Source: a virus
IMG/VR virus record: IMGVR_UViG_3300046167_000032
Span: 16,375 to 80,374 of that record
Direction: 5' to 3' (one strand)
DNA length: 64,000 nt
Shown here: one piece after another, positions 1-64,000 of the stretch
How the letters are laid out: every line of letters starts with the position of its first letter
How positions within the stretch are numbered: position 1 is the first letter of the stretch
Notes under the pieces: generated by a model
The model's database searches: none
The model's input: only the letters and a program-made list of their open reading frames with translations
What the model was told of the DNA's origin: nothing
Made by a program: the position numbers and the translations under genes

Positions 1-155
1 ATAAACTCACCTTTACTTACGTTAGCTTCAATATCATCACGAACACCTTCACGAGTTCCACCAATAGGAACTTCATTACCAGACTCTTCGTCAATCATAC
101 CGCCCTCATCTTTTAAGCCACCACGTGCGAATAGTTCCATTTGTTTTTCCATCAT
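1..155 (-). CDS. Head-associated virion protein, N-terminal fragment (cut by window edge)
   Basis: First 51 codons of the gene that is complete at 52267-55245; the rest lies outside the window. It begins with two adjacent ATG codons. The readable part contains the glycine-rich stretch GGLKDEGGMIDEESGNE and the sequence GGTREGVRDDIEANVS, which I recognise as the conserved start of a large structural protein found in many marine phages. Unit A has I for V in VPVGG and K for N in NVSNGEF compared with unit B. Function in the virion is not established. Confidence 0.85.
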   Translation of the reverse strand, partial: MMEKQMELFARGGLKDEGGMIDEESGNEVPIGGTREGVRDDIEANVSKGEF

Positions 156-166
156 AGGATGTTTCC

Positions 167-385
167 TTATTTGTGTTTTAATACTTCGTCACGTAATAAT
201 TTTATTCTACGTAATTGAAAGATCGCACCTTGTGCTCGGTATATGATCTTATCATTGTCAGCTTGTTCCATAGTTCTGTGCTGTTGAGCTATTAGAGAAT
301 CTATATAACTATTGAACTGTTCCCATTGCTGGTGGTTGCTGACCATTGCCTTGAGCTTGCTCAGGTGCTCCTTGTCCTTCTGCAT
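167..385 (-). CDS. Small coiled-coil-like protein overlapping portal gene
   Basis: 72 residues, strongly charged and helical in character (heptad-like L, I and R spacing through residues 5-70), with no cysteine and no membrane segment. Its start lies inside the 3' end of the portal gene, an overlap of 77 bases in another frame, which suggests translational coupling. The protein is unchanged in unit B although nearby bases differ, so the frame is under selection. Small proteins of this kind follow the portal gene in many marine podoviruses. I do not know a function; a head-completion or portal-associated role is only a guess from position. Confidence 0.75.
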   Translation of the reverse strand: MQKDKEHLSKLKAMVSNHQQWEQFNSYIDSLIAQQHRTMEQADNDKIIYRAQGAIFQLRRIKLLRDEVLKHK

Positions 386-2459
386 TTCCGCTAAATCCTT
401 GTTCTTGTGGTAGAGGTGCTTGTCCTGTACCTATGTTTCCACCACCTGCGCCTGTAGGGTCTGCTGGGTTAGCACCTGCTGGTGCACCTTGCTGATCTGT
501 TGGCTGTTGTGGTTGTTGAAAACCTTTCATGAGTTCAGCTTGAATAGCTGCCTCGTCCATATTGTTAGTAACCTTATCTGGGTCTAACTCAAGAGACTTT
601 GCAATCTCCCGTATAATATACTGAAATTTTGCAAAAGGTGCAAGGGCTGGACTAGAAGAAATTTGCATAAACTGCATTAATCTTTGGCTACGTACTTCAT
701 TAGCCATCAAGCTTTCTGTACCACGAGCCTTAACCTCTAAATCACCTTTGATCTTAGGATCATAATCAAACTGCATATTGAATCTAAATAAGTTCTCACC
801 TAGTGGACGCAATAGGTAGTCATCAATATTCTTGATAACATTCTTAATGCCACCTTGTGCAGCACCCATTAACATACTAATACCAGAAGCGGTACGACCT
901 ACACCTGACACACCTGTCTGACCATGTGCGAAAGATGGAAATCCTGTAGACTCATCTGCAAGGACACGTGCCTTGTCAAAGAGTTGCAAGTTCTCCTGAG
1001 CAACATTAGGAAACTTAGTTCCAAAAATGCTTTGTCCGGGTGCACCACCTTGGCGACGAAAGACTTTGCCGGGATACACGGACATATCCTGTCCCGGTAC
1101 TAAGTTAGTTTCGTCTACCTCTATCAACAAGTTTCCTGATAGTACAGCATTGTCTACAGCCATACGCATGAAACCATTCATTAGTGTTTGTGTATCATCC
1201 ATGTTCTCAGCAATACCTACACCAAAGAAGCTGTAAGGATTGAGTTCGTATGGTACAGCCATGTAAGGGATACGTGCAGGTTTAAACGGATTCATAACCA
1301 TGCGTAGTAGTTTACCATTACAAATCCATACATTAGCTTGTAACTCATCTACATTAGATAATTCATCTGGTATATCTACACCTTGCTCTATCAGCATTTC
1401 GACATCTACCATGCCCCAATACTCTAGTACTTCAAAGCGTTCAATACCATGCTCAGGTGCATAATCAGATAAATCATCTTCCCAATGTTCTTTACTATAG
1501 TTTTCACCTAGTGAGATAGCTTCATCAATTACAGATGAACGGAAGTGTGGTCTACGTTTAAGTGAACGTAACTGTGTCCTTGACATCTTATGACGTTCAA
1601 TAACAAACTGTGCTTCATCCATATTAGTAGCATCAGGATCAGGATAAAAGTTCCATACTGATACGTGAGATACTTGTGGGATTGTTTTCATTACTGGTGA
1701 ATACTCACCATCTTCATCCCAGTTAGGGTATTCTTTATCTACTGCGAATGGTCCTTTCATTACGCCAGTACCAAACAGTGCCATCTCAAATGCTGTACTA
1801 CGTAAATGTTTACTAGCACTAGACTCTTCTAACTGATCATGTATTTTCTTTTGCATCATCTTAGCCGCTATCATAGCAGGGCTAAATGTAACAGATGTAG
1901 GAGTTTTACCTACACCCTCACGGACATTATCAATCTCACCTAATTTATCTTTGAGTGGTCCAATACTATCAAGTAATGTTTTAGCAGTAGCACCTGCAGG
2001 TAAGTCTTTACCATCACCAGCAAAACCATATGGGTTTACTTCTTCGTTTAGTTCTGACTCACGTAATTGCTCAGGTTCTTTAGGATCGAAGTGTACATCA
2101 GATACTACGCCTTCTGGTAGTTCGGTAGGATCAACTGTTAACGGAAACTTCTGCCCAGCAAATAGTACATCTACTATCTGACCATAAGCAGCAAGTGTCT
2201 TAGTTTTAGTTACTTTAATAAATACTCTTGACTTCTCAGCCTCAGTAAACTGTACATCAGGACTATATAAACCACGATAGTTACGATATGCTTGTAACCA
2301 ACGTTGTTCATCTTGTTGTCTGTAGTCATCAGCACGATTGTACTTCTCCATAATAAATGGAATTATCTTTGCTGTATCTGCATCATCAACCGTAGAGTCA
2401 TCAGTATCCTCTAGGATAATTGCATCATCTTCGATAAAGCCTTCGTTTTCTTCTGCCAT
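309..2459 (-). CDS. Portal protein
   Basis: 716 residues, the expected size for a podovirus portal. Portals form the dodecameric ring at the capsid vertex through which DNA is packaged and ejected, and bind the terminase. It begins with an acidic segment (residues 1-30), followed by a helical region (KYNRADDYRQQDEQRW) and the long conserved stem-crown body. The last 70 residues are rich in Q, P, G and A and look disordered. It sits directly downstream of the large terminase gene (10-base gap), the usual order. The unit B protein appears identical although about 1-2% of bases differ. No frameshift or truncation is seen. Confidence 0.9.
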   Translation of the reverse strand: MAEENEGFIEDDAIILEDTDDSTVDDADTAKIIPFIMEKYNRADDYRQQDEQRWLQAYRNYRGLYSPDVQFTEAEKSRVFIKVTKTKTLAAYGQIVDVLFAGQKFPLTVDPTELPEGVVSDVHFDPKEPEQLRESELNEEVNPYGFAGDGKDLPAGATAKTLLDSIGPLKDKLGEIDNVREGVGKTPTSVTFSPAMIAAKMMQKKIHDQLEESSASKHLRSTAFEMALFGTGVMKGPFAVDKEYPNWDEDGEYSPVMKTIPQVSHVSVWNFYPDPDATNMDEAQFVIERHKMSRTQLRSLKRRPHFRSSVIDEAISLGENYSKEHWEDDLSDYAPEHGIERFEVLEYWGMVDVEMLIEQGVDIPDELSNVDELQANVWICNGKLLRMVMNPFKPARIPYMAVPYELNPYSFFGVGIAENMDDTQTLMNGFMRMAVDNAVLSGNLLIEVDETNLVPGQDMSVYPGKVFRRQGGAPGQSIFGTKFPNVAQENLQLFDKARVLADESTGFPSFAHGQTGVSGVGRTASGISMLMGAAQGGIKNVIKNIDDYLLRPLGENLFRFNMQFDYDPKIKGDLEVKARGTESLMANEVRSQRLMQFMQISSSPALAPFAKFQYIIREIAKSLELDPDKVTNNMDEAAIQAELMKGFQQPQQPTDQQGAPAGANPADPTGAGGGNIGTGQAPLPQEQGFSGNAEGQGAPEQAQGNGQQPPAMGTVQ

Positions 2460-2469
2460 TTATTTGTCC

Positions 2470-4050
2470 TTAATATCCAAACGTGGAATCTGCTACATTC
2501 ATACCACCTGATGGTCGCCCATTTGGATCATAATCAAATATGCTAAACCGTGGTCTTGACATGATACCATAACGTAATGCATCGTACAAGTGATCTTCTG
2601 AGGTAGTATCTATATCTTCTGGGTTTCTTTTGTCTATGGGTAACGCAGGTAATTGAGCTACCATGTTAGTACATGTATCAAAGAATACTAAGCGTGGTTC
2701 TTCGGTATATTCATCTACCTGTAACCTTCTATGTATCTCATTCTTACCTGCTACACGTGAACCTTTTGATCTATCTGATGGTCGCCATCTGCAACCTCTT
2801 TGAACCATTTGTTCTGCTAGGGAAGGTCCTGTATCACCACGCTTGTGCCATAGTGAGCTATCAAGTACTCCATACTTAATATTACCATCTCCAGCTTCTA
2901 AGTCAAGTACTTGATCAGCTAAATCTGCGGCTAATACTTTACTTACATATAACTCACGATATACTATTAGTTGTTCACTAGGTGATACCGCAAACCATAC
3001 TACACCAGATTTACTACCATATCCATAATCACACGCTCTAAACTTAACCCAGTTACTTGGTATATCGAATGGTTCAATTACGTGTTTAGTTCTATCGAAC
3101 TCAGTAAACGCTGCACCTTCTTTGATATCCCAATCACCTTCTAGTAATTGTCTTCTTTGCTGTTCTGGTAGTGATAGAAGCATTGCTTCGTAATCACCTT
3201 GTTCAGCTAAGTATGGATTATCTGATAATCTTGCAGGTATAAATTTACGTTTGAATAAAGCTTTACCAGCTTTCTCGTGACCTGCAGGGTATCTTAATAC
3301 TTCAGTTGTTTCAATATCAGTAGCATCAAATGATTTATTATGAGGTGCTGGATCAATAAACATCTTCTTAACCCAATGATGACCTCTACCACCGGGGTTA
3401 GTCGTAGCCCTCATGTATACAGGTAAATCACTTGCAGTAGATCGTAAACGTGAGCGCATGTAGTTCCAAGCAAATGGTGTAGGCCACTGTGTAAGTTCGT
3501 CAAAGCCTATCCAACTAAATGCTAAACCTTGGTATCTTAATACATCATCCTCTTTATCTAGGTATGACATCCACAGTCTTGCACCTGATGGTGCTGTCCA
3601 TTGCATCTTACGTTCTGACCATTTGATACCCGGCCATATTTTAGGATACATTTCTTGAGACTTAAATATAAGTTCTCTTAGTTCTTCTGTAGTATGTCTT
3701 AGTAGCAACCCTGAGAATGATGGGTGTCCCATGAAACGTAGTGGATCAGCTAACATAGCATATGATTTACCACCACCAGCACTGCCACCATATAGTACTT
3801 CACGTTCACCTGCGGCAAGGAAGTCAGTCTGTGGTCCAGCATTAGGTTTAAATATTACATTATGCTGTTCTTCAACTTTAGCTAAATCATGATCAACTAA
3901 AACTTTAGGCGGCTCTGGTTTCTTCTGTGTCTTCTTTTTCTTTTGCACCGAGTCTTGTGCGCTCGATTTCTTCCGCTTTGGCGATTGCCTTTTTCGCATA
4001 GTCTGCCCATCTGCGAAGGCTTCCAGCTTTGTTTTTTCTTTGTCGCTCAT
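2470..4050 (-). CDS. terL: Terminase large subunit
   Basis: 526-residue DNA-packaging motor. The N-terminal ATPase shows Walker A GGSAGGGKS (88-96), Walker B FSWIGFDEL with acidic D184 and E185, and coupling motif RATTNPG (214-220). The C-terminal RNase H-like nuclease shows acidic residues at D341 (ACDYGYG), D397 (GVLDSSLW) and D490 (HLYDALRYG). The first 50 residues are very lysine-rich and overlap the upstream gene by 146 bases in another frame. That overlap is unusually long; later in-frame methionines exist, but the ATG at 4050 keeps the reading frame conserved in both genome copies. It acts with TerS and the portal to fill the procapsid. Confidence 0.95.
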   Translation of the reverse strand: MSDKEKTKLEAFADGQTMRKRQSPKRKKSSAQDSVQKKKKTQKKPEPPKVLVDHDLAKVEEQHNVIFKPNAGPQTDFLAAGEREVLYGGSAGGGKSYAMLADPLRFMGHPSFSGLLLRHTTEELRELIFKSQEMYPKIWPGIKWSERKMQWTAPSGARLWMSYLDKEDDVLRYQGLAFSWIGFDELTQWPTPFAWNYMRSRLRSTASDLPVYMRATTNPGGRGHHWVKKMFIDPAPHNKSFDATDIETTEVLRYPAGHEKAGKALFKRKFIPARLSDNPYLAEQGDYEAMLLSLPEQQRRQLLEGDWDIKEGAAFTEFDRTKHVIEPFDIPSNWVKFRACDYGYGSKSGVVWFAVSPSEQLIVYRELYVSKVLAADLADQVLDLEAGDGNIKYGVLDSSLWHKRGDTGPSLAEQMVQRGCRWRPSDRSKGSRVAGKNEIHRRLQVDEYTEEPRLVFFDTCTNMVAQLPALPIDKRNPEDIDTTSEDHLYDALRYGIMSRPRFSIFDYDPNGRPSGGMNVADSTFGY

Positions 4051-4333
4051 TATCTAACCGTTTCTTTAAACCTACATGAGAAATAGTTCTACCAGTATTT
4101 CTAGTCAACCAGTTAGCAACTTCTCGATATGAATACTGTTTTAAGTATTTCTGTGCTTGCTCAAGCATATCAAGTTCTGCACTGATTGGCAAGAGTATTC
4201 CTTTATCTTTTGGGTCTAATTCATAACCAAAGGGAATTGTTCTTGCTACACGTGGGATTGCTACCCATCTACTATTTTCTTTAAGGTCTGTCGGTTGCGG
4301 TAATTTCCATTTACCTAATGGTTTAGTCATCAT
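3905..4333 (-). CDS. Helix-turn-helix protein upstream of terminase
   Basis: 142 residues. The middle (about 72-102: YSYREVANWLTRNTGRTISH then VGLKKRL) reads as a helix-turn-helix similar to those in resolvases and small terminase subunits. The C-terminal 45 residues are highly charged (K, R, E) and are encoded in the 146 bases shared with terL. It overlaps TerS by 11 bases and lies between terS and terL, so it probably binds DNA during packaging, perhaps as a second site-recognition subunit. That role is inferred. The protein is the same in unit B. Confidence 0.75.
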   Translation of the reverse strand: MMTKPLGKWKLPQPTDLKENSRWVAIPRVARTIPFGYELDPKDKGILLPISAELDMLEQAQKYLKQYSYREVANWLTRNTGRTISHVGLKKRLDNERQRKNKAGSLRRWADYAKKAIAKAEEIERTRLGAKEKEDTEETRAA

Positions 4334-4697
4334 CTTCCTGTGCTTTTTTAGCTGGCATCAACATAACACCACCCTTAGCTTCTACTTGCATCTTCTCAGT
4401 TTTAACTAAGCCAGTACGATCAAGTAGTTCTTTTGCTGCAGTCATCTTATCACGTATACCTAACTCAGTAGGATCGTATAGTGCACCTACCATAGCCATA
4501 GCCGCTTTAGGTACATTACGTGCTAAGTAGCTGTGAGTAACATCAATGATTTCTTCTTTGAGACTATTCGTTATTTCTGTGTTAGAAGTATTAGCTGAAT
4601 AACCTGCAATGATCTTAGCACTGGTAATATCTCCACCAGCTTCATCCATAAGGACTGCTAAGAACTTCTTCTGTCTATCTGTTAACTCACGTGCCAT
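4323..4697 (-). CDS. terS: Terminase small subunit
   Basis: 124 residues from MARELTDRQKKFL. I chose the ATG at 4697 because it has GGTGG about 8 bases upstream and removes 23 non-family residues of the longer open frame. The N-terminal ELTDRQKKFLAVLMDEAGG followed by AKIIAGYS is the helix-turn-helix typical of small terminase subunits. The middle (VPKAAMAMVGAL, TAAKELLDRTGL) matches the oligomerisation part of the same family. It recognises phage DNA for packaging. The gene starts 4 bases after the endolysin stop. Confidence 0.88.
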   Translation of the reverse strand: MARELTDRQKKFLAVLMDEAGGDITSAKIIAGYSANTSNTEITNSLKEEIIDVTHSYLARNVPKAAMAMVGALYDPTELGIRDKMTAAKELLDRTGLVKTEKMQVEAKGGVMLMPAKKAQEDDD

Positions 4698-4701
4698 ATT
4701 A

Positions 4702-5214
4702 TTATTCCACCATGTGTAATGCTTGTTCAAGCGTTTCTTTGTTACGCCTAGACCAACCACGTCCAAATGTTTTGTACGTATCTAATCCTTCATAGAACCC
4801 TTGTCTTACTGTATATACATAATCAATAATATACTTAGGGTCTTTCTCCATAACAAGTTGTAGTGTCTTAGGACCAATAGCACCATCTGCTGTAGCACCT
4901 ACTGCACGTTGTATAGCTTTAGCAGGTCTACCACTACCACTATTAACAGCCCAATCGAATGCACACCAATCTACCCCCGATGGAAGTTGATCACCTTTGA
5001 CTCTATCCCAATAGTTCTGTTTATATATTGGGGCTACATCTTCTGGTGTTAAATCACGCATCTCTTCTTCTGTAGACTCACGACCAATCCATTCGTCATA
5101 TACACGTTTAGTTACACCAAGATTAGTCATGCCACCGGGATCACTAGGATGATTAACGTAACCACCCTCGTGTTCCAGTAGCATTTCTAAACATTCATTA
5201 AAATTACTCTTCAT
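4702..5214 (-). CDS. Endolysin, GH108-type muramidase
   Basis: 170 residues. The N-terminus has HEGGYVNHPSDPGG then TNLGVT, the signature of glycosyl hydrolase family 108 lysozyme-like enzymes, with E16 as the probable catalytic acid. The second half (residues about 95-165: GATADGAIGPKTLQLV and after) matches the peptidoglycan-binding domain usually fused to this family. It cuts the glycan strand of the host wall at lysis. There is no signal peptide, so release would depend on the neighbouring holin. The protein appears identical in unit B. Confidence 0.92.
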   Translation of the reverse strand: MKSNFNECLEMLLEHEGGYVNHPSDPGGMTNLGVTKRVYDEWIGRESTEEEMRDLTPEDVAPIYKQNYWDRVKGDQLPSGVDWCAFDWAVNSGSGRPAKAIQRAVGATADGAIGPKTLQLVMEKDPKYIIDYVYTVRQGFYEGLDTYKTFGRGWSRRNKETLEQALHMVE

Positions 5215-5216
5215 TA

Positions 5217-5576
5217 TTATTTTTTCCCACCGAAGAACTTACTTACGCCACGCATACCAATGCTGGCACTAACGATTCCACCTAAAGAGTACTGATACCA
5301 ATCAGGCATAACCTCTAACGCAGTAAAACCTGCTTGTACTATTTCATTACCCCAATCACCACAGAAGGCTAAAATCAAAGGAATGGAAAACAATAAAGTA
5401 ATCCATTCATCTTTCCAGCTATTCTGTGTGGCTTTCATAGCCTCAATATCCCAGTCTATTTCACCTGTGGCTATCTTCATTTTTGTTTCAGCTTCTGCTT
5501 TCTTTACAGCAGTCTTGCCTTCTATAACTGTACCAGCAAGATTAGCTACTTGACCTATTAAGTTTAGTCCTAACAT
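5217..5576 (-). CDS. Probable holin (GTA-type three-TM holin family)
   Basis: 119 residues. Residues 1-45 are an amphipathic, charged segment with KTAVKKAEAETKMK; then NSWKDEWITLLFSIPLILAF starts a membrane segment (about 55-72) and YSLGGIVSASIGM a second hydrophobic stretch (about 96-109). The pattern SWKDEW plus a terminal FFG is typical of the small holin family found in gene-transfer agents and marine phages. It lies directly beside the endolysin. Unit B carries a diverged version with several amino-acid changes, while neighbouring proteins are unchanged. Assignment rests on context and memory of the family. Confidence 0.75.
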   Translation of the reverse strand: MLGLNLIGQVANLAGTVIEGKTAVKKAEAETKMKIATGEIDWDIEAMKATQNSWKDEWITLLFSIPLILAFCGDWGNEIVQAGFTALEVMPDWYQYSLGGIVSASIGMRGVSKFFGGKK

Positions 5577-5905
5577 TATCCGTTGTTACCTTTCACTTCT
5601 TTCTTGCTCATGTTAGTTACTCCGAAGAATACACCAACTATACCAGCTACAGATAAGAAATATATAGAGGCCATAGAGCCAATGATGTCAGCGGCTTGAT
5701 CAGCACCTACAATAGTACATAGCAATACTAGAAATGGATATGCAAGCATACCAACTAAGCAGAACCATGCCATACGTCTTTGTGCATCTCTCTGAGCATC
5801 TTCATCATCGAGTCTACGTCTACGATCTTCTAACGCTAAAGCATCCCACTCAGTCTTGTCTATAGAGCCATTGTTGTCTACATCTACTTCTTCAAAGCTA
5901 GTCAT
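5576..5905 (-). CDS. EF-hand membrane protein next to holin
   Basis: 109 residues. Residues 8-19 (DVDNNGSIDKTE) are a textbook EF-hand calcium loop: D8, D10, N12, G13, I15, D16 and E19 fill positions 1, 3, 5, 6, 8, 9 and 12. A charged linker rich in R, D and E follows (24-44), then two hydrophobic segments (about 46-66 and 75-98). The stop overlaps the holin start as TAATG, so the two are translationally coupled. I infer a membrane protein that senses or binds divalent cation and acts in lysis, for example as a holin partner or antiholin. Unit B differs only at residue 64 (T to S). Confidence 0.8.
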   Translation of the reverse strand: MTSFEEVDVDNNGSIDKTEWDALALEDRRRRLDDEDAQRDAQRRMAWFCLVGMLAYPFLVLLCTIVGADQAADIIGSMASIYFLSVAGIVGVFFGVTNMSKKEVKGNNG

Positions 5906-5907
5906 TC

Positions 5908-6165
5908 TTAGACTTTCCTATACCTTTTAGAAGTTTTAGCAGCGCCTTTAGGCTGTTTAGAAAACTGTTTACCAGCTTTAGTATCTTTACGCTTTTTTGC
6001 AGTAGTAGCTGCGTACTGCGAACTAGACATCGCTTTAAGAGCTGCAGCAGGTAAATAACGTTCCCCTGTAGCTTTACTACCTTGAGTCGAAGGTTTTCCA
6101 CTTTTAGTCCCCCACTTTTGACGAGTCCATTTATTAAGACTCTTTTGTGATTTGGAAAGGGCCAT
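5908..6165 (-). CDS. Small basic protein, DUF5872-like C-terminal half
   Basis: 85 residues, lysine-rich, with SLNKWTRQKWGTKSGKPS, ATGERYLPAAA and QYAATTAKKR. I recall this set of motifs from a marine phage and giant-virus family (DUF5872) of unknown function. In relatives I remember, this part is fused to a segment like that of the upstream 61-residue protein, here encoded separately with a one-base overlap. High charge suggests nucleic-acid binding. The sequence is the same in unit B. Confidence 0.75.
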   Translation of the reverse strand: MALSKSQKSLNKWTRQKWGTKSGKPSTQGSKATGERYLPAAALKAMSSSQYAATTAKKRKDTKAGKQFSKQPKGAAKTSKRYRKV

Positions 6166-6350
6166 TATTTATAGCCCCCACCTGCAGCTTTATAGGCTTT
6201 AGCGAGCATCTGTGCTTTACGTGCGGACCATTGATTGGCCTTGCCCCCCTTAGTTCCCCGTTTAATACGTTCAAACAAACGCTTCCGCATAGTAGGCTTA
6301 GTATAATTTCCTGCCTCATTTACCTTTGACTTTGCTTTCGATTTCGCCAC
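6165..6350 (-). CDS. Small basic protein, DUF5872-like N-terminal half
   Basis: 61 residues with KGGKANQWSARKAQMLAKAY and terminal AGGGYK. The motif of glycine-lysine turns followed by QWSARKAQ and GGGYK is common in marine phage small proteins. Its stop overlaps the start of the next gene by one base. Very basic, without hydrophobic segment. The function is unknown; a nucleic-acid contact is likely from composition only. Identical in unit B. Confidence 0.72.
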   Translation of the reverse strand: MAKSKAKSKVNEAGNYTKPTMRKRLFERIKRGTKGGKANQWSARKAQMLAKAYKAAGGGYK

Positions 6351-6459
6351 GAGTAATACCTATATCTCTCAAATCTTTATCAGACATATTATTTAGTAAC
6401 CATAAGTCGGCACTTGCTTGTCTGCTACGCTCTATGCGCTTGAATAATCTTTTAAACAT
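6316..6459 (-). CDS. DUF1127-like (YjiS) microprotein
   Basis: 47 residues: an N-terminal basic helix (MFKRLFKRIERSRQASADL) followed by NNMSDKDLRDIGITRGEI. The second part matches the DUF1127 signature of LSDRELADIGLTR type. DUF1127 proteins are common in alphaproteobacteria, where some bind RNA or affect phosphate and carbon metabolism. A phage copy may be host-derived and could redirect host RNA turnover; this is inference. It overlaps the next gene by 35 bases. In unit B (61605-61748) the codons differ in places and the protein is kept. Confidence 0.78.
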   Translation of the reverse strand: MFKRLFKRIERSRQASADLWLLNNMSDKDLRDIGITRGEIESKVKGK

Positions 6460-6462
6460 TTT

Positions 6463-6511
6463 AACTATCTCCGTTATGTTAGTAAGGCTTGTTTACCTTA
6501 CAGAGATAGTT
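6463..6511. promoter_or_regulatory. Nested hairpin between two late genes
   Basis: Outer arms AACTATCTC (6463-6471) and GAGATAGTT (6503-6511) are perfect complements. Inside them GTAAGG (6482-6487) pairs with CCTTAC (6496-6501) around an 8-base loop. It lies 4 bases upstream of the DUF1127-like gene and downstream of the 123-residue protein gene. No T-run follows in the transcribed direction, so RNA processing or translational control of the DUF1127 start is more likely than termination. Every base of it is conserved in unit B (61752-61800). Confidence 0.6.
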
Positions 6512-6557
6512 ATACCATACTTAGTTATATCATAATACAGATAATAATGCAACCCCG

Positions 6558-6929
6558 TTATGCATTCCTAGCAGGGTCATAGTATTCTTCTAGTGAAACC
6601 ATTACATCAATTGTGTTAGTAGTCTCACCATATGCTAATAGCTTATCACCAGCGTGCAGGTTAAAGTAACCACCATTAACTAAGTTATCTACAGAGTGAC
6701 CTGCCATACTTAATCCATTAGCTATATAATGATATGCATTATCTTCTTTGTGATAGAATTGTACGTATACCTTTTTAGTTGAGTTACTATTATTACTCAA
6801 GTGTAGATATCGTACTATAGCACTGAAGTTATTAGGGCATGTGTACAACACAGTAGCACTTGCATCTGCAGCAGTAGCGGATACAAGATAACCTTGTGTG
6901 TGAAACTTGGCGTTGTTTAAATTAGCCAT
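6558..6929 (-). CDS. Predicted beta-rich virion protein
   Basis: 123 residues with alternating hydrophobic pattern (VLYTCP, AIVRYLHLSN, KKVYVQFYHK, YFNLHAGDKLLAYGE, TIDVMVSLEEYYDP) typical of a beta-sandwich. Similar small proteins occur in marine podoviruses and cyanophages as head or tail decoration proteins; the assignment here is from that resemblance and from being in the late operon. The ATG overlaps the stop of the upstream Cys-rich microprotein (TAATG). Unit B differs at residue 98 (L to V). Confidence 0.68.
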   Translation of the reverse strand: MANLNNAKFHTQGYLVSATAADASATVLYTCPNNFSAIVRYLHLSNNSNSTKKVYVQFYHKEDNAYHYIANGLSMAGHSVDNLVNGGYFNLHAGDKLLAYGETTNTIDVMVSLEEYYDPARNA

Positions 6930-7021
6930 TACTTACCTGCGTCTTGACACTTACCTGTGGCAGAACAGTTAGCTGGTGTAGTACAGCCCTTACATGTTTT
7001 AAATTTACCTGTAGAATACAT
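6929..7021 (-). CDS. Cys-rich 30-residue microprotein
   Basis: Reads MYSTGKFKTCKGCTTPANCS and continues to a fourth cysteine (ATGKCQDAGK). The spacing CxxC, x5, C, x5, C is that of a small metal-binding knuckle and is familiar from tiny marine phage proteins. An AGGA ribosome site lies about 10 bases upstream of the ATG, and the stop overlaps the next start as TAATG. All four cysteines are kept in unit B (62218-62310). The function is unknown; zinc binding is inferred from the cysteines. Confidence 0.72.
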   Translation of the reverse strand: MYSTGKFKTCKGCTTPANCSATGKCQDAGK

Positions 7022-7035
7022 TTATATTTTTCCTA

Positions 7036-7329
7036 TTACCATTTAACTTTGTGTGACCAGTACTTAGCACTTAGCTTACTAGTCGGTTTACCTTGAGCAT
7101 TATGTCTAGCATAGTAACTCTTCTTACGAGCTTTATCTTTAGCTGATGTAGGATTCTTACCTGCACCACGTACACCCTGTTGTCCAAAGCGAATAAACTT
7201 ATACGTGTCCCCTTCTTTAGCCATCACACAGTGAGACTTCTTAGGGTGACTAGGTGTCCTCTTAGGCTTGTTTACACCCTTGAGTCCTTCCTCTTTCATT
7301 TTATTCTTGACTCGCTCAGGTATTGCCAT
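7036..7329 (-). CDS. Small basic late protein
   Basis: 97 residues, very basic, with KGVNKPKRTPSHPKKSH in the N-terminal half, YKFIRFGQQGVRG in the middle and SAKYWSHKVKW at the end. I recognise this pattern from a widespread marine phage protein family without known function. Basicity and late expression suggest nucleic-acid contact or packaging into the virion. It overlaps the upstream gene by 14 bases. The unit B protein is the same. Confidence 0.72.
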   Translation of the reverse strand: MAIPERVKNKMKEEGLKGVNKPKRTPSHPKKSHCVMAKEGDTYKFIRFGQQGVRGAGKNPTSAKDKARKKSYYARHNAQGKPTSKLSAKYWSHKVKW

Positions 7330-7528
7330 CTGTCCAACCTTCTTTTTTCATTGCCCACTCTACGTGTTCTAAAGTAAACTTACGACCATAGTAGGCTTCC
7401 ACTGCAGTTCTTACGTAGAATACATCACTGTGAGGGATATGTAAGTTCTTTAAATTACCATCAAGTAAATGATCGTAGAATTGTTTAAGAACATCGTCTG
7501 TATATAGTTTTACTGATTTCTTTGCCAT
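7316..7528 (-). CDS. Hypothetical protein, first gene of late operon
   Basis: 70 residues starting MAKKSVKLYTDDVLKQFYDH. I use the ATG at 7528 because the two extra residues upstream would need a TTG. It has no membrane segment and no recognised motif. It is the first gene leftwards from the control region, with a hairpin (7555-7570) and a candidate promoter (7736-7763) ahead of it. Conserved without amino-acid change in unit B. I do not recognise its function. Confidence 0.65.
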   Translation of the reverse strand: MAKKSVKLYTDDVLKQFYDHLLDGNLKNLHIPHSDVFYVRTAVEAYYGRKFTLEHVEWAMKKEGWTDGNT

Positions 7529-7554
7529 TGTCAATAGTTAATTGCACAAAGTCC

Positions 7555-7570
7555 TCGCCTAAGAAGGCGA
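7555..7570. promoter_or_regulatory. Small GC hairpin in late leader
   Basis: TCGCCT and AGGCGA are perfect 6-bp arms around the 4-base loop AAGA. It lies about 27 bases upstream of the first late start codon, so it would be in the 5' leader of the late transcript. Unit B keeps it exactly (62845-62860) while bases just upstream have changed. Confidence 0.5.
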
Positions 7571-7695
7571 TTTCTATGTACGTACATACCTCATTGCTAT
7601 TGCTTATCACTGTACATGTATACTTATATGTTTATATAGTTTAAGTATTATATAATTATAAGTATATATCATAGTACATGTATACTGTACGTGTA

Positions 7696-7708
7696 TCACT
7701 TATAGTGA
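7696..7708. repeat. Inverted repeat TCACTTATAGTGA, copy 1
   Basis: Arms TCACT and AGTGA flank TAT. The same 13 bases occur again at 8071-8083, and both are kept in unit B. The two sites bracket the control region 375 bases apart, as paired operators or origin elements would. Function unknown. Confidence 0.55.
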
Positions 7709-7735
7709 CCCTACCCGGAATATACTATATACATA

Positions 7736-7763
7736 GTTTTACACACTCTGTACCCCATGTCAA
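7736..7763 (-). promoter_or_regulatory. Candidate sigma-70 late promoter, leftward
   Basis: On the minus strand TTGACA is followed after 16 bases by TAAAAC (4 of 6 to TATAAT). Unit B keeps both boxes and the 16-base spacing (63009-63036) although spacer bases differ. It would start transcription towards the late genes about 200 bases ahead of the first start codon. No phage RNA polymerase gene is seen, so host polymerase is expected to be used. Confidence 0.5.
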
Positions 7764-8070
7764 CCCCTAATCGTACATTGGTAACAAACTGTGATGATAT
7801 TGTAATATATTGTAACATATAGTGATAGTATTTTGTGATCACAAATATACCCTGCACGTATACATAACACCATATCTGTATAGTGGTTAACACTCTCATA
7901 TTTCTGATCTGTGTAATTGTACATATCATACTAACGTACACCCCCCGTATGCCCCCTGCCCACCCTAGCTTGAGGTCGTTTGCGTGCGCCCACAGGCACA
8001 TGTACACGCATGGTGAGAGCATAATGCATAGGCACATACACCACACACGAGGAATATTCCACAATAACAA

Positions 8071-8083
8071 TCACTTATAGTGA
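8071..8083. repeat. Inverted repeat TCACTTATAGTGA, copy 2
   Basis: Second copy of the 13-bp inverted repeat, at the right edge of the strongly conserved part of the control region. The unit B counterpart is at 63319-63331. Confidence 0.55.
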
Positions 8084-8312
8084 TATGACAACTGTTATAC
8101 AATCAGTTGCCTTCACATATGGTGCAAGCATAGGCATGCTACGAGCAAGTGACGTGTGTTGCGCAGTTGATGCACATATACACCCACCCATAGGCATGAC
8201 CTACACATCACGTGCATCACACGCTCGGCTGCCTACACGTATACGCATGCGCACTCGCACTGAGAGCTGATTCGTTTTGCCCTCCAAAAAGTGATTCGTT
8301 TTTACCCTAACA

Positions 8313-8328
8313 AGTCCCACATTGGACT
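8313..8328. repeat. Palindrome family member, degenerate copy
   Basis: AGTCCCACATTGGACT differs from the family consensus AGTCCAAYGTTGGACT at two positions (C for A at 6, A for G at 9). It lies 18 bases upstream of the early promoter module, so it could be an operator. Unit B has the same degenerate copy at 63527-63542. Confidence 0.6.
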
Positions 8329-8345
8329 TAATTTGCTCCATATAC

Positions 8346-8395
8346 TACTACGTAGTAAAATAGGTGTTGACACCATCGGATTTATCTGATCTAAC
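8346..8395 (+). promoter_or_regulatory. Early promoter/operator module, copy 1
   Basis: A perfect 12-bp palindrome TACTACGTAGTA (8346-8357) is followed by AAATAG and TTGACA (8367-8372). At 17 bases spacing TCTAAC (8390-8395) could serve as -10 (4 of 6). The word TTATCTGAT and then GCATCGAAAC follow. The whole arrangement recurs at 10336 and in unit B (63560). It lies about 50 bases upstream of the first early gene. A dimeric repressor or activator at the palindrome is inferred. Confidence 0.6.
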
Positions 8396-8444
8396 TGATT
8401 GCATCGAAACGGCGAACTTGCCAAACTCAAAAAGGAAAAATCTT

Positions 8445-9056
8445 ATGACAAATACAAACACAGCTAACACCGACACAAACACAGCAGTACTTGCTACACT
8501 TGAGCTACAAGGTGCTGACATAGCTCGACAATGGAAAGCTATCACCAAAGGTGACAAAGCACGCTTCACTCAGCATACACAAGCCAATGGCTTCGACATG
8601 CAGTTAGGCAAGCTTATGGTTGCACTTTCAGAAGAGTGTGAAGGTCGTATCAAGTCAACTAGACTTGCTGATTGTGGCATCAACATAGTTGATAAGAGAA
8701 GACGTAGCGAAGCTAAATGGTTCGTTGAAAACGAAGTTGAATGCCGTGAGTTTATTGCTAAAAGCAAGAAAGGCTTCACATCACTTACAGCATTGCAAAG
8801 TGCAATGTCAAAAGCCAACAAGCAAGCATCATCTACTGATGATAAAGCGTCAACAGGTAAATCTAGCAAAGCTAGTGCAACACCAACTGAGGCTACTAGC
8901 GAAGCTAAACCTGCAACTAAAGAGACAATCTTTAAAGAGTTGCTTGCCATATGTAAGGCTAGTGATGTGAACATCATGGACATTGCAGAGATGCTTATGC
9001 TTGAAGCAGAAATGCTTACACCAGAAGAATTAGCAGATGAAAAAAAGGTAGCATAA
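8445..9056 (+). CDS. First early gene, unknown function
   Basis: 203 residues from MTNTNTANTDTNTA. I chose the ATG at 8445 because AAAGGA lies 8 bases upstream and the longer frame would run through the promoter module. The N-terminus is Thr- and Asn-rich; the middle (about 25-110) is a folded, charged region with GKLMVALSEECEGRI and KAKW-like motifs; a low-complexity S, T, K and A segment (about 125-160) follows, then an acidic helical tail. No family is recognised. As the first gene transcribed on entry it is a candidate host-takeover protein. The unit B copy has a +1 frameshift after codon 20. Confidence 0.7.
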   Translation: MTNTNTANTDTNTAVLATLELQGADIARQWKAITKGDKARFTQHTQANGFDMQLGKLMVALSEECEGRIKSTRLADCGINIVDKRRRSEAKWFVENEVECREFIAKSKKGFTSLTALQSAMSKANKQASSTDDKASTGKSSKASATPTEATSEAKPATKETIFKELLAICKASDVNIMDIAEMLMLEAEMLTPEELADEKKVA

Positions 9057-9060
9057 TATA

Positions 9061-9123
9061 AGTTTACTTATAGGTTACATCTGGCTCTCTCTCCCTAGCT
9101 AGGTGTAACTTTATAAGTTAACT
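9061..9123. promoter_or_regulatory. Long imperfect hairpin after first early gene
   Basis: The arms AGTT, ACTTATA and GTTACA (9061-9079) pair in order with TGTAAC, TATAAGT and AACT (9104-9123), giving 17 pairs with single-base interruptions around a 24-base CT-rich loop. It starts 5 bases after the stop codon and ends exactly where the next palindrome begins. There is no T-run, so this is not a classical terminator. A structured RNA, an RNase-processing site or a cruciform are possible. Confidence 0.6.
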
Positions 9124-9139
9124 AGTCCAACGTTGGACT
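9124..9139. repeat. Palindrome AGTCCAACGTTGGACT
   Basis: Perfect 16-bp palindrome, followed after 6 bases by the ribosome site GAAAGGA of the next small gene. As RNA it can form a 6-bp stem with a 4-base loop. One of seven family members between 8313 and 12259. Confidence 0.75.
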
Positions 9140-9161
9140 TACATATGAAAGGAAATGTCAA

Positions 9162-9296
9162 ATGGCATACAGAACATCAAGGCAACGTAAGCGTCAAGAA
9201 CAGCTACGTGAAGCATTCAAGCACACAGTCATGGGTGCAATGATGGGTTTTATTTTGGGTAGTGCTTTATTTCTACCATTTTTATTGAAAGGTTAA
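9162..9296 (+). CDS. 44-residue single-TM protein
   Basis: Reads MAYRTSRQRKRQEQLREAFK then a hydrophobic segment (about residues 22-41, GAMMGFILGSALFLPFLL). The basic N-terminus should stay in the cytoplasm. The start is set by GAAAGGA 9-15 bases upstream, in the leader that follows the palindrome. An alternative ATG at 9145 overlaps that ribosome site and is unlikely. Function unknown; a membrane-acting early protein. Confidence 0.6.
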   Translation: MAYRTSRQRKRQEQLREAFKHTVMGAMMGFILGSALFLPFLLKG

Positions 9297-9300
9297 TGTT

Positions 9301-9495
9301 ATGTTAATTGAACGTAAATCAATTTATTCTGGCACTATAAGTGCAATGGATATTGATGTAACACCAACGCAGATTAATGCATGGTACTGGCAGGGTGAGC
9401 TTATCCAAAATGCTATGCCTAACATATCTGCACAAGAACGTGAGTTCATTGCTACAGGTATCACACCCACAGAGTGGGACGAAATGTTTAACTAG
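9301..9495 (+). CDS. Conserved small phage protein
   Basis: 64 residues containing ERKSIYSGTISAMDIDVT, WYWQGELIQNAMPNIS and EREFIATGITPTEWDEMF. I recognise this as a small protein common in unrelated phages and plasmids, of unknown function. The pattern GELIQxAMPxxS followed by REFIxTGxTPxEWD is its hallmark. It begins 4 bases after the preceding stop. Its TAG stop overlaps the next palindrome. Confidence 0.72.
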   Translation: MLIERKSIYSGTISAMDIDVTPTQINAWYWQGELIQNAMPNISAQEREFIATGITPTEWDEMFN

Positions 9496-9509
9496 TCCAA
9501 TGTTGGACT
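9494..9509. repeat. Palindrome AGTCCAATGTTGGACT
   Basis: Family member with T at the variable central position. The first base pair lies inside the stop codon of the upstream gene. It is followed by the leader word TTGAAAGGATAT and the next start. Confidence 0.75.
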
Positions 9510-9531
9510 TATATCTTGAAAGGATATTAAA

Positions 9532-9759
9532 ATGATTAAAGTAATCAATGCTGATAAGGCTGTAACAATTGCGTTTGAAAAAAGAACTAAGTATCTTAAA
9601 GACGTATTAGAACTTGCTATAAGTGAGGGCAGAAATGCTTTGAGTGTTTCATCACACAAAACTAATTCTGTAGATGTGGCACAATTGCGTGAGTATGGCT
9701 ACGATGTTTGGGTAAATCCAGACAATGGTGATGCAGTCATAAGTTGGGGTATTGTATAA
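9532..9759 (+). CDS. Hypothetical early protein
   Basis: 75 residues with a predicted alpha/beta character: KVINADKAVTIAFEKR, a helix KYLKDVLELAISEGRNAL, then strands around YGYDVWVNPDNGDAVISWG. Preceded by a palindrome and AAGGAT ribosome site. The stop overlaps the next start (TAATG). No family recognised. Confidence 0.62.
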   Translation: MIKVINADKAVTIAFEKRTKYLKDVLELAISEGRNALSVSSHKTNSVDVAQLREYGYDVWVNPDNGDAVISWGIV

Positions 9760-10091
9760 TGGGTAATCGAGCGACACTTGAAGTAATAAATCAAGACTAT
9801 TCTTGGCAAGAAACACCTTGCTACATATATGTACACTGGTCAGGTAGCCCTGAGACTGTGACTGAACTAGTAAAAGGTGCATCATCTAACATGCGTAAGT
9901 CTGATGTTAACTATGCTACTGCTAGACTAATAGCTCACATATGTAACTATGTGGAGGGTGGTTTGTCTGTAGGTGTACAAAAGAACAAAGAAGATTGGGA
10001 TAATGGACACTATGTCATAGATATGAGTAATGGTAATATCAAGAATGATGATACGCTTATAGCTGAAGGCATACAGTTTGGTAATTTTTAA
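9759..10091 (+). CDS. Hypothetical early protein with MGNRATLEV start
   Basis: 110 residues. The ATG at 9759 overlaps the upstream stop as TAATG, which fixes the start; the open frame extends 5 codons further but lacks a ribosome site. MGNRATLEV, CYIYVHWSGSPE, ATARLIAHICNYVEGGLSVGV resemble a phage family that I have seen with patterns MGNRAxVxF and YLHWxGxPE; its function is unknown. Probably soluble. Confidence 0.66.
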   Translation: MGNRATLEVINQDYSWQETPCYIYVHWSGSPETVTELVKGASSNMRKSDVNYATARLIAHICNYVEGGLSVGVQKNKEDWDNGHYVIDMSNGNIKNDDTLIAEGIQFGNF

Positions 10092-10094
10092 CTT

Positions 10095-10110
10095 AGTCCA
10101 ATGTTGGACT
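10095..10110. repeat. Palindrome AGTCCAATGTTGGACT
   Basis: Family member, 4 bases after the preceding stop. The leader TTAATATTATGAAAGGATTT and the next start follow. Confidence 0.75.
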
Positions 10111-10131
10111 TAATATTATGAAAGGATTTAT

Positions 10132-10329
10132 ATGAAATTTAAATTGCATACAAACACACATTACACCATGCCAAAGCCTAGTCGTGCAGATCGTATAGCT
10201 CGGCTGCGAGCACGTATTGAGTTACAGCGTAAGTGTGCTTCACCTGTTGTCGATGTAGTGTATGACAACAAAAATAATGTAGTAGAGTTTGTGAGTGACT
10301 CAGGTTGGAAAACCTACAGCAAATCATAA
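10132..10329 (+). CDS. Hypothetical early protein
   Basis: 65 residues. The N-terminal half is basic and helical (KPSRADRIARLRARIELQRK), the second half has two short strands (VVDVVYDNKNNVVEFVSDSG). Start fixed by GAAAGGA 5-11 bases upstream. Possibly nucleic-acid binding by charge; no family recognised. Confidence 0.6.
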   Translation: MKFKLHTNTHYTMPKPSRADRIARLRARIELQRKCASPVVDVVYDNKNNVVEFVSDSGWKTYSKS

Positions 10330-10335
10330 TACTAC

Positions 10336-10385
10336 TACTACGTAGTAAAATAGTGCTTGACAACAGGTTGGTTATCTGATTTGTT
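10336..10385 (+). promoter_or_regulatory. Early promoter/operator module, copy 2
   Basis: Repeats the module at 8346: palindrome TACTACGTAGTA (10336-10347), AAATAG, TTGACA (10357-10362), TTATCTGAT and GCATCGGAAC, in the same order and spacing. The position matching the -10 box reads TTTGTT, which is poor, so the shared elements rather than the -10 define the module. A palindrome family member follows at 10402. Confidence 0.55.
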
Positions 10386-10401
10386 GTTAAGCATCGGAAC
10401 T

Positions 10402-10417
10402 AGTCCAACGTTGGACT
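10402..10417. repeat. Palindrome AGTCCAACGTTGGACT
   Basis: Perfect 16-bp palindrome directly downstream of the second promoter module, then AAAAAGGA and the next start. It would be transcribed into the 5' leader of that gene. Confidence 0.75.
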
Positions 10418-10440
10418 TCACATAAAAAGGATTACATACA

Positions 10441-10617
10441 ATGAAAAAGAATAACATGTTCAACACTCCTGATTCAGTTGATCAGATACCTGCATTGATA
10501 AAGAACGTAATAAAGTTTATTGAAGCACCTAAAGGTAAAGGTGATACAGTTGAAGCAATAGTTTCAATCATGATGATAAATAATTTTATTGCAGATAACA
10601 ATGGGGATACACAGTAA
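10441..10617 (+). CDS. 58-residue hypothetical protein
   Basis: Starts MKKNNMFNTPDSVDQIPALI and contains a helical middle (KNVIKFIEAP, GDTVEAIVSIMMINNF). AAAGGA lies 9 bases upstream of the ATG. The stop overlaps the next start (TAATG), so it is coupled to the HhH-like protein downstream. No family recognised. Confidence 0.6.
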   Translation: MKKNNMFNTPDSVDQIPALIKNVIKFIEAPKGKGDTVEAIVSIMMINNFIADNNGDTQ

Positions 10618-11237
10618 TGTATAGTCGTGATGTAAGAGAAATCAAATCGTTTGTCCGTTGGGGTGGTACAGATGCATTTGTAAACACTGGCCTGTTTGTA
10701 TTGCTAACGATACAAGCAGGTTTATCCACAGTAAAAGGTAGCATGGAAAAAGTAAGCATAGATGGTGTGAAAGCTAATTGCTTATGGGGCAAGAAAGGTG
10801 AAGGTTACAAGTACCTTATCAAGCATGGTGACTACTTACGTGGTGAGATGTACAAGATTGCAGATGCAAAAGGCTACAAAAGTGTTGAAGCTTGTGCTGA
10901 TGTTGTTGAGTTATTTATGCAAGTACCTAACTTGGGTATGGTCAAGGCATCTTTCCTTGCTCAATGCCTAGGTTTCAATGTAGCTTGTATTGATGGACAC
11001 AATGTCAAGCGACTAGGTATCAATCCCAACGCTGTAAAGACACCACCAAAGGCTATGAAGCCAGAGACTGCACGTCGAAAGGTTGAAGAGTACATAGTAC
11101 TTACTCAACGTGCTGGTTCAAAGTATTGGTGGAACACATGGTGCGAGTATGTTGCAGGTAACAAAGCTAATCGTAAGCTTACTACAGGCAATGTCGTATC
11201 TAAATTTCATGTAGAATGTATAACATACGGGAGGTAA
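10617..11237 (+). CDS. Protein with helix-hairpin-helix-like (HhH-GPD-type) core
   Basis: 206 residues. The segment at about 102-131 (VPNLGMVKASFLAQCLGFNV then ACIDGHNVKRLG) resembles the helix-hairpin-helix and catalytic aspartate arrangement of HhH-GPD DNA glycosylases: a Gly-rich turn, a helix, then xDxHNxxR. A similar phage family with CLDTHN-type motif is known to me only as hypothetical. The C-terminal YWWNTWCEYVAG helps pack the fold. It may act on DNA bases or bind DNA; activity is not shown by the sequence. Confidence 0.6.
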   Translation: MYSRDVREIKSFVRWGGTDAFVNTGLFVLLTIQAGLSTVKGSMEKVSIDGVKANCLWGKKGEGYKYLIKHGDYLRGEMYKIADAKGYKSVEACADVVELFMQVPNLGMVKASFLAQCLGFNVACIDGHNVKRLGINPNAVKTPPKAMKPETARRKVEEYIVLTQRAGSKYWWNTWCEYVAGNKANRKLTTGNVVSKFHVECITYGR

Positions 11238-11256
11238 CATATGAATGCAGTATACT

Positions 11257-11418
11257 ATGAAGAACTTTATTAAGTTCACTAAGTCCAATGTTGGACTAAC
11301 TACTAAGAAGAAGAAGCCTAAGCGTGATGATTGGAAGCGTGAGCGTTCAACAGCACGTAAGATTAAAACTAATATGCAAAGAGGCATAACAGATTACAAA
11401 CCAAAACGTATAGCATAA
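11257..11418 (+). CDS. Small basic protein with palindrome inside its frame
   Basis: 53 residues: MKNFIKFTKSNVGLTTKKKK, then PKRDDWKRERSTARKI and a basic tail. A palindrome family member is translated within it as KSNVGL. The only good ribosome site (GGGAGG) instead faces an ATG at 11241 that opens a 10-codon frame ending at 11273, one base out of phase. Either the short frame is a leader peptide or a single-base change has split the gene. Existence as a protein is uncertain. Confidence 0.45.
   Translation: MKNFIKFTKSNVGLTTKKKKPKRDDWKRERSTARKIKTNMQRGITDYKPKRIA
11282..11297. repeat. Palindrome AGTCCAATGTTGGACT (within a small frame)
   Basis: Only family member not in a clear intergenic position: it lies inside the 53-residue basic frame. 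If that frame is not real, the element is in the long leader of the next gene, as elsewhere. Confidence 0.72.
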
Positions 11419-11432
11419 GGAGCTAACATAAA

Positions 11433-11759
11433 ATGACTACTATTTCAAAACCACTAGTAAAGAACACTAACCCAGAACTATATGTGAAGCACACAGCACA
11501 CATGTCAAGAGCAGGTATTCATACCTACAACTATGCGTCTGTTGATGATTACATTCTACAGAACTGGAGAGTGTCTACTATAAAACAGATTGCATCTGAC
11601 TTAAACGAATACCCTAATCGTATTGTATATAGGGTACAAGTACTACAATCTGTAGGTTTAATAGGTAGCAAGTACACTACTAAGCGTGCTACATTGAAGA
11701 CACAACAAAAGATGCTTGTCACTTGGTTGGCAGATATCAAACAACAATTGGAGGCGTAA
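11433..11759 (+). CDS. Winged-helix-like DNA-binding protein (candidate regulator)
   Basis: 108 residues. The centre (about 44-78: WRVSTIKQIASDLNEYPNRI then VYRVQVLQSVGLIGSKY) reads as a helix-turn-helix with a following wing, of the kind that distinguishes cell-state or repressor genes. The C-terminal helix (KTQQKMLVTWLADIKQQLEA) could dimerise. AAGGAG lies 12 bases upstream. It is the clearest DNA-binding protein in the early region and so a candidate to act on the palindromes; that link is inference only. Confidence 0.6.
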   Translation: MTTISKPLVKNTNPELYVKHTAHMSRAGIHTYNYASVDDYILQNWRVSTIKQIASDLNEYPNRIVYRVQVLQSVGLIGSKYTTKRATLKTQQKMLVTWLADIKQQLEA

Positions 11760-11764
11760 TAACA

Positions 11765-12004
11765 ATGTCAAATAAAACACAAGCACAGTGGAAAGCTGAA
11801 CGTATGGCTAGGTATAAGGTAAATAAAAAGTTATTGGCTAGTATGTCTAAGGAACAGCGTGAAGCTATCGAAGAAGCTCAAGAGGTTTTGCGTGACACGT
11901 ATTCTATGGCTACAGAAGCGCATGATCTATACATGTCAGACATAGGTAAGATTGAGTCAGCTTGGTATTCACTGAGGTTTGCATTCAAAACTGAGGAAGA
12001 GTAA
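11765..12004 (+). CDS. Hypothetical helical protein
   Basis: 79 residues from MSNKTQAQWKAERMARYKVN. GGAGG lies 9 bases ahead of this ATG, so the 14 extra codons of the longer open frame are discarded. Largely helical and charged, with a run of E, A and Q (MSKEQREAIEEAQEVLRDTY). No family recognised. Confidence 0.6.
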   Translation: MSNKTQAQWKAERMARYKVNKKLLASMSKEQREAIEEAQEVLRDTYSMATEAHDLYMSDIGKIESAWYSLRFAFKTEEE

Positions 12005-12007
12005 CGT

Positions 12008-12244
12008 ATGCCTGTTATGGCATATGAAGTCACGTTAGCCATTGACAGTGAGAATACTATCGTTAAGTTAGATGATACGTATCCTTCTGTAAGTGACTGG
12101 CGTACAGCTTCGGAGTTTGCTATTCATATGATGATGCGTAGCAAACCTGATTCACGAGTTGAGTTTGTCGATTGTAGTGAGAGAGTACATGAGGTATACT
12201 CATCATGGGGATACATAAGTGAAACCCCACCATCAATTCAATAA
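12008..12244 (+). CDS. Hypothetical protein
   Basis: 78 residues with alternating strands and one helix (YEVTLAIDSENTIVKLDD, WRTASEFAIHMMMRSK, RVEFVDCSERVHEVYSSWGY). GAGGAAGAG precedes the ATG. Its TAA stop shares its last base with the next palindrome. No family recognised. Confidence 0.6.
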   Translation: MPVMAYEVTLAIDSENTIVKLDDTYPSVSDWRTASEFAIHMMMRSKPDSRVEFVDCSERVHEVYSSWGYISETPPSIQ

Positions 12245-12259
12245 GTCCAACGTTGGACT
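12244..12259. repeat. Palindrome AGTCCAACGTTGGACT
   Basis: Last family member in the window, starting on the final base of a stop codon and followed by AACCATGAAAGGAAATATAA and the next start. Confidence 0.75.
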
Positions 12260-12280
12260 AACCATGAAAGGAAATATAAA

Positions 12281-12589
12281 ATGCATTGGGATACATACTT
12301 AGTTGATTTAGATATACCAAAAGAATGGAAGTGTACAAGCCATCATCATGATGAACTACCAAGCTACCAAGTAAATGGTCTACACATATGGATGGGCAGC
12401 CATGATGCAAATGTGCGTGAGGCTGATGCAAAAAACATTTGGGGTACAGATTGGGGTATGTTTACACGTTTCATAGTTCAATTGGCAAGCACCTACAATG
12501 GTGAGTCAGATGATCATGCATGGCTATGTAGTACTGATAGCTTTGAAGAGCTACAACAATTTGTAAAGGAATATAACAATGAAGATTAG
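12281..12589 (+). CDS. Hypothetical protein upstream of methylase
   Basis: 102 residues rich in W, H and D (SHHHDELPSYQVNGLHIWMG, WGTDWGMFTRFIVQLAS, DHAWLCSTDSFEELQQFVKE). GAAAGGA precedes the ATG. It overlaps the methylase start by 11 bases, so translation is coupled. No family recognised. Confidence 0.6.
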   Translation: MHWDTYLVDLDIPKEWKCTSHHHDELPSYQVNGLHIWMGSHDANVREADAKNIWGTDWGMFTRFIVQLASTYNGESDDHAWLCSTDSFEELQQFVKEYNNED

Positions 12590-13684
12590 AACACAACTAT
12601 CCTTATGTGATGGCTTATCAGGTGGTCAGATAGCAGGTGATAAGATAGGCTTACGTGCTGATACTTATATAGCTAGTGAGATAGACCCACATGCTATTAA
12701 AATTACACAGAAAAATTATCCTGAACACTGTACAAGTAGGTGATATGACTGAGTGGAGATCATGGGATATTGATTGGTCTAAAGTTGATCTAGTTACAGC
12801 AGGTTTCCCGTGTCAGGCATGGTCAGTTGCAGGTCAACAGAAGGGTGATCGTGATCCACGAGGTCAATTGTTTTGGGTAGTACTAGACATCATGCAACAT
12901 GTGCTAGAGCACAACCCTAATGCTAAGTATCTAATGGAGAATGTTAGAATGTCGAATGCTTTTGAGGAGTACATCACGTATCACACTGAGCAAGCATTGC
13001 CTAATGTAAACAAGTACCTAATCAACAGTGCGCTAGTGTCTGCACAGAATAGGAAACGTTTCTATTGGACTAACATCGAAGGTATTCAACAGCCAGAAGA
13101 CAAAGGTATAGTATTGAAAGATATACTCGAAGGATGGTTTGACTGACAGAACTAAGTCACATTGTCTTGATGCTAACTATTTCAAGGGTGGTAATCTCAA
13201 GTCATACTTCGAGAAGCATCGCAGACAGTTGGTGTTTAGTCCTAGTGGTATGTGCCACGTAGGTGACGCTGATTTGAATGGCAATCAGTCTATCAAGCGT
13301 GTGTATGCAGCCGAAGGTAAAGCACCTACCTTGACTACTATGGGTGGTGGACACAGAGAACCTAAAGTATTGGTGAAGGGTGGACGTATGGTTGGGCGTA
13401 GACTAGATGCTAATGGTACTCGTAAAGACTATGACACATCTATACCAATCAAACAGATGATTGAAGTTAGAGAAGATGATAAAACTAATTGTCTAACTAC
13501 AGTGACTAAGGACAGTATCTTGATTGAGGATATGTCTTGGCGTAAGCTAACACCATTAGAATGTGAACGCTTACAAACAATACCAGATGGGTACACTGAA
13601 GGTGTATCAAACACACAGCGTTACAAGATGCTCGGTAATGGGTGGACTGTAGACGTGATAGCACACATATTGAAAGGGTTATGA
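12579..13684 (+). pseudogene. C5-cytosine DNA methyltransferase, split by two frameshifts
   Basis: All parts of a cytosine-5 methylase are present in three successive frames. Frame 1 (ATG 12579) has the SAM-binding motif LCDGLSGGQIAGDKIG and YIASEIDPHAIKITQKNYPE. After residue 50 the frame shifts by one extra base near 12729. Frame 2 has VGDMTEW, the catalytic AGFPCQAWSVAGQ, MENVR, and QNRKRFYWTNI. A second extra base near 13144 leads to frame 3, with SHCLDANYFKGGN, RRQLVF, LTPLECERLQTIPDG and YKMLGNGWTVDVIAHILKGL. Intact, it would modify phage DNA against host restriction. Whether the breaks are real mutations, sequencing errors or recoding cannot be told from one copy. Confidence 0.88.
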
Positions 13685-13685
13685 T

Positions 13686-13859
13686 ATGACAATTAAAGAG
13701 CTAATACTGCAACTTGAACAAGCACTAGAGTCTCACTATTCAGATGAACTTGTGTGTATTTATGATCAAGATACAGGTGAGCGTATAGATATAGAAATTG
13801 TAGATGATACAATTGATGGTGAAGTACAACTAAATGTAAAGGAGTTTTACAATGACTGA
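13686..13859 (+). CDS. 57-residue acidic protein
   Basis: Begins MTIKELILQLEQALESHYSD and ends with strands (RIDIEIVDDTIDGEVQLNV). The pattern MTIxELIxxLxQ is typical of small phage proteins seen near replication genes, function unknown. It starts 2 bases after the methylase stop and overlaps the next gene by 8 bases. Confidence 0.6.
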   Translation: MTIKELILQLEQALESHYSDELVCIYDQDTGERIDIEIVDDTIDGEVQLNVKEFYND

Positions 13860-14037
13860 TGAAATACAAACATATAGTGTATCCAAAGCTTTAAGGGCTT
13901 ATGCAGAAGGTTATGCAGTATACATAGCACACCCTCTTGATGAAGACCCAGATGATAGACTGTTTAGCGCAGATGAAATCATGAGAGCTGATGGACATTT
14001 ATTTATAATAAAAGAAGTAGTGTTTGAGTACACATAA
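13852..14037 (+). CDS. Hypothetical small acidic protein
   Basis: 61 residues (MTDEIQTYSVSKALRAYAEG, YAVYIAHPLDEDPDDRLFSA, and a hydrophobic end LFIIKEVVFEYT). AAAGGAG lies 9 bases upstream of the ATG inside the previous gene. Predicted soluble. No family recognised. Confidence 0.6.
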   Translation: MTDEIQTYSVSKALRAYAEGYAVYIAHPLDEDPDDRLFSADEIMRADGHLFIIKEVVFEYT

Positions 14038-14058
14038 ATATATTAAAAGGAGAAACAA

Positions 14059-14235
14059 ATGACACAATATAAACCATACTACAGAAGTAAACCTGTAACA
14101 GTACAAGCACGCAAAGAGAAACGTGATGCAACTATAATGACTATAGCTGTAGTAATATTCACAGCATTTGCTATGTTAGGTATTGGCTTTGCCTTCTCAG
14201 TATTAGTTCGCTATGTAACTGGTTTGATATTATGA
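14059..14235 (+). CDS. 58-residue single-TM protein
   Basis: Basic N-terminus (MTQYKPYYRSKPVTVQARKE) followed by one hydrophobic segment (about residues 27-50, IMTIAVVIFTAFAMLGIGFA). AAGGAG precedes the start. Function unknown; inner-membrane location is inferred. Second small single-TM protein of the early region after the one at 9162. Confidence 0.6.
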   Translation: MTQYKPYYRSKPVTVQARKEKRDATIMTIAVVIFTAFAMLGIGFAFSVLVRYVTGLIL

Positions 14236-14298
14236 AGCATTGACATTACTATACAAACATGGCACAGTTGCCACATACTTAAACAAATGGAGAATAAT

Positions 14299-15126
14299 AT
14301 GACTTATATACCTGATCACCTAGACTTCAAAGTAGCATTTGAACCAACAAAAATGCACGATAAGAAGTACGTTATCAATGAAGATACAGGTGAATACCTT
14401 GGCATTGTGGGTAATACATTCCAGTGTGCAGCACATGGTGATTTCTTTCGTGGTGTAATGGACACTGCTACACAAGAGCTAGGTGCTGATGCATTAGATG
14501 GTGCAGTCAATCAGTTTAGAACAGCACGTAATGGTGCATGGGCTATGCTTGACGTGACACTACCTAACATCAAGACTAAAATTACAACTGACAAAGCTGA
14601 GACTGAGATTGGTAACAGGATCATCAGCTTACATGGTATTGATGGATCATGTAGTAACCAAGTATTCTTTGGTGCTATAGATTTCTTCTGTACTAACGGC
14701 ATGATTACAGGTGATCACGACAAGGTGCGTAAGAAGAACACATCTAACTTTACTATGGATAGTTTTATCTACGAACTAAATCGTGCTCGTACTGACTTCT
14801 TTGATCAAGCTAAGAGGATGCAAGTGTGGGCAGAGACTAGCCTCAAGTTCATCAATGTAAAAGATTTGATTGAGAGTATCATTAGTTCTAAGACTAAGGC
14901 TGAGAAGATGTTCAGCTTGTATAATGCTGAGGCTAGTGTGCGTGGACACAACAAGTTTGCACTGTATTCTGCCTTCACTAACTACGCTAGTTATGCTGAT
15001 GAACGTAATGGTTTCAACCTACGTAACACGGGACATGACACACAAGCTATCAACATGTGGTCACGTGAGCAAGAGGTATCCAAGTGGGTAAGCAGTAATC
15101 AGTTTCGTGTATTGGATGTTGCTTAA
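14299..15126 (+). CDS. DUF932 family protein
   Basis: 275 residues. I use the ATG at 14299 because GGAG lies 7 bases upstream; an ATG four codons earlier overlaps it. The order of motifs (KMHDKKYVINEDTGEYLGIVG, ARNGAWAMLDVTLP, FFGAIDFFCTNGMITGDHD, ADERNGFNLRNTGHDTQA) matches the DUF932 phage and plasmid family. Members occur beside replication genes and near plasmid stability functions; the biochemical role is not known. Its stop overlaps the integrase start as TAATG. Confidence 0.82.
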   Translation: MTYIPDHLDFKVAFEPTKMHDKKYVINEDTGEYLGIVGNTFQCAAHGDFFRGVMDTATQELGADALDGAVNQFRTARNGAWAMLDVTLPNIKTKITTDKAETEIGNRIISLHGIDGSCSNQVFFGAIDFFCTNGMITGDHDKVRKKNTSNFTMDSFIYELNRARTDFFDQAKRMQVWAETSLKFINVKDLIESIISSKTKAEKMFSLYNAEASVRGHNKFALYSAFTNYASYADERNGFNLRNTGHDTQAINMWSREQEVSKWVSSNQFRVLDVA

Positions 15127-16248
15127 TGCCTAAGCTACCTAGATATGTACAAGAGAGAGTATCACCTCACGGGGTGATCTCTTACAGATTTAATCCGCCG
15201 CAGAACTTAGTGGATGAGGGTGTGGTATCACGTCAAGAGTATGGCACTGATCTCAAGGAAGTGCGTAGTATTGTGAAGGAGTTGAACGCAGACATTGACC
15301 ATTGGCGTGAACAAAAAGCGACAGTGGTACAGATAAAGCCATCAAGTAAGGTGACAGATTTGATTAACTACTACTATCAATCTAATGATTTCAATATGTT
15401 ACGAGACACAACTAAGGTGGATTACAGATACTTCCTAACCATACTCCATCAGACTATGGGTGGTAAGAAGTACGACAGTGTAACAACTAAGGTTGCCAAG
15501 CAAGCATATGAAGGAGTGGGTTAAGCGTGGTATTAGTTTCGCTAATCATGCTGCAACATGTGCAAGTAGGGTATACAACTACGCTATTGACATGGAACAT
15601 GCCACACAAAATCCTTGGACTAGCATCAAGCGTAAGGCATTGCCACAGCGTAAGGTTGTATGGTCACATGGTGATGTTGTCAGGTTTCTTGATTATTCGT
15701 ACAGCGATTTTGACTACAGGAATGTGGGATTGATTGTGCACATGGCATATGAATGGTGTCAACGTCTAGGTGACATGCGTACACTGAAGTGGGAGAACAT
15801 TGACTTGCGTACACAGCGACTAGAGTTAGAGCAGAGTAAGCGTAGGGCAGATGTATCACTACCAATATCAGATGATCTATGCCACATGCTGAATGAACAG
15901 CGTAATGACTTTGGCTTTCAAGATTATGTAGCACCACACCCACGACCAATGGGCGGTAAGTACCAACCATATGCAATGGAACGTTTGTCTAAGGTAGGTA
16001 GACGTGTCATGAGATTAGCTAAGTTACCAGAAGAGTTACGTCTAATGGACTTACGTAGAACAGGTGTGACACAGATGGTTGATGCAGGTGTACCAATTGG
16101 ACAAGTGATGTCTGTTACTGGACACAATCATGTGTCTTCTGTGCAACCATATATGAAACATACATATGATTCTGCAAATAATGCCTTGACACAGAGAAAT
16201 GTAAGTGTACAATCGAGTGCAGCGAGTAACATAGAAAGTGATACATAA
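15126..16248 (+). pseudogene. int: Tyrosine integrase, split by one frameshift
   Basis: The first part (15126-15524) is the arm- and core-binding N-terminal region ending KVAKQAYEG; the second (frame from 15493) continues EWVKRGISFANHAATCASRV and holds the catalytic domain. One extra G near 15513 explains the shift. The catalytic set is visible: R in CQRLGDMRTLKW, K near QSKRRADVSLP, the second-box basic pair in LMDLRRTGV, H in VTGHNHV, and tyrosine in YMKHTY. It would catalyse site-specific integration. The start and stop overlap neighbours as TAATG, so the gene is built into the operon. No attP is identified in the window. Confidence 0.88.
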
Positions 16249-17012
16249 TGAATATACTTAGTATTATAAATGATTTGTCACTTACTAATGGTGAAACAAA
16301 GCGTATGACATGTCCTATGTGTAATACTAAGAATACATTTACTGTCACAAACAATATGGGTTCTATTGTATGGAACTGTTACAAAGCTAGTTGTACAGCT
16401 AGTGGCGGTACTCGTACTACACTTACTGCTGAGGACATACGTAAGTCATTAGGACGTGTTGCAGAAGAGACACATGCTATAAGTTTCTCAAAACCTGAGT
16501 GGTTTGTACGAGATTACGAAAGCATATCAGGCTTCTGTGATACGTGGGGTCTTGATGCACAACATCTAGGTCTATTATATGATGTGAAGGAACATCGTGT
16601 GGTGTTCCCTGTTGTACACAATGGAGTTATGGTAGATGCTACAGGCAGATCACTTGGAAAACGTATACCTAAGTGGAAGAGATATGGTAAGAGTGACTTG
16701 CCATATGCATTTGGATGTGGTAAAACTGCTGTAGTTGTTGAGGACTGCGTAAGTGCTGCCGTTGTAAGTGAGAGTGGTGTATATGTCGGGGTTGCAGTGT
16801 TGGGTACGTCATTATCTAATGGACACAAGAGGTACTTGTCGCAGTTCTCATCAGCAATAGTTGCATTAGACCCCGATGCATTACCGAAGACACTGCAATT
16901 TGCAAAAGATTTACGTGGTTACATTGATGATGTCAAAGTACTACGACTAGAAGACGACCTTAAATATAGACTGCCATCCGACATGGCTAACCTTTCAACA
17001 CTAGGAGAATAA
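16248..17012 (+). CDS. DNA primase (zinc finger plus Toprim)
   Basis: 254 residues. A zinc-binding site (C22, C25, C44, C49: CPMC and WNCYKASC) is followed by a Toprim domain with E165 in VVVEDCVSAA and the D208 x D210 pair in IVALDPDA. This corresponds to the primase half of T7 gp4, here separate from the helicase encoded next (5-base gap). It lays RNA primers for lagging-strand synthesis. Start overlaps the integrase stop. Confidence 0.9.
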   Translation: MNILSIINDLSLTNGETKRMTCPMCNTKNTFTVTNNMGSIVWNCYKASCTASGGTRTTLTAEDIRKSLGRVAEETHAISFSKPEWFVRDYESISGFCDTWGLDAQHLGLLYDVKEHRVVFPVVHNGVMVDATGRSLGKRIPKWKRYGKSDLPYAFGCGKTAVVVEDCVSAAVVSESGVYVGVAVLGTSLSNGHKRYLSQFSSAIVALDPDALPKTLQFAKDLRGYIDDVKVLRLEDDLKYRLPSDMANLSTLGE

Positions 17013-17017
17013 AACAT

Positions 17018-18241
17018 ATGGAACTATCCCTCATACGTAGCTTGATGGACAAAGATTTCTATGATGATCACAAGGGCGCACGTTGCCCAGACAGATTGTT
17101 TAGTAAAGATGTTCGCAAGATCAAGCAAGCAATTGATGCAGCCATGAATACATACGAGCGTAGTATTACACCTGCTGAGATTGAGGCATTGTTTATGTCT
17201 AACAACCCAACGCTTACAACTGCACAGCGTCAAGCATACAGTGCATTGTTTCGTCAGGTAAACAAAGAACAACCAATGGGTAGTGATGTAGCACAAGAGG
17301 TGTTATCAAAACTATTCCAACAGGTAATTGGTGAGGACATTGCTAACCTTGGCTTTGATTATGTCAATGGTAGTAAGTCTAGCTTAGAACCTTTACGTCA
17401 AATGCTTGAACAGTATGGTGACGACTTCACACCTAATCTAAAGGTTGAGTGGGAAGACATTGACCTTGATACTATCATTGCTATGACTGACCTTGAGTCA
17501 CAGTGGACGTTCAACATACCCACACTCACACGTAAGGTGGAAGGTATCAATGCAGGTCACTTGATTGAAGTAGGTGCTAGACCTAATACTGGTAAGACTT
17601 CTTTCCATGCGTCACTTGTTGCAGGTCCTAATGGGTTTGCGTGGCAGGGTGCTAAGACAGTTGTGCTATGTAATGAGGAAGGATACCATCGTGTAGCACA
17701 CAGATACATTACTGCTGCAACTGGTATGGACAAGCATGAGATCGTTAAGAATAGAGCGCATGCTATGGCTACGTTTGCTAAGATACGACCTAACATCATG
17801 TTCAAAGATGCAACAGGACGTGATATGAATTGGGTTGAGTCAGTATGTAAGTCATACAAACCTGATGTAGTTATACTAGACATGGGTGACAAGTTTGCAC
17901 GCACTTCAGGTTTCTCACGTCCTGATGAAGCACTCAAGGCCAACGCAATACAAGCTAGGCAGATAGCTAAACAACAGGACTGTGCAGTATTCTATATGTC
18001 TCAGCTATCAGCCGAGGCAGAAGGTAAGGTTGTACTCAACCAAGCTATGATGGAAGGCTCACGTACAGGTAAAGCAGCAGAAGCTGACTTGATGATTATG
18101 ATTAGTAAGAACCCAACTGTAGAAGGACAAGAAGAAGAAGACAATCAACGACACATCAATATAGTTAAGAACAAACTATCTGGATGGCATGGCATTGTAC
18201 ACACCGACCTTGAGTACAAGATTGCTAGGTACGTATGTTGA
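17018..18241 (+). CDS. DnaB-like replicative helicase
   Basis: 407 residues. The N-terminal 140 residues are helical, as in DnaB N-domains. The RecA-like core has Walker A GARPNTGKTS (186-195), Walker B VVILDM with D288, FYMSQLSAEAEGK and later MEGSRTGKAAEADLMI. Such proteins form hexameric rings that unwind DNA 5' to 3' on the lagging strand with the primase. Its end overlaps the next gene by 7 bases. Confidence 0.9.
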   Translation: MELSLIRSLMDKDFYDDHKGARCPDRLFSKDVRKIKQAIDAAMNTYERSITPAEIEALFMSNNPTLTTAQRQAYSALFRQVNKEQPMGSDVAQEVLSKLFQQVIGEDIANLGFDYVNGSKSSLEPLRQMLEQYGDDFTPNLKVEWEDIDLDTIIAMTDLESQWTFNIPTLTRKVEGINAGHLIEVGARPNTGKTSFHASLVAGPNGFAWQGAKTVVLCNEEGYHRVAHRYITAATGMDKHEIVKNRAHAMATFAKIRPNIMFKDATGRDMNWVESVCKSYKPDVVILDMGDKFARTSGFSRPDEALKANAIQARQIAKQQDCAVFYMSQLSAEAEGKVVLNQAMMEGSRTGKAAEADLMIMISKNPTVEGQEEEDNQRHINIVKNKLSGWHGIVHTDLEYKIARYVC

Positions 18242-18444
18242 TAACGTGGTTAGATGTATCATTACTGGGGTTGGTTGCAATACTTGCATTCAATCTCTGG
18301 GAACAGAATAGACAAAGAGCATTACTTGAGAATATACTACGTGATGTATATGATTTAGTAAACAAACATAACTCATTGGCAGATGCCTTCGTAGAATTGG
18401 CTAATGACTTTGACGAACAACAGGAGATTAATAATAATGGCTAA
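18235..18444 (+). CDS. Small membrane-anchored helical protein
   Basis: 69 residues: an N-terminal hydrophobic segment (WLDVSLLGLVAILAFNLW, about 5-22), then a long charged helix (RQRALLENILRDVYDLVNKH) and acidic tail. Translationally coupled to the helicase. Could anchor a replication component at the membrane; this is a guess from position. No family recognised. Confidence 0.62.
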   Translation: MLITWLDVSLLGLVAILAFNLWEQNRQRALLENILRDVYDLVNKHNSLADAFVELANDFDEQQEINNNG

Positions 18445-18706
18445 GTGGAAAGAGTTTGAAATAATGAAAGAGCATCATGTGTTTGATCCTGTTGAGCGAC
18501 CTGCACATTACAATCAAGATGGTATTGAATGTATAGATTATATACGTCAGGTGTTAGGAATAGATGGGTTCATTGCATATTGTCATGGTAACATGATCAA
18601 GTATCAGCATCGGTATCGTTACAAAGGTAATGGTGTAGAGGACATGAAGAAAGCTGAGTGGTATGTAAAGAGAATGAATGAGGCATTAGGGGAGAAACAT
18701 AAATGA
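18437..18706 (+). CDS. DUF3310 protein
   Basis: 89 residues from MAKWKEF; AGGAG lies 10 bases upstream of this ATG. RPAHYNQDGIECIDYIRQVL and FIAYCHGNMIKYQHRYRYKG then KKAEWYVKRMNE are the signature of DUF3310, the domain related to the T7 gp1.7 nucleotide kinase. It probably takes part in nucleotide metabolism with the ThyX, MazG and NrdJ encoded nearby. Its end overlaps the next start by 4 bases. Confidence 0.88.
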   Translation: MAKWKEFEIMKEHHVFDPVERPAHYNQDGIECIDYIRQVLGIDGFIAYCHGNMIKYQHRYRYKGNGVEDMKKAEWYVKRMNEALGEKHK

Positions 18707-19233
18707 AATGTAATAGATGTGACGTAGTATTAACAGAAGAAAATCAACCACCTTCATGGAGAAAAACAAACAGATCATCCTGTAAAAACTGTTCGAAAGA
18801 AAATAATCAATCAAGTAATCCAGATAGAATGTTTATCAATGGTAAGTATATACCTAAGACGCATCCTTTACACAAGGCAGGTAACTACAAATCATTTGGT
18901 GATCTAGCCTTTGGTTCTCTTAACAACTACAAACAAATAAAAGAAGGTTATGTGTATGCAATTAGTAACTCCGCATGGCCTGATTGGATCAAGATAGGTA
19001 TGGCTATTGATGCAGAAGATAGACTGAGTAGCTACCAAACAAGCTCACCTATGCGTAACTACAGATTAGTACACTCTGTATACTGTAAAGATCGCAGTGA
19101 GTCTGAGCGTTCAGCACATATACTTGCAGCACGTAAGGCGAATACACCTTGGAGTAAACAAGACAATGGTGAGTGGTTTAATATAACTGAGTCAGAAGCT
19201 GTTGATATACTAAAGGAGATTGCAGTTGATTGA
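18703..19233 (+). CDS. GIY-YIG (T5orf172-type) nuclease-like protein with zinc knuckle
   Basis: 176 residues. The N-terminus has two CxxC pairs (CNRC at 3-6, CKNC at 27-30), a likely zinc knuckle. After a linker with a basic segment, the region about 82-170 (GYVYAISNSAWPDWIKIGMA, DRLSSYQTSSP, NTPWSKQDNGEWFNI) matches the T5orf172 branch of the GIY-YIG superfamily. Members include free-standing homing-type endonucleases and DNA repair-type nucleases. It sits between DUF3310 and thyX with 4- and 8-base overlaps. Homing activity is possible but not shown. Confidence 0.75.
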   Translation: MKCNRCDVVLTEENQPPSWRKTNRSSCKNCSKENNQSSNPDRMFINGKYIPKTHPLHKAGNYKSFGDLAFGSLNNYKQIKEGYVYAISNSAWPDWIKIGMAIDAEDRLSSYQTSSPMRNYRLVHSVYCKDRSESERSAHILAARKANTPWSKQDNGEWFNITESEAVDILKEIAVD

Positions 19234-19882
19234 AGCAACATACATAGATCATATGGGTAATGACTTGTCTGTAGTTAATGCAGCTCGTGTTAGCTTCGGT
19301 AAGAAACACACAAAGTTTATTGATGCGGATAGTAATTTGATACGCTATCTTGCGGAACACAAACACATGTCACCCTTTGGGCATTGCTTTGCATCCTTCC
19401 ACATTAACGCACCAATCTTTGTGGCACGTCAGTTAGTTAAACATAAGTTTCTACGTTGGAATGAGATTAGTAGAAGGTATGTAGATGAAGATGTTGATCT
19501 GTATTACCCACCTAATGACGTATGGCGTGGACGTAGTGAGGATAAAAAACAGGGATCAGATGGTGAAGTAGACCTAAAGTACCCTGCAATGAATGGGTTC
19601 TTGCTTGACGATTTAATAGAAGAAAACGAATCGCAGCGATTATTATATAGAAACCTATTGAAAGCTGGAGTAGCTCCAGAGCAAGCACGTATGGTACTAC
19701 CACAAAGTACAATGACTGAGTGGTATTGGTCTGGTAGCTTAGATGCCTTTGCTGATATGTGTAACTTACGTTGCAAGAATGACACACAATATGAAACAAG
19801 AGTAGTTGCTAACAAGATTAGTAAAAAACTTCTTGACTTGTTTCCTGTTTCATGGGAAGCATTAAAGGAGAATGATAGATAG
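19226..19882 (+). CDS. thyX: Flavin-dependent thymidylate synthase
   Basis: 218 residues from a TTG start at 19226, chosen because GGAG lies 8 bases upstream; another TTG two codons earlier is too close to it. Makes dTMP from dUMP with FAD and methylene-tetrahydrofolate. The ThyX motif appears as KHKFLRWNEISRRYV, the phage-type variant of RHRxxSxNExSxR. SPFGHCFASFHINAPIFVAR and GVAPEQARMVLPQSTMTEWY are further family blocks. Works with NrdJ and MazG to supply nucleotides. Confidence 0.9.
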   Translation: MIEATYIDHMGNDLSVVNAARVSFGKKHTKFIDADSNLIRYLAEHKHMSPFGHCFASFHINAPIFVARQLVKHKFLRWNEISRRYVDEDVDLYYPPNDVWRGRSEDKKQGSDGEVDLKYPAMNGFLLDDLIEENESQRLLYRNLLKAGVAPEQARMVLPQSTMTEWYWSGSLDAFADMCNLRCKNDTQYETRVVANKISKKLLDLFPVSWEALKENDR

Positions 19883-19894
19883 ATTGGAGTTGGT

Positions 19895-21940
19895 ATGATA
19901 CTTACCTTAGATGTAGAGAACACAGTAGTAAAAAGAAATGGTAAGCTTCACCTTGACCCATTCGAGCCTGAGAACACACTTGTTATGGTGGGTATGCTAG
20001 ATGATAACAATAACGAAACTATTATTACATTCGATCATTCAGAGCAAACACCAACTGCAAATGGACGAGCTATTGTTCAAGATAAATTGGACAAGACTCG
20101 TCTGCTTGTAGCACACAATGCACCCCATGATCTACTGTGGTTGTGGGAGTCAGGCTTTACATACGATGGTGATGTATTCGACACTATGCTTGGCGAGTAC
20201 GTATTACAACGTGGTCAGAAGCAACCACTATCCCTTGAGGCATGTGCAGAACGTTACATGCTAGAGACACAGAAGCAAGACTCATTGAAGGAGTGGCTCA
20301 AGGCAGGTAAGTCAGTACGTGACATGAATCACGCTGAGTTATCAGAGTACTTGTCTGCTGACCTTCATGCTACACAGCAATTGTATGATCGTTTGCGGAT
20401 ATCATACGAGGGATGCAGTACACTAGAACCAACCATCAAGCTGACTAATCAGTTAGCTGTACACCTAGCACGTATATACCAACGTGGTTTGAAGGTTGAT
20501 ATGAATGCACTAAACTCTGTTAGAGAAGAGTTCGAACAAGAACGTAATCAACTAACAGTTTCACTTGAGCAGCAGACTGCAGAGCTAATGGGTGACAGAC
20601 CTATTAACCTCAACAGTCCAGAGCAATTGTCTTGGGTTATATATAGTCGTAAGCCACATGATAAGAAGTTCTGGAAAGAATTGTTTGATGATCGTATGCC
20701 TGACGCAGAATACAAACGTAATGTAAATGCGTACAGTAGTAAGTTATTCAAACAGAAAGCTAGTCAATGCCGTACATGTAATGGCACTGGCAAAACATGG
20801 AAACAAAAGAAGGATGGTACACCATATGCTAAACCAAATAGATGCGTTAGTTGTGACGCTACAGGATATAGTTTTACTGATATTGATAGTAGGGTGGCTG
20901 GGCTAAAGTTCACACCACCTACTGCTAAGTGGATCAGTGCCAATGGTTTTGGTACAGGCAAGGACAATCTATTATTCCTTGAAGGTATTGCAAGATCAAG
21001 AGGTATGAAAGAAGCTGAGACATTCTTACGTAATGTACGTAGGTTGTCTGCAGTTGAGACTTACCTCAGCAGTTTTGTTGAGGGCATTGCTAACTTCGTC
21101 AAGCCTGATGGCCTACTGCATGTACGTTTATTACAGCATCGTACAGGTACAGGCAGACTATCAGGTGCTGACCCTAACATGCAGAACATGCCACGTGGTG
21201 GTACATTCCCTGTTAAGAAGGTGTTTGTGTCACGTTGGAAAGGTGGACAGATCATGGAAGCTGACTTCGCACAGCTTGAGTTCAGAGTTGCTGCATACTT
21301 ATCACAAGATATGACTGCCATTGACGAGGTGACTACAGGCTTTGATGTGCATAGCTATACAGCTAAGGTTATCAGTGATGCAGGTCAACCTATGTCACGT
21401 CAAGAAGCCAAGGCACACACATTTGCTCCTCTATATGGGGCGAGTGGTTTCGGTAGATCACAAGCAGAAGCTGCGTACTACAAACAGTTCACTACTAAGT
21501 ATGCAGGTATTGCTAAGTGGCATACTGCACTTGCCAAAGAAGCACTAAACACTGGCAAGATAACAACTCCATCAGGGCGTGAGTTTGCATTCCCTGATGT
21601 ACAGCGTAGACGATTCGGGGGTGTGACATATTTCACACAGATTAAAAATTATCCTGTACAATCGTTTGCTACAGCAGACATCGTACCTATCTCACTGATA
21701 TACATAGATAAGTTATTGATGGCTAACAAGTTACACAGTTGTGTTGTGAACACAGTCCACGATTCAATTGTAATTGACATACACCCAGATGAAGAGGAAA
21801 TAGTATTGAAGATCATACAGGTAGCCAACGACAAGTTGATACCTATAGTAAATAAGAAGTGGTCACTGGACTTTAACATACCACTATTATTAGAAGCAAA
21901 AATTGGCCCTAACTGGCTTGACACAAAAGACGTAGTGTGA
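19895..21940 (+). CDS. Family A DNA polymerase with DnaJ-like zinc-finger insert
   Basis: 681 residues. The 3'-5' exonuclease is at the N-terminus (D6 and E8 in LTLDVENT; HNAPHDLLWL; SADLHATQQLYDRL). Between exonuclease and polymerase lies an insert with CRTCNGTG (C292, C295) and CVSCDATG (C317, C320), the repeat of the DnaJ central zinc domain. The polymerase follows: LLQHRTGTGRLSG, motif A with D457 in MEADFAQLEFR, motif B RQEAKAHTFAPLYGASG, motif C H622-D623 in NTVHDSIV. The DnaJ-like insert is known from phage HMO-2011. It replicates the phage genome. Confidence 0.93.
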   Translation: MILTLDVENTVVKRNGKLHLDPFEPENTLVMVGMLDDNNNETIITFDHSEQTPTANGRAIVQDKLDKTRLLVAHNAPHDLLWLWESGFTYDGDVFDTMLGEYVLQRGQKQPLSLEACAERYMLETQKQDSLKEWLKAGKSVRDMNHAELSEYLSADLHATQQLYDRLRISYEGCSTLEPTIKLTNQLAVHLARIYQRGLKVDMNALNSVREEFEQERNQLTVSLEQQTAELMGDRPINLNSPEQLSWVIYSRKPHDKKFWKELFDDRMPDAEYKRNVNAYSSKLFKQKASQCRTCNGTGKTWKQKKDGTPYAKPNRCVSCDATGYSFTDIDSRVAGLKFTPPTAKWISANGFGTGKDNLLFLEGIARSRGMKEAETFLRNVRRLSAVETYLSSFVEGIANFVKPDGLLHVRLLQHRTGTGRLSGADPNMQNMPRGGTFPVKKVFVSRWKGGQIMEADFAQLEFRVAAYLSQDMTAIDEVTTGFDVHSYTAKVISDAGQPMSRQEAKAHTFAPLYGASGFGRSQAEAAYYKQFTTKYAGIAKWHTALAKEALNTGKITTPSGREFAFPDVQRRRFGGVTYFTQIKNYPVQSFATADIVPISLIYIDKLLMANKLHSCVVNTVHDSIVIDIHPDEEEIVLKIIQVANDKLIPIVNKKWSLDFNIPLLLEAKIGPNWLDTKDVV

Positions 21941-21985
21941 TATAACTACCTTTCGTCTGATAAACATATATAGGAGATAAGACAT

Positions 21986-22879
21986 ATGAACACAGTAACA
22001 ACAGTAGACACAAACAACTTTGCAGAGATGGCACAAGCTATGGGTATGGGTGCTGACTCACCTAAGACTAGCAAGTCAGCTAGTACATTGGCACGTCTAC
22101 GCATTCATCACACACCCATCATGGGTCAGCAAGAGATTGCAGGTAAGATGAAGAACGTAGAAGTCATTGGCGGCGGTGCATATAAACTAGAGATACCAGA
22201 TGGTCCTACGTACTACGCTGATCAAGTATCTATCCGACCATTCCTACAGCGATTCATGTATAAGAAGTTCGTCAAGGGTAGTGATAAGACACCTAACAAG
22301 TTCGTCAAGACTGTCATGGCTAATGATCTTAACAGTGACATGAAGGACAACGATGGTGGCTTCAACTGTGGTAAACCTGCAGGGTTCATCAAGGATTGGG
22401 CATCACTACCTGACAGTATGAAAGACTTAATCAAGTCAATCAAACGTGTGCGTGCATTGTTTGGTACAGTAGAGTTGGTTAATCCTACTGATGCTGATGG
22501 TAATCCTGTTGATGTAGATACTACTGCATTCATCTGGGAGATTGATAATCGTGATGCATTCAAAACATTAGGTGAACAGTTTGCCAAGTTATCTAAGATG
22601 CGTAGGCTACCACCACAGCATTACATTACCTCTACTACTAAGGAAGTACCACTACCAAATGGTAGCAGTTTCTATGTACCAGAGACTGACATTGACTTGT
22701 CTAACACACTAGACATGGACAATGAGTCGCAAGCAGTCTTTGCTAACTTTGTTGCGTGGATTGAGAACTACAATACATACATTCTCAATGCATGGAATGA
22801 GAACATGCACAAGAATGAAGAGGTAGACACAGATACTGTCGAAGCCTTTGTGGACATTGACGCAGAGGACTTCGTATAA
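21986..22879 (+). CDS. Probable single-stranded DNA-binding protein
   Basis: 297 residues, between DNA polymerase and exonuclease. The body has mixed strands and basic patches (FLQRFMYKKFVKGSDKTPNK). The C-terminus is strongly acidic and ends VDTDTVEAFVDIDAEDFV, with an aromatic next to last, as in SSB and T7 gp2.5 tails that recruit partners. No sequence family is recognised with certainty, so the call rests on the tail and the position. The ATG follows GGAGATAAGACAT and the stop overlaps the exonuclease start (TAATG). Confidence 0.55.
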   Translation: MNTVTTVDTNNFAEMAQAMGMGADSPKTSKSASTLARLRIHHTPIMGQQEIAGKMKNVEVIGGGAYKLEIPDGPTYYADQVSIRPFLQRFMYKKFVKGSDKTPNKFVKTVMANDLNSDMKDNDGGFNCGKPAGFIKDWASLPDSMKDLIKSIKRVRALFGTVELVNPTDADGNPVDVDTTAFIWEIDNRDAFKTLGEQFAKLSKMRRLPPQHYITSTTKEVPLPNGSSFYVPETDIDLSNTLDMDNESQAVFANFVAWIENYNTYILNAWNENMHKNEEVDTDTVEAFVDIDAEDFV

Positions 22880-23733
22880 TGAACCACCCTGCTGAACTGG
22901 CGATAAATCAGTATCTTGAAGATGCTACATCTGGTAAATCTAGTATGTCTGAAGAGACTATACAACAGATTGGTAAGGATGTAATGGATTCAGTACGCCG
23001 CCAGTTCGGTGGGGGCAACAGTCGTGATGAGTTTCGTTTACGTATGTCTAACATAGGTAAGCCTACTTGTCAGCTTTGGTTTGCTAAGAACAAGCCAGAG
23101 AAAGCGTTGCCCAAACCGACAACTTTCGTGATGAACATGTTACTTGGAGACATAGTCGAAGCTGCATTTAAAGGTATCATTACCGAAGCAGGTGTAGCCT
23201 ATGAAGACGAAGATAACTTTGTTCAACTTGAATTAAACGAAGATACAATACATGGGTCATACGATCTTATTATGGATGGTGCATTAGATGATGTTAAGTC
23301 AGCATCTGATTGGTCATATCGTAACAAGTTTGAATCGTATGATACACTCAGTAAGGGTGATTCATTTGGTTACATTGGTCAGCTTGCAGGTTATGCAAAG
23401 GCTACTGGTAAGAAAGCTGGTGGTTGGTGGGTAGTCAACAAGGCTAATGGTAACATCAAGTATGTACCTGCCGATGGACTTGACTTGGATACAGAGATAG
23501 CTAAGATACAAGACACTGTAGACACAGTTAATAAGAATGAGTTTAAAAGATGTTTCAATCCCGTACCAGAAACGTTTCGGGGTAAGCCATCAGGTAATAC
23601 TATTCTAAATCCTAACTGTAAGTTCTGTGACTTTAGGTTTGAATGCTTTCCAGAACTACAAGAGTTACCATCTAAGGTATCACAAGCTAGAGTTAAACCA
23701 ACAGTAAGTTATATTACTGTAAACGAGGGTTAA
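22879..23733 (+). CDS. PD-(D/E)XK exonuclease with Cas4/AddB-like cysteine cluster
   Basis: 284 residues. Nuclease core: H125-GSYD129, D138-V-K140 in LDDVKSAS, then GYIGQLAGYAKATGKKAGGW. Four cysteines (C64 in KPTCQLW, and C247, C250, C256 in NCKFCDFRFEC) have the spacing of the iron-sulfur cluster of Cas4 and AddB nucleases. No CRISPR array or other cas gene is present, so this is a replication or recombination nuclease, in the place of T7 gp6. It overlaps the upstream stop by one base. Confidence 0.85.
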   Translation: MNHPAELAINQYLEDATSGKSSMSEETIQQIGKDVMDSVRRQFGGGNSRDEFRLRMSNIGKPTCQLWFAKNKPEKALPKPTTFVMNMLLGDIVEAAFKGIITEAGVAYEDEDNFVQLELNEDTIHGSYDLIMDGALDDVKSASDWSYRNKFESYDTLSKGDSFGYIGQLAGYAKATGKKAGGWWVVNKANGNIKYVPADGLDLDTEIAKIQDTVDTVNKNEFKRCFNPVPETFRGKPSGNTILNPNCKFCDFRFECFPELQELPSKVSQARVKPTVSYITVNEG

Positions 23734-23736
23734 ACC

Positions 23737-24189
23737 ATGAAGGCAAAGCAGTACGCTGCCGCAAGGAAGCATGGGTATAGGAGTGGGTTAGAGGTCAGGA
23801 CAAGAGACTATCTAATTGAGCATGAGATGCCATTCAAATATGAGGAGATCAAGATTGAATGGGAAGACCTTATGTACCGCACCTATACCCCTGACTTTGT
23901 ATTGAAGAACGGCATTATAATTGAGACAAAAGGAATGTTCAAAGCTGAAGATCGCCGTAAACATCTATTAATAAAGAAGCAACACCCTAAGTTAGACATA
24001 CGATTTGTATTTACTAACAGTCGTTCTAAGATAAGTAAGGGTGCTAAAACTAGCTATGGACAATGGTGTGAGAAAAATGGTATACAGTATCATGATCGTA
24101 TCATTCCATTGGAGTGGCTGAAAGAAAAAGGCAAAGACAAACATCCAGATTTAATTAACTGCCCATACAAAAAGATAAAGAGAGGATAG
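23737..24189 (+). CDS. Endonuclease I (Holliday junction resolvase)
   Basis: 150 residues, the size of T7 gp3. The active-site set is visible: E19 (SGLE), D53 (YTPDF), E63 and K65 (IETKG), close to E20, D55, E65 and K67 of T7. Basic residues continue through KAEDRRKHLLIKKQHPK. It resolves branched replication and recombination intermediates before packaging. Three bases after the exonuclease stop. Confidence 0.92.
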   Translation: MKAKQYAAARKHGYRSGLEVRTRDYLIEHEMPFKYEEIKIEWEDLMYRTYTPDFVLKNGIIIETKGMFKAEDRRKHLLIKKQHPKLDIRFVFTNSRSKISKGAKTSYGQWCEKNGIQYHDRIIPLEWLKEKGKDKHPDLINCPYKKIKRG

Positions 24190-24196
24190 CGCAGAC

Positions 24197-24550
24197 ATGA
24201 ATGAAGAGAATGTATTAATAGATTTCCATCCTAATGATTATATTATCAAGCTATCTCCATTTTTAGATGAGAAGGGTAACTGGACAGGAGAGTTGATGGT
24301 AGGCACTATATCTACAGAAGATAATGTGATGAATGATAATGATCACTACCAACTCACACATCTAACTCAGATGATTTGTGCCTCTATACCTGCTATGGAA
24401 GAGAGTGCAGAAGTTCGTGATCTACTAAGTGAGATAGTAGAGGAAGCTAAGAATGAAGGTATCTTAACAGAGTTACCAGAAGAGAAAACTAAAAAGAAAC
24501 CAGATATAACCAGTGTAGATAAAAATATAATCAACGTTAAGTTTCATTAA
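24197..24550 (+). CDS. Hypothetical acidic protein
   Basis: 117 residues with two strands (DYIIKLSPFLDEKGNWTGEL), helical acidic middle (HLTQMICASIPAMEESAEVR, LLSEIVEEAKNEGI) and a lysine-rich tail. It resembles short proteins encoded before nrd genes in marine phages. No function known. Confidence 0.65.
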   Translation: MNEENVLIDFHPNDYIIKLSPFLDEKGNWTGELMVGTISTEDNVMNDNDHYQLTHLTQMICASIPAMEESAEVRDLLSEIVEEAKNEGILTELPEEKTKKKPDITSVDKNIINVKFH

Positions 24551-24563
24551 GGGGGACAATGAT

Positions 24564-24722
24564 ATGATAGTAAAAATATTTCTAACTCTTGATTTAGATG
24601 AAGATGAGTATCCTGTACCTGTAGATGGAAAGATACACGATGAAGTAGAAGACGCATTAAAAGAGTTTATATATGATGTTGACGGGATGGAAATCCAATC
24701 AATCAAAACAATAGTGGAGTAG
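24564..24722 (+). CDS. 52-residue protein upstream of nrdJ
   Basis: Reads MIVKIFLTLDLDEDEYPVPV then a helix (HDEVEDALKEFIYDVDG) and a strand (MEIQSIKTIV). The pattern DEDEYPVPxDG followed by EFxYDxDGxEI recurs in many marine phages; I know no function. It ends 1 base before the RNR start. Confidence 0.68.
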   Translation: MIVKIFLTLDLDEDEYPVPVDGKIHDEVEDALKEFIYDVDGMEIQSIKTIVE

Positions 24723-24723
24723 T

Positions 24724-26637
24724 ATGAATATGAATAACCATTTACCAACTGACTATCAATCTTTCATACACAAGTCACGTTATGCACGTTGGCTTGAGGA
24801 AGAAGGCCGTAGAGAAACGTGGTCAGAAACAGTAGGACGATACATGACGAACCTAGTGCAACCAGCATTAGGTGATAACCCTAAACAGATAGCAGAGATT
24901 GAACGGGCTATACTAGGACTAGAAGTGATGCCTTCTATGCGAGCATTAATGACTGCTGGTCCAGCTTTAGCTCGTGACAATACAGCAGGTTACAATTGCT
25001 CGTATCTAGCAGTAGACGATGTTAAATCTTTTGATGAAGCTATGTTTATTCTGTTGTGTGGTACAGGTGTTGGGTTCTCAGTTGAACGTCAATCTGTGAC
25101 TAAACTACCAGAAGTACCAGAGCATATGTATGATAGTGAAACTACTATTGTAGTTAAAGATAGCAAAGAAGGTTGGGCTAAAGCATTACGTCAGATGATT
25201 GCACTACTATATAGTGGTGAGATACCAAGATGGGATGTGTCTAAGGTACGACCTGCAGGTGCAAAGCTAAAGACATTTGGTGGTAGAGCATCAGGTCCTA
25301 TGCCTTTGATTGATCTGTTTAACTTTGTTATCAAGACATTTAAAGATGCCAAAGGACGTAAGCTATCGTCACTAGAGTGTCACGACATCATGTGTAAGAT
25401 AGGTGAGGTAGTAGTCGTAGGTGGAGTACGCCGTAGTGCTATGATTTCATTGAGTAATTTATCAGATGATAGAATGCGACATGCTAAGTCAGGCTCATGG
25501 TGGGACAATGATCCTCAACGTGCATTGGCTAACAACTCTGTGTCATACACTGAGAAGCCTGATAGTTTATCTTTCATGCGTGAGTGGATGGCGTTAGTTG
25601 AGTCAGGCTCAGGTGAACGTGGTATCTTCAACAGACAAGCATCTAAGAAACAAGCGGCTAAGAATGGAAGACGTGACCCTAACTATGAGTTCGGAACTAA
25701 CCCATGCAGCGAGATAATTTTGAGGAAGAATCAATTCTGTAATCTAACAGAGGTAGTTGTAAGAGCTACTGATAGTACAGAAGACTTAGAACGTAAGGTA
25801 CGTATAGCTACAATACTAGGTACAATACAATCATCATTCACTAAGTTCCCATACTTACGTAAGTCATGGCAAACTAATACAGAAGAAGAAAGATTACTTG
25901 GTGTATCTATGACAGGTATCATGGATAACCCATTGACTACAAAAGCTAACAAAGGATTGGAGAAAACTCTTGAACACCTCAAACAAATCGCCGTTGCTAC
26001 TAATGCTAAGTGGGCTGAACGCCTTGATATCCCTGTCAGTACTGCTATCAGCTGTGTTAAACCAAGCGGTACTGTCAGCCAACTGGTTGACTCTAGCAGT
26101 GGCATACACGCTCGTCACTCAGCCTATTATATTCGCACTGTACGTGGAGACAACAAAGACCCGTTGACACAGTTCATGATTGATCAAGGTATACCTAACG
26201 AGCCAGATGTAATGAAGCCTGATCAGACTACAGTGTTCAGCTTCCCTATGAAAGCTCCACAAGGTGCAACAGTTACTGCTGACATGACTGCTATAGAACA
26301 GCTAGAGATGTGGTTAGCCTATCAGAGATCATGGTGTGAACACAAACCATCTGTTACGATTAATGTAAAGAATAACGAGTGGTTTGAGGTAGGTGCATTT
26401 GTGTATAAACATTTTGATGAGATGTCAGGTGTATCATTCTTACCATTCAATGAACACACTTATCAGCAAGCACCTTACCAAGATGTAGAAGAGAAGACAT
26501 ACCTAGAGTTACTAGGGTCTATGCCTTCATCTATTGATTGGAGTGAACTATCTGAGTACGAACAGGAAGACAACACAGCAGGTAGCCAGACACTAGCATG
26601 TTCTGGAGATAGCTGTGAGATTGTTGACTTAGTATAA
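24724..26637 (+). CDS. nrdJ: Class II (B12-dependent) ribonucleotide reductase
   Basis: 637 residues. Active-site cysteines: C92 (YNCSYL), C328 in NPCSE (N326, E330), and C339. The single subunit, CGTGVGFSVER, and the C-terminal LACSGDSCEIVDLV with a redox cysteine pair fit the monomeric adenosylcobalamin-dependent type. It reduces ribonucleoside triphosphates to deoxy forms. Its stop overlaps the glutaredoxin start (TAATG), which would re-reduce the enzyme. B12 dependence ties the phage to a host that has or imports cobalamin. Confidence 0.93.
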   Translation: MNMNNHLPTDYQSFIHKSRYARWLEEEGRRETWSETVGRYMTNLVQPALGDNPKQIAEIERAILGLEVMPSMRALMTAGPALARDNTAGYNCSYLAVDDVKSFDEAMFILLCGTGVGFSVERQSVTKLPEVPEHMYDSETTIVVKDSKEGWAKALRQMIALLYSGEIPRWDVSKVRPAGAKLKTFGGRASGPMPLIDLFNFVIKTFKDAKGRKLSSLECHDIMCKIGEVVVVGGVRRSAMISLSNLSDDRMRHAKSGSWWDNDPQRALANNSVSYTEKPDSLSFMREWMALVESGSGERGIFNRQASKKQAAKNGRRDPNYEFGTNPCSEIILRKNQFCNLTEVVVRATDSTEDLERKVRIATILGTIQSSFTKFPYLRKSWQTNTEEERLLGVSMTGIMDNPLTTKANKGLEKTLEHLKQIAVATNAKWAERLDIPVSTAISCVKPSGTVSQLVDSSSGIHARHSAYYIRTVRGDNKDPLTQFMIDQGIPNEPDVMKPDQTTVFSFPMKAPQGATVTADMTAIEQLEMWLAYQRSWCEHKPSVTINVKNNEWFEVGAFVYKHFDEMSGVSFLPFNEHTYQQAPYQDVEEKTYLELLGSMPSSIDWSELSEYEQEDNTAGSQTLACSGDSCEIVDLV

Positions 26638-26876
26638 TGTTTGTGGTAATATCCAGAGACAATTGTAGCTTTTGTAATATGTCAAAAGATTTAATATATC
26701 TTTACAATCAAAGTTACAGAGAGTATAATGTGGAATCAGGCAGTTCAAAATGGATACTGTCTTTATTAAAAAAGGCAGGGTACAAAACTGTACCTCAAAT
26801 ATATGCTCCCGATGGCTCATACATCGGGGGTTATGAATCACTACTAACCTATATGAAGGAGAATCACAATGGCTAA
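26637..26876 (+). CDS. grx: Glutaredoxin
   Basis: 79 residues with redox pair C10-S-F-C13, TVPQIY (cis-proline) and the glutathione-binding GGYESLLTYM. The expected partner is NrdJ directly upstream (one-base overlap). It would reduce the C-terminal disulfide of the reductase. Short but complete for a phage glutaredoxin. Confidence 0.92.
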   Translation: MFVVISRDNCSFCNMSKDLIYLYNQSYREYNVESGSSKWILSLLKKAGYKTVPQIYAPDGSYIGGYESLLTYMKENHNG

Positions 26877-27081
26877 AGTAACGATAGATGAGGTTGAATA
26901 TGAATCAGATGATTTTACAGATACTCAGAAGAATCTTTTACAAGAGATCACAATCAATAACAATATCCAATCACAAAAGAACTACGAGATACACTGTCTC
27001 AAGTTCACTAATGAAACACTGGTGGCTAAACTAAAGGAAGAGTTAAACGCACCAGAAGCTGAAGAACCTAAGAAGGAATAA
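26869..27081 (+). CDS. Small helical protein (DUF6447-like)
   Basis: 70 residues starting MAKVTIDEVEYESDDFTDTQ, then helix KNLLQEITINNNIQSQKNYE and acidic tail. The opening MAKVTIDxxEYxxDxxxxxxK is that of a small phage family of unknown function. It overlaps the glutaredoxin gene by 8 bases. Confidence 0.65.
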   Translation: MAKVTIDEVEYESDDFTDTQKNLLQEITINNNIQSQKNYEIHCLKFTNETLVAKLKEELNAPEAEEPKKE

Positions 27082-27096
27082 CATAGGATAATCCTT

Positions 27097-27354
27097 ATGA
27101 TTAAACGTACAAGAGAATCACGTGGTCTGGGTAAGTATGACGCACCGCTAAAGCTACAACATCAAATGGGATACAGTAGTTTTAAACGTGGTAGTACTAA
27201 GAACCCATTCAGTGAAGATACTATGCAGTATCGTGAGTGGAATAGAGGGTATAGTAAAGCCTTCTATGATAATTTAAAACGGGTAACTACCGATGAACTT
27301 AGAACAAGAAGCCGAGCAATTTATGAAGGAGAAGTACAACATGGTAGAGTTTAA
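27097..27354 (+). CDS. Small basic protein (RMF-like motif)
   Basis: 85 residues. The middle NPFSEDTMQYREWNRGYSKA then FYDNL resembles the NPYxxxxxxxxWxxGWxxA pattern shared with ribosome modulation factor and many phage small proteins. Positively charged at both ends. The function here is unknown; ribosome contact is only a suggestion from the motif. Overlaps mazG by 14 bases. Confidence 0.6.
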   Translation: MIKRTRESRGLGKYDAPLKLQHQMGYSSFKRGSTKNPFSEDTMQYREWNRGYSKAFYDNLKRVTTDELRTRSRAIYEGEVQHGRV

Positions 27355-27670
27355 CGTGTACCAAACTACCGCATCTGATACTGCTATATATGACGATCAG
27401 TACAAAATCCTATACCCTGCTCTTGGTTTAGCAGGTGAAGCAGGTGAGATTGCAAATAAGGTGAAGAAACTAATACGTGACGGACCAGTTAACAGGCCAC
27501 CAGATTGGCGTGAACAAATATCTGATGAGCTAGGAGATGTTCTATGGTATTGTGCTGCACTAGCTACTGATCTTAATCTGACATTGGGTAAGGTTGCAGG
27601 TGATAACATAAACAAACTTGCTGCACGTAAAGAAGCTGGCACTATAGGTGGTAGCGGAGACAAACGATAG
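27341..27670 (+). CDS. mazG: MazG-type nucleotide pyrophosphohydrolase
   Basis: 109 residues from MVEFNVYQTTASDTAIYDDQ. AAGGAG lies 9 bases upstream of this ATG; an in-frame ATG 16 codons earlier would overlap the neighbour by 62 bases. Catalytic acids are in LAGEAGEIANKVKKLI and ISDELGDVLWYCAALA, the ExxE and ExxD pattern of MazG. It hydrolyses NTPs, possibly (p)ppGpp or dNTPs, and is common in marine phages. Last gene before the terminator. Confidence 0.9.
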   Translation: MVEFNVYQTTASDTAIYDDQYKILYPALGLAGEAGEIANKVKKLIRDGPVNRPPDWREQISDELGDVLWYCAALATDLNLTLGKVAGDNINKLAARKEAGTIGGSGDKR

Positions 27671-27671
27671 A

Positions 27672-27706
27672 CAAAAAAGAAGGGGCTTAATTGCCCCTTT
27701 TTCTTA
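27672..27706. terminator. Bidirectional rho-independent terminator
   Basis: GGGGC (27682-27686) and GCCCC (27693-27697) form a stem around TTAATT, extended by A-rich bases on the left and T-rich on the right, so it has a T-run in both directions. It lies between the converging mazG and late-operon ends and would stop both transcripts. Confidence 0.92.
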
Positions 27707-27726
27707 TTCATTGTTTTGATACACTC

Positions 27727-30700
27727 TTACATAGCTTTACCATATCCAATCAACTCTATTAAGTTGTCAATAGCTGTATCAACTTCTTCTTCAGTGCTAC
27801 CTGATATACTAGGTTCATGATTATTACTATCGAAGAACTCACTACTAGCAAATCTACGTTGAGCTTTAGTTAGTTTGGCATACTGTGATCGTAACATTGC
27901 TAACTCACTTGTGTCTTCAGACATATCCATAGATACACTACTCTTTAAGTTATTTATTTCTTTCTGTAGCTTACCTCTTAACGTATTATTTATATATTGA
28001 TCTTCTGTATATTTCTTTTTAAATGGATCGTCACTTGGGCGTTTATTATATTCTTTACGTAAACCTACTTCTAATCCTTTAAAAATATCTACTATACTAG
28101 GTAAAAACTCTTGTAAAATTTTGTTTTCTGCCCTACGTGTACTAGACATACGTGATCTACTACCCAGTTCAAACTCTGTAAATCCTTTATCTGTTAAGTA
28201 TTCTCCATACTCTTCATCCTTAGTAAATTTTGTTATACCAAGTAACAAACTACTCATCAAACCTTTACGTTCTTTATCGGGAGAGAATACAAACTCTCTT
28301 TCAGTTTCATCAAACTCTTCGCTTGGTCTGAATATATTACTAACACCACGTTGCGCAAACCCACGTTTAATTTCACCTAATATAGAAGGAGCTTCATCAG
28401 TAGATTTATCTATATATGTAGAGGGTCTGTAACCAGTAACCCTCTGTGCTTCTACCACCTGAGTTATGGGTATAGCCCACGTAGTCAAGTAATCTGCTAT
28501 CAACCTACCTGCTGCCTTTTGTAACTTTTCTTCGCCAACAAGATCACCACCATCAGAAAGTATATTTGAAATCTCATTTATAAAAACATTTGATGCGCCC
28601 GTTCTAGCCGAAGCACCTAAGAAAGTTTCGGATGCTTCTTTAGCATCAAACCAATCCATAAATGTACCTGTACCCGTATCTTCTTCTTTCCTACCCATAA
28701 GAGAACCAATTTTATTTGCTACCACAACTCTAGGTATATATTTTTGAGCGTCAGGGTCTAATCTTTTAGCTGCTTCTGCCATCCATAAAAATTGTCTCAT
28801 CGGATACTGTGCTGTAACATCTATAACATTACCTTCTTCAGCATTAATCTCTTTATATTCGGCAGGTGCATCTTCTGATGTGCGGTACTGATAGGCGGCA
28901 GTAAAAGCCACAATACCACTAATATTACGTGATATATTCTGTCTATCTTTAGCGTCTAACGGACCTTTCTTAGCACGAGTCACTCGTTGTATTGCTGGCA
29001 TAAACGCACCACCAGAGTACTGTCCCATTAATTCTATTGAGTTAAACATAAACCTTGGGAATGGTGTAGTGAATGCAGTTAAACCATTACGTGTTAAAAA
29101 GTTAGCTGTTTCTCTAAACAAAGGTACGTCAGGCGCTTTTGCATATGTAACATCTAACGCTTTACGTGTACTATCTTCTATCAATTGAGCAAACTGAGGT
29201 GTACCTTTAGGTCTATACTTACTAGAGTTAGACATCAACTCATTCAAGTCACCTTTCTTTAAGACATCCATTAATTCTACACCATAGTCTCTTAACACTA
29301 GGCGTTCAAGCTCACCCATAAATACACCACGGCGAATAACAAACTCCTGTATTCTGTTAGGTACATTTAACATATTGACTACGTCTTCACCTCTACTCAA
29401 TACAAAATCTGTAACACCACCCTTGCCTCTACCTGTAGCAGTTTGATATTCATTTATATTATCAAATAAAGCTGTGAATTGATTACTAAACTCAGGTCTG
29501 TCTAGCAAATAGTCTGTTATTTCTTTAGCCTGTATTGGATTTGCGTACATTCTTTTTAGTGCTCGTGTACTACCCTTCCAATTACTAGGAGATACAAAAG
29601 TTTTAGCACCCGTAGCCATTGCCTTAGCACCTGCTAATACCTTACCACTACCTGTGGTATCAGCAAACTCTTGAGACATTTTGTAAAGTGTTGTATCAAA
29701 GACGTTCTCTAACGCTTCCATAGGAGTTCTTATCATAGCAGATTGAAAGTTACGTGCTGCAGTTTTTATCATAGAAACCATAGTACCACGGCGCATATTC
29801 TCTACTCTACGCCATGCCTTTACTATTTCACTTTGCCCTTTTTCAATCATGCGCTCTTGTGCGTTTGCTATTTCATCTAAAGAACCTGCACGCCTTATTT
29901 GAGACAACTTGTTTAATATCTTACCAGCCTCAGAACCAGAACCTACAACTGTAAGAACATAATCATCAAAAGTTAATCCATATTTAGCCAAAGAGTCTGC
30001 TAAATCCTGACTCTCAACAAGTTTATCATCTACAGTTAATCTAAATAAACTGTCAACAATACTCTCGCCTTTTTTAAACTCATTTGGATTTGCTTTTTTA
30101 AAGTCTGAAGCAACTGCTACAATAGCATCAAATTTTTCTGGTATAAGTAGTGGGCTAACTAAGTCATCAACCTCATCTGCCATACCACTGTATGCCTGTG
30201 CCTCACTTACACCTGTCTCTCTGTACAGGGCATCTTTTTCTCTTTGTTTACGTAGTCTTTCATTCTTAGATATATTATTGCCAGAAATACCAGAGTTTTC
30301 AATCTTTGCATATCTCTCAGCTATAGATGTTTGTAGTTCAACTACATCTTTAGACACTTCTTTACCTGCTACACGAGCCAGATCACCATCTATTACTTTA
30401 TTACCTTCTTTACCAGTAGATATAACTTTACCTGTAGACTCTTCAAACTCTTTTATTAACTGCTGTGATAGAGCCTTATTATCTTCAGCCACTTTCTTGG
30501 CTGCAAGCCTCTTAGCTGCAATAGTTTCTGCATCAGCTTTAAGTATGCTAGTCATTTGTTCACTAACACCACCCTTGAGAAATTTTGTACCCTTACGTAC
30601 TACTGTACCAGTACCTAATGCGGAGGCAACCATTTCAACTGTGTTTATACCTACATACTTAGCGGCCTCACCGTATTCACCACGATCATAGAACAATTTA

Positions 30701-31386
30701 GCTTGCCTAAAATTTTCTGGTACATCCATTAGACCCATAGCCGCACCAAGAAATGGTGTAAACTCTACGCCATTTATAATAGCATTAATGTCTGTAGCTT
30801 TCATGCCTTTGTCTAGCATAGCACTAGCCATACTTGAGCGTATAACATTAGGGCCATTAAGCATATTATTAACGTCACTAACAGCATCTTTAAAGTGTTG
30901 ACCACGTGTCTCGGCTAATGTACTTGTAAGCTCTGTACCTTGTGGCTTAGGCATTGTCAGTGCTGTTTGTGTCCCATACTTCTCATCGTATGCTTTCGCA
31001 TTTGCAAATCGTATATTGTAGTTATCTATCTGTGCTTGTGCGTCTTTCATAGCATCATCTTGATATGCCTGTGCATCACCTAAACCTTGATCAATTTGTG
31101 AGGCTAGACGTGGGTCAAGTTCTGAAACCTCACCATCATCATTTAAAGTTTCCCTAACTACATTCTCAGTACCCACAACAGATGGTGCTTCAAGACCCCC
31201 TATAGTTGGCAGTTTACTTGCACTAGAAAATATACTTTCTTCATCTGTATCTATAGTAACAGCTTCTTCTTCTTCTTCTGGTATTTCCACATTTAGTAGT
31301 TCTTCATTTTCTTCTGAAGAAGTTTCTGCATCACCAATAGTAGGAAGTTCATTTATATTAGAAAATATACTTGTTTCTTCTTCCAT
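27727..31386 (-). CDS. Large internal virion (ejection) protein
   Basis: 1219 residues, last gene of the late operon. It begins with a strongly acidic, E-rich segment (about 1-60) holding two copies of a SIFSxxxxLPTIG motif (about 6-17 and 51-62). The rest is long and largely helical, with a few hydrophobic glycine-rich stretches (FLGAAMGLMD, IVAFTAAYQY). No lysozyme or transglycosylase motif is seen. Size, position and company of two further long proteins suggest one of the proteins ejected to extend the tail into the host, as T7 gp14-16. The frame is intact over 3.6 kb. Confidence 0.72.
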   Translation of the reverse strand: MEEETSIFSNINELPTIGDAETSSEENEELLNVEIPEEEEEAVTIDTDEESIFSSASKLPTIGGLEAPSVVGTENVVRETLNDDGEVSELDPRLASQIDQGLGDAQAYQDDAMKDAQAQIDNYNIRFANAKAYDEKYGTQTALTMPKPQGTELTSTLAETRGQHFKDAVSDVNNMLNGPNVIRSSMASAMLDKGMKATDINAIINGVEFTPFLGAAMGLMDVPENFRQAKLFYDRGEYGEAAKYVGINTVEMVASALGTGTVVRKGTKFLKGGVSEQMTSILKADAETIAAKRLAAKKVAEDNKALSQQLIKEFEESTGKVISTGKEGNKVIDGDLARVAGKEVSKDVVELQTSIAERYAKIENSGISGNNISKNERLRKQREKDALYRETGVSEAQAYSGMADEVDDLVSPLLIPEKFDAIVAVASDFKKANPNEFKKGESIVDSLFRLTVDDKLVESQDLADSLAKYGLTFDDYVLTVVGSGSEAGKILNKLSQIRRAGSLDEIANAQERMIEKGQSEIVKAWRRVENMRRGTMVSMIKTAARNFQSAMIRTPMEALENVFDTTLYKMSQEFADTTGSGKVLAGAKAMATGAKTFVSPSNWKGSTRALKRMYANPIQAKEITDYLLDRPEFSNQFTALFDNINEYQTATGRGKGGVTDFVLSRGEDVVNMLNVPNRIQEFVIRRGVFMGELERLVLRDYGVELMDVLKKGDLNELMSNSSKYRPKGTPQFAQLIEDSTRKALDVTYAKAPDVPLFRETANFLTRNGLTAFTTPFPRFMFNSIELMGQYSGGAFMPAIQRVTRAKKGPLDAKDRQNISRNISGIVAFTAAYQYRTSEDAPAEYKEINAEEGNVIDVTAQYPMRQFLWMAEAAKRLDPDAQKYIPRVVVANKIGSLMGRKEEDTGTGTFMDWFDAKEASETFLGASARTGASNVFINEISNILSDGGDLVGEEKLQKAAGRLIADYLTTWAIPITQVVEAQRVTGYRPSTYIDKSTDEAPSILGEIKRGFAQRGVSNIFRPSEEFDETEREFVFSPDKERKGLMSSLLLGITKFTKDEEYGEYLTDKGFTEFELGSRSRMSSTRRAENKILQEFLPSIVDIFKGLEVGLRKEYNKRPSDDPFKKKYTEDQYINNTLRGKLQKEINNLKSSVSMDMSEDTSELAMLRSQYAKLTKAQRRFASSEFFDSNNHEPSISGSTEEEVDTAIDNLIELIGYGKAM

Positions 31387-31390
31387 TTAA

Positions 31391-32506
31391 TTACTCCGCA
31401 TTAAAAAATTTAGCATCTACATTAGCCGCATTTAGATAACTTGGTATGCCTAAATCTTTGTATGTACTACCAACGTATGTACCTATTAAGTAACCGCCTT
31501 CGGGATTAGCAACTGCATAAACAGAACCTATAGGCAATGCACCACTAGCTGCGGCTTCTTTCATAAGAGTTTCACTCTCAAACATTTTATACGTGTCTTC
31601 ATCTTTTGATAATATTTTACTCTGTGCGTAATTGTCTAAAGTAACCTTAGCATTTTTTGCTATAGCTTTAATTTCACCATATAGAGATTCTTCTTTTGCA
31701 ACAACATCGTTTTGATTTTGTAGCATAATTGCTGTATCTAACTCTGCCATACCTAGCTTATTAGTACCTTTATACTTGCCTACTAATTGTCCCATAGAAC
31801 CCACAGATAAATCTAAAGTATTTCGTGCTATAGTACGTTGATTCTTTATTAACTCTAATCTTTGAGAAGGGCTATAAAACTCTTTTATACCATCTACATC
31901 ATCTGGCTTACGCTTGGCATCCTCTAACTTAGAAGCCTGTGCAAAAAACTGTCTTTCTTTTTCATCTACAATAGCAATTTTATCGGGATCATCACCTGCA
32001 TCAATACGTTCTTGTAATAGTGCTACCTGAAAGGCTGCTATAGTTTTAAACTCTTTCGTTGGTTTTATTGGTGTAAATCTACTAGCAAAACTATCAATAC
32101 CCATTCCTTCTGGAACATCTGCTGTTTTAGATATTTCACCAATACTTGTTGTATTTGCTGTGTCTATACTAGCAATATCATTATTAGGCATAGTATACAT
32201 AGAGGAAGCAGACATACCTTTTTCATCATAAAACTTTCCTTTACTTACAGCATGTGCAACAGCAATTTTACCCCTTGGTACTATGTCTTCTATTTGCTCA
32301 GGTGTAAAATACAAAGATAAACTTTCTACTAAGTTATCTGCTATCTCTTGTTCTTCATCACGTTTGGCTTGTTTAGCTAACCTCTGACGTGTTGCAATCA
32401 TAGCTTCATCGTCTGCTAACTTGTTTATACGATCTCGTTTATCATCTAAATCTTCAGTAAGTTTTTTAGCAAAACCAGCACCAAATGCTTGTAAGTTAAA
32501 TGCCAT
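31391..32506 (-). CDS. Internal virion protein (putative)
   Basis: 371 residues, starting MAFNLQAFGAGFAKKLTEDL then a basic, charged helix (KRDRINKLADDEAMIATRQR). The C-terminal third (LPIGSVYAVANPEGGYLIGT) may form strands. Similar glycine-rich starts occur in marine phage virion proteins. Placed between two other probable ejection proteins with 4-base and 1-base spacing. Function inferred from context. Confidence 0.65.
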   Translation of the reverse strand: MAFNLQAFGAGFAKKLTEDLDDKRDRINKLADDEAMIATRQRLAKQAKRDEEQEIADNLVESLSLYFTPEQIEDIVPRGKIAVAHAVSKGKFYDEKGMSASSMYTMPNNDIASIDTANTTSIGEISKTADVPEGMGIDSFASRFTPIKPTKEFKTIAAFQVALLQERIDAGDDPDKIAIVDEKERQFFAQASKLEDAKRKPDDVDGIKEFYSPSQRLELIKNQRTIARNTLDLSVGSMGQLVGKYKGTNKLGMAELDTAIMLQNQNDVVAKEESLYGEIKAIAKNAKVTLDNYAQSKILSKDEDTYKMFESETLMKEAAASGALPIGSVYAVANPEGGYLIGTYVGSTYKDLGIPSYLNAANVDAKFFNAE

Positions 32507-33030
32507 TATACTCTCCTTGCCATAAGACCACTAGGCTGTGGCTCTTCATCAACTGTATCTTCCATAGGCATATCAGATTTTTCATCAACTTTAATATTGT
32601 CTATTGCTTTAGGTAATCTTTCACGCATCTTTTTCATGGCTATTGCAATCTTAGACTCACTAATTTTATCTTCGTCAACAGCTTTTTCAGTACCTAATGT
32701 ATATTCAATACCAGCTTCATCACCTATAAATGCAAGCATCTCAATGATTACAGGCATAGCTAATATACCTACGTCTATTGTATGTAACCCCTGCATCACC
32801 GCCGTTGATTGCATTGAGTCTGCCATAGTTGTTAGTGGTATACCCAGTTCCATACTGTCGAGTAGTGCATCGTAAACATCGTCAGATGTAAGTCTTGGTA
32901 TATAAAACTCAAGTGCTTCTTCTACTGTGTTATACTTTGGTGGGTTCTGCCAAGGTCTACCGCCAACTTCAGCAGTCATGCCTTGTCCGGGAATAGGATA
33001 GTTAAAAGAGGGAGAAGGTTTATCGACCAT
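32506..33030 (-). CDS. Conserved virion protein
   Basis: 174 residues. GGRPWQNPPKYNTVEEALEF in the first part is a motif I recognise from structural proteins of marine podoviruses and pelagiphages. A hydrophobic stretch follows (GILAMPVIIEMLAFIG, about 85-100); the C-terminal 60 residues are charged. Start overlaps the upstream gene by 11 bases. Probably an internal or tail-associated protein. Confidence 0.68.
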   Translation of the reverse strand: MVDKPSPSFNYPIPGQGMTAEVGGRPWQNPPKYNTVEEALEFYIPRLTSDDVYDALLDSMELGIPLTTMADSMQSTAVMQGLHTIDVGILAMPVIIEMLAFIGDEAGIEYTLGTEKAVDEDKISESKIAIAMKKMRERLPKAIDNIKVDEKSDMPMEDTVDEEPQPSGLMARRV

Positions 33031-33235
33031 TGGTAAGTTGCTTTCTCTTTTTACGGATAGAGGTTACATAGTCTCGCACTCTATCAATTGGTTCATTTAA
33101 TTTTTCTTTAGGTTCAGCTTCACGTTTACGAGATAGAAGACCCATACCCATAGAAGATTTCTTAGGCATATCTTCAAGTTCTGCATCTGTAATGTTTAAG
33201 TTTGAATATGCTGTAACTGCTGGGTTAATATTCAT
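33020..33235 (-). CDS. Small basic virion-operon protein
   Basis: 71 residues, N-terminus MNINPAVTAYSNLNITDAEL, then a methionine- and lysine-rich middle and a basic end (RVRDYVTSIRKKRKQLTNGR). No hydrophobic segment. It lies between probable ejection proteins. Function unknown. Confidence 0.62.
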   Translation of the reverse strand: MNINPAVTAYSNLNITDAELEDMPKKSSMGMGLLSRKREAEPKEKLNEPIDRVRDYVTSIRKKRKQLTNGR

Positions 33236-33247
33236 TATTGTATTCCT

Positions 33248-35674
33248 TTATCCTAAGATTGCACCTATACCCTTACCAAGTAAGGTATCGCCACCGATAG
33301 GTGATGTAAACATTGTAGCTACTAAACCACCCCATGCAGATGCAGAGTTATAGTCAGCTTGTAGTGCCGCAATATCTGCTTTAGCATCTATCTGTAGTTT
33401 AATTGAAGCTAGATCAACAATACGTTGTCTTTCATTTTCAGCACTATTCCATGCCCACTCCATACTATCAGAGTAGTATGACCACAAATCATTGTATGCA
33501 GTATTAGATATGTCAAGTACATTCTGTGCATTGATTTCATTAGCACGATTGATTGCTACAGTATCTGCAGTAGCAACTTGTCTACGCCACTGTGCATTAT
33601 TCTGATCAATAACTAATCTATTTTGTGCATTGAACTGATCACGTTGATTCATCATCTCTGCCGCAAATCTATTCTGTGCGTTCATCTCACCTGCATTAAA
33701 CTGGTTCTGTGCATTAGTTTGTGCAGTATTAAACTGTGATGTTTGTGCGGCTAAGTTAGCAAAGAACTGATCGGTTTGATTTTGACTTGATGCATTAAAC
33801 TGTGCCGCCGCATTAGTTGCCGCTTGATCTGTAAACAAAGACTGTACTTGTTGTTGTGATTTAAACAACTCAGTTTGTTGTATGTTACTCAAGTTAGTTA
33901 AGTCCATTTGCATAAATGCTTGTGCATTCATTACAGCCGCTTGTTGTCGATTACTTAGGTTAGCCATATCTAAGTTAGACAATGCCGCTGCTTCTGCCAT
34001 TACCATAGCTTGTCTATTAGACAGGTTAGCTATATTAACAGTGTTAGCATTACGACTATTCTCCAAAGCAACCTGTTGTTCAGCAGTGAAGTTCATATTA
34101 GCTACGTCACTAATCTTACTGGCATTCATAACACGTGATTGGAATGCCTGATCAAACTCTTGACCCATGAATGTTGCACGTTGCTGTGCCGCAAGCATAG
34201 CACGTTGTTGTCTGTTTGACAAGTTCTGTGTTTCAAAGGATGCTTGTGTCTGTGCATCAGCCATTGCGATAGGTAATGCTGACTCCATAGCGGCCTGTAC
34301 AATGGCTTGACCTGCCATACTACTAGCACCTAAGCCACGTGCCGCCATAGTCGCTGTAGCAGTCCTCATAGCCCCTGCAGCCCATGCTGGTGTAGCTCCA
34401 CCCTCAAAGTTTGTCATTAATGTGTCAAGTTGCCCTGCCACAGTAGCTTTCTGAGATGGTGATGCAGTAGCCGCTTGCACTTCTTCTGTAAATTTAGCTG
34501 CAGTTTCAGCATTTGCTACACCACTTATAAGTTCACCATTTTCAATCTTACGCTGTACTGGGTTCTCCATTAATATGGATGTACCTTGTGCCGCATCTAA
34601 CTCACTTACACTAGTTGCAGTTGCAGTCTTAGCATCTACAATAGCTTGTGGATTAACTGTACCTGTAGCCGCTTGTGTTTGTGCCAGTGCTTTTGCTACT
34701 TCATCTGCCGATGTAGCCGCAGTCATAGTAGCCGCATCTGTAGGTGCAACAGCACCAGCTTGTGCAACAGTAGCTGTAGTTACAGGAGTAGATATATTAC
34801 CTTCAACCTGCCCACTACGAGGATCAATTATCTGATCACTAGTTATCTGCGTACCTACAGGTTGTACTGTAGCACCATAGGCTAGTGATGGATCAATAGC
34901 TCTATTAGCAATTAACTCAGATACAGATTGACCTTCATATGCACCTGTCTGTGGTACACCACCGACTGAAGTACTTGTACTTTGAGTACTGTTTGCGTTT
35001 ATATTTGGCGTAGTATCACTGGGGCCGGGACCTCTTGCAATAGCATCTGCAATAGCCTTAGCTTCAGCAGGTGATTTTACATCACGTTGTGCCTGTCTAC
35101 TGACAGCCTGATCATATGTGTAGTTATATGTCTGTGGGCTTGTATTAATTGTACCCATATTACCTTGCGCATCTATAGGACCTGTACGTGGGTCTAAAGT
35201 TCCTGATTGTTTAGCTAAATAAGCTTCATATGCTTTATCTTGCGCCTTACCAATACTACCAGAACCCATCTGACCAAAGTAAGGGCTATAGTACATATCT
35301 TGAGTACCCATAGTATTACTATTTTTAAAGTCTGTGTACTCTTGTGAATTGAAAAAGTCTTGGTTTATTTCTGGTAATCGAGGGCGGTTTAATATACCAT
35401 CAGTCTTTGAACCTTCACCTGCAAACATGTTAGGTCTAATATTCATTTGAGAACCAGTAGCTGATGTAGTCACACCACCAACAGCATAGCTAGGTTTCTT
35501 TACCATACCACCCTTAGCCATTTCCATAGCTTTGTTTTGATACATATTCATCTTACTCATTTTATCAGGGTTCTGATTTAAGTAATCATTAAAGCCACTC
35601 ATATCACCTTGATAACCTAAGTTACCTGCAATGCGTTGCATAGCCTGTGGTTTAAATCCTTTGAACTGCATCAT
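33248..35674 (-). CDS. Repeat-rich internal virion protein
   Basis: 808 residues. An N-terminal domain (QFKGFKPQAMQRIAGNLGYQ, residues 3-22, through MYQNKAMEMA) recurs in marine phage virion proteins and is followed by AKGGMVKKP (53-61). The middle is low-complexity A, T, Q and G. From about 480 there are repeats of roughly 20 residues built on ANLSNRQ (about six copies), then Q/N-rich repeats with QFNA and AQNQFN. The last third is helical and ends in a glycine-rich hydrophobic tail. Likely an ejection or core protein; the repeats would form long helices. Confidence 0.72.
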   Translation of the reverse strand: MMQFKGFKPQAMQRIAGNLGYQGDMSGFNDYLNQNPDKMSKMNMYQNKAMEMAKGGMVKKPSYAVGGVTTSATGSQMNIRPNMFAGEGSKTDGILNRPRLPEINQDFFNSQEYTDFKNSNTMGTQDMYYSPYFGQMGSGSIGKAQDKAYEAYLAKQSGTLDPRTGPIDAQGNMGTINTSPQTYNYTYDQAVSRQAQRDVKSPAEAKAIADAIARGPGPSDTTPNINANSTQSTSTSVGGVPQTGAYEGQSVSELIANRAIDPSLAYGATVQPVGTQITSDQIIDPRSGQVEGNISTPVTTATVAQAGAVAPTDAATMTAATSADEVAKALAQTQAATGTVNPQAIVDAKTATATSVSELDAAQGTSILMENPVQRKIENGELISGVANAETAAKFTEEVQAATASPSQKATVAGQLDTLMTNFEGGATPAWAAGAMRTATATMAARGLGASSMAGQAIVQAAMESALPIAMADAQTQASFETQNLSNRQQRAMLAAQQRATFMGQEFDQAFQSRVMNASKISDVANMNFTAEQQVALENSRNANTVNIANLSNRQAMVMAEAAALSNLDMANLSNRQQAAVMNAQAFMQMDLTNLSNIQQTELFKSQQQVQSLFTDQAATNAAAQFNASSQNQTDQFFANLAAQTSQFNTAQTNAQNQFNAGEMNAQNRFAAEMMNQRDQFNAQNRLVIDQNNAQWRRQVATADTVAINRANEINAQNVLDISNTAYNDLWSYYSDSMEWAWNSAENERQRIVDLASIKLQIDAKADIAALQADYNSASAWGGLVATMFTSPIGGDTLLGKGIGAILG

Positions 35675-35743
35675 TCTTCTATCTTCCTTATGTTGTCATG
35701 TGACAAATTATACTCTATCTTAATATCTGTGTCAAGCATTAAC

Positions 35744-36244
35744 TTAATCTGCTAGTGGATTATCTAGTGCACGTTGTAATTTAGTTACTAGTCTATCTTC
35801 TAGTTCTTTCATTTCTGAAGACTGTGATGCCCTTACACGTTCTCGTTGATTCTCAAACCTTATTTCAGCATCATCTATCATAGTACGTACCTTGTCTTCA
35901 TTGTCACGTACCATATCCTCAATACGATCTGTCTGTTGTTCTATTCTTAACAGATCATCTTTCAGACCATTCTTAATATCTCTAGTGTACTCTACACTCT
36001 CTTCAACCTTCTCAGATATACCAGACACTTTAGCATCCATTACATCCATTTGTTGTTGATATGCACCTAAGTCTAACCCTGCAACTTCTTCTATCTTTTG
36101 GTATAGAGTGAAGCCACCATACAGACCACCAACTACTGTAGACAAGAAAGCTATTATAGCTAGTACTGAACTTGCTGTTAGTTTTACACCACCAGCTTTT
36201 ACTTCTTTATCTGCTAGGCTTTCAACGTTTGTTAAATCTACCAT
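35744..36244 (-). CDS. Single-TM coiled-coil protein
   Basis: 166 residues with one membrane segment (about 21-43, LTASSVLAIIAFLSTVVGGL) and a long charged coiled coil to the C-terminus (KDDLLRIEQQTDRIEDMVRD and on). Many marine phages carry such a protein in the late operon. A spanin-like or membrane-tether role is possible but not shown. Its start shares a base with the preceding stop. Confidence 0.68.
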   Translation of the reverse strand: MVDLTNVESLADKEVKAGGVKLTASSVLAIIAFLSTVVGGLYGGFTLYQKIEEVAGLDLGAYQQQMDVMDAKVSGISEKVEESVEYTRDIKNGLKDDLLRIEQQTDRIEDMVRDNEDKVRTMIDDAEIRFENQRERVRASQSSEMKELEDRLVTKLQRALDNPLAD

Positions 36245-36660
36245 TAGTTCTCAAAGTCCATACCACCTGTCTGTTGCAGGTTCTTTAATGCTTCTAGCTC
36301 ATTACGTAGTTGTTGTATCTCTAGTCTACGTTGAGCTAACTCTACCTGATACAAGTCGTCACAATTAATACGAGACTTAGGTTTATCAAGAGGTATAACA
36401 ACACGAGCATATAATCCTACATCTTTACTTTGGTGTGCAAAACTTGATGGACTAAATGTACCACCTACATTGTTGACTACACCTGTAACACCAAACTCTA
36501 AGTTTACACCACCACCTACAGCATTACTACAGTCTAAGTTACCTGCCCTAAATCTATCTGACTGATAGTTCATTGGTGGGTTAGGTAGTGTTAGAGCTAG
36601 GTTGTTACTCTCAGCTACTGCTGAACTAGCTACGACACATAATGCCAATGCTAATCTCAT
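36244..36660 (-). CDS. Exported protein 1 (signal peptide, C-terminal coil)
   Basis: 138 residues. Signal peptide MRLALALCVVASSAVA then a mature part with LALTLPNPPMNYQSDRFRAG, two cysteines (LDCSNA, INCDDL) and a C-terminal helix (QVELAQRRLEIQQLRNELEA). I remember similar exported proteins in marine T4-like and podoviral genomes, without known function. Periplasmic disulfide is likely. Confidence 0.72.
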   Translation of the reverse strand: MRLALALCVVASSAVAESNNLALTLPNPPMNYQSDRFRAGNLDCSNAVGGGVNLEFGVTGVVNNVGGTFSPSSFAHQSKDVGLYARVVIPLDKPKSRINCDDLYQVELAQRRLEIQQLRNELEALKNLQQTGGMDFEN

Positions 36661-37043
36661 GCAGGTTCACCATCAATACGAGAGCATATCCTAGAGACAA
36701 CCAAAGTTCTTGAGTCTGTCTTTTTTCTTACCTTTGATGTAGTACAAATATATGTAGCTTCATCTAAATCTAACTCACGTATATACACAATAAAATCTTT
36801 ACGTTCTTTATAACCTACTTTAATGATCCTATACTTAGATGAGAATGGTAGGTTTGTAAAGTTTAAATCAAATAAATCTATCTGATAATATTCTACATCT
36901 TCTCGTGAGTTAAACAAAGACATCTCTGCTTTAACTACACCTGCAACATACGTAGGTTTTAACATTGGGTAGGCTGGTGTCATTTCATGTGCAGAAACAA
37001 CAGTAGCCCAACCCATAAACGCTATGATTAGTTTATTTAGCAA
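36657..37043 (-). CDS. Exported protein 2
   Basis: 128 residues from a TTG start. I chose it because the longer frame is antisense to nothing useful but overlaps the upstream gene for 100 bases, and from here a proper signal peptide (MLNKLIIAFMGWATVVSA) appears, followed by HEMTPAYPMLKPTYV. The mature part has MSLFNSREDVEYYQIDLFD and YICTTSKVRKK, a pattern known to me from cyanophage and marine phage proteins of unknown role. Overlaps the upstream gene by 11 bases. Confidence 0.66.
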   Translation of the reverse strand: MLNKLIIAFMGWATVVSAHEMTPAYPMLKPTYVAGVVKAEMSLFNSREDVEYYQIDLFDLNFTNLPFSSKYRIIKVGYKERKDFIVYIRELDLDEATYICTTSKVRKKTDSRTLVVSRICSRIDGEPA

Positions 37044-37521
37044 TACAAGTAGCCTGTACAACTGCAGTGTACGTACCTCCCGGCAAAGGTTTAGCTGAAC
37101 CGTAGACTGCACTTGATGCAGTAGAGAACCATGTTGAACCTGCAAGAGTTAGGTTAAAGATAGTGGTACTATCTACTACAACTTTTGCATCATTATAAGC
37201 TGACATTCCTGACACAGAAGTTTTAGTTACACTTGTACTTCCTGTCCATGCAAGTGTATCTGTAAGGTTGGGTGAAGAGCTAAAGGATGTAGGGTGAGTT
37301 ATGTTTGCAGTGTATGAGTCTGCAATAGATACATCAAACCTAATTACAGGTAGTACACCACCATCTGAAGGTGTTGTGCTTAACTTACTGGCAATAGGGT
37401 TGCCGTATACACCAGCTTTATCTGCTTGAATAACACACTTGGCGGCTACGCTTCCTGTAATATCTACAGTAGCAAATGCTGGTAATGCACAAAGTGATAG
37501 TAGTGCTGTTAAATATTTCAT
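37033..37521 (-). CDS. Exported protein 3 (pilin/fimbrial-like beta protein)
   Basis: 162 residues; the ATG at 37521 has GAGGAA 5 bases upstream. Signal peptide MKYLTALLSLCALPAFA, then TVDITGSVAAKCVIQADKAG and a beta-rich S/T-rich body ending TYTAVVQATCIAK. The two-cysteine, strand-rich plan is like small fimbrial or spore-coat-U-type subunits. No chaperone or usher is encoded. The function is unknown. Confidence 0.68.
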   Translation of the reverse strand: MKYLTALLSLCALPAFATVDITGSVAAKCVIQADKAGVYGNPIASKLSTTPSDGGVLPVIRFDVSIADSYTANITHPTSFSSSPNLTDTLAWTGSTSVTKTSVSGMSAYNDAKVVVDSTTIFNLTLAGSTWFSTASSAVYGSAKPLPGGTYTAVVQATCIAK

Positions 37522-37529
37522 TGTATTCC

Positions 37530-38399
37530 TCATTTGTTATACTGCATGTCTACCATTTTTTCATGTAGTACTTGTTGGGCTAAATTGTTTCGTAAGGCTT
37601 TCTTATTGTCGGGTATAGTTCCATCTTTTAATCCAGCCGCATCGTTTAGTGTACCGCCGTTTATCTTTGCATTATAATACATATTGATATTAGTTTGTTT
37701 GTTTAGGGCTAATATTATATCGCTTTGATTCTGTGCCTTGAATAGTGTAAGAGCATTAGCAGAGGCAGTTAATCCCATCTCTATGCGTGTCTCCTCTTCT
37801 TCCTCTTCTTCATCTAGTATAAGTTTACCATCTTCGTCATACTGAAACTCTTCAGCTTCTAGTGTATCTACAACTGCATCATCTTCTAGTGCATCATAGA
37901 CTATAACCTCTGGTAATACTGGCATAGGCTTTACATAACCTACACAAGATGGGTCAGACTGTGGATCATAGCATTTGTCTAACCTGTAGTTGTATATTAC
38001 AACAGCATCTTTAACAGTTCCTTCACCCTCAACTTCAACAAACCCAGTACCCCATTTAGATGCTGGTATATTTGAAAGAGGGAAAGACTTAACAATAGTA
38101 TTTCCGGGTACGCCAGACCAGTCATCAGTCTCTCTAAATGTATAACCATCTCCACTTGCGTTGTGATTACCTACATGTACCTTCATGTCAGCATCTGGGT
38201 CTTTTACTGTAGTGTACCTATATAGTAATCCATTTATATCTACACCACCGATACTAGGTAAGATAGAGTCCATAGCCCAACTTAATGCATTAGATGCCGC
38301 ATTACCTGTAGCTCCATACGTATATGGTTCAGAGTAGGAGTAAGAAGGCAAGAGTACTAAAGATAACACCCAAGCCAATCTTAGTTTCACTGTTCTCAT
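37530..38399 (-). CDS. Exported protein 4
   Basis: 289 residues from MRTVKLRLAWVLSLVLLPSY with signal cleavage near SYS-EPYTYG. SWAMDSILPSIGGVDINGLL, FRETDDWSGVPGNTIVKSF and CYDPQSDPSCVGYV are blocks I remember from marine phage exported proteins. A stretch of about ten glutamates and aspartates (about 200-212) is notable. The start lies within the upstream gene (71-base overlap). Function unknown. Confidence 0.7.
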   Translation of the reverse strand: MRTVKLRLAWVLSLVLLPSYSYSEPYTYGATGNAASNALSWAMDSILPSIGGVDINGLLYRYTTVKDPDADMKVHVGNHNASGDGYTFRETDDWSGVPGNTIVKSFPLSNIPASKWGTGFVEVEGEGTVKDAVVIYNYRLDKCYDPQSDPSCVGYVKPMPVLPEVIVYDALEDDAVVDTLEAEEFQYDEDGKLILDEEEEEEETRIEMGLTASANALTLFKAQNQSDIILALNKQTNINMYYNAKINGGTLNDAAGLKDGTIPDNKKALRNNLAQQVLHEKMVDMQYNK

Positions 38400-38883
38400 C
38401 AAACATCTTTCTGATTACATCGTTTTGATCTCGTTCGATCTCATCTTTAACTGCTTCCATATCCCATGCTAGTCTAGCTTGATCACCAACTAATCCATCT
38501 TTAGGGCATGGTGTACCTGCATTCATCATAGCATCAAACACTCTTTCGTCTTGACACATTACTGATACTGCGGCTACCTTCATGCCCATGTCATACATAG
38601 TCTTAGCATTCTTGAGCTTCTCACAGTTCATGTCACGTACTGTACGACCTGCTGAGATACCTAGTATCTGTGTCTGTACTGCCCCTGCTACACCTACAGT
38701 ACATAAGTCAGAGTTACTTGCACTTATCTGTGGAGATATAGCCGATGGTGGTGGGCTATTGATTGTAGTATCCATAGAACCATTTGAAGTTATAGTACTA
38801 TTAGTGTCAGTCTTTATAACATCATCATCGGCATGTGCAATACTACCGATTAGTAGGGTAAATAGTATAAGTAAGAGTTTCAT
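38329..38883 (-). CDS. Exported protein 5 (signal peptide and C-terminal TM)
   Basis: 184 residues. Signal peptide MKLLLILFTLLIGSIAHA; then SPPPSAISPQISASNSDLCT, VGVAGAVQTQILG and a four-cysteine body (MNCEKL, VMCQDE, TPCPKD); the end is a hydrophobic tail (GLGVIFSTLAFLLLL). A topology of periplasmic domain anchored at the C-terminus is predicted. Conserved in marine phages, function unknown. Overlaps the next and previous genes (ATGA type with the upstream gene). Confidence 0.72.
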   Translation of the reverse strand: MKLLLILFTLLIGSIAHADDDVIKTDTNSTITSNGSMDTTINSPPPSAISPQISASNSDLCTVGVAGAVQTQILGISAGRTVRDMNCEKLKNAKTMYDMGMKVAAVSVMCQDERVFDAMMNAGTPCPKDGLVGDQARLAWDMEAVKDEIERDQNDVIRKMFDENSETKIGLGVIFSTLAFLLLL

Positions 38884-39146
38884 TTATTATCTTGTTCTGC
38901 CATTCTCTCTACTAGGTTACGAATAGCTTTAATGTTTTCATCAATACGTCCTAGAGAGACAGCTTGCATTTGTACTGTCTTCTCTAGTGTATTTATACGA
39001 GTTTCTTGGCGAACTAAATCACGAGCATTATTTTTGACGGAAGAGTCTAATGAAGACACATACCATACAAGTGATATAGTTTGTAGTACGATAGCTACGA
39101 TTAACGTAACTGGTACTGACTTAGAAAGATGCCAACTCTCAGTCAT
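38880..39146 (-). CDS. Single-TM coiled-coil protein
   Basis: 88 residues: one membrane segment (about 10-30, VPVTLIVAIVLQTISLVWYV) then a heptad-like coil (RQETRINTLEKTVQMQAVSL and on). Could be an inner-membrane spanin-like component paired with one of the exported neighbours; that is a hypothesis. No lipobox partner is obvious. Confidence 0.62.
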   Translation of the reverse strand: MTESWHLSKSVPVTLIVAIVLQTISLVWYVSSLDSSVKNNARDLVRQETRINTLEKTVQMQAVSLGRIDENIKAIRNLVERMAEQDNK

Positions 39147-39159
39147 GGTTTAGTATTCC

Positions 39160-39387
39160 TTATTCTGGTTTAGTAGGCCATGTTATATTATTTGGGAAGC
39201 CATCTTGATCTGTAACGTCCAAAAGAGCTTGGCGATAATTTTTCCATGCAGTCTTCTGTTCATCAGATTTTGCTTCCCATTCAATAAATCTGCTAGGCAT
39301 TGGGTCAACTTCAGTTTCTAAAAGTTGATCTCTTATTAACCTAACGGCGCTTTCCATTTGCTCTACTGAGTGTTCTTCACTAGACAT
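39160..39387 (-). CDS. Tail fibre assembly chaperone-like protein
   Basis: 75 residues. WKNYRQALLDVTDQDGFPNN then ITWPTKP matches the C-terminal domain of phage tail-fibre assembly proteins (WxxYRQxLRDxxxQxGFPxxVxWPxxP). It lies directly downstream of a fibre gene, as expected for a dedicated chaperone. Confidence 0.82.
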   Translation of the reverse strand: MSSEEHSVEQMESAVRLIRDQLLETEVDPMPSRFIEWEAKSDEQKTAWKNYRQALLDVTDQDGFPNNITWPTKPE

Positions 39388-39406
39388 TTTTAATACCTTT
39401 TTTTAA

Positions 39407-41344
39407 TTAAAGTGGGATTATAGCTAATTGCATTGAGGAATCATACCATTGAAGATAGCCTTGGTTTTGAGTTTCATGTTCCCCAGCCGTAACTCTAATT
39501 TTCTGACCTGAAGAAAGATATGCACTACTCCAACTGCCAAACGGATTACTGATACTGCCTGTACTTGAGCTAGGAGAACCGCCATAAAACGGATTTGTGC
39601 TATTAACGACATTACCATTAACATATACTCTATATGAGTAGCCATAATAACCACCTGTTGAAGTATAATACCTATATTTTAGTAGGGCACTTATCGCAAA
39701 TACAAGACAATCAGAAGTTGCAGTATATTCCAGCAAATACTGACCAGCATTGTATTTTTCTAAAGCACCCTTGTCGTCATTATATGCCGCATTATTACCA
39801 GAAGTTATTGTAACAACGCTCGCTCCACCAGCAGGGTCTGTCCATTGAGCAGTACCAGCAGATGCGTATGTAAGCAGTTGGTTTGCAGAACCGCCACTAG
39901 GGATGTGATTGTTACCATTACCTGTTGGGTGTGTGTAGTTATTAGCACTTGTTGCTATGCCATCAAGCTTAGAACCATCTGATGCTACATCACGTCCGTC
40001 TACTGTACCTGATACAGCTATATTGCCTGTTACGTCAACTCCGCTTGATGTTGTTTCAATTTTCTTTGAATTGTCGTAACGTAGATTTACAGCACCATCC
40101 TTACTAGCACCTATATAAACTTCACCTGATGAACTACCAATCTCAACATAATTATCATCTTGTATATACATATTACCAGTAGTATTAGTAACAAATGTAT
40201 GTGAACCATTGTGATAAATCTGTAGGTCATCAGCATTACCAAATCTAGCTTTCTCATTATCTCCAAAGCTAATTGAGTGACCATTGACATCTAAAGCTCC
40301 ACCTAGTTGTGGTGTAGTGTCACTCACAATGTCTGTGCTTAGATTATCAAATGATGTTTTAAACGCTGCTATGTCTACACCATCTACTGTACCTGATACT
40401 GCAACGTTGCCTGTTACTGATATGCCTGTTGATGTTGTGGCTAGTTTAAGGTTGTTGTCGTAGTAAAGTTTTACTGCGCCATCTTTTATAAACTCAGACA
40501 TTTTTCCGTTTGCGCCGCTACCATCACTTACTAACTGTATCATTGAACCGTTAGTATCTATAGATAGTATGCCATCCCCCACATCTTCTATGTATGAGTT
40601 ATTACCGTCATGGTATATTCTAAAATCAGACCCAGCACCGAATATGGCTTTGTCGTTGTCACCGAATGACAAGTCACCTGTCATTGTGCCACCAGCTTTT
40701 GGTAACTTGGTAGCCAATGCTGTTGTGAGTGTAGAATTATAGTTAGCATCATCATTGATAGCCGCAGCTAACTCATTCAAATCATTGAGTGTGCTTGGTG
40801 CGCCACCTATAAGTGTTGTAATCTTATCTGTAACGTAAGCTGTTGTAGCTACCTTAGTACTATCATCAGACTCAGCTTGTGTTGTTGCTGTAGTAGTAGA
40901 TGATAGAGAACCGCTAAGTGTACCACTGATAGTACCTGTAGCTGTTATGTTACGGAAACCTGTTATATCTTTGTTTGTATTGACTACGACAGCTTTAGAT
41001 GCTGATACTGTACCTGCAGTAATACCATCAATGCTCTCTAAGTCATTCTCATTAATATCAGCACTACCTATTACAAAGCTACCGCCTGAGATAGCACCTG
41101 TAGTTGTTATAGTAGATGAGCCGTTGTCTATATTACCAAAGCCTGACGTTATGCTACCACTATTCAATGAACCTGTAGAGGTGATGTTAGTTGTAGTGAT
41201 ACCATCGACGTATGCTTTGATAGACTGCTGACTAGCAATACCAGTAGCAGAGTCACTAGCAAGATTATCCTCATCAAGGAAGCTCTTACCATCTAAGATG
41301 TTTATCTCTTGAGCACTATCTGCTAAGTCTCTTGCCTTACTCAT
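39407..41344 (-). CDS. Tail fibre / appendage protein
   Basis: 645 residues. N-terminus MSKARDLADSAQEINILDGK, then S, T and G-rich repeats (GNIAVSGTVDG and similar, SGISVTGNV), and repeated motifs shared with the large fibre (NDDANYNSTLTTALATKLPKAGGTM; IYHDGNNSYIEDVGDG). The C-terminal domain (YNAGQYLLEYTATSDCLVFA, LQWYDSSMQLAIIPL) is probably the receptor-binding tip. No S74 chaperone is present here, unlike the large fibre. Confidence 0.8.
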   Translation of the reverse strand: MSKARDLADSAQEINILDGKSFLDEDNLASDSATGIASQQSIKAYVDGITTTNITSTGSLNSGSITSGFGNIDNGSSTITTTGAISGGSFVIGSADINENDLESIDGITAGTVSASKAVVVNTNKDITGFRNITATGTISGTLSGSLSSTTTATTQAESDDSTKVATTAYVTDKITTLIGGAPSTLNDLNELAAAINDDANYNSTLTTALATKLPKAGGTMTGDLSFGDNDKAIFGAGSDFRIYHDGNNSYIEDVGDGILSIDTNGSMIQLVSDGSGANGKMSEFIKDGAVKLYYDNNLKLATTSTGISVTGNVAVSGTVDGVDIAAFKTSFDNLSTDIVSDTTPQLGGALDVNGHSISFGDNEKARFGNADDLQIYHNGSHTFVTNTTGNMYIQDDNYVEIGSSSGEVYIGASKDGAVNLRYDNSKKIETTSSGVDVTGNIAVSGTVDGRDVASDGSKLDGIATSANNYTHPTGNGNNHIPSGGSANQLLTYASAGTAQWTDPAGGASVVTITSGNNAAYNDDKGALEKYNAGQYLLEYTATSDCLVFAISALLKYRYYTSTGGYYGYSYRVYVNGNVVNSTNPFYGGSPSSSTGSISNPFGSWSSAYLSSGQKIRVTAGEHETQNQGYLQWYDSSMQLAIIPL

Positions 41345-41363
41345 GTTTGATCTCCTATGTAAA

Positions 41364-41672
41364 TCATTCTTCTACTAACATCCAAGATGTAATATCTTCA
41401 TTCCAAATATATTTGTTTTCTATATCAGGTATTTCTACTGGTGCATTCCATTGACAAGTAGTTTCGTTTAATACCCATGAAGGGTATGGTTTTGGGTGTA
41501 TAAAAGCGTCTCTAGTGCTATCGTAAGTACCACCTACACTAGCATAATTTTTTCTTATGTTGCTATTGTATGAGGTTTGTACCCACGTACCTTCAAGCTC
41601 ACTAATATAATCTTCATCAGCAACAATTACCTCTACAACTGTGCCTTCTATAATCTTTGCGTAATGTGCCAT
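41364..41672 (-). CDS. Conserved fibre-associated protein
   Basis: 102 residues: MAHYAKIIEGTVVEVIVADE, GTWVQTSYNSN, IRKNYASVGGTYDSTRDAFI, PKPYPSWVLNETTCQWNAPV. I recognise this as a family found beside fibre genes in cyanophages and marine podoviruses; possible assembly factor or a tail tip component. Position between two adhesin genes supports a tail role. Confidence 0.72.
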   Translation of the reverse strand: MAHYAKIIEGTVVEVIVADEDYISELEGTWVQTSYNSNIRKNYASVGGTYDSTRDAFIHPKPYPSWVLNETTCQWNAPVEIPDIENKYIWNEDITSWMLVEE

Positions 41673-41685
41673 ATTTTATTTACCT

Positions 41686-42657
41686 TTAAGAGATAGCGTA
41701 TCTAACAATAACAATTCCAGAACCGCCACCGCCACCATATCTAGTGCCATCGTAACCAAGAGATCGGCCACCACCGCCACCTCCACCTGTGTTAGCAGAA
41801 GCTGAAGGGGCATAGGGTTGGCTTCCACTAGCACCATTTGCACCGCCACCAGACCCACCAGAACCACCTGAGTAATCCCAAGCACCACCACCTCCGCCAC
41901 CAGCGTAGTAAGTTCCATTTAGCCACTGAGAACCATTACCTCCAGCAGTACCATTAGAGCTACCATAACCTGTTTGATTAGTCCCAGATTGACTTGCGCC
42001 TCCACCGCCAGCACCAGCAGAATAATAGCTGTTAGTTCTATTACCTCCACTATTACCTTGACCTGAAGTTCCTGAACCACCTGATTTATTATCTGGCCCA
42101 CCTGATGCTCCACCACCAGAACCCCCAGAGTTACCATTATAGCCTTCACCACCACCGCCACCGCCGCCAGTTGAGGTCAAACCAAAGCCAGAACTGTTAG
42201 AACCATTGCTACCTGATGATAAATAACCACCGCCGTTACCGCCAGCACCTATAGTAATACTATATCCTTGAGCAGAAGAGTTAGCAGAACCTGTCCTGTA
42301 CCCTCCAGCACCACCACCGCCGCCGTGGGCTGTACCACCGCCTCCACCACCAGCTACTACAAGATACTGTAAAGTGTTTGAACCTGCGGCATTTCCAATA
42401 GAGCTGACAGTAAATGTACCTGACGAAGTAAAGACATGATATTTATAACCACCAGAAGTAGATGTTGTACCACCAGAGGCTGAAATATACTGTGCATTAG
42501 CCTTACCATGACCTTGAGACATAGCAATTTGACCATCAGCATCATCAAATAGAGTTCTTACAGCACTGTCATTCATGGTGATTTGTGCTGTACCACTTAG
42601 GCCAAGCTCTACATTTACGTCATTTAAAGATATCTGTCCGCTAGATGGTAACGTCAT
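41686..42657 (-). CDS. Glycine-rich adhesin
   Basis: 323 residues. Starts MTLPSSGQISLNDVNVELGL, a conserved marine phage N-terminus, then a beta region (GYKYHVFTSSGTFTVSS, LQYLVVAGGGGGG). The last 200 residues are glycine tracts (GG, GGG up to eight) interspersed with S, N and Y, as in gp38-type polyglycine II adhesins of T-even phages. It ends in YGGGGGSGIVIVRYAIS. Likely a receptor-binding tip. Confidence 0.78.
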   Translation of the reverse strand: MTLPSSGQISLNDVNVELGLSGTAQITMNDSAVRTLFDDADGQIAMSQGHGKANAQYISASGGTTSTSGGYKYHVFTSSGTFTVSSIGNAAGSNTLQYLVVAGGGGGGTAHGGGGGAGGYRTGSANSSAQGYSITIGAGGNGGGYLSSGSNGSNSSGFGLTSTGGGGGGGEGYNGNSGGSGGGASGGPDNKSGGSGTSGQGNSGGNRTNSYYSAGAGGGGASQSGTNQTGYGSSNGTAGGNGSQWLNGTYYAGGGGGGAWDYSGGSGGSGGGANGASGSQPYAPSASANTGGGGGGGRSLGYDGTRYGGGGGSGIVIVRYAIS

Positions 42658-42660
42658 GTG

Positions 42661-45600
42661 TTATCTCGCCTTTAGTTCTTCGATTTCAGCTTTAAGTTCT
42701 TTGATTGCTTCAATCATTAATCCATGAAGTTGATCATACTGCACTGTCTTGTATTCAGTCTCATCATCTTCACCCATCTTGAGAGGTAATGTACTTTCAG
42801 TAATTGCACTTGGCATTACCTTCTCGACTTCTTGGGCGATAACACCAGCAGACTTTTTGCCATCGGCTAGGTATTCAAATGTGTAACCATTTAGCTGTGA
42901 TACTTTATCTAAGGCATTGTCTATCTTCACGATGTCTTTCTTTAGACGCTCATCAGAGACTGTTGTAGAATAAGCAACAACGTTACCTTCAACGTGTAGG
43001 TCGCCATCATTCTCAAGGCGCATGTCTTCTGCACCATCTAAATACCACTTGTGAGTTGTCGTTCCAACAAGGTAGTAATCGTTAGTGTCACGACCCATGT
43101 AGAAAATCTCACCACGACAGTCGCCGCCGTTGATTGTGCCTGTTACTGTGACACCGCTTGATGTTGTTTCAAATTTCTTGGAGTTGTTGTGGTATAGCTC
43201 TACTGCTCCATTCGGTATAGCTTTAATCATATTTTCGGATGCAGTTTTAATCTGGATTGGGTGGTCATTTACAGCAACAATCTGATTGAAGCCGCCAGCA
43301 TCATGGTAAATCTTTAAATCATGTGAGTTACCAACTCTTAATTCTTTGTTATCTGCTAATTCAATGTGAGAACCAAATGTAGCAATCCCACCTTCAGACA
43401 TATCAAGTGTGAGGGCTGTAATACCAGAACCGCCATCATTGCCTTTAAATACAATGTCTCCGTCTTGTTCCCCAGACCTTAACACAAAATTACTAGAAGC
43501 CTTTTCAACTACTCCGTAAATAGTTCCAGCGTCTTGAAAATAAACTGTACCACTATTATCAGCATCAAGTTTTATAACTCCTGCAACATCTAAGGTTAGG
43601 TCGCCGTTATCTGCAAAAATCCTACCGTTTGTTCCATCGCTGTTTATGGATAAATCTGCCCCTGCTCCCATCTTGACATAAGCGCCATCAGGAAAAGTTG
43701 CATCGTGATTAAAGATTGCTGTACCAGCATCAGACATATCAAGACGAAGGGCTTCTCTCTCTACGCCACCATCATTACCTCTAAAAATAATGTCTTTGTC
43801 TTCGATTATAGATTTAAAAACTGCATCTTCACCATTCCTTCTAATACTTGCAAAGTGTAATCCACCATCCTTAAAAATGATATCAGCACCATCCGCATCA
43901 AGAATAATCTCCCCTGCGGAATCTAGTGTTAGGTCGCCAGATGGACTAGCTATAGAGCCATCTAAGTAGAAGTCTTTAAAACGGCGGCTTGTACTCCCTA
44001 GATCAACAGTATTATTTGATGTAGTACCATAATTGTTAGTTGGTATGACACTGCCAGATGCGAAAGACAAACCAACATGATTTGTAGTTGATGAATATAT
44101 TACAAGGTCATCAGATTTAGTCCCAATATTACCTACAGTTGTGCTGTCTTTGCGGAAGTTGAGTATGTCGCCATCAGAGTTTAGCCTTCCAAAATATCCT
44201 GATGTCTGACCATCAGCCACAGCGGCTATTGCATCAAGGTCTGACCTAAGTTTTATACCTTGACTTACTGTTGCTTGGCTAGTAGTACCCACCAACAAGT
44301 TGCCTGATGAGTCTATACGCATTGTCTCCCCCGACCCACCAACATTTGTAAAAACAAGAGGTGCGGCAGAAGATGATGAGGTAGCAGTTCCACTTTGAAT
44401 ATAATTTACGCCGCCTGTGCTAACAAGCCGCATGGCAGAGTTACTGCTGGAAATATACTGCTCACCAGCGGTTGAGTTATAAACGTGCAAACCCCCACTA
44501 GGCGAACTCGTCCCAATACCAACTCGGCCTGACGAATCTAATGTCATAGCAGTGCTTGATGCATTATCATCAATACCTGTAGATTCAAAACCTGCAATAG
44601 TACCAGTCATAGTACCACCAGCTAGTGGTAGTTTAGTAGCAATAGAGTTTGTTATAGTAGTACTAAATGATGCATCATCGTTTAAAGCTGCGGCTAACTC
44701 ATTAAGTGTATTAAGAGAACCCGGTGAGCTATCTACAAGGTTAGCAATAGCTGTGTCTGTATAAGCTTTGATAGACTGTTGTGTGGCTAGTGCTGTTGCA
44801 CTGTTAGATGCCATATTATCTTCATCAAGTATGTTTGTAATAGACACAGAGCCTGTACCAGATAAACTATCAAACTCAACCGATCCACCAACGTCTAAGT
44901 TACCTGTCATAGTACCGCCAGATAAGTTTAGTTTTTCTGTATCATTAGCTAATGGAATCCAGTTACCTGCATGTGCGAAGTAACCTTTACCTGTTGCATG
45001 AACGTGAGCAAACATACCGTGATAAGTTGATGCACTTGGTAAGTCTGATAATTGAGAATATACGTTACCGAATAGAACTTTATTGCCGTTACCATCAATG
45101 TCACCTGTCATAGTGCCACCAGCTAGACCTAAGAACCTAGCATCAGATGCTGTCTTACTATAGTGATCTGCAAGTTGGAATGTACCGTAACCTACGATGT
45201 CAATAATATCACCAGCAGTAGCACCTGCACTTAGTACTACAGTAGAACCGCTTGTAGCTGTTACGTCTGTACCGACTAAAAGTTTTACACCATTAAGATA
45301 TACATCTACGTAGCCTACATCATATGTTGCAGAGAATGTAGTCTGTCCTGATGTAGCAGTATATGTGTTACGACCAGATGTACCATTAACTGATGAACCT
45401 GCCGCTTGCCAACCACCTGATCCACTACGAACAAACATAATGTTACTTGTAGTGTTAAAATACAATGCACCTGCTATTAAAGCGTCACCATCATTGTCTA
45501 CTGAAGGAGCAGATGATTTAGCACCTAAGTATCTGTCGTCAAAGTCATCATAAGAATTAGCGGCATTAGTAGCACTGGTAGCCGCAGCTGTTGCTGAGTT

Positions 45601-47439
45601 AGCTGAGTTTGTAGCTGATGTTGCCGCTTGAGTAGCTGAAGTAGCCGCTTGAGTAGCACTTGCCGCCGCCGCTGTATTAGAACCTGCGATACTATCAACA
45701 TACAGTTTTGTTGCCGCATCAGTATTAACAGTAGGTGTACCTAATCCAGTAATCTTATTGCCACCCATAGCTATAGCAGATGCCATAGTACCACCTGATT
45801 TTAGTAAGGCAGTTGTGTCAACGTAGTTCTTAGTAGCACCATCTTGATTAGCAGTAGGATCACCTAGTCCAGTTATCTTACTTGTACCCATAGCTATAGC
45901 ACCAGACATAGTGCCACCTGATAAGTTTAACTTAGTAGCATCTTGTGCATCTACATAACCTTTACGAGATAGCTCATCATTTGTTGCAGGGTTAGCTGTA
46001 GATGTTACAGCGTTAGTACCCATTACAATGTCACCTGTTAGTGTTCCACCAGCTAGAGGTAACTTAGTAGCTATAGAATTAGTAATAGTAGTTGAGAAGT
46101 TTGCATCGTCATTGATTGCCGCAGCTAACTCGTTAAGAGTATTTAGGGCATCAGGAGATGAGTCAACTAAAGCAGACACCTCAGTGTCTACATATCCCTT
46201 AGTAGCGGCATCTGTTGAAGCACTTGGAGCACCTAAGCCTGTTACTTTACTACCGCCCATAGCAATAGCACCTGACATAGTTCCACCAGACAAGTTAAGC
46301 TTTAGTGCATCTGCAGTATCTACATAGTTCTTTGTAGCCGCATCTTGAGCACTGGTTGGATCAGTAACATTAGCAATAGTTGTACCTGTAACATCTAGTG
46401 TACCGTTTACAGTTACATTGTTAAATGTAGATAAACCTGACCCTGCAGTTACATTACCCGTCACATTGCCTGTAAGATTACCAGTAACGTTACCTGTGAT
46501 ATTGCCTATTACGTTACCTGTAAGTGGGCCTACAAGACTTGAACCTGTAATTGTTGTACCTGTGATTGCGGCTGTAGAAGAAGCACCAATAATAGTACCA
46601 TCAATATTACCACCGTTTATATCTACAGTAGCTAACGTAGCCTGACCAGATGTAGAGACTGTAGTAAAGCTACCAGCAACGGCTGTTGATGCACCTATAA
46701 CTGTATTGTCTATATTACCTGCATTAATGTCTACAGTAGTTAATGTTGATGTTCCTGTAGCTGTTAGGTCTGTCACAGTAGCAGGTGAAGCTGATGAAGC
46801 ACCAATAGTTGTACCATCAATAGAACCTGCATTAATATCTACAGTAGCAAGAGTAGAAGTACCTGTAGCACTTAGTGTAGTAAATGAACCAGCACCAGCA
46901 GTTGTACCACCTATAGTTACGTTATCTATAGCACCAGAGTTTATGTCTACAGAAGTAATAACACCTGTAGTTATATTAGCTGTGCTTAGGGTAGTTGTTC
47001 CAGTAACACCTAATGTACTTCCTATAGTAAACGTACCTGCAACTGCACCATTAATATCTACATCTAGTGTATCTATGTGTGCTGTACCATCTAAGTATAA
47101 ATCTTTAAACTCTAAACCAGATGTACCTAAGTCTATATCATTAGTTATTACAGGTATAATAGCCCCATCAGAGAAGCGTATTTGTTCTACTGCGGCTGAA
47201 GATACCTCTACAAAGACACCTACTTGATTAGTAGCAGTGTTTATGACGACTTTGTTTAGTGCGTCAACATCACCGATAAGAGGAATGTAACCACCTTCTC
47301 CTGTTGAGCCATCGTGCTTGTGTCCACTTGATACAGCGAATGCATCACGGAGTTTGTTATACTCGGCGTTAATAGGCGCTGCACGAACTGTAGCTGTTGG
47401 TATTATGTCTGCTGAAGACTGTCTTACGTAACCTGCCAA
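42661..47439 (-). CDS. Large tail fibre with S74 intramolecular chaperone
   Basis: About 1592 residues from a TTG start, which AGGAG precedes by 8 bases; an ATG nine codons earlier (47466) is the alternative and overlaps the nozzle gene by 23 bases. GYVRQSSADIIPTATVRAAP opens the virion-attachment domain. Many repeats follow (TLATVDINAGSIDGTTIGAS in the first third, KLNLSGGTMSGAIAMGGSK in the middle). The last 98 residues (SDERLKKDIVKIDNALDKVS and on) form a peptidase S74 domain that trimerises and cleaves itself off; the Ser-Asp of SDERLKKD is the catalytic dyad. Confidence 0.88.
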   Translation of the reverse strand: MAGYVRQSSADIIPTATVRAAPINAEYNKLRDAFAVSSGHKHDGSTGEGGYIPLIGDVDALNKVVINTATNQVGVFVEVSSAAVEQIRFSDGAIIPVITNDIDLGTSGLEFKDLYLDGTAHIDTLDVDINGAVAGTFTIGSTLGVTGTTTLSTANITTGVITSVDINSGAIDNVTIGGTTAGAGSFTTLSATGTSTLATVDINAGSIDGTTIGASSASPATVTDLTATGTSTLTTVDINAGNIDNTVIGASTAVAGSFTTVSTSGQATLATVDINGGNIDGTIIGASSTAAITGTTITGSSLVGPLTGNVIGNITGNVTGNLTGNVTGNVTAGSGLSTFNNVTVNGTLDVTGTTIANVTDPTSAQDAATKNYVDTADALKLNLSGGTMSGAIAMGGSKVTGLGAPSASTDAATKGYVDTEVSALVDSSPDALNTLNELAAAINDDANFSTTITNSIATKLPLAGGTLTGDIVMGTNAVTSTANPATNDELSRKGYVDAQDATKLNLSGGTMSGAIAMGTSKITGLGDPTANQDGATKNYVDTTALLKSGGTMASAIAMGGNKITGLGTPTVNTDAATKLYVDSIAGSNTAAAASATQAATSATQAATSATNSANSATAAATSATNAANSYDDFDDRYLGAKSSAPSVDNDGDALIAGALYFNTTSNIMFVRSGSGGWQAAGSSVNGTSGRNTYTATSGQTTFSATYDVGYVDVYLNGVKLLVGTDVTATSGSTVVLSAGATAGDIIDIVGYGTFQLADHYSKTASDARFLGLAGGTMTGDIDGNGNKVLFGNVYSQLSDLPSASTYHGMFAHVHATGKGYFAHAGNWIPLANDTEKLNLSGGTMTGNLDVGGSVEFDSLSGTGSVSITNILDEDNMASNSATALATQQSIKAYTDTAIANLVDSSPGSLNTLNELAAALNDDASFSTTITNSIATKLPLAGGTMTGTIAGFESTGIDDNASSTAMTLDSSGRVGIGTSSPSGGLHVYNSTAGEQYISSSNSAMRLVSTGGVNYIQSGTATSSSSAAPLVFTNVGGSGETMRIDSSGNLLVGTTSQATVSQGIKLRSDLDAIAAVADGQTSGYFGRLNSDGDILNFRKDSTTVGNIGTKSDDLVIYSSTTNHVGLSFASGSVIPTNNYGTTSNNTVDLGSTSRRFKDFYLDGSIASPSGDLTLDSAGEIILDADGADIIFKDGGLHFASIRRNGEDAVFKSIIEDKDIIFRGNDGGVEREALRLDMSDAGTAIFNHDATFPDGAYVKMGAGADLSINSDGTNGRIFADNGDLTLDVAGVIKLDADNSGTVYFQDAGTIYGVVEKASSNFVLRSGEQDGDIVFKGNDGGSGITALTLDMSEGGIATFGSHIELADNKELRVGNSHDLKIYHDAGGFNQIVAVNDHPIQIKTASENMIKAIPNGAVELYHNNSKKFETTSSGVTVTGTINGGDCRGEIFYMGRDTNDYYLVGTTTHKWYLDGAEDMRLENDGDLHVEGNVVAYSTTVSDERLKKDIVKIDNALDKVSQLNGYTFEYLADGKKSAGVIAQEVEKVMPSAITESTLPLKMGEDDETEYKTVQYDQLHGLMIEAIKELKAEIEELKAR

Positions 47440-47443
47440 AGTA

Positions 47444-48985
47444 TTATCTCCTGTCGGCTGTCTCATACGTCAAGGCTACTGCCTGTATAGTATGACTTGC
47501 ATTTGTATTATTCGTAACATAACTTATTGAAACAGAGTTACCTGATCCAGATATATTTGTAAGTGTTTTAGGTGAGGGATTACCATCATATATACCACCT
47601 GCTCCATATATAGCTGTACCATAAATTGAAGCTGCACCCTCTGTAGTAAACTCATAGTTAGTAGGGTTGCTTGTCCCTGTGTCATCATAGTCATAAGAGA
47701 CACCAACAAAAACTTCTGTATCACCCTCTGATTTTAAGTAAGTGTTTACTTTATGTACTATCTTACGTACTTCTGGGTCTTCCATATAGTAATAGGGTGT
47801 TTGATATAAACTAAAGATAGAGTTACCACCAAAGCTATTACCTTTTTCTTGTCTATGTACTCTACCAGAACCATCTCCATGTATTACATGTTCAAATTGT
47901 CCTATGTATCCACTAGCTACACAATTTGCTTCCATACCAGTAAGCTGACTATATTCAAAAATACTTTGTTTATTCTGACTTTTACGTATACCACCTATTA
48001 AAGATAGAGAAGCATCATTCTTAAAGAAGAATCTAAACTGTGACTTCTTCCTAAGTACTACGATAGCTACATCTTCTATTTGTTCTGATAGATAATAGTT
48101 ATCGAATATAGACTGTATTTCTTTAGAAACTGTAGCGAGTTCAACATCACCAATTTTATCAGTACCAGAAACAGGACGTATACCATCAGGACCTAAGAAA
48201 AGTAAGTCACCACCAAACTCTACCACAGAATCGGGTGCAAGGCAACCCATATTTGAAGTAACATTCTCTAGTGTAAAATTAGCTACATTGTTTCCTATTA
48301 ATCTTTTTATATTATTAGCACCAAAAATATATAGTTGGTTACGAAACTTTTTTATGGCAGTTATAGTAAAACCTACATTAATAACTCCAGCACCACTACC
48401 TGCATCAAAATCATAAGCATTTACGGGTGCACTAAAGTGTAAATTGTAAGGTTCAGAAGAATCACCACACAAAAATACATGAGAACTAAACTCTTCTGAG
48501 TACTTAGGATTATTTGGAGCATTAGCATGCGTAATCTGTGTGTATGTAGTACCATCATATGTTGCCGCTGGATTAATACCATCTGTAAGTAGTAACACTT
48601 CACCTGACCAGTTAAAGCTAGTAAAGCGAATCCGAGTAACATTAGTCATACTAGGATTACCAGCTTCTGGTATGGCTACCCAAGAACTACTAGAGTTATG
48701 CCAACGATATAGATAGTCATGACCAGTTGTAGGTTTTCTACAAGCAAATATACCGTCATGTAAGTTACCGTTAACTGTAAGGCCAAGTACAGCACCTGTA
48801 CCGGGAACAGTGCCGTAGTCATTGGAATAACCACTAATACGGCGATACCCACCAGATAAGGCAGGTTCATAGTTAATCATACGTATAGCACTACCTGATA
48901 AGTTAGTCGCTTGGGTCAGGGGGTCTATGTTAGTAACCAATCCCCCAGAACAAACCGATAAGTATGTACTTAGTCTATCTGCCAT
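47444..48985 (-). CDS. Tail nozzle / tubular protein B (beta-propeller)
   Basis: 513 residues, composed of repeated strand blades (VLLLTDGINPAATYDGTTYT, LYIFGANNIKRLIGNNVANF, VVEFGGDLLFLGPDGIRPVS). The blade with FGGDLLFLGPDGIRPV and the N-terminal GGLVTNIDPLTQA are typical of marine podovirus nozzle proteins equivalent to P22 gp10 or T7 gp12. It lies between the tail adaptor and the fibre gene. It forms the lower tail tube and gate. Confidence 0.82.
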   Translation of the reverse strand: MADRLSTYLSVCSGGLVTNIDPLTQATNLSGSAIRMINYEPALSGGYRRISGYSNDYGTVPGTGAVLGLTVNGNLHDGIFACRKPTTGHDYLYRWHNSSSSWVAIPEAGNPSMTNVTRIRFTSFNWSGEVLLLTDGINPAATYDGTTYTQITHANAPNNPKYSEEFSSHVFLCGDSSEPYNLHFSAPVNAYDFDAGSGAGVINVGFTITAIKKFRNQLYIFGANNIKRLIGNNVANFTLENVTSNMGCLAPDSVVEFGGDLLFLGPDGIRPVSGTDKIGDVELATVSKEIQSIFDNYYLSEQIEDVAIVVLRKKSQFRFFFKNDASLSLIGGIRKSQNKQSIFEYSQLTGMEANCVASGYIGQFEHVIHGDGSGRVHRQEKGNSFGGNSIFSLYQTPYYYMEDPEVRKIVHKVNTYLKSEGDTEVFVGVSYDYDDTGTSNPTNYEFTTEGAASIYGTAIYGAGGIYDGNPSPKTLTNISGSGNSVSISYVTNNTNASHTIQAVALTYETADRR

Positions 48986-49696
48986 TTAGATAATACTTTT
49001 ATATAAAGAGTTACCTGATCTATGTATTACAGTTGAGCGTAAATAGTCTTTGCTATCTACAAGTAACCTACGCATAGACTTAATGCCTGTTCTAAATTTA
49101 GTTTCATGTAACTGTGCTGATTGTTCATTAGACCTAAAGTGCATTAGGTACATCATAGCACCATCAAGTACTACATGTTTAAATCTATCGGGAATAATAC
49201 ACACATCAGTACTTAGTACTAGATCAGCAGGTACTTTCCAGTATCTGTATTCTATAATATAAGTATTATCTGGTACAGGTGAAACACCAAACTTATCTTC
49301 TTGTGTTTTATATACTACATCAGGTTTTGTATAACCATCAGTACCAGCTACATCATCAAGACTTCTTCTATCACTTATGTATGATTCATACGAAATGCTA
49401 GGCAGTTGTGTTGGGTACGCAGATTGTGCATTAGTTAAATAAAATGTTTCCCAATCTGCTTTAGAATAGTCAGAAGGGAAGTCGTAGGTCTTTGTGCCTA
49501 CTGCAAGTGTTTGTTCGTAAGTTACTAGTGTAAAAGGCCACTCTTGCGCCTCTTGTAGTATCTCACGTATAGAGGAATTAATAGAGTCTTTAGCTAATGA
49601 CTGTACATTTTTAGTAGATGGGAAATCTTCTAAGTTTATCTCAACCTCGTTAAGACGGCGAAGTAACTCATTCACTAGATTTATATATGTCGCCAT
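48986..49696 (-). CDS. Tail adaptor / tubular protein A
   Basis: 236 residues. I start at the ATG at 49696 because AGGA lies 6 bases upstream. Opens MATYINLVNELLRRLNEVEI, and has AKDSINSSIREILQEAQEWP and FPSDYSKADWETF, WPFTLVTYEQTL. These are hallmarks of the gp4- or gp11-type head-to-tail adaptor of podoviruses, a 12-mer that closes the portal. Followed at once by the nozzle gene. Confidence 0.82.
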   Translation of the reverse strand: MATYINLVNELLRRLNEVEINLEDFPSTKNVQSLAKDSINSSIREILQEAQEWPFTLVTYEQTLAVGTKTYDFPSDYSKADWETFYLTNAQSAYPTQLPSISYESYISDRRSLDDVAGTDGYTKPDVVYKTQEDKFGVSPVPDNTYIIEYRYWKVPADLVLSTDVCIIPDRFKHVVLDGAMMYLMHFRSNEQSAQLHETKFRTGIKSMRRLLVDSKDYLRSTVIHRSGNSLYKSII

Positions 49697-49759
49697 GTTA
49701 ATTCCTACTGTTACAAATATAAGTGGGCTAGTTTCCCAGCCCACCTACAATATTTTATA

Positions 49760-50830
49760 TTATGCTAAGTTATATTTAGCAGTAACAAGAGCTTCTGGAC
49801 GAAGAATCTTGCGGCCATATAGATGCATGCCGCGCACGATGTCAGCGAATGAATCTGGATCACGGTATGATTCAGTTTTGTTGATCTGCTCTGCAGTTGC
49901 AACAGCCGAATCGTGACCAGCACAGATAACACCGTAGTTAGTGTTCTGGTTAGCCGCACCTGTTGTAGATGCACCAGTACCTACTGATGGTAAGTTGTTT
50001 GAAACGTATACACGGAAACCGTGGAAGTTGTTCAAGACTAGACCATTCTTTAGGCCATCACCACCGAAGTCAGCATTTAATAGACGTGAATCTTCATCAC
50101 GTAAGACTTCCATCATGACCGGGTCAATTACGATCCAACGACCTTGTGTGTCTACGTTTTGAACGTCTAGTAAACGACTCATACGTGCCACCAACATAGC
50201 TGGTGAAACAGTAGCTGTTGGTAATGCAGTAGCTCCCGGCAGACGTGCTGCAACTGGAATCGAATGATCACCAGCAGAAGTTGTTGTAATGTTACCAAAT
50301 GAACCTTTGATAAGCTTGTTCGCTGCAAGCAGTTCGTCTGAACCAGCTGCTGAGTTAGCTTTAGTACCATTTACTACATTGTTTACTGCACTAGCATTTG
50401 CATGTAACGCAGCCTGTTTGTAACCAGATAAGTAACCAAGAACATCTTGGTCATACTGATCAGCCAAACGATATGCCGCACGATCCGAAGCCAAGCTTTG
50501 GAAGTTTACATGTGAGTGTGCTTCTTCGATGTCATCAACTTTAAATGCAAAGTAGTTTGCTTTGTCGATTGTTAATGAAAAATCATTATCGGATAAATCC
50601 TGAGTTGAGATAGTAGTACCACGTAGATATGCAGTTACTGAAATCTCAGGCTCTTTTATGATTTTTACTGAGTCGCCCATTTGAGCGATTTCTCCGAAAT
50701 AGTCAGAGTTAGTGATAGCTTCACAGATAGCAGATTTGCGAAATGCAAGTTGCACCTGTTTGCTGTAAATAACGGGCGAGAAGTTACCGTTTGGTAAGTT
50801 TGTATAGCCCGAAGCCTTTCCAAATGCCAT
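49760..50830 (-). CDS. Major capsid protein
   Basis: 356 residues of the HK97 fold type expected: an N-terminal extended part, helical spine (AFRKSAICEAITNSDYFGEI), a strand domain (VKIIKEPEISVTAYLRGTTI) and a C-terminal domain with RWIVIDPVMMEVLRDEDSRL and FHGFRVYVSNNLPS. The gene has its own promoter candidate and a 250-base leader, and follows the scaffold gene. Base composition looks richer in G and C than in the neighbours, as often in highly expressed genes. Confidence 0.88.
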   Translation of the reverse strand: MAFGKASGYTNLPNGNFSPVIYSKQVQLAFRKSAICEAITNSDYFGEIAQMGDSVKIIKEPEISVTAYLRGTTISTQDLSDNDFSLTIDKANYFAFKVDDIEEAHSHVNFQSLASDRAAYRLADQYDQDVLGYLSGYKQAALHANASAVNNVVNGTKANSAAGSDELLAANKLIKGSFGNITTTSAGDHSIPVAARLPGATALPTATVSPAMLVARMSRLLDVQNVDTQGRWIVIDPVMMEVLRDEDSRLLNADFGGDGLKNGLVLNNFHGFRVYVSNNLPSVGTGASTTGAANQNTNYGVICAGHDSAVATAEQINKTESYRDPDSFADIVRGMHLYGRKILRPEALVTAKYNLA

Positions 50831-51049
50831 TTTAATTCTCCTTTAGCATTAGATTACAGATGCAAACGACTATTCACTTATATAGAGGCTAAGTACTTGT
50901 AGGGTGCGTTATTATGAAAGTTGGCCTACCTTCAGTATAACGGGCCATAAGACATTAGGTTGTCAAGAAGTATTTTGTTGTTTGCGTGGGTTTAGTCGTA
51001 GTGTGAGTAACCTGTGTCTTAGGGGTCACACTACTACATTGTACATATA

Positions 51050-51077
51050 GTTATATCATAAATATATTATATGTCAA
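51050..51077 (-). promoter_or_regulatory. Strong sigma-70-like promoter for capsid gene
   Basis: On the minus strand TTGACA is followed after 16 bases by TATAAC (5 of 6). It lies just past the scaffold stop at 51083 and would make a transcript with a leader of about 210 bases before the capsid ATG at 50830. The 252-base gap (50831-51082) holds no gene. Extra capsid protein relative to the rest of the late operon is the expected effect. Confidence 0.62.
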
Positions 51078-51082
51078 TAGCT

Positions 51083-51955
51083 TTATCGAGCATTGCCCGA
51101 CATATCGTAAATAAATTTACCAGTACGAATGGCTTCCATAATAGCGTCAGAAGCTTTTTCATACTGTTGTGCTGTCATCTTATTCACTTGTGATTCTTTA
51201 AATACATTCTTAGAATCATCTGAATCAGGTGTAGCATTACTACGACTGTTTACTGAACGTGCAGCATCTTTGTTGTTGCTTGCAGGTTTTTGTTTCTTAA
51301 TACCCATATCAGCTTTGTACAAATCAATTGCACGTGAAGCTGATCGTGAATCATCAGCATTCTCATATAATGCGTCTTGTACCCACTTGGGTTGTTCATC
51401 TACCCAATCATGGAACGCATCATCATCTCTGATTTCACCAAAGTCAGGATGTGCAGTCATTAATTCTACTTCAGCTTTCTTGCGTGTTGCATCAGCTTTC
51501 ATTTCATCAATTTCTTTTACACGTTCTTCTAATCCAGCGGCTTGTTCTCTTGCTTTTTTAATAGCAATAGTTTCTACTATAGCCGCTACATCTGGGTATT
51601 CTGTTGCCCAAGCTTCAATGTCATCATCTGACTTAGGTAACTTAATCTCTTGTCTAGTGGAGTCTTCAAGTTGACGTTGTAACGTTTTAAACTTGTCATC
51701 CCAATCTTTTTCTTTGTCTTGCATATGTCGTCTAAGATCACCGTAGCGTTTCTTAAAACTTTTTTCTTCAGCATTAATAGGTTCAGCTTCAGCTACTTCC
51801 TCTGTAGCTTCTGTTGTTTCACCTTTTTGTTCAGCAATAAGTTGTTCGAGTTCTTCCTCTTCCATCTTACGCTTATCTTCATTAGAGTATTTACGATTTG
51901 CAAATGCAACTTTAGTTTCTGGCTTTACTTCTTCTGCCATTATTTTATCATTCAT
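51083..51955 (-). CDS. Capsid scaffolding protein
   Basis: 290 residues, strongly acidic and helical: EDKRKMEEEELEQLIAEQKG, KSFKKRYGDLRRHMQDKEKD, DEMKADATRKKAEVELMTAH. The KRYGDLRRHMQDK and FGEIRDDDAFHDWVDEQP blocks are known to me from marine podovirus scaffolds. It directs assembly of the procapsid and leaves before packaging. The start could also be the ATG five codons later (MAEEV). Located upstream of the capsid gene, as usual. Confidence 0.85.
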   Translation of the reverse strand: MNDKIMAEEVKPETKVAFANRKYSNEDKRKMEEEELEQLIAEQKGETTEATEEVAEAEPINAEEKSFKKRYGDLRRHMQDKEKDWDDKFKTLQRQLEDSTRQEIKLPKSDDDIEAWATEYPDVAAIVETIAIKKAREQAAGLEERVKEIDEMKADATRKKAEVELMTAHPDFGEIRDDDAFHDWVDEQPKWVQDALYENADDSRSASRAIDLYKADMGIKKQKPASNNKDAARSVNSRSNATPDSDDSKNVFKESQVNKMTAQQYEKASDAIMEAIRTGKFIYDMSGNAR

Positions 51956-52034
51956 GTTTCAGTCTTTCATACTGGGGCCGCCGTAGCCTAGTGTTGGTAG
52001 GGGGATGGGTAGCCAGTTCAAATTTAGCAGTGTT

Positions 52035-52244
52035 TTAAATAACGGGTGCTGCTAATCCACGCCTTACAGGTGCAGTAGGTTCGATAACATCTGGTGTACC
52101 TAAGTCCAACAGTTCTGTTCCTAATACACTTATTAAAATTTCTCCTATGGGACTTCTCAACAAGTCAGCCAATTGTTCTCGTTCTTCATCTAGTAGTGCA
52201 TCAAATCTACTTGATACTTCATTTTTATATTCTTCAAAATCCAT
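52035..52244 (-). CDS. Small conserved virion-operon protein
   Basis: 69 residues. MDFEEYKNEVSSRFDALLDE, then LLRSPIGEILISVLGTELLD and terminal PTAPVRRGLAAPVI. The SPxGxxIxxVLGxELLD and VRRGLAAP motifs recur in marine phages between the scaffold and head protein genes. Function unknown. The gap to the scaffold gene (51956-52034) has a short tRNA-like stretch that I do not consider a tRNA. Confidence 0.7.
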   Translation of the reverse strand: MDFEEYKNEVSSRFDALLDEEREQLADLLRSPIGEILISVLGTELLDLGTPDVIEPTAPVRRGLAAPVI

Positions 52245-52266
52245 TATATTTATACCTTTTACATAG

Positions 52267-55245
52267 CTATTTTTTATTTGGTTTTTTTACTAACCCACCT
52301 GTGGCTCTACCACCAGTAGCTAATTTTTTACCTAATTTTTTAGCTGCCTTAGAAGCGGATGCTTTTGCCTGAGCTTGAGTTCTGTTTTTGCTAGGTTTTG
52401 ATTGATTCTTAACAACATTACCACCAGACCAAGTAGTAGGCCTACTATCACGCTGTGCTATTCTTGCAGCATTAGCGGCGGCTTCTTGCTCTTGTCTACG
52501 TTTAGCTTCAGCTAGTGCTCTAGCATCTGCGGCTTTTTTATCAGCAACAGCCTTTCTAGTTTTTTCTATTCTAGCTTGTTTATCCTGTTCAGCTTTTATC
52601 TTTTTCTTTTCAGCCGCTGTTGGGAACTTACGAGTTAATACATTAGTACCCGGTTGATTATACCATACAGCACCTTTCATATTAGGATCACCACCACTAG
52701 CATCTTTACCTATCTTAGCTTTAGCAGTTGCGGATAGTTCATTTTTTCTAGCTGCGGTAACTGTAGAAACCCTATCAGTACTAGCAACACTAATCGTATT
52801 TTTATCATAAGTACCTACATTACGTTGTTTAAAGTTTCGACCATTCTTTATCATTTCACCCAATGTAGGTCTATGATATTCACCTTGCTCATCTACAAAT
52901 ACATTTCTGCCATTATCTGCTCTAATAGCAAAGCCTTGATCATCAGCAAGTATACCTGTAGAACTACCATCTGAAACAGCACCTACTGCATAATTATCAA
53001 CTGTAGTGCCACCTGTAACTTTATATCTTTCACTTAACTCATATGCTTGATCTAAATTTACATCGGGTAAGTTTTCCCATGCAGTTGCTTGGTTAGATTG
53101 ACCAGCTTTATATGTTTGTTTAGGTTTGCTTACTTTAACACCCAATCCAGTTTTTTCAACTGTCTCTGGTTCTGTTTTTGTAATATCTAACTTAGCAGTC
53201 TCTGCAATATCTAAAGGCATCTCAGAGACTAAAGGTCCTACAACTTGGTCAGGTCTACTTGTTTGTGCTAAGTCTAAAGCATCTGGTCTTGTACTTGTAA
53301 ATACTCCAGTAGTACCTGTTTCGCTTGGATCACCGCTTGCATTAGTTGGTTTAGGTGGTGTTATACCAGAAACACTAGGCGGTGTATATGAAGGAAATGC
53401 ACTAGTAGTTTGCTGTGCTACAGTTTGGGGTGTAGCAGAGGGTATTGCTAAATCAGGATCACCAGCATCAATCAAATAAGGAGATGCAATGGCTCTTTTA
53501 CCCAGAGCAGTTGAAGTATCGTATACTGGTTTTGTTCCTATAGCACTTTGTACTGAAGGTGCTACATATGGTTCTATCTGGGGGTCAGCACTACTACCCC
53601 GTAACATTGCATCCGTTTGAGATAATGCCGTATTTCTTTGGTTTGCCACAGACTTCATAAAGGGTAGTGTACCAGAAGGTGTTGAATAATCTATAGCAGG
53701 TGTAGTGATTAAAGGATCAGCACGTTGTACTAAAGGTGCTACATATGGTTGTAGCATTGGATCAGCACTAGTTCCTGTAGGAGAAAATCCCATAGAAGAT
53801 GGTGGTGTATACGTAGAAGTATCTACAGGAGTAGTAGCTGTTTCACTCGGATCACCGCTTGCATTTGTAAATACTCCAGTAGTACCTGTTTCACTAGGAT
53901 CACCACTTGCGTTTGTGGGTCTAACAAACCGATTACTTTCTGTACTAGCTAATGTATATTGATCAGGTGTGACTACACCAGTAGTACCTGTTTCACTAGG
54001 ATCACCGCTTGCGTTTGTAGGTAATACAGCTTTTGTTAAAAACGTACCTGTGTCTTGTGGTAAAAGTTTTATAGGTGTTGGGTCTACGTTAACACCAGTT
54101 TCTACAGCAACCTTTTTAACTTCTGCTACTTCTTCTGGTAATTTACCTAAAGCACCTGCTACTGCATCAATAACACCACCAAAAACATCACCTAACACAG
54201 TATTAACTAAACCACCAGCGTGTTCATTTATACCCTCAGTTCTAGCTTTAAGTGCTGCAATTTGTTCTGCATTTAATGTACCAGAGTTTAAAAGTTTAGT
54301 AGCACCTAGTAATGCTTTTTTATCTTGGTGTGCCATAGCTGCCATAGGAAATATAGCAAGTGGCCCCATGAATAAAGTAGCCGCTTTTGCAAAAGTTCTT
54401 CCAACACCAACTAAAGTAGATGACTTATCCATATATTCTTCATAGCTTAGATTATCCCAATCAATAGCTTCTGGTGGTGGAAGTGCAACATTAGTACGAT
54501 CATCGTTGTCTCTGCGTACTTCTTGTGTGGCGGCATTAGCATCAGCAACTATACTATCAGCAGGTGTAGTACCAGAGCCAACAGGTGCATCAGTACCCGT
54601 ATATAAACTATACCCATCTGGAATAGGGAAAGCAGCTTTACCACCTATAAATGGTATTAATATATTATTACCAGCAGCATTACGATATTCTTTATATTCA
54701 ATAGCGGCATCACCCATAAGTTTTTTAAAGTCTACTGTAGTACGTACAGGTTGTGTAATTTCTGGTGTAAGTCTACGTGTACTAGTGCCTAATGGTACAA
54801 CAGGTTGATTTGCTACAGCTGCAACAGGATCAGGAGTACGCATAACACTTGTAGTACCTGTAGCTAAACCACCAACAGCCATATTAATTTCACCATCATT
54901 ATCATCGGCAGGTGAACCTGCTACAATAATTAAATCATCCATACCAAATGGTAAGTCATCATCCATAGTAGCTTCATCACTGTTGCCCATCTGACCCATA
55001 GCTTCCATTTTCTTTAAACCCATTTTAGCTTGTTGTCGTAATTGCATAAGCTTATCTAAACCAATATATCTTGTAACATCCTCTGAAAATATAAACTCAC
55101 CGTTGCTTACGTTAGCTTCGATATCATCACGAACACCTTCACGAGTTCCACCTACAGGAACTTCATTACCAGATTCTTCGTCAATCATACCGCCCTCATC
55201 TTTTAAGCCACCACGTGCGAATAGTTCCATTTGTTTTTCCATCAT
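52267..55245 (-). CDS. Large head-associated virion protein
   Basis: 992 residues. N-terminus ELFARGGLKDEGGMIDEESG, then GGTREGVRDDIEANVSNGEF, and YIGLDKLMQLRQQAKMGLKK, which I recognise from marine phage structural proteins. The middle is P, T and S-rich with four copies of TNASGDPSETGTTGV or close variants (between about 415 and 650). A globular region (about 690-830) follows, then a lysine-alanine-rich coil and the C-terminus KLATGGRATGGLVKKPNKK. Lies between portal and scaffold genes. Probable head-vertex or decoration role, inferred. Confidence 0.7.
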   Translation of the reverse strand: MMEKQMELFARGGLKDEGGMIDEESGNEVPVGGTREGVRDDIEANVSNGEFIFSEDVTRYIGLDKLMQLRQQAKMGLKKMEAMGQMGNSDEATMDDDLPFGMDDLIIVAGSPADDNDGEINMAVGGLATGTTSVMRTPDPVAAVANQPVVPLGTSTRRLTPEITQPVRTTVDFKKLMGDAAIEYKEYRNAAGNNILIPFIGGKAAFPIPDGYSLYTGTDAPVGSGTTPADSIVADANAATQEVRRDNDDRTNVALPPPEAIDWDNLSYEEYMDKSSTLVGVGRTFAKAATLFMGPLAIFPMAAMAHQDKKALLGATKLLNSGTLNAEQIAALKARTEGINEHAGGLVNTVLGDVFGGVIDAVAGALGKLPEEVAEVKKVAVETGVNVDPTPIKLLPQDTGTFLTKAVLPTNASGDPSETGTTGVVTPDQYTLASTESNRFVRPTNASGDPSETGTTGVFTNASGDPSETATTPVDTSTYTPPSSMGFSPTGTSADPMLQPYVAPLVQRADPLITTPAIDYSTPSGTLPFMKSVANQRNTALSQTDAMLRGSSADPQIEPYVAPSVQSAIGTKPVYDTSTALGKRAIASPYLIDAGDPDLAIPSATPQTVAQQTTSAFPSYTPPSVSGITPPKPTNASGDPSETGTTGVFTSTRPDALDLAQTSRPDQVVGPLVSEMPLDIAETAKLDITKTEPETVEKTGLGVKVSKPKQTYKAGQSNQATAWENLPDVNLDQAYELSERYKVTGGTTVDNYAVGAVSDGSSTGILADDQGFAIRADNGRNVFVDEQGEYHRPTLGEMIKNGRNFKQRNVGTYDKNTISVASTDRVSTVTAARKNELSATAKAKIGKDASGGDPNMKGAVWYNQPGTNVLTRKFPTAAEKKKIKAEQDKQARIEKTRKAVADKKAADARALAEAKRRQEQEAAANAARIAQRDSRPTTWSGGNVVKNQSKPSKNRTQAQAKASASKAAKKLGKKLATGGRATGGLVKKPNKK

Positions 55246-55256
55246 GGGATGTTTCC

Positions 55257-55475
55257 TTATTTGTGTTTTAATACTTCGTCACGTAACAATTTTATTCTAC
55301 GTAATTGAAAGATCGCACCTTGTGCTCGGTATATGATCTTATCATTGTCAGCTTGTTCCATAGTTCTGTGCTGTTGAGCTATTAGAGAATCTATATAACT
55401 ATTGAACTGTTCCCATTGCTGGTGGTTGCTGACCATTGCCTTGAGCTTGCTCAGGTGCTCCTTGTCCTTCTGCAT
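55257..55475 (-). CDS. Small coiled-coil-like protein, unit B copy
   Basis: Unit B counterpart of the 72-residue gene at 167-385. Amino-acid sequence is the same; one silent change is visible near the end (AATAAT versus AACAAT region). Overlaps the portal gene by 77 bases as in unit A. Confidence 0.75.
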   Translation of the reverse strand: MQKDKEHLSKLKAMVSNHQQWEQFNSYIDSLIAQQHRTMEQADNDKIIYRAQGAIFQLRRIKLLRDEVLKHK

Positions 55476-57549
55476 TTCCGCTAAATCCTTGTTCTTGTGG
55501 TAGAGGTGCTTGTCCTGTACCTATGTTTCCTCCACCTGCGCCTGTAGGGTCTGCTGGGTTAGCACCTGCTGGTGCACCCTGTTGATCTGTTGGCTGTTGT
55601 GGTTGTTGAAAACCTTTCATGAGTTCAGCTTGAATAGCCGCCTCATCCATATTGTTAGTAACCTTGTCTGGGTCTAACTCAAGAGACTTTGCAATCTCCC
55701 GTATAATATACTGAAATTTTGCAAAAGGTGCAAGGGCTGGACTAGAAGAAATTTGCATAAACTGCATTAATCTTTGGCTACGTACTTCGTTAGCCATTAA
55801 GCTTTCTGTACCACGAGCCTTAACCTCTAAGTCACCTTTGATCTTAGGATCATAATCAAACTGCATATTGAATCTAAATAAGTTCTCACCTAGTGGACGC
55901 AATAGGTAGTCATCAATATTCTTAATAACATTCTTAATGCCACCTTGTGCAGCACCCATTAACATACTAATACCAGAAGCAGTACGACCTACACCTGACA
56001 CACCTGTCTGACCATGTGCGAAAGATGGAAATCCTGTAGACTCATCTGCAAGGACACGTGCCTTGTCAAAGAGTTGCAAGTTCTCCTGAGCAACATTAGG
56101 AAACTTAGTTCCAAAAATGCTTTGTCCGGGTGCACCACCTTGGCGGCGAAAGACTTTGCCGGGATACACGGACATATCCTGTCCCGGTACTAAGTTAGTT
56201 TCGTCTACCTCTATCAACAAGTTTCCTGATAGTACAGCATTGTCTACAGCCATACGCATGAAACCATTCATTAGTGTTTGTGTATCATCCATATTCTCAG
56301 CTATACCTACACCAAAGAAGCTGTAAGGATTAAGCTCATATGGAACAGCCATGTAAGGAATGCGTGCAGGTTTAAACGGATTCATAACCATGCGTAGTAG
56401 TTTACCATTACAAATCCATACATTAGCTTGTAACTCATCTACATTAGATAATTCATCTGGTATATCTACACCTTGCTCTATCAGCATTTCGACATCTACC
56501 ATGCCCCAATACTCTAGTACTTCAAAGCGTTCAATACCATGCTCAGGTGCATAATCAGATAAATCATCTTCCCAATGTTCTTTACTATAGTTTTCACCTA
56601 GTGAGATAGCTTCATCAATTACAGATGAACGGAAGTGTGGTCTACGTTTAAGTGAACGTAACTGTGTCCTTGACATCTTATGACGTTCAATAACAAACTG
56701 TGCTTCATCCATATTAGTAGCATCAGGATCGGGATAAAAGTTCCATACTGATACGTGAGATACTTGTGGGATTGTTTTCATTACTGGTGAATACTCACCA
56801 TCTTCATCCCAGTTAGGGTATTCTTTATCTACTGCGAATGGTCCTTTCATTACGCCAGTACCAAACAATGCCATCTCAAATGCTGTACTACGTAAATGTT
56901 TACTAGCACTAGACTCTTCTAACTGATCATGTATTTTCTTTTGCATCATCTTAGCCGCTATCATAGCAGGGCTAAATGTAACAGATGTAGGAGTTTTACC
57001 TACACCCTCACGGACATTATCAATCTCACCTAGTTTATCTTTGAGTGGTCCGATACTATCAAGTAATGTTTTAGCAGTAGCACCTGCAGGTAAGTCTTTA
57101 CCATCACCAGCAAAACCATATGGGTTTACTTCTTCATTTAGTTCTGACTCACGTAATTGCTCAGGTTCTTTAGGATCGAAGTGTACATCAGATACTACAC
57201 CTTCTGGTAGTTCAGTAGGATCAACTGTTAACGGAAACTTCTGCCCAGCAAATAGTACATCTACTATCTGACCATAAGCAGCAAGTGTCTTAGTTTTAGT
57301 TACTTTAATAAATACTCTTGACTTCTCAGCCTCAGTAAACTGTACATCAGGACTATATAAACCACGATAGTTACGATATGCTTGTAACCAACGTTGCTCA
57401 TCTTGTTGTCTGTAGTCATCAGCACGATTGTACTTCTCCATAATAAATGGAATTATCTTTGCTGTATCTGCATCATCAACCGTAGAGTCATCAGTATCCT
57501 CTAGGATAATTGCATCATCTTCGATAAAGCCTTCGTTTTCTTCTGCCAT
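55399..57549 (-). CDS. Portal protein, unit B copy
   Basis: 716 residues; by eye the same protein as the portal of unit A. Around thirty base differences are scattered along the gene and appear silent, for example at proline, leucine and glycine third positions. This is strong evidence that both copies come from functional genomes. Confidence 0.9.
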   Translation of the reverse strand: MAEENEGFIEDDAIILEDTDDSTVDDADTAKIIPFIMEKYNRADDYRQQDEQRWLQAYRNYRGLYSPDVQFTEAEKSRVFIKVTKTKTLAAYGQIVDVLFAGQKFPLTVDPTELPEGVVSDVHFDPKEPEQLRESELNEEVNPYGFAGDGKDLPAGATAKTLLDSIGPLKDKLGEIDNVREGVGKTPTSVTFSPAMIAAKMMQKKIHDQLEESSASKHLRSTAFEMALFGTGVMKGPFAVDKEYPNWDEDGEYSPVMKTIPQVSHVSVWNFYPDPDATNMDEAQFVIERHKMSRTQLRSLKRRPHFRSSVIDEAISLGENYSKEHWEDDLSDYAPEHGIERFEVLEYWGMVDVEMLIEQGVDIPDELSNVDELQANVWICNGKLLRMVMNPFKPARIPYMAVPYELNPYSFFGVGIAENMDDTQTLMNGFMRMAVDNAVLSGNLLIEVDETNLVPGQDMSVYPGKVFRRQGGAPGQSIFGTKFPNVAQENLQLFDKARVLADESTGFPSFAHGQTGVSGVGRTASGISMLMGAAQGGIKNVIKNIDDYLLRPLGENLFRFNMQFDYDPKIKGDLEVKARGTESLMANEVRSQRLMQFMQISSSPALAPFAKFQYIIREIAKSLELDPDKVTNNMDEAAIQAELMKGFQQPQQPTDQQGAPAGANPADPTGAGGGNIGTGQAPLPQEQGFSGNAEGQGAPEQAQGNGQQPPAMGTVQ

Positions 57550-57559
57550 TTATTTGTCC

Positions 57560-59140
57560 TTAATATCCAAACGTGGAATCTGCTACATTCATACCACCTG
57601 ATGGTCGCCCATTTGGATCATAATCAAATATGCTAAACCGTGGTCTTGACATGATACCATAACGTAATGCATCGTACAAGTGATCTTCTGAGGTAGTATC
57701 TATATCTTCTGGGTTTCTTTTGTCTATGGGTAACGCAGGTAATTGAGCTACCATGTTAGTACATGTATCAAAGAATACTAAGCGTGGTTCTTCGGTATAT
57801 TCATCTACCTGTAACCTTCTATGTATCTCATTCTTACCTGCTACACGTGAACCTTTTGATCTATCTGATGGTCGCCATCTGCAACCTCTTTGAACCATTT
57901 GTTCTGCTAGAGAAGGTCCTGTATCACCACGCTTGTGCCATAGTGAGCTATCAAGTACTCCATACTTAATATTACCATCTCCAGCTTCTAAGTCAAGTAC
58001 TTGATCAGCTAAATCTGCAGCTAATACTTTACTTACATATAACTCACGATACACTATTAGTTGTTCACTAGGTGATACCGCAAACCATACTACACCAGAT
58101 TTACTACCATATCCATAATCACACGCTCTAAACTTAACCCAGTTACTTGGTATATCGAAGGGTTCAATTACGTGTTTAGTTCTATCGAACTCAGTAAACG
58201 CTGCACCTTCTTTGATATCCCAATCACCTTCTAGTAATTGTCTTCTTTGCTGTTCTGGTAGTGATAGAAGCATTGCTTCGTAATCACCTTGTTCAGCTAA
58301 GTATGGATTATCAGATAATCTTGCAGGTATAAATTTACGTTTGAATAAAGCTTTACCAGCTTTCTCGTGACCTGCAGGGTATCTTAATACTTCAGTTGTT
58401 TCAATATCAGTAGCATCAAATGATTTATTATGAGGTGCTGGATCAATAAACATCTTCTTAACCCAATGATGGCCTCTACCACCGGGGTTAGTTGTAGCCC
58501 TCATATATACAGGTAAATCACTTGCAGTAGATCGTAAACGTGAGCGCATGTAGTTCCAAGCAAATGGTGTAGGCCACTGTGTAAGTTCGTCAAAGCCTAT
58601 CCAACTAAATGCTAAACCTTGGTATCTTAATACATCATCCTCTTTATCTAGGTATGACATCCACAGTCTTGCACCTGATGGTGCTGTCCATTGCATCTTA
58701 CGTTCTGACCACTTAATACCCGGCCATATTTTAGGATACATTTCTTGAGACTTAAATATAAGTTCTCTTAGTTCTTCTGTCGTATGTCTTAATAGCAATC
58801 CTGAGAATGATGGGTGTCCCATAAAACGTAATGGATCAGCTAACATAGCATATGATTTGCCACCACCAGCACTGCCACCATATAGTACTTCACGTTCACC
58901 TGCGGCAAGGAAGTCAGTCTGTGGTCCAGCATTAGGTTTAAATATTACATTATGCTGTTCTTCAACTTTAGCTAAATCATGATCAACTAAAACTTTAGGC
59001 GGCTCTGGTTTCTTCTGTGTCTTCTTTTTCTTTTGCACCGAGTCTTGTGCGCTCGATTTCTTCCGCTTTGGCGATTGCCTTTTTCGCATAGTCTGCCCAT
59101 CTGCGAAGGCTTCCAGCTTTGTTTTTTCTTTGTCGCTCAT
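57560..59140 (-). CDS. terL: Terminase large subunit, unit B copy
   Basis: 526 residues with the same Walker A, Walker B and nuclease residues as the unit A copy. Base differences (for example at Arg, Gly and Leu codons) leave the protein unchanged. The 146-base overlap with the upstream frame is kept, and no base differs inside most of it, as expected where two frames constrain each other. Confidence 0.95.
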   Translation of the reverse strand: MSDKEKTKLEAFADGQTMRKRQSPKRKKSSAQDSVQKKKKTQKKPEPPKVLVDHDLAKVEEQHNVIFKPNAGPQTDFLAAGEREVLYGGSAGGGKSYAMLADPLRFMGHPSFSGLLLRHTTEELRELIFKSQEMYPKIWPGIKWSERKMQWTAPSGARLWMSYLDKEDDVLRYQGLAFSWIGFDELTQWPTPFAWNYMRSRLRSTASDLPVYMRATTNPGGRGHHWVKKMFIDPAPHNKSFDATDIETTEVLRYPAGHEKAGKALFKRKFIPARLSDNPYLAEQGDYEAMLLSLPEQQRRQLLEGDWDIKEGAAFTEFDRTKHVIEPFDIPSNWVKFRACDYGYGSKSGVVWFAVSPSEQLIVYRELYVSKVLAADLADQVLDLEAGDGNIKYGVLDSSLWHKRGDTGPSLAEQMVQRGCRWRPSDRSKGSRVAGKNEIHRRLQVDEYTEEPRLVFFDTCTNMVAQLPALPIDKRNPEDIDTTSEDHLYDALRYGIMSRPRFSIFDYDPNGRPSGGMNVADSTFGY

Positions 59141-59423
59141 TATCTAACCGTTTCTTTAAACCTACATGAGAAATAGTTCTACCAGTATTTCTAGTCAACC
59201 AGTTAGCAACTTCTCGATATGAATACTGTTTTAAGTATTTCTGTGCTTGCTCAAGCATATCAAGTTCTGCACTAATTGGCAAGAGTATTCCTTTATCTTT
59301 TGGGTCTAATTCATAGCCAAAGGGAATCGTTCTTGCTACACGTGGGATTGCTACCCATCTACTATTTTCTTTAAGGTCTGTCGGTTGTGGTAATTTCCAT
59401 TTACCTAATGGTTTAGTCATCAT
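58995..59423 (-). CDS. Helix-turn-helix protein upstream of terminase, unit B copy
   Basis: 142 residues, same as the unit A protein. A few silent differences occur in the non-overlapping part. Confidence 0.75.
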   Translation of the reverse strand: MMTKPLGKWKLPQPTDLKENSRWVAIPRVARTIPFGYELDPKDKGILLPISAELDMLEQAQKYLKQYSYREVANWLTRNTGRTISHVGLKKRLDNERQRKNKAGSLRRWADYAKKAIAKAEEIERTRLGAKEKEDTEETRAA

Positions 59424-59787
59424 CTTCCTGTGCTTTTTTAGCTGGCATCAACATGACACCACCCTTAGCTTCTACTTGCATCTTCTCAGTTTTAACTAAG
59501 CCAGTACGATCAAGTAGTTCTTTTGCTGCAGTCATCTTATCACGTATACCTAACTCAGTAGGATCGTATAGTGCACCTACCATAGCCATAGCCGCTTTAG
59601 GTACATTACGTGCTAAGTAGCTGTGAGTAACATCAATGATTTCTTCTTTGAGGCTATTCGTTATTTCTGTGTTAGAAGTATTAGCTGAATAACCTGCAAT
59701 GATCTTAGCACTGGTAATATCTCCACCAGCTTCATCCATAAGGACTGCTAAGAACTTCTTTTGTCTATCTGTTAGCTCACGTGCCAT
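59413..59787 (-). CDS. terS: Terminase small subunit, unit B copy
   Basis: 124 residues from the same ATG and ribosome site context as in unit A. Silent differences only. Confidence 0.88.
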   Translation of the reverse strand: MARELTDRQKKFLAVLMDEAGGDITSAKIIAGYSANTSNTEITNSLKEEIIDVTHSYLARNVPKAAMAMVGALYDPTELGIRDKMTAAKELLDRTGLVKTEKMQVEAKGGVMLMPAKKAQEDDD

Positions 59788-59791
59788 ATTA

Positions 59792-60304
59792 TTATTCCAC
59801 CATGTGTAATGCTTGTTCAAGCGTTTCTTTGTTACGCCTAGACCAACCACGTCCAAATGTTTTGTACGTATCTAATCCTTCATAGAACCCTTGTCTTACT
59901 GTATATACATAATCAATAATATACTTAGGGTCTTTCTCCATAACAAGTTGTAGTGTCTTAGGACCAATAGCACCATCTGCTGTAGCACCTACTGCACGTT
60001 GTATAGCTTTAGCAGGTCTACCACTACCACTATTAACAGCCCAATCGAATGCACACCAATCTACCCCCGATGGAAGTTGATCACCTTTGACTCTATCCCA
60101 ATAGTTCTGTTTATATATTGGGGCTACATCTTCTGGTGTTAAATCACGCATCTCTTCTTCTGTAGACTCACGACCAATCCATTCATCATACACACGTTTA
60201 GTTACACCAAGATTAGTCATGCCACCGGGATCACTAGGATGATTGACGTAACCACCCTCGTGTTCCAGTAGCATTTCTAAACATTCATTGAAGTTACTCT
60301 TCAT
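59792..60304 (-). CDS. Endolysin, unit B copy
   Basis: 170 residues, GH108 signature with E16 kept, amino-acid sequence as in unit A. Here its start is next to the extra lysine-rich gene (one-base overlap), not to the holin. Confidence 0.92.
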   Translation of the reverse strand: MKSNFNECLEMLLEHEGGYVNHPSDPGGMTNLGVTKRVYDEWIGRESTEEEMRDLTPEDVAPIYKQNYWDRVKGDQLPSGVDWCAFDWAVNSGSGRPAKAIQRAVGATADGAIGPKTLQLVMEKDPKYIIDYVYTVRQGFYEGLDTYKTFGRGWSRRNKETLEQALHMVE

Positions 60305-60504
60305 TATTTTTTCTTTTTCTTTTTAGTCATATAACCACCTTTAGCGGCCATAACTGTCTTCTTCTTACCAGCAGCAGGTGTTTTCTTTTTAGCAGGTGCT
60401 TTTTTCATATTCTGTGTTAGAAGCTCTCTAATAGGTATACCTAATTTGTCTGCTTCTTTTTTCATAGCTTTTAACCATGCAGGTTCTGTAGTAGTTTTGC
60501 TCAT
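60304..60504 (-). CDS. Lysine-rich small protein present only in unit B
   Basis: 66 residues from MSKTTTEPAWLKAMKKEADK; the ATG at 60504 is preferred to a TTG 6 codons earlier. A helical N-terminal part (KLGIPIRELLTQNM) is followed by a lysine- and alanine-rich half with AAKGGYMTKKKKKK at the end. Unit A lacks the whole gene at the equivalent place (5214-5217). The tail resembles the GG-x-x-KK motif of two virion proteins in this genome. DNA binding is likely by charge; the role is unknown. Confidence 0.72.
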   Translation of the reverse strand: MSKTTTEPAWLKAMKKEADKLGIPIRELLTQNMKKAPAKKKTPAAGKKKTVMAAKGGYMTKKKKKK

Positions 60505-60508
60505 AATC

Positions 60509-60865
60509 TTATTTCTTTCCAAAAAATTTACTTACGCCACGCATACCAATGCTGGCACTCACGATTCCACCTAATGAGTACTGATACCAATCAGGCATAA
60601 TTTCCAAGGCTTCAAACCCTGCATGTACTATATCATTACCCCATTGCCCACAAAAGGCTAGGATTAATGGTATAGAAAATAGAAGAGTAATCCACTCATC
60701 TTTCCAGCTATTCTGCGTAGCTTTCATTGCTTCGATATCCCAGTCTATTTCACCTGTGGCTATCTTCATTTTTGTTTCAGCTTCTGCTTTCTTTACAGCA
60801 GTCTTGCCTTCAATCATAGTACCAGCAAGATTAGCAACTTGACCTATTAAGTTTAGTCCTAACAT
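60509..60865 (-). CDS. Probable holin, unit B copy
   Basis: 118 residues. Differs from unit A at residue 17 (V to M), in the loop after the first membrane segment (GQWGNDIVHAGFEALEIM against GDWGNEIVQAGFTALEVM) and by one glycine fewer near the end. This is the most diverged protein pair in the repeat and lies next to the inserted gene, so a local recombination is likely. Confidence 0.75.
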   Translation of the reverse strand: MLGLNLIGQVANLAGTMIEGKTAVKKAEAETKMKIATGEIDWDIEAMKATQNSWKDEWITLLFSIPLILAFCGQWGNDIVHAGFEALEIMPDWYQYSLGGIVSASIGMRGVSKFFGKK

Positions 60866-61194
60866 TATCCGTTGTTACCTTTCACTTCTTTCTTGCTCAT
60901 GTTAGTTACTCCAAAGAATACACCAACTATACCAGCTACAGATAAGAAATATATAGAAGCCATAGAGCCAATGATGTCAGCTGCTTGATCAGCACCTACA
61001 ATACTACATAATAATACTAGGAATGGATATGCAAGCATACCAACTAAGCAGAACCATGCCATACGTCTTTGTGCATCTCTCTGAGCATCTTCATCATCGA
61101 GTCTACGTCTACGATCTTCTAACGCTAAAGCATCCCACTCAGTCTTGTCTATAGAGCCATTGTTGTCTACATCTACTTCTTCAAAACTAGTCAT
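60865..61194 (-). CDS. EF-hand membrane protein, unit B copy
   Basis: 109 residues; the calcium loop at 8-19 is unchanged. One substitution, T64 to S, lies in the first membrane segment. TAATG coupling to the holin gene is kept. Confidence 0.8.
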   Translation of the reverse strand: MTSFEEVDVDNNGSIDKTEWDALALEDRRRRLDDEDAQRDAQRRMAWFCLVGMLAYPFLVLLCSIVGADQAADIIGSMASIYFLSVAGIVGVFFGVTNMSKKEVKGNNG

Positions 61195-61196
61195 TC

Positions 61197-61454
61197 TTAG
61201 ACTTTCCTATACCTTTTAGAAGTTTTAGCAGCGCCTTTAGGCTGTTTAGAAAACTGTTTACCAGCTTTAGTATCTTTACGCTTTTTTGCAGTAGTAGCTG
61301 CGTACTGCGAACTAGACATCGCTTTAAGAGCTGCAGCAGGTAAATAACGTTCCCCTGTAGCTTTACTACCTTGAGTCGAAGGTTTTCCACTTTTAGTCCC
61401 CCACTTTTGACGAGTCCATTTATTAAGACTCTTTTGTGATTTGGAAAGGGCCAT
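61197..61454 (-). CDS. Small basic DUF5872-like protein, unit B copy
   Basis: 85 residues, same as at 5908-6165. Virtually no base difference in this stretch. Confidence 0.75.
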   Translation of the reverse strand: MALSKSQKSLNKWTRQKWGTKSGKPSTQGSKATGERYLPAAALKAMSSSQYAATTAKKRKDTKAGKQFSKQPKGAAKTSKRYRKV

Positions 61455-61639
61455 TATTTATAGCCCCCACCTGCAGCTTTGTAGGCTTTAGCGAGCATCT
61501 GTGCTTTACGTGCGGACCATTGATTGGCCTTGCCCCCCTTAGTTCCCCGTTTAATACGTTCAAACAAACGCTTCCGCATAGTAGGCTTAGTATAATTTCC
61601 TGCCTCATTTACCTTTGACTTTGCTTTCGATTTCGCCAC
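61454..61639 (-). CDS. Small basic protein, unit B copy
   Basis: 61 residues, same as at 6165-6350, one silent base change near the 3' end. One-base overlap with the next gene is kept. Confidence 0.72.
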   Translation of the reverse strand: MAKSKAKSKVNEAGNYTKPTMRKRLFERIKRGTKGGKANQWSARKAQMLAKAYKAAGGGYK

Positions 61640-61748
61640 GAGTAATACCTATATCTCTTAAATCTTTATCAGACATATTATTTAGTAACCATAAGTCGGC
61701 ACTTGCTTGTCTGCTACGCTCTATGCGCTTAAATAATCTTTTAAACAT
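61605..61748 (-). CDS. DUF1127-like microprotein, unit B copy
   Basis: 47 residues, the same protein as at 6316-6459 with two silent base changes (in the Phe-Lys and Leu-Arg codons), which supports it as a real gene. Confidence 0.78.
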   Translation of the reverse strand: MFKRLFKRIERSRQASADLWLLNNMSDKDLRDIGITRGEIESKVKGK

Positions 61749-61751
61749 TTT

Positions 61752-61800
61752 AACTATCTCCGTTATGTTAGTAAGGCTTGTTTACCTTACAGAGATAGTT
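61752..61800. promoter_or_regulatory. Nested hairpin, unit B copy
   Basis: All bases of both stems and the loop equal those at 6463-6511, while genes on both sides have silent changes. Confidence 0.6.
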
Positions 61801-61846
61801 ATACCATACTTAGTTATATCATAATACAGATAATAATGCAACCCCG

Positions 61847-62218
61847 TTATGCATTCCTAGCAGGGTCATAGTATTCTTCTAATGAAACCATTACATCAAT
61901 TGTGTTAGTAGTCTCACCATATGCTACTAGCTTATCACCAGCGTGCAGGTTAAAGTAACCACCATTAACTAAGTTATCTACAGAGTGACCTGCCATACTT
62001 AATCCATTAGCTATATAATGATATGCATTATCTTCTTTGTGATAAAATTGTACGTATACCTTTTTAGTTGAGTTACTATTATTACTCAAGTGTAGGTATC
62101 GTACTATAGCACTGAAGTTATTAGGGCATGTGTACAACACAGTAGCACTTGCATCTGCAGCAGTAGCGGATACAAGATAACCTTGTGTGTGAAACTTGGC
62201 GTTGTTTAAATTAGCCAT
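61847..62218 (-). CDS. Predicted beta-rich virion protein, unit B copy
   Basis: 123 residues; one change from unit A, L98 to V. TAATG coupling to the upstream microprotein is kept. Confidence 0.68.
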   Translation of the reverse strand: MANLNNAKFHTQGYLVSATAADASATVLYTCPNNFSAIVRYLHLSNNSNSTKKVYVQFYHKEDNAYHYIANGLSMAGHSVDNLVNGGYFNLHAGDKLVAYGETTNTIDVMVSLEEYYDPARNA

Positions 62219-62310
62219 TACTTACCTGCGTCTTGACACTTACCTGTGGCAGAACAGTTAGCTGGTGTAGTACAGCCCTTACATGTTTTAAATTTACCTG
62301 TAGAATACAT
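62218..62310 (-). CDS. Cys-rich microprotein, unit B copy
   Basis: 30 residues with the same four cysteines as at 6929-7021. One extra T lies just upstream of the ribosome site. Confidence 0.72.
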   Translation of the reverse strand: MYSTGKFKTCKGCTTPANCSATGKCQDAGK

Positions 62311-62325
62311 TTATATTTTTTCCTA

Positions 62326-62619
62326 TTACCATTTAACTTTGTGTGACCAGTACTTAGCACTTAGCTTACTAGTCGGTTTACCTTGAGCATTATGTCTAGC
62401 ATAGTAACTCTTCTTACGAGCTTTATCTTTAGCTGATGTAGGATTCTTACCTGCACCACGTACACCCTGTTGTCCAAAGCGAATAAACTTATACGTGTCC
62501 CCTTCTTTAGCCATCACACAGTGAGACTTCTTAGGGTGACTAGGTGTCCTCTTAGGCTTGTTTACACCCTTGAGTCCTTCCTCTTTCATTTTATTCTTGA
62601 CTCGCTCAGGTATTGCCAT
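62326..62619 (-). CDS. Small basic late protein, unit B copy
   Basis: 97 residues, same as at 7036-7329, without visible base differences. Confidence 0.72.
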   Translation of the reverse strand: MAIPERVKNKMKEEGLKGVNKPKRTPSHPKKSHCVMAKEGDTYKFIRFGQQGVRGAGKNPTSAKDKARKKSYYARHNAQGKPTSKLSAKYWSHKVKW

Positions 62620-62818
62620 CTGTCCAACCTTCTTTTTTCATTGCCCACTCTACGTGTTCTAAAGTAAACTTACGACCATAGTAGGCTTCCACTGCAGTTC
62701 TTACATAGAATACATCACTGTGAGGGATATGTAAGTTCTTTAAATTACCATCAAGTAAATGATCGTAGAATTGTTTAAGAACATCGTCTGTATATAGTTT
62801 TACTGATTTCTTTGCCAT
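62606..62818 (-). CDS. First late gene, unit B copy
   Basis: 70 residues, same protein as at 7316-7528 with a silent change (ACG against ACA region). Confidence 0.65.
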   Translation of the reverse strand: MAKKSVKLYTDDVLKQFYDHLLDGNLKNLHIPHSDVFYVRTAVEAYYGRKFTLEHVEWAMKKEGWTDGNT

Positions 62819-63008
62819 TGTCAATACTTAATTGTACAAAGTCCTCGCCTAAGAAGGCGATTTCTATGTACGTAGTTACTTTATGCTATTATATATCACT
62901 GTACGTATACACTTACATGTTAATATATTAGTAAGTATATATCATAGTACATGTATACTGTACGTGTATCACTTATAGTGACCCTACCCGGAATATACTA
63001 TATACATA

Positions 63009-63036
63009 GTTTTACACACTATACCCCCCATGTCAA
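63009..63036 (-). promoter_or_regulatory. Candidate late promoter, unit B copy
   Basis: TTGACA, 16-base spacer and TAAAAC on the minus strand as in unit A, with spacer substitutions only. Confidence 0.5.
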
Positions 63037-63526
63037 TACCTAATCGTACATTGGTAACATAAAGTGATAATATTGTAATATATTGTAACATACTGTGATC
63101 CTACACGTATACATAACACCATATCTGTACAGTGGTTAACACTCTCATATTCCTGATCTGTGTAATTGTACATGCATACTAACGTACACCCCCCGTATGC
63201 CCCCTGCCCACCCTAGCTTGAGGTCGTTTGCGTGCGCCCACAGGCACATGTACACGCATGGTGAGAGCATAATGCATAGGCACATACACCACACACGAGG
63301 AATATTCCACAATAACAATCACTTATAGTGATATGACAACTGTTATACAATCAGTTGCCTTCACATATGGTGCAAGCATAGGCATGCTACGAGCAAGTGA
63401 CGTGTGTTGCACAGTTGATGCACATATACACACCCCTCCATACGTGTGGACACATCACATGCTACACACGAGGCTTCAAACTGATTCGTTTTGCCCTCCA
63501 AAAAGTGATTCGTTTTTACCCTAACA

Positions 63527-63542
63527 AGTCCCACATTGGACT
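63527..63542. repeat. Degenerate palindrome, unit B copy
   Basis: Same two departures from the consensus as the unit A copy at 8313, so the degenerate form is stable. Confidence 0.6.
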
Positions 63543-63559
63543 TAATTTGCTCCATATAC

Positions 63560-63609
63560 TACTACGTAGTAAAATAGGTGTTGACACCATCGGATTTATC
63601 TGATCTAAC
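63560..63609 (+). promoter_or_regulatory. Early promoter/operator module, unit B copy
   Basis: TACTACGTAGTA (63560-63571), TTGACA (63581-63586) and downstream words are the same as at 8346. Confidence 0.6.
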
Positions 63610-63658
63610 TGATTGCATCGAAACGGCGAACTTGCCAAACTCAAAAAGGAAAAATCTT

Positions 63659-64000
63659 ATGACAAATACAAACACAGCTAACACCGACACAAACACAGCA
63701 GTACTTGCTACACTTGAGACTACAAGGTGCTGACATAGCTCGACAATGGAAAGCTATCACCAAAGGTGACAAAGCACGCTTCACTCAGCATACACAAGCC
63801 AATGGCTTCGACATGCAGTTAGGCAAGCTTATGGTTGCTCTTACAGAGGAATGTGAAGGTCGTATCAAGTCAACTAGACTTGCTGATTGTGGCATCAACA
63901 TAGTTGACAAGAGAAGACGTAGCGAAGCTAAATGGTTCGTTGAAAACGAAGTTGAATGTCGTGAGTTTATTGCTAAAAGCAAGAAAGGTTTCACATCACT
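63659..64000 (+). pseudogene. First early gene, unit B copy, frameshifted and cut by window end
   Basis: Same start as the gene at 8445, but an extra A at 63719 (GAGACTACAAGG against GAGCTACAAGG) shifts the frame after codon 20 and gives a TGA at 63731. Beyond it the original frame continues with mostly silent differences to the window end. Either a real mutation or a sequencing or assembly error near the contig end. Confidence 0.75.

Follow-up and report, generated by a model that had tools for sequence, protein, structure and literature searches.

Which factor, if any, recognises the short palindromes that recur along the early region of this phage, and what would it do there? In the window (the whole 64,000-nt stretch analysed), we found six exact + strand copies of AGTCCAAYGTTGGACT, at 9124, 9494, 10095, 10402, 11282 and 12244. 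A degenerate seventh copy, AGTCCCACATTGGACT, lies at 8313; its second occurrence, at 63527, stems from the self-repetition of the record after about 55.1 kb. With up to three mismatches allowed, the window gives 16 strand-matches (8 places), whereas 100 dinucleotide shuffles average 0.62 and never exceed 3. The family seen in the initial annotation, six exact copies and one degenerate, is thus real and far above the shuffles. Scanning the 80,374-base record with up to two mismatches returned no additional copy of AGTCCAAYGTTGGACT, and for this record the claimed absence from the replication block and late genes is true. The features are:

8313..8328, no strand assigned: degenerate upstream site AGTCCCACATTGGACT, about 40 bp 5' of the TTGACA box
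8367..8402, + strand: putative early promoter of gp01, TTGACA at 8367 (by eye)
8445..9056, + strand: gp01, 203 aa, first early gene, an orphan and the proposed palindrome-binding repressor (from translation and family, co-occurrence, covariation and AlphaFold models)
9124..9139, + strand: site AGTCCAACGTTGGACT, in the gap between gp01 and the following small gene
9494..9509, + strand: site AGTCCAATGTTGGACT, sharing bases with the TAG stop of ORF 9301-9495
10095..10110, + strand: site AGTCCAATGTTGGACT, directly 3' of the stop at 10091
10357..10392, + strand: second putative promoter, TTGACA at 10357, with TACTACGTAGTA at 10336-10347 (by eye), preceding the 10402 site
10402..10417, + strand: site AGTCCAACGTTGGACT, about 40 bp 3' of the second TTGACA box
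11257..11418, + strand: small basic-protein gene MKNFIKFTKSNVGL... (ORF start 11245 or 11257), with an in-frame site near its start
11282..11297, + strand: site AGTCCAATGTTGGACT, within the small basic-protein gene, read as SNVGL
12244..12259, + strand: site AGTCCAACGTTGGACT, adjoining the TAA stop of ORF 12008-12244
63527..63542, no strand assigned: duplicate of the 8313 site, in the redundant record end

The initial annotation placed the palindromes between small genes, most of them followed by a similar leader and a start. Both statements hold for five of the exact copies, which are intergenic and closely precede a ribosome-binding-like sequence and then a start; the 11282 copy lies inside a gene. 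An in-frame site is also kept in the corresponding small basic-protein gene of CRP-345 and CRP-1, and the counterpart of the degenerate 8313 site is intact at the equivalent position in L116 and L117. Ahead of the putative gp01 promoter, TACTACGTAGTA is found by eye at 8346-8357. This promoter is missing from the output of a sigma-70 consensus scan of 7500-13000, which gave 15 matches versus 18.7 in shuffles and so no excess.

Distribution of gp01 and the sites

In its AlphaFold model, gp01 consists of a presumed DNA-binding part, a disordered linker (approximately residues 131-155) and C-terminal helices. The protein has no Pfam or PHROG match at E 0.1, and no PDB sequence match was found. 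Fold searches of the AlphaFold models against PDB gave, for the full model, a best Foldseek E-value of 1.1 and a best VIA Z-score of 3.6, and for the DNA-binding part 4.2 and 3.3; neither model has a convincing PDB relative, which does not establish a new fold. In BFVD the gp01 model matches S4S2E1 (E 3.6e-7, 205 aa) and A0A6J5NRU3, the former being perhaps HMO-2011 gp74, judged by its length. A pattern-filtered search of genome contigs from 84,980 species returned no gp01 relative. The candidate winged-helix protein at 11433-11759, initially suggested as the binder, is not supported: its homologs were detected in just four (CRP-345, CRP-1, L055 and L077) of 10 site-bearing sequences, several of them partial contigs, and it is gp01 whose residues track the site letters (see below).

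IMG/VR loci were retrieved with the gp01 protein, taking the best 80 of 197 relatives; the query alignment, A2, was itself built from motif-bearing loci, though retrieval is protein-based. At least one site is present in 80/80 of these loci and at least two in 77/80, while the single-site loci (L111, L171 and L180) have fewer than 900 bases available 3' of the gp01 start. The 80 loci contain 377 sites versus 1 in a single base-shuffled copy, with a site pattern written after viewing, and so fitted to, the same loci and a shuffle that preserves base content only. Dropping loci with a shared 100-mer near gp01 reduced 206 loci (some contigs present twice) to a non-redundant set of 82 genomes; the filter also removed L186 and L279, the latter an exception to the code described below. 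In this set, 79/82 genomes carry at least three sites (median 5 between -800 and +5000 relative to gp01). Half-sites are of four types (GTCCAA, GTCCGA, CCCCAA and CCCCGA), with largely one type per genome, and 320 of the 332 downstream sites are exact in both halves relative to their own genome's type. Where downstream sequence extends to at least 7.5 kb, 43 of 45 loci have an integrase; that of the window has a broken reading frame. Rfam gave zero matches in L129, L133, L156 and L182.

Several motif matches were rejected. An IMG/VR scan with the motif itself (92 loci) included 14 loci of 60-64% GC, 9 of 37% GC and 11 singletons, with one exact copy each, and these were dropped. Among the matches listed, 11/12 contexts in the 60-64% GC group are alike (L034 differs), as are those in the 37% GC group, pointing to chance matches inherited in conserved sequence. 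Matches to TGTCCAAGGTTGGACG within the integrase gene (at 7079 in CRP-345, at 6868 in CRP-1, and some far sites in the 80 loci) were read as coding coincidences and excluded from site-type counts. We interpreted two further copies, at 14469 in CRP-345 and at 13621 in CRP-1, as coding coincidences too.

Among isolates, the initial annotation knew of no equivalent in HMO-2011-type phages, yet CRP-1, CRP-345 and HMO-2011 each have one. Whole CRP-345 and whole CRP-1 give six site-pattern matches each. HMO-2011 gp74 is a diverged gp01 homolog (E 1.4e-28), and AGTCCGACAGCGGACT, a slightly asymmetric word, occurs in five copies in HMO-2011, one of them inverted; it is the only 16-mer with more than four copies in that genome. 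A homologous first rightward gene (gp01/gp74) and a repeated early-operon dyad are found in the window, CRP-1, CRP-345, HMO-2011 and the IMG/VR loci. gp74 is located past the first 50 kb of the HMO-2011 record. In CRP-207, CRP-2, CRP-603, HTVC033P, CRP-3 and CRP-212, gp01 is absent (HMM on the first 50 kb, tblastn on whole records), as is a repeated perfect palindrome from the first 12 kb, and the site pattern gave one coding match each in the whole records of CRP-2 and CRP-603. A strongly diverged pair could be missed in these six; scans with HMO-2011 gp74 alone and with L091 alone each returned only the query itself. The isolate set left out CRP-235 and CRP-738, which are on the same polymerase list.

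Placement, strand and centre of the sites

By a mechanical ORF rule, 189 of the 332 downstream sites lie within genes, 151 of them in one common reading frame. Of the 143 between-gene sites, 79% are followed by a ribosome-binding-like sequence, with a start 18-24 nt past the 14-mer, versus 8% of random places. Such spacing would suit a hairpin in early mRNA, with a 5-bp stem and an ANNU loop, that is bound by gp01 or another factor and controls translation or decay of small-gene messages. However, a stop triplet in any frame lies at most 7 nt upstream of 127/143 between-gene sites (a count without control, in which the triplet is partly made of site letters), so the start spacing may merely reflect short gaps.

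The downstream (transcribed) sites are strand-biased in the 82 genomes, with centre TG in 204 and CA in 32; since the arms are symmetric, the bias can be seen in the 2-bp centre alone. Mismatches between letters 6 and 11 of these sites are G-T in 6 cases and A-C in none (17 and 0 for downstream sites over all loci). Both asymmetries are expected from RNA pairing too. Upstream-site centres are TG 28 and CA 27 in the 82 distinct genomes; in the first 80 loci the upstream sites are biased as well (TG 27, CA 7), which also speaks for a hairpin. A transcription-linked C-to-T bias behind the TG excess found no clear support at fourfold sites of gp01 (T 1877, A 1086, C 788, G 311).

Against a hairpin, all 332 downstream centres are YR steps, GG or CC, which suits DNA bending. 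On visual inspection of the window and 11 loci, upstream sites precede the apparent promoter, again against a hairpin; that no site there overlaps the core promoter counts, in turn, against repression by gp01. One HMO-2011 copy is inverted, which leaves the DNA identical whereas the RNA loop would differ; hence DNA is favoured over RNA as the target. Given this copy, those 5' of the apparent promoter and the many in genes, the RNA option of the initial annotation appears unlikely.

Site letters and gp01 residues

We found that site letters vary together with particular gp01 residues: T115 goes with -AA, S115 plus K119 with -GA, K/R84 with GT and D/S84 with CC. Residue 115 is T in 54/54 A-type rows and S in 12/12 G-type rows, the sole perfectly separating column, in a count with a gap in one A row and in one G row and with 14 mixed and 3 CCCC rows excluded; the gapped G row, L147, has S115 when read separately. 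Residue 84 is K/R in 81/81 GT genomes and D/S in 3/3 CC genomes, the three CCCC rows probably representing two lineages.

A rule fixed in advance was correct in 78/80 scorable new loci. Among 81 new loci, T115 goes with GTCCAA in 67/67 with repeated sites (T115 locus L228, which has no repeated site in the available stretch, was unscored) and S115 plus K119 with -GA in 11/11. Both misses are S115 plus R119: L279 has GTCCAA and L233 mixed sites. Mixed sites are also found in ten earlier S115 plus R119 loci (L130, L132, L134, L135, L137-L141 and L152); the original rule included this combination, and its restriction to K119 was made post hoc. Off-type single sites are found in S115/K119 loci L125 and L151, which carry an upstream GTCCAA, and in T115 loci L142, L203, L272 and L273, each with one GTCCGA.

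On a gp01 tree with helix columns removed, site type changes 13 times. In 8 independent supported pairs residue 115 is concordant in 7-8 and opposite in 0 (P-value 0.008-0.016), with L147 counted as not-S, L186, the window, CRP-1 and CRP-345 added by hand, two mixed S115/R119/K122 rows unclassified and one row having too few sites. gp01 of L182 and L186 are identical at 178/187 positions, and their five sites are CCCCAA in L182 and CCCCGA in L186; helix differences are S113N, T115S, R119K, K122A and Q123K (L183 versus L186, L183 standing in for L182). We infer that residue 84 reads site letters 2-3 (16-mer numbering) and residues 115/119/122 read letter 6.

Of the options in the initial annotation, the evidence, this covariation included, favours a dimeric repressor site. 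Copies preceding several unrelated small genes, and the shared reading frame of 151/189 in-gene copies, would agree with recombination seams or with a small palindromic mobile element that shifts gene cassettes. Yet site letters within a genome change jointly and track gp01, which is unexpected for a passive seam, so we regard this origin as scarcely credible. Overall, the sequence comparisons strongly support gp01 and its sites as a paired two-part system, whose code can, it seems, already be partly read.

Proposed silencing and known systems

We suggest that gp01 probably binds the dyad sites and silences the early operon in a stoperator-like manner. It would read the 14-bp core GTCCRA-NN-TYGGAC as DNA, each subunit taking one half-site. 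An early operon would have approximately five sites: the first lies 5' of the apparent early promoter, another within gp01 or directly 3' of it, and the others are squeezed among small genes or at tolerated in-gene positions. Bound gp01 would stop transcription of the early operon, the gp01 gene included, as L5 stoperators do. Direct and dimeric binding, a DNA target and repression by blocked initiation or elongation are what we infer from sequence patterns.

As the first early gene, with sites further along its own operon, gp01 might instead activate or antiterminate early transcription there, with no silencing. We consider this quite improbable: in-gene and gene-end sites resemble blocks more, and negative control explains why the gp01 gene itself has a site (in the 82 genomes, 69 sites lie between +200 and +480, counted from where the gp01 match begins), although neither point is decisive. 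In ParB-parS systems, one protein binds several 16-bp palindromes. The few 16-bp dyads and the modelled gp01 layout of DNA-binding part, linker and C-terminal helices would fit such a partition or DNA-condensation role, but at E 0.1 Pfam gives no match for gp01, a ParB domain included, and the sites are restricted to one early operon, which makes this role very improbable.

The gp01-site pair, read as a silencer, looks like a previously unrecognised gene-silencing system. According to PMC9038755, HMO-2011-type phages are dominant and widely distributed in the ocean. The available parts of that paper mention neither palindromes nor promoters and use 'repeat' twice, a polymerase zinc motif being among the passages; PMC6918029 does not mention repeats, promoters, palindromes or repressors. 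No description of gp01-type sites was recognisable from titles and abstract openings, with supplements and most subscription papers outside the scope, and no account of early-gene or lysogeny control of HMO-2011-type phages was found in the parts of the literature examined. The orphan gene gp01 gains a testable function, with the sites as its targets and natural specificity switches as ready-made controls. More speculatively, gp01 could serve these phages, most of which bear an integrase, as their immunity repressor, and specificity switching could be an escape from immunity. A wider reading, which we hold only tentatively, is that gp01 has a DNA-binding fold unseen among solved structures and is the immunity repressor of many HMO-2011-type ocean phages, with a dyad stoperator system arisen independently of the mycobacteriophage one and immunity groups set by a residue code (84; 115/119/122) readable from metagenomes. 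If so, exclusion among uncultured phages would be predictable from sequence.

In lambda, a CI dimer reads dyad operators, controls early genes and regulates itself. Unlike CI, gp01 has no detected HTH or S24 peptidase domain (Pfam, E 0.1), and its sites spread across about 4 kb. The SAS/ESAS of Cluster K mycobacteriophages, as described in the available part of PMC3203893, are repeated short sites near non-structural gene starts, mostly in one orientation; SAS is a 13-bp asymmetric sequence, GGGATAGGAGCCC, 3-7 bp from starts and with no function assigned, about half of the copies having inverted repeats. gp01 sites are likewise short, repeated, near starts and largely in one orientation, but differ in sequence, in distance to the start (18-24 nt in 79% of 143), in lying within genes (189/332) and in having an indicated binder.

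The Cluster A mycobacteriophage repressor (L5, TipsytheTRex), according to the available parts of PMC9283540 and PMC6550527, is a monomer with HTH and stoperator domains that binds 20-30 13-bp asymmetric sites genome-wide, many outside promoters, in short intergenic spaces and oriented with transcription; its specificity varies among related phages, and a site near the repressor gene is thought autoregulatory. Compared with what those parts describe, gp01 sites are 14-16-bp dyads, 320/332 exact in both halves, with a median of 5, in the early operon only (none elsewhere in the window record) and many in genes. A relationship between gp01 and the L5 repressor was undetected by Pfam, PHROG and PDB sequence searches, and fold searches gave no convincing match. 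The two systems share multiple sites outside promoters, positions in short gaps between genes, orientation with transcription (TG 204 versus CA 32, one of five inverted in HMO-2011), specificity differences between phages and a site near the gene of the repressor, a proposed one in the case of gp01.

Palindromes of the early operon and their relatives

Six exact copies of AGTCCAAYGTTGGACT (at 9124, 9494, 10095, 10402, 11282 and 12244) and a degenerate copy at 8313 are present in the window exactly where the initial annotation had placed them. The chance expectation is 0.62 strand-matches at up to three mismatches, and the palindromes are real. No additional copy with two or fewer mismatches was found in the rest of the 80,374-base viral record, of which the window covers bases 16375-80374. 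A copy at 63527 is the second occurrence of that at 8313: the record repeats after ~55.1 kb (window 1-8785 versus 55091-64000, aligned stretches 95.7-98.7% identical) and hence contains more than one genome length, having probably been assembled from two strains. The described location between genes holds for five of the six exact copies, which lie in short gaps ahead of ribosome-binding-like sequence and a start, but not for the copy at 11282, which is in frame within a small basic-protein gene. By eye, a 10-codon ORF (MNAVYYEELY, 11241-11273) follows GGGAGG and overlaps the start of that gene; it is possibly a leader peptide. The features considered alongside the sites are listed below.

Features of the window
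8445-9056 (+), gp01, first early gene, 203 aa, proposed palindrome-binding repressor
8346-8357, 10336-10347 and 63560, second palindrome TACTACGTAGTA, ahead of both TTGACA boxes
12691-13146 and 13139-13684, methylase-like gene split into two pieces that lie in different frames and each match phage CRP-603
15126-16248, tyrosine integrase, matches in two frames (one frame in 43 other matching loci)

Palindromes were found in many related marine phage contigs. An IMG/VR motif scan returned 92 loci, 58 of them forming one group, and all 58 encode a homolog of at least one window protein. Three cultured phages (CRP-345, CRP-1 and HMO-2011) have an equivalent; the initial annotation knew of none in HMO-2011-type phages. 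CRP-345 and CRP-1 have the core GTCCAAYGTTGGAC within the gp01 linker, between small genes, inside the small basic-protein gene and close to the end of the record. Unrelated phage contigs of 60-64% GC (L015, L024, L029, L062 and others) carry a single copy of the motif, mostly at the same conserved position; these copies were dropped from the system and treated as chance.

Tabulating window proteins against site-bearing genomes drew attention to gp01, detected in CRP-345, CRP-1, L018, L007, L055, L050 and L091. By that search it was not detected in L073, L066 and L077 (which stops just past gp01), nor in seven motif-less isolates. Among the best 80 of 197 relatives retrieved from IMG/VR with the gp01 alignment, all 80 loci have sites and 77 have at least two, by a site pattern composed after initial inspection of those very loci. 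Searches of Pfam and PHROG with gp01 gave no hit at E 0.1.

Correspondence between gp01 residues and half-sites

Site letters vary among genomes and are mostly constant inside one, with half-sites GTCCAA (A-type), GTCCGA (G-type) or CCCCAA. Residue 115 of gp01 is the single alignment column that splits the types perfectly (T in 54/54 A-type and S in 12/12 G-type rows, with 14 mixed and three CCCC rows set aside). All 12 G-type rows carry K at residue 119, which varies in A-type; at residue 122, 9/12 G-type rows have A and the A-type rows mostly K, R or S; residue 84 is D or S in CCCC genomes and K or R in others.

Before further loci were fetched we fixed a rule: T115 predicts GTCCAA, S115 with K/R119 predicts GTCCGA, and S/D84 predicts CCCC. 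The test set comprised 81 loci, none of which has a 200-mer near gp01 in common with those analysed before. In its original wording the rule was correct for 78/80 new loci: GTCCAA occurred in 67/67 T115 loci with repeated sites (one further T115 locus has no repeated site), -GA in 11/11 S115/K119 loci, and the rule failed in both S115/R119 loci (L279, GTCCAA; L233, mixed). Mixed sites also occur in ten earlier S115/R119 loci. The G-type rule thus requires K119, a narrowing made after the fact. Single off-type sites are present in T115 genomes L142, L203, L272 and L273 and in S115/K119 genomes L125 and L151. L186 combines D84 and S115/K119/A122 with CCCCGA sites; its relative L182, identical at 178/187 gp01 positions, combines T115/R119/K122 with CCCCAA. 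A gp01 tree built without the helix columns has 13 changes of site type, and in eight supported independent pairs residue 115 agrees in 7-8 and opposes in none. Judged from these sequences, gp01 and its sites look like a protein and its binding sites changing together.

The AlphaFold model of full gp01 has mean pLDDT 75.5 (residues 131-155 below 50). The putative DNA-binding part alone (32 rows) is modelled as all helical (mean pLDDT 92.9, pTM 0.78), with residues 115, 119 and 122 close to the beginning of the final helix, where their spacing would put them on one face. Fold searches with these models gave no convincing match among solved structures, and gp01 has no PDB sequence match.

DNA or RNA as the target

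HMO-2011 encodes a distant gp01, gp74 (205 aa; HMM E 1.4e-28, tblastn E 8e-5), in the gene that opens its rightward early block. In this genome AGTCCGACAGCGGACT occurs at 53878, 54807, 60 (inverted), 1261 and 1926 and is the only 16-mer exceeding four copies. The gp74 relatives L321 and L322 each have five sites of this kind in a single orientation, some in L321 with small changes. The inverted HMO-2011 copy is identical as DNA and would have a different loop as RNA, which is our main argument for DNA as target and against recognition of the sites as RNA hairpins.

Further points make the hairpin reading unlikely. In 82 distinct genomes there are 72 upstream sites (61 exact, 11 with one mismatch), and where they were inspected by eye, in the window and 11 loci, they precede the apparent promoter. 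Downstream, 189/332 sites fall within genes by a mechanical ORF rule, 151 of the 189 in the frame reading S-N/D-V-G, and all 332 sites have a YR step, GG or CC at the centre. In favour of RNA, transcribed sites show strand bias (centre TG 204, CA 32), their mismatches are G-T six times and A-C never, and sites are placed ahead of ribosome-binding-like sequences. The first 80 loci also show bias at their upstream sites (TG 27, CA 7), but the distinct set does not (TG 28, CA 27). L5 stoperators are also orientation-biased, and the available text of PMC9283540 reports that reversal abolishes repression; orientation bias therefore does not decide for RNA.

Proposed silencing, a possible immunity role and known systems

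The best explanation, which we consider fairly probable, is that gp01 takes the sites as DNA and silences the early operon. It would stop polymerase at successive sites, and its own gene would be governed by the same blocking. The second palindrome TACTACGTAGTA, also present in L116 and L153, might be a promoter-linked regulatory site. By eye, sister-clade loci L129, L156, L172 and L182 have a similar inverted repeat (~ATCTCAC...GTGAGAGAT) shortly 5' of the gp01 start; Rfam gave no match in L129, L133, L156 or L182. CRP-603, matched by both methylase-like pieces, has an annotated cytosine-5 methyltransferase.

An integrase, matched in a single frame, lies alongside gp01 in 43/45 sufficiently long loci, which makes a role as immunity repressor plausible. 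Against it count a pattern-filtered search of genome contigs of 84,980 species, which found no gp01 relative, and two cultured phages covered by the available text of PMC6918029: CRP-3, with reported integration, in which we found no gp01, and gp01-bearing CRP-1, for which no integration site was identified. Specificity switches with sites following suggest, speculatively, selection for escape from a resident repressor.

We found no description of the gp01-site system in the literature searched. It departs from each known family tested in features that define that family, and gp01 is unrelated as far as our sequence and fold searches reach. The system belongs to the kind of distributed-operator repressors and in its architecture most resembles the L5 stoperators: one site lies within the gp01 gene or directly behind it, others are strung along the early operon, one is upstream of a promoter, most are away from any recognisable promoter, and polarity follows transcription.
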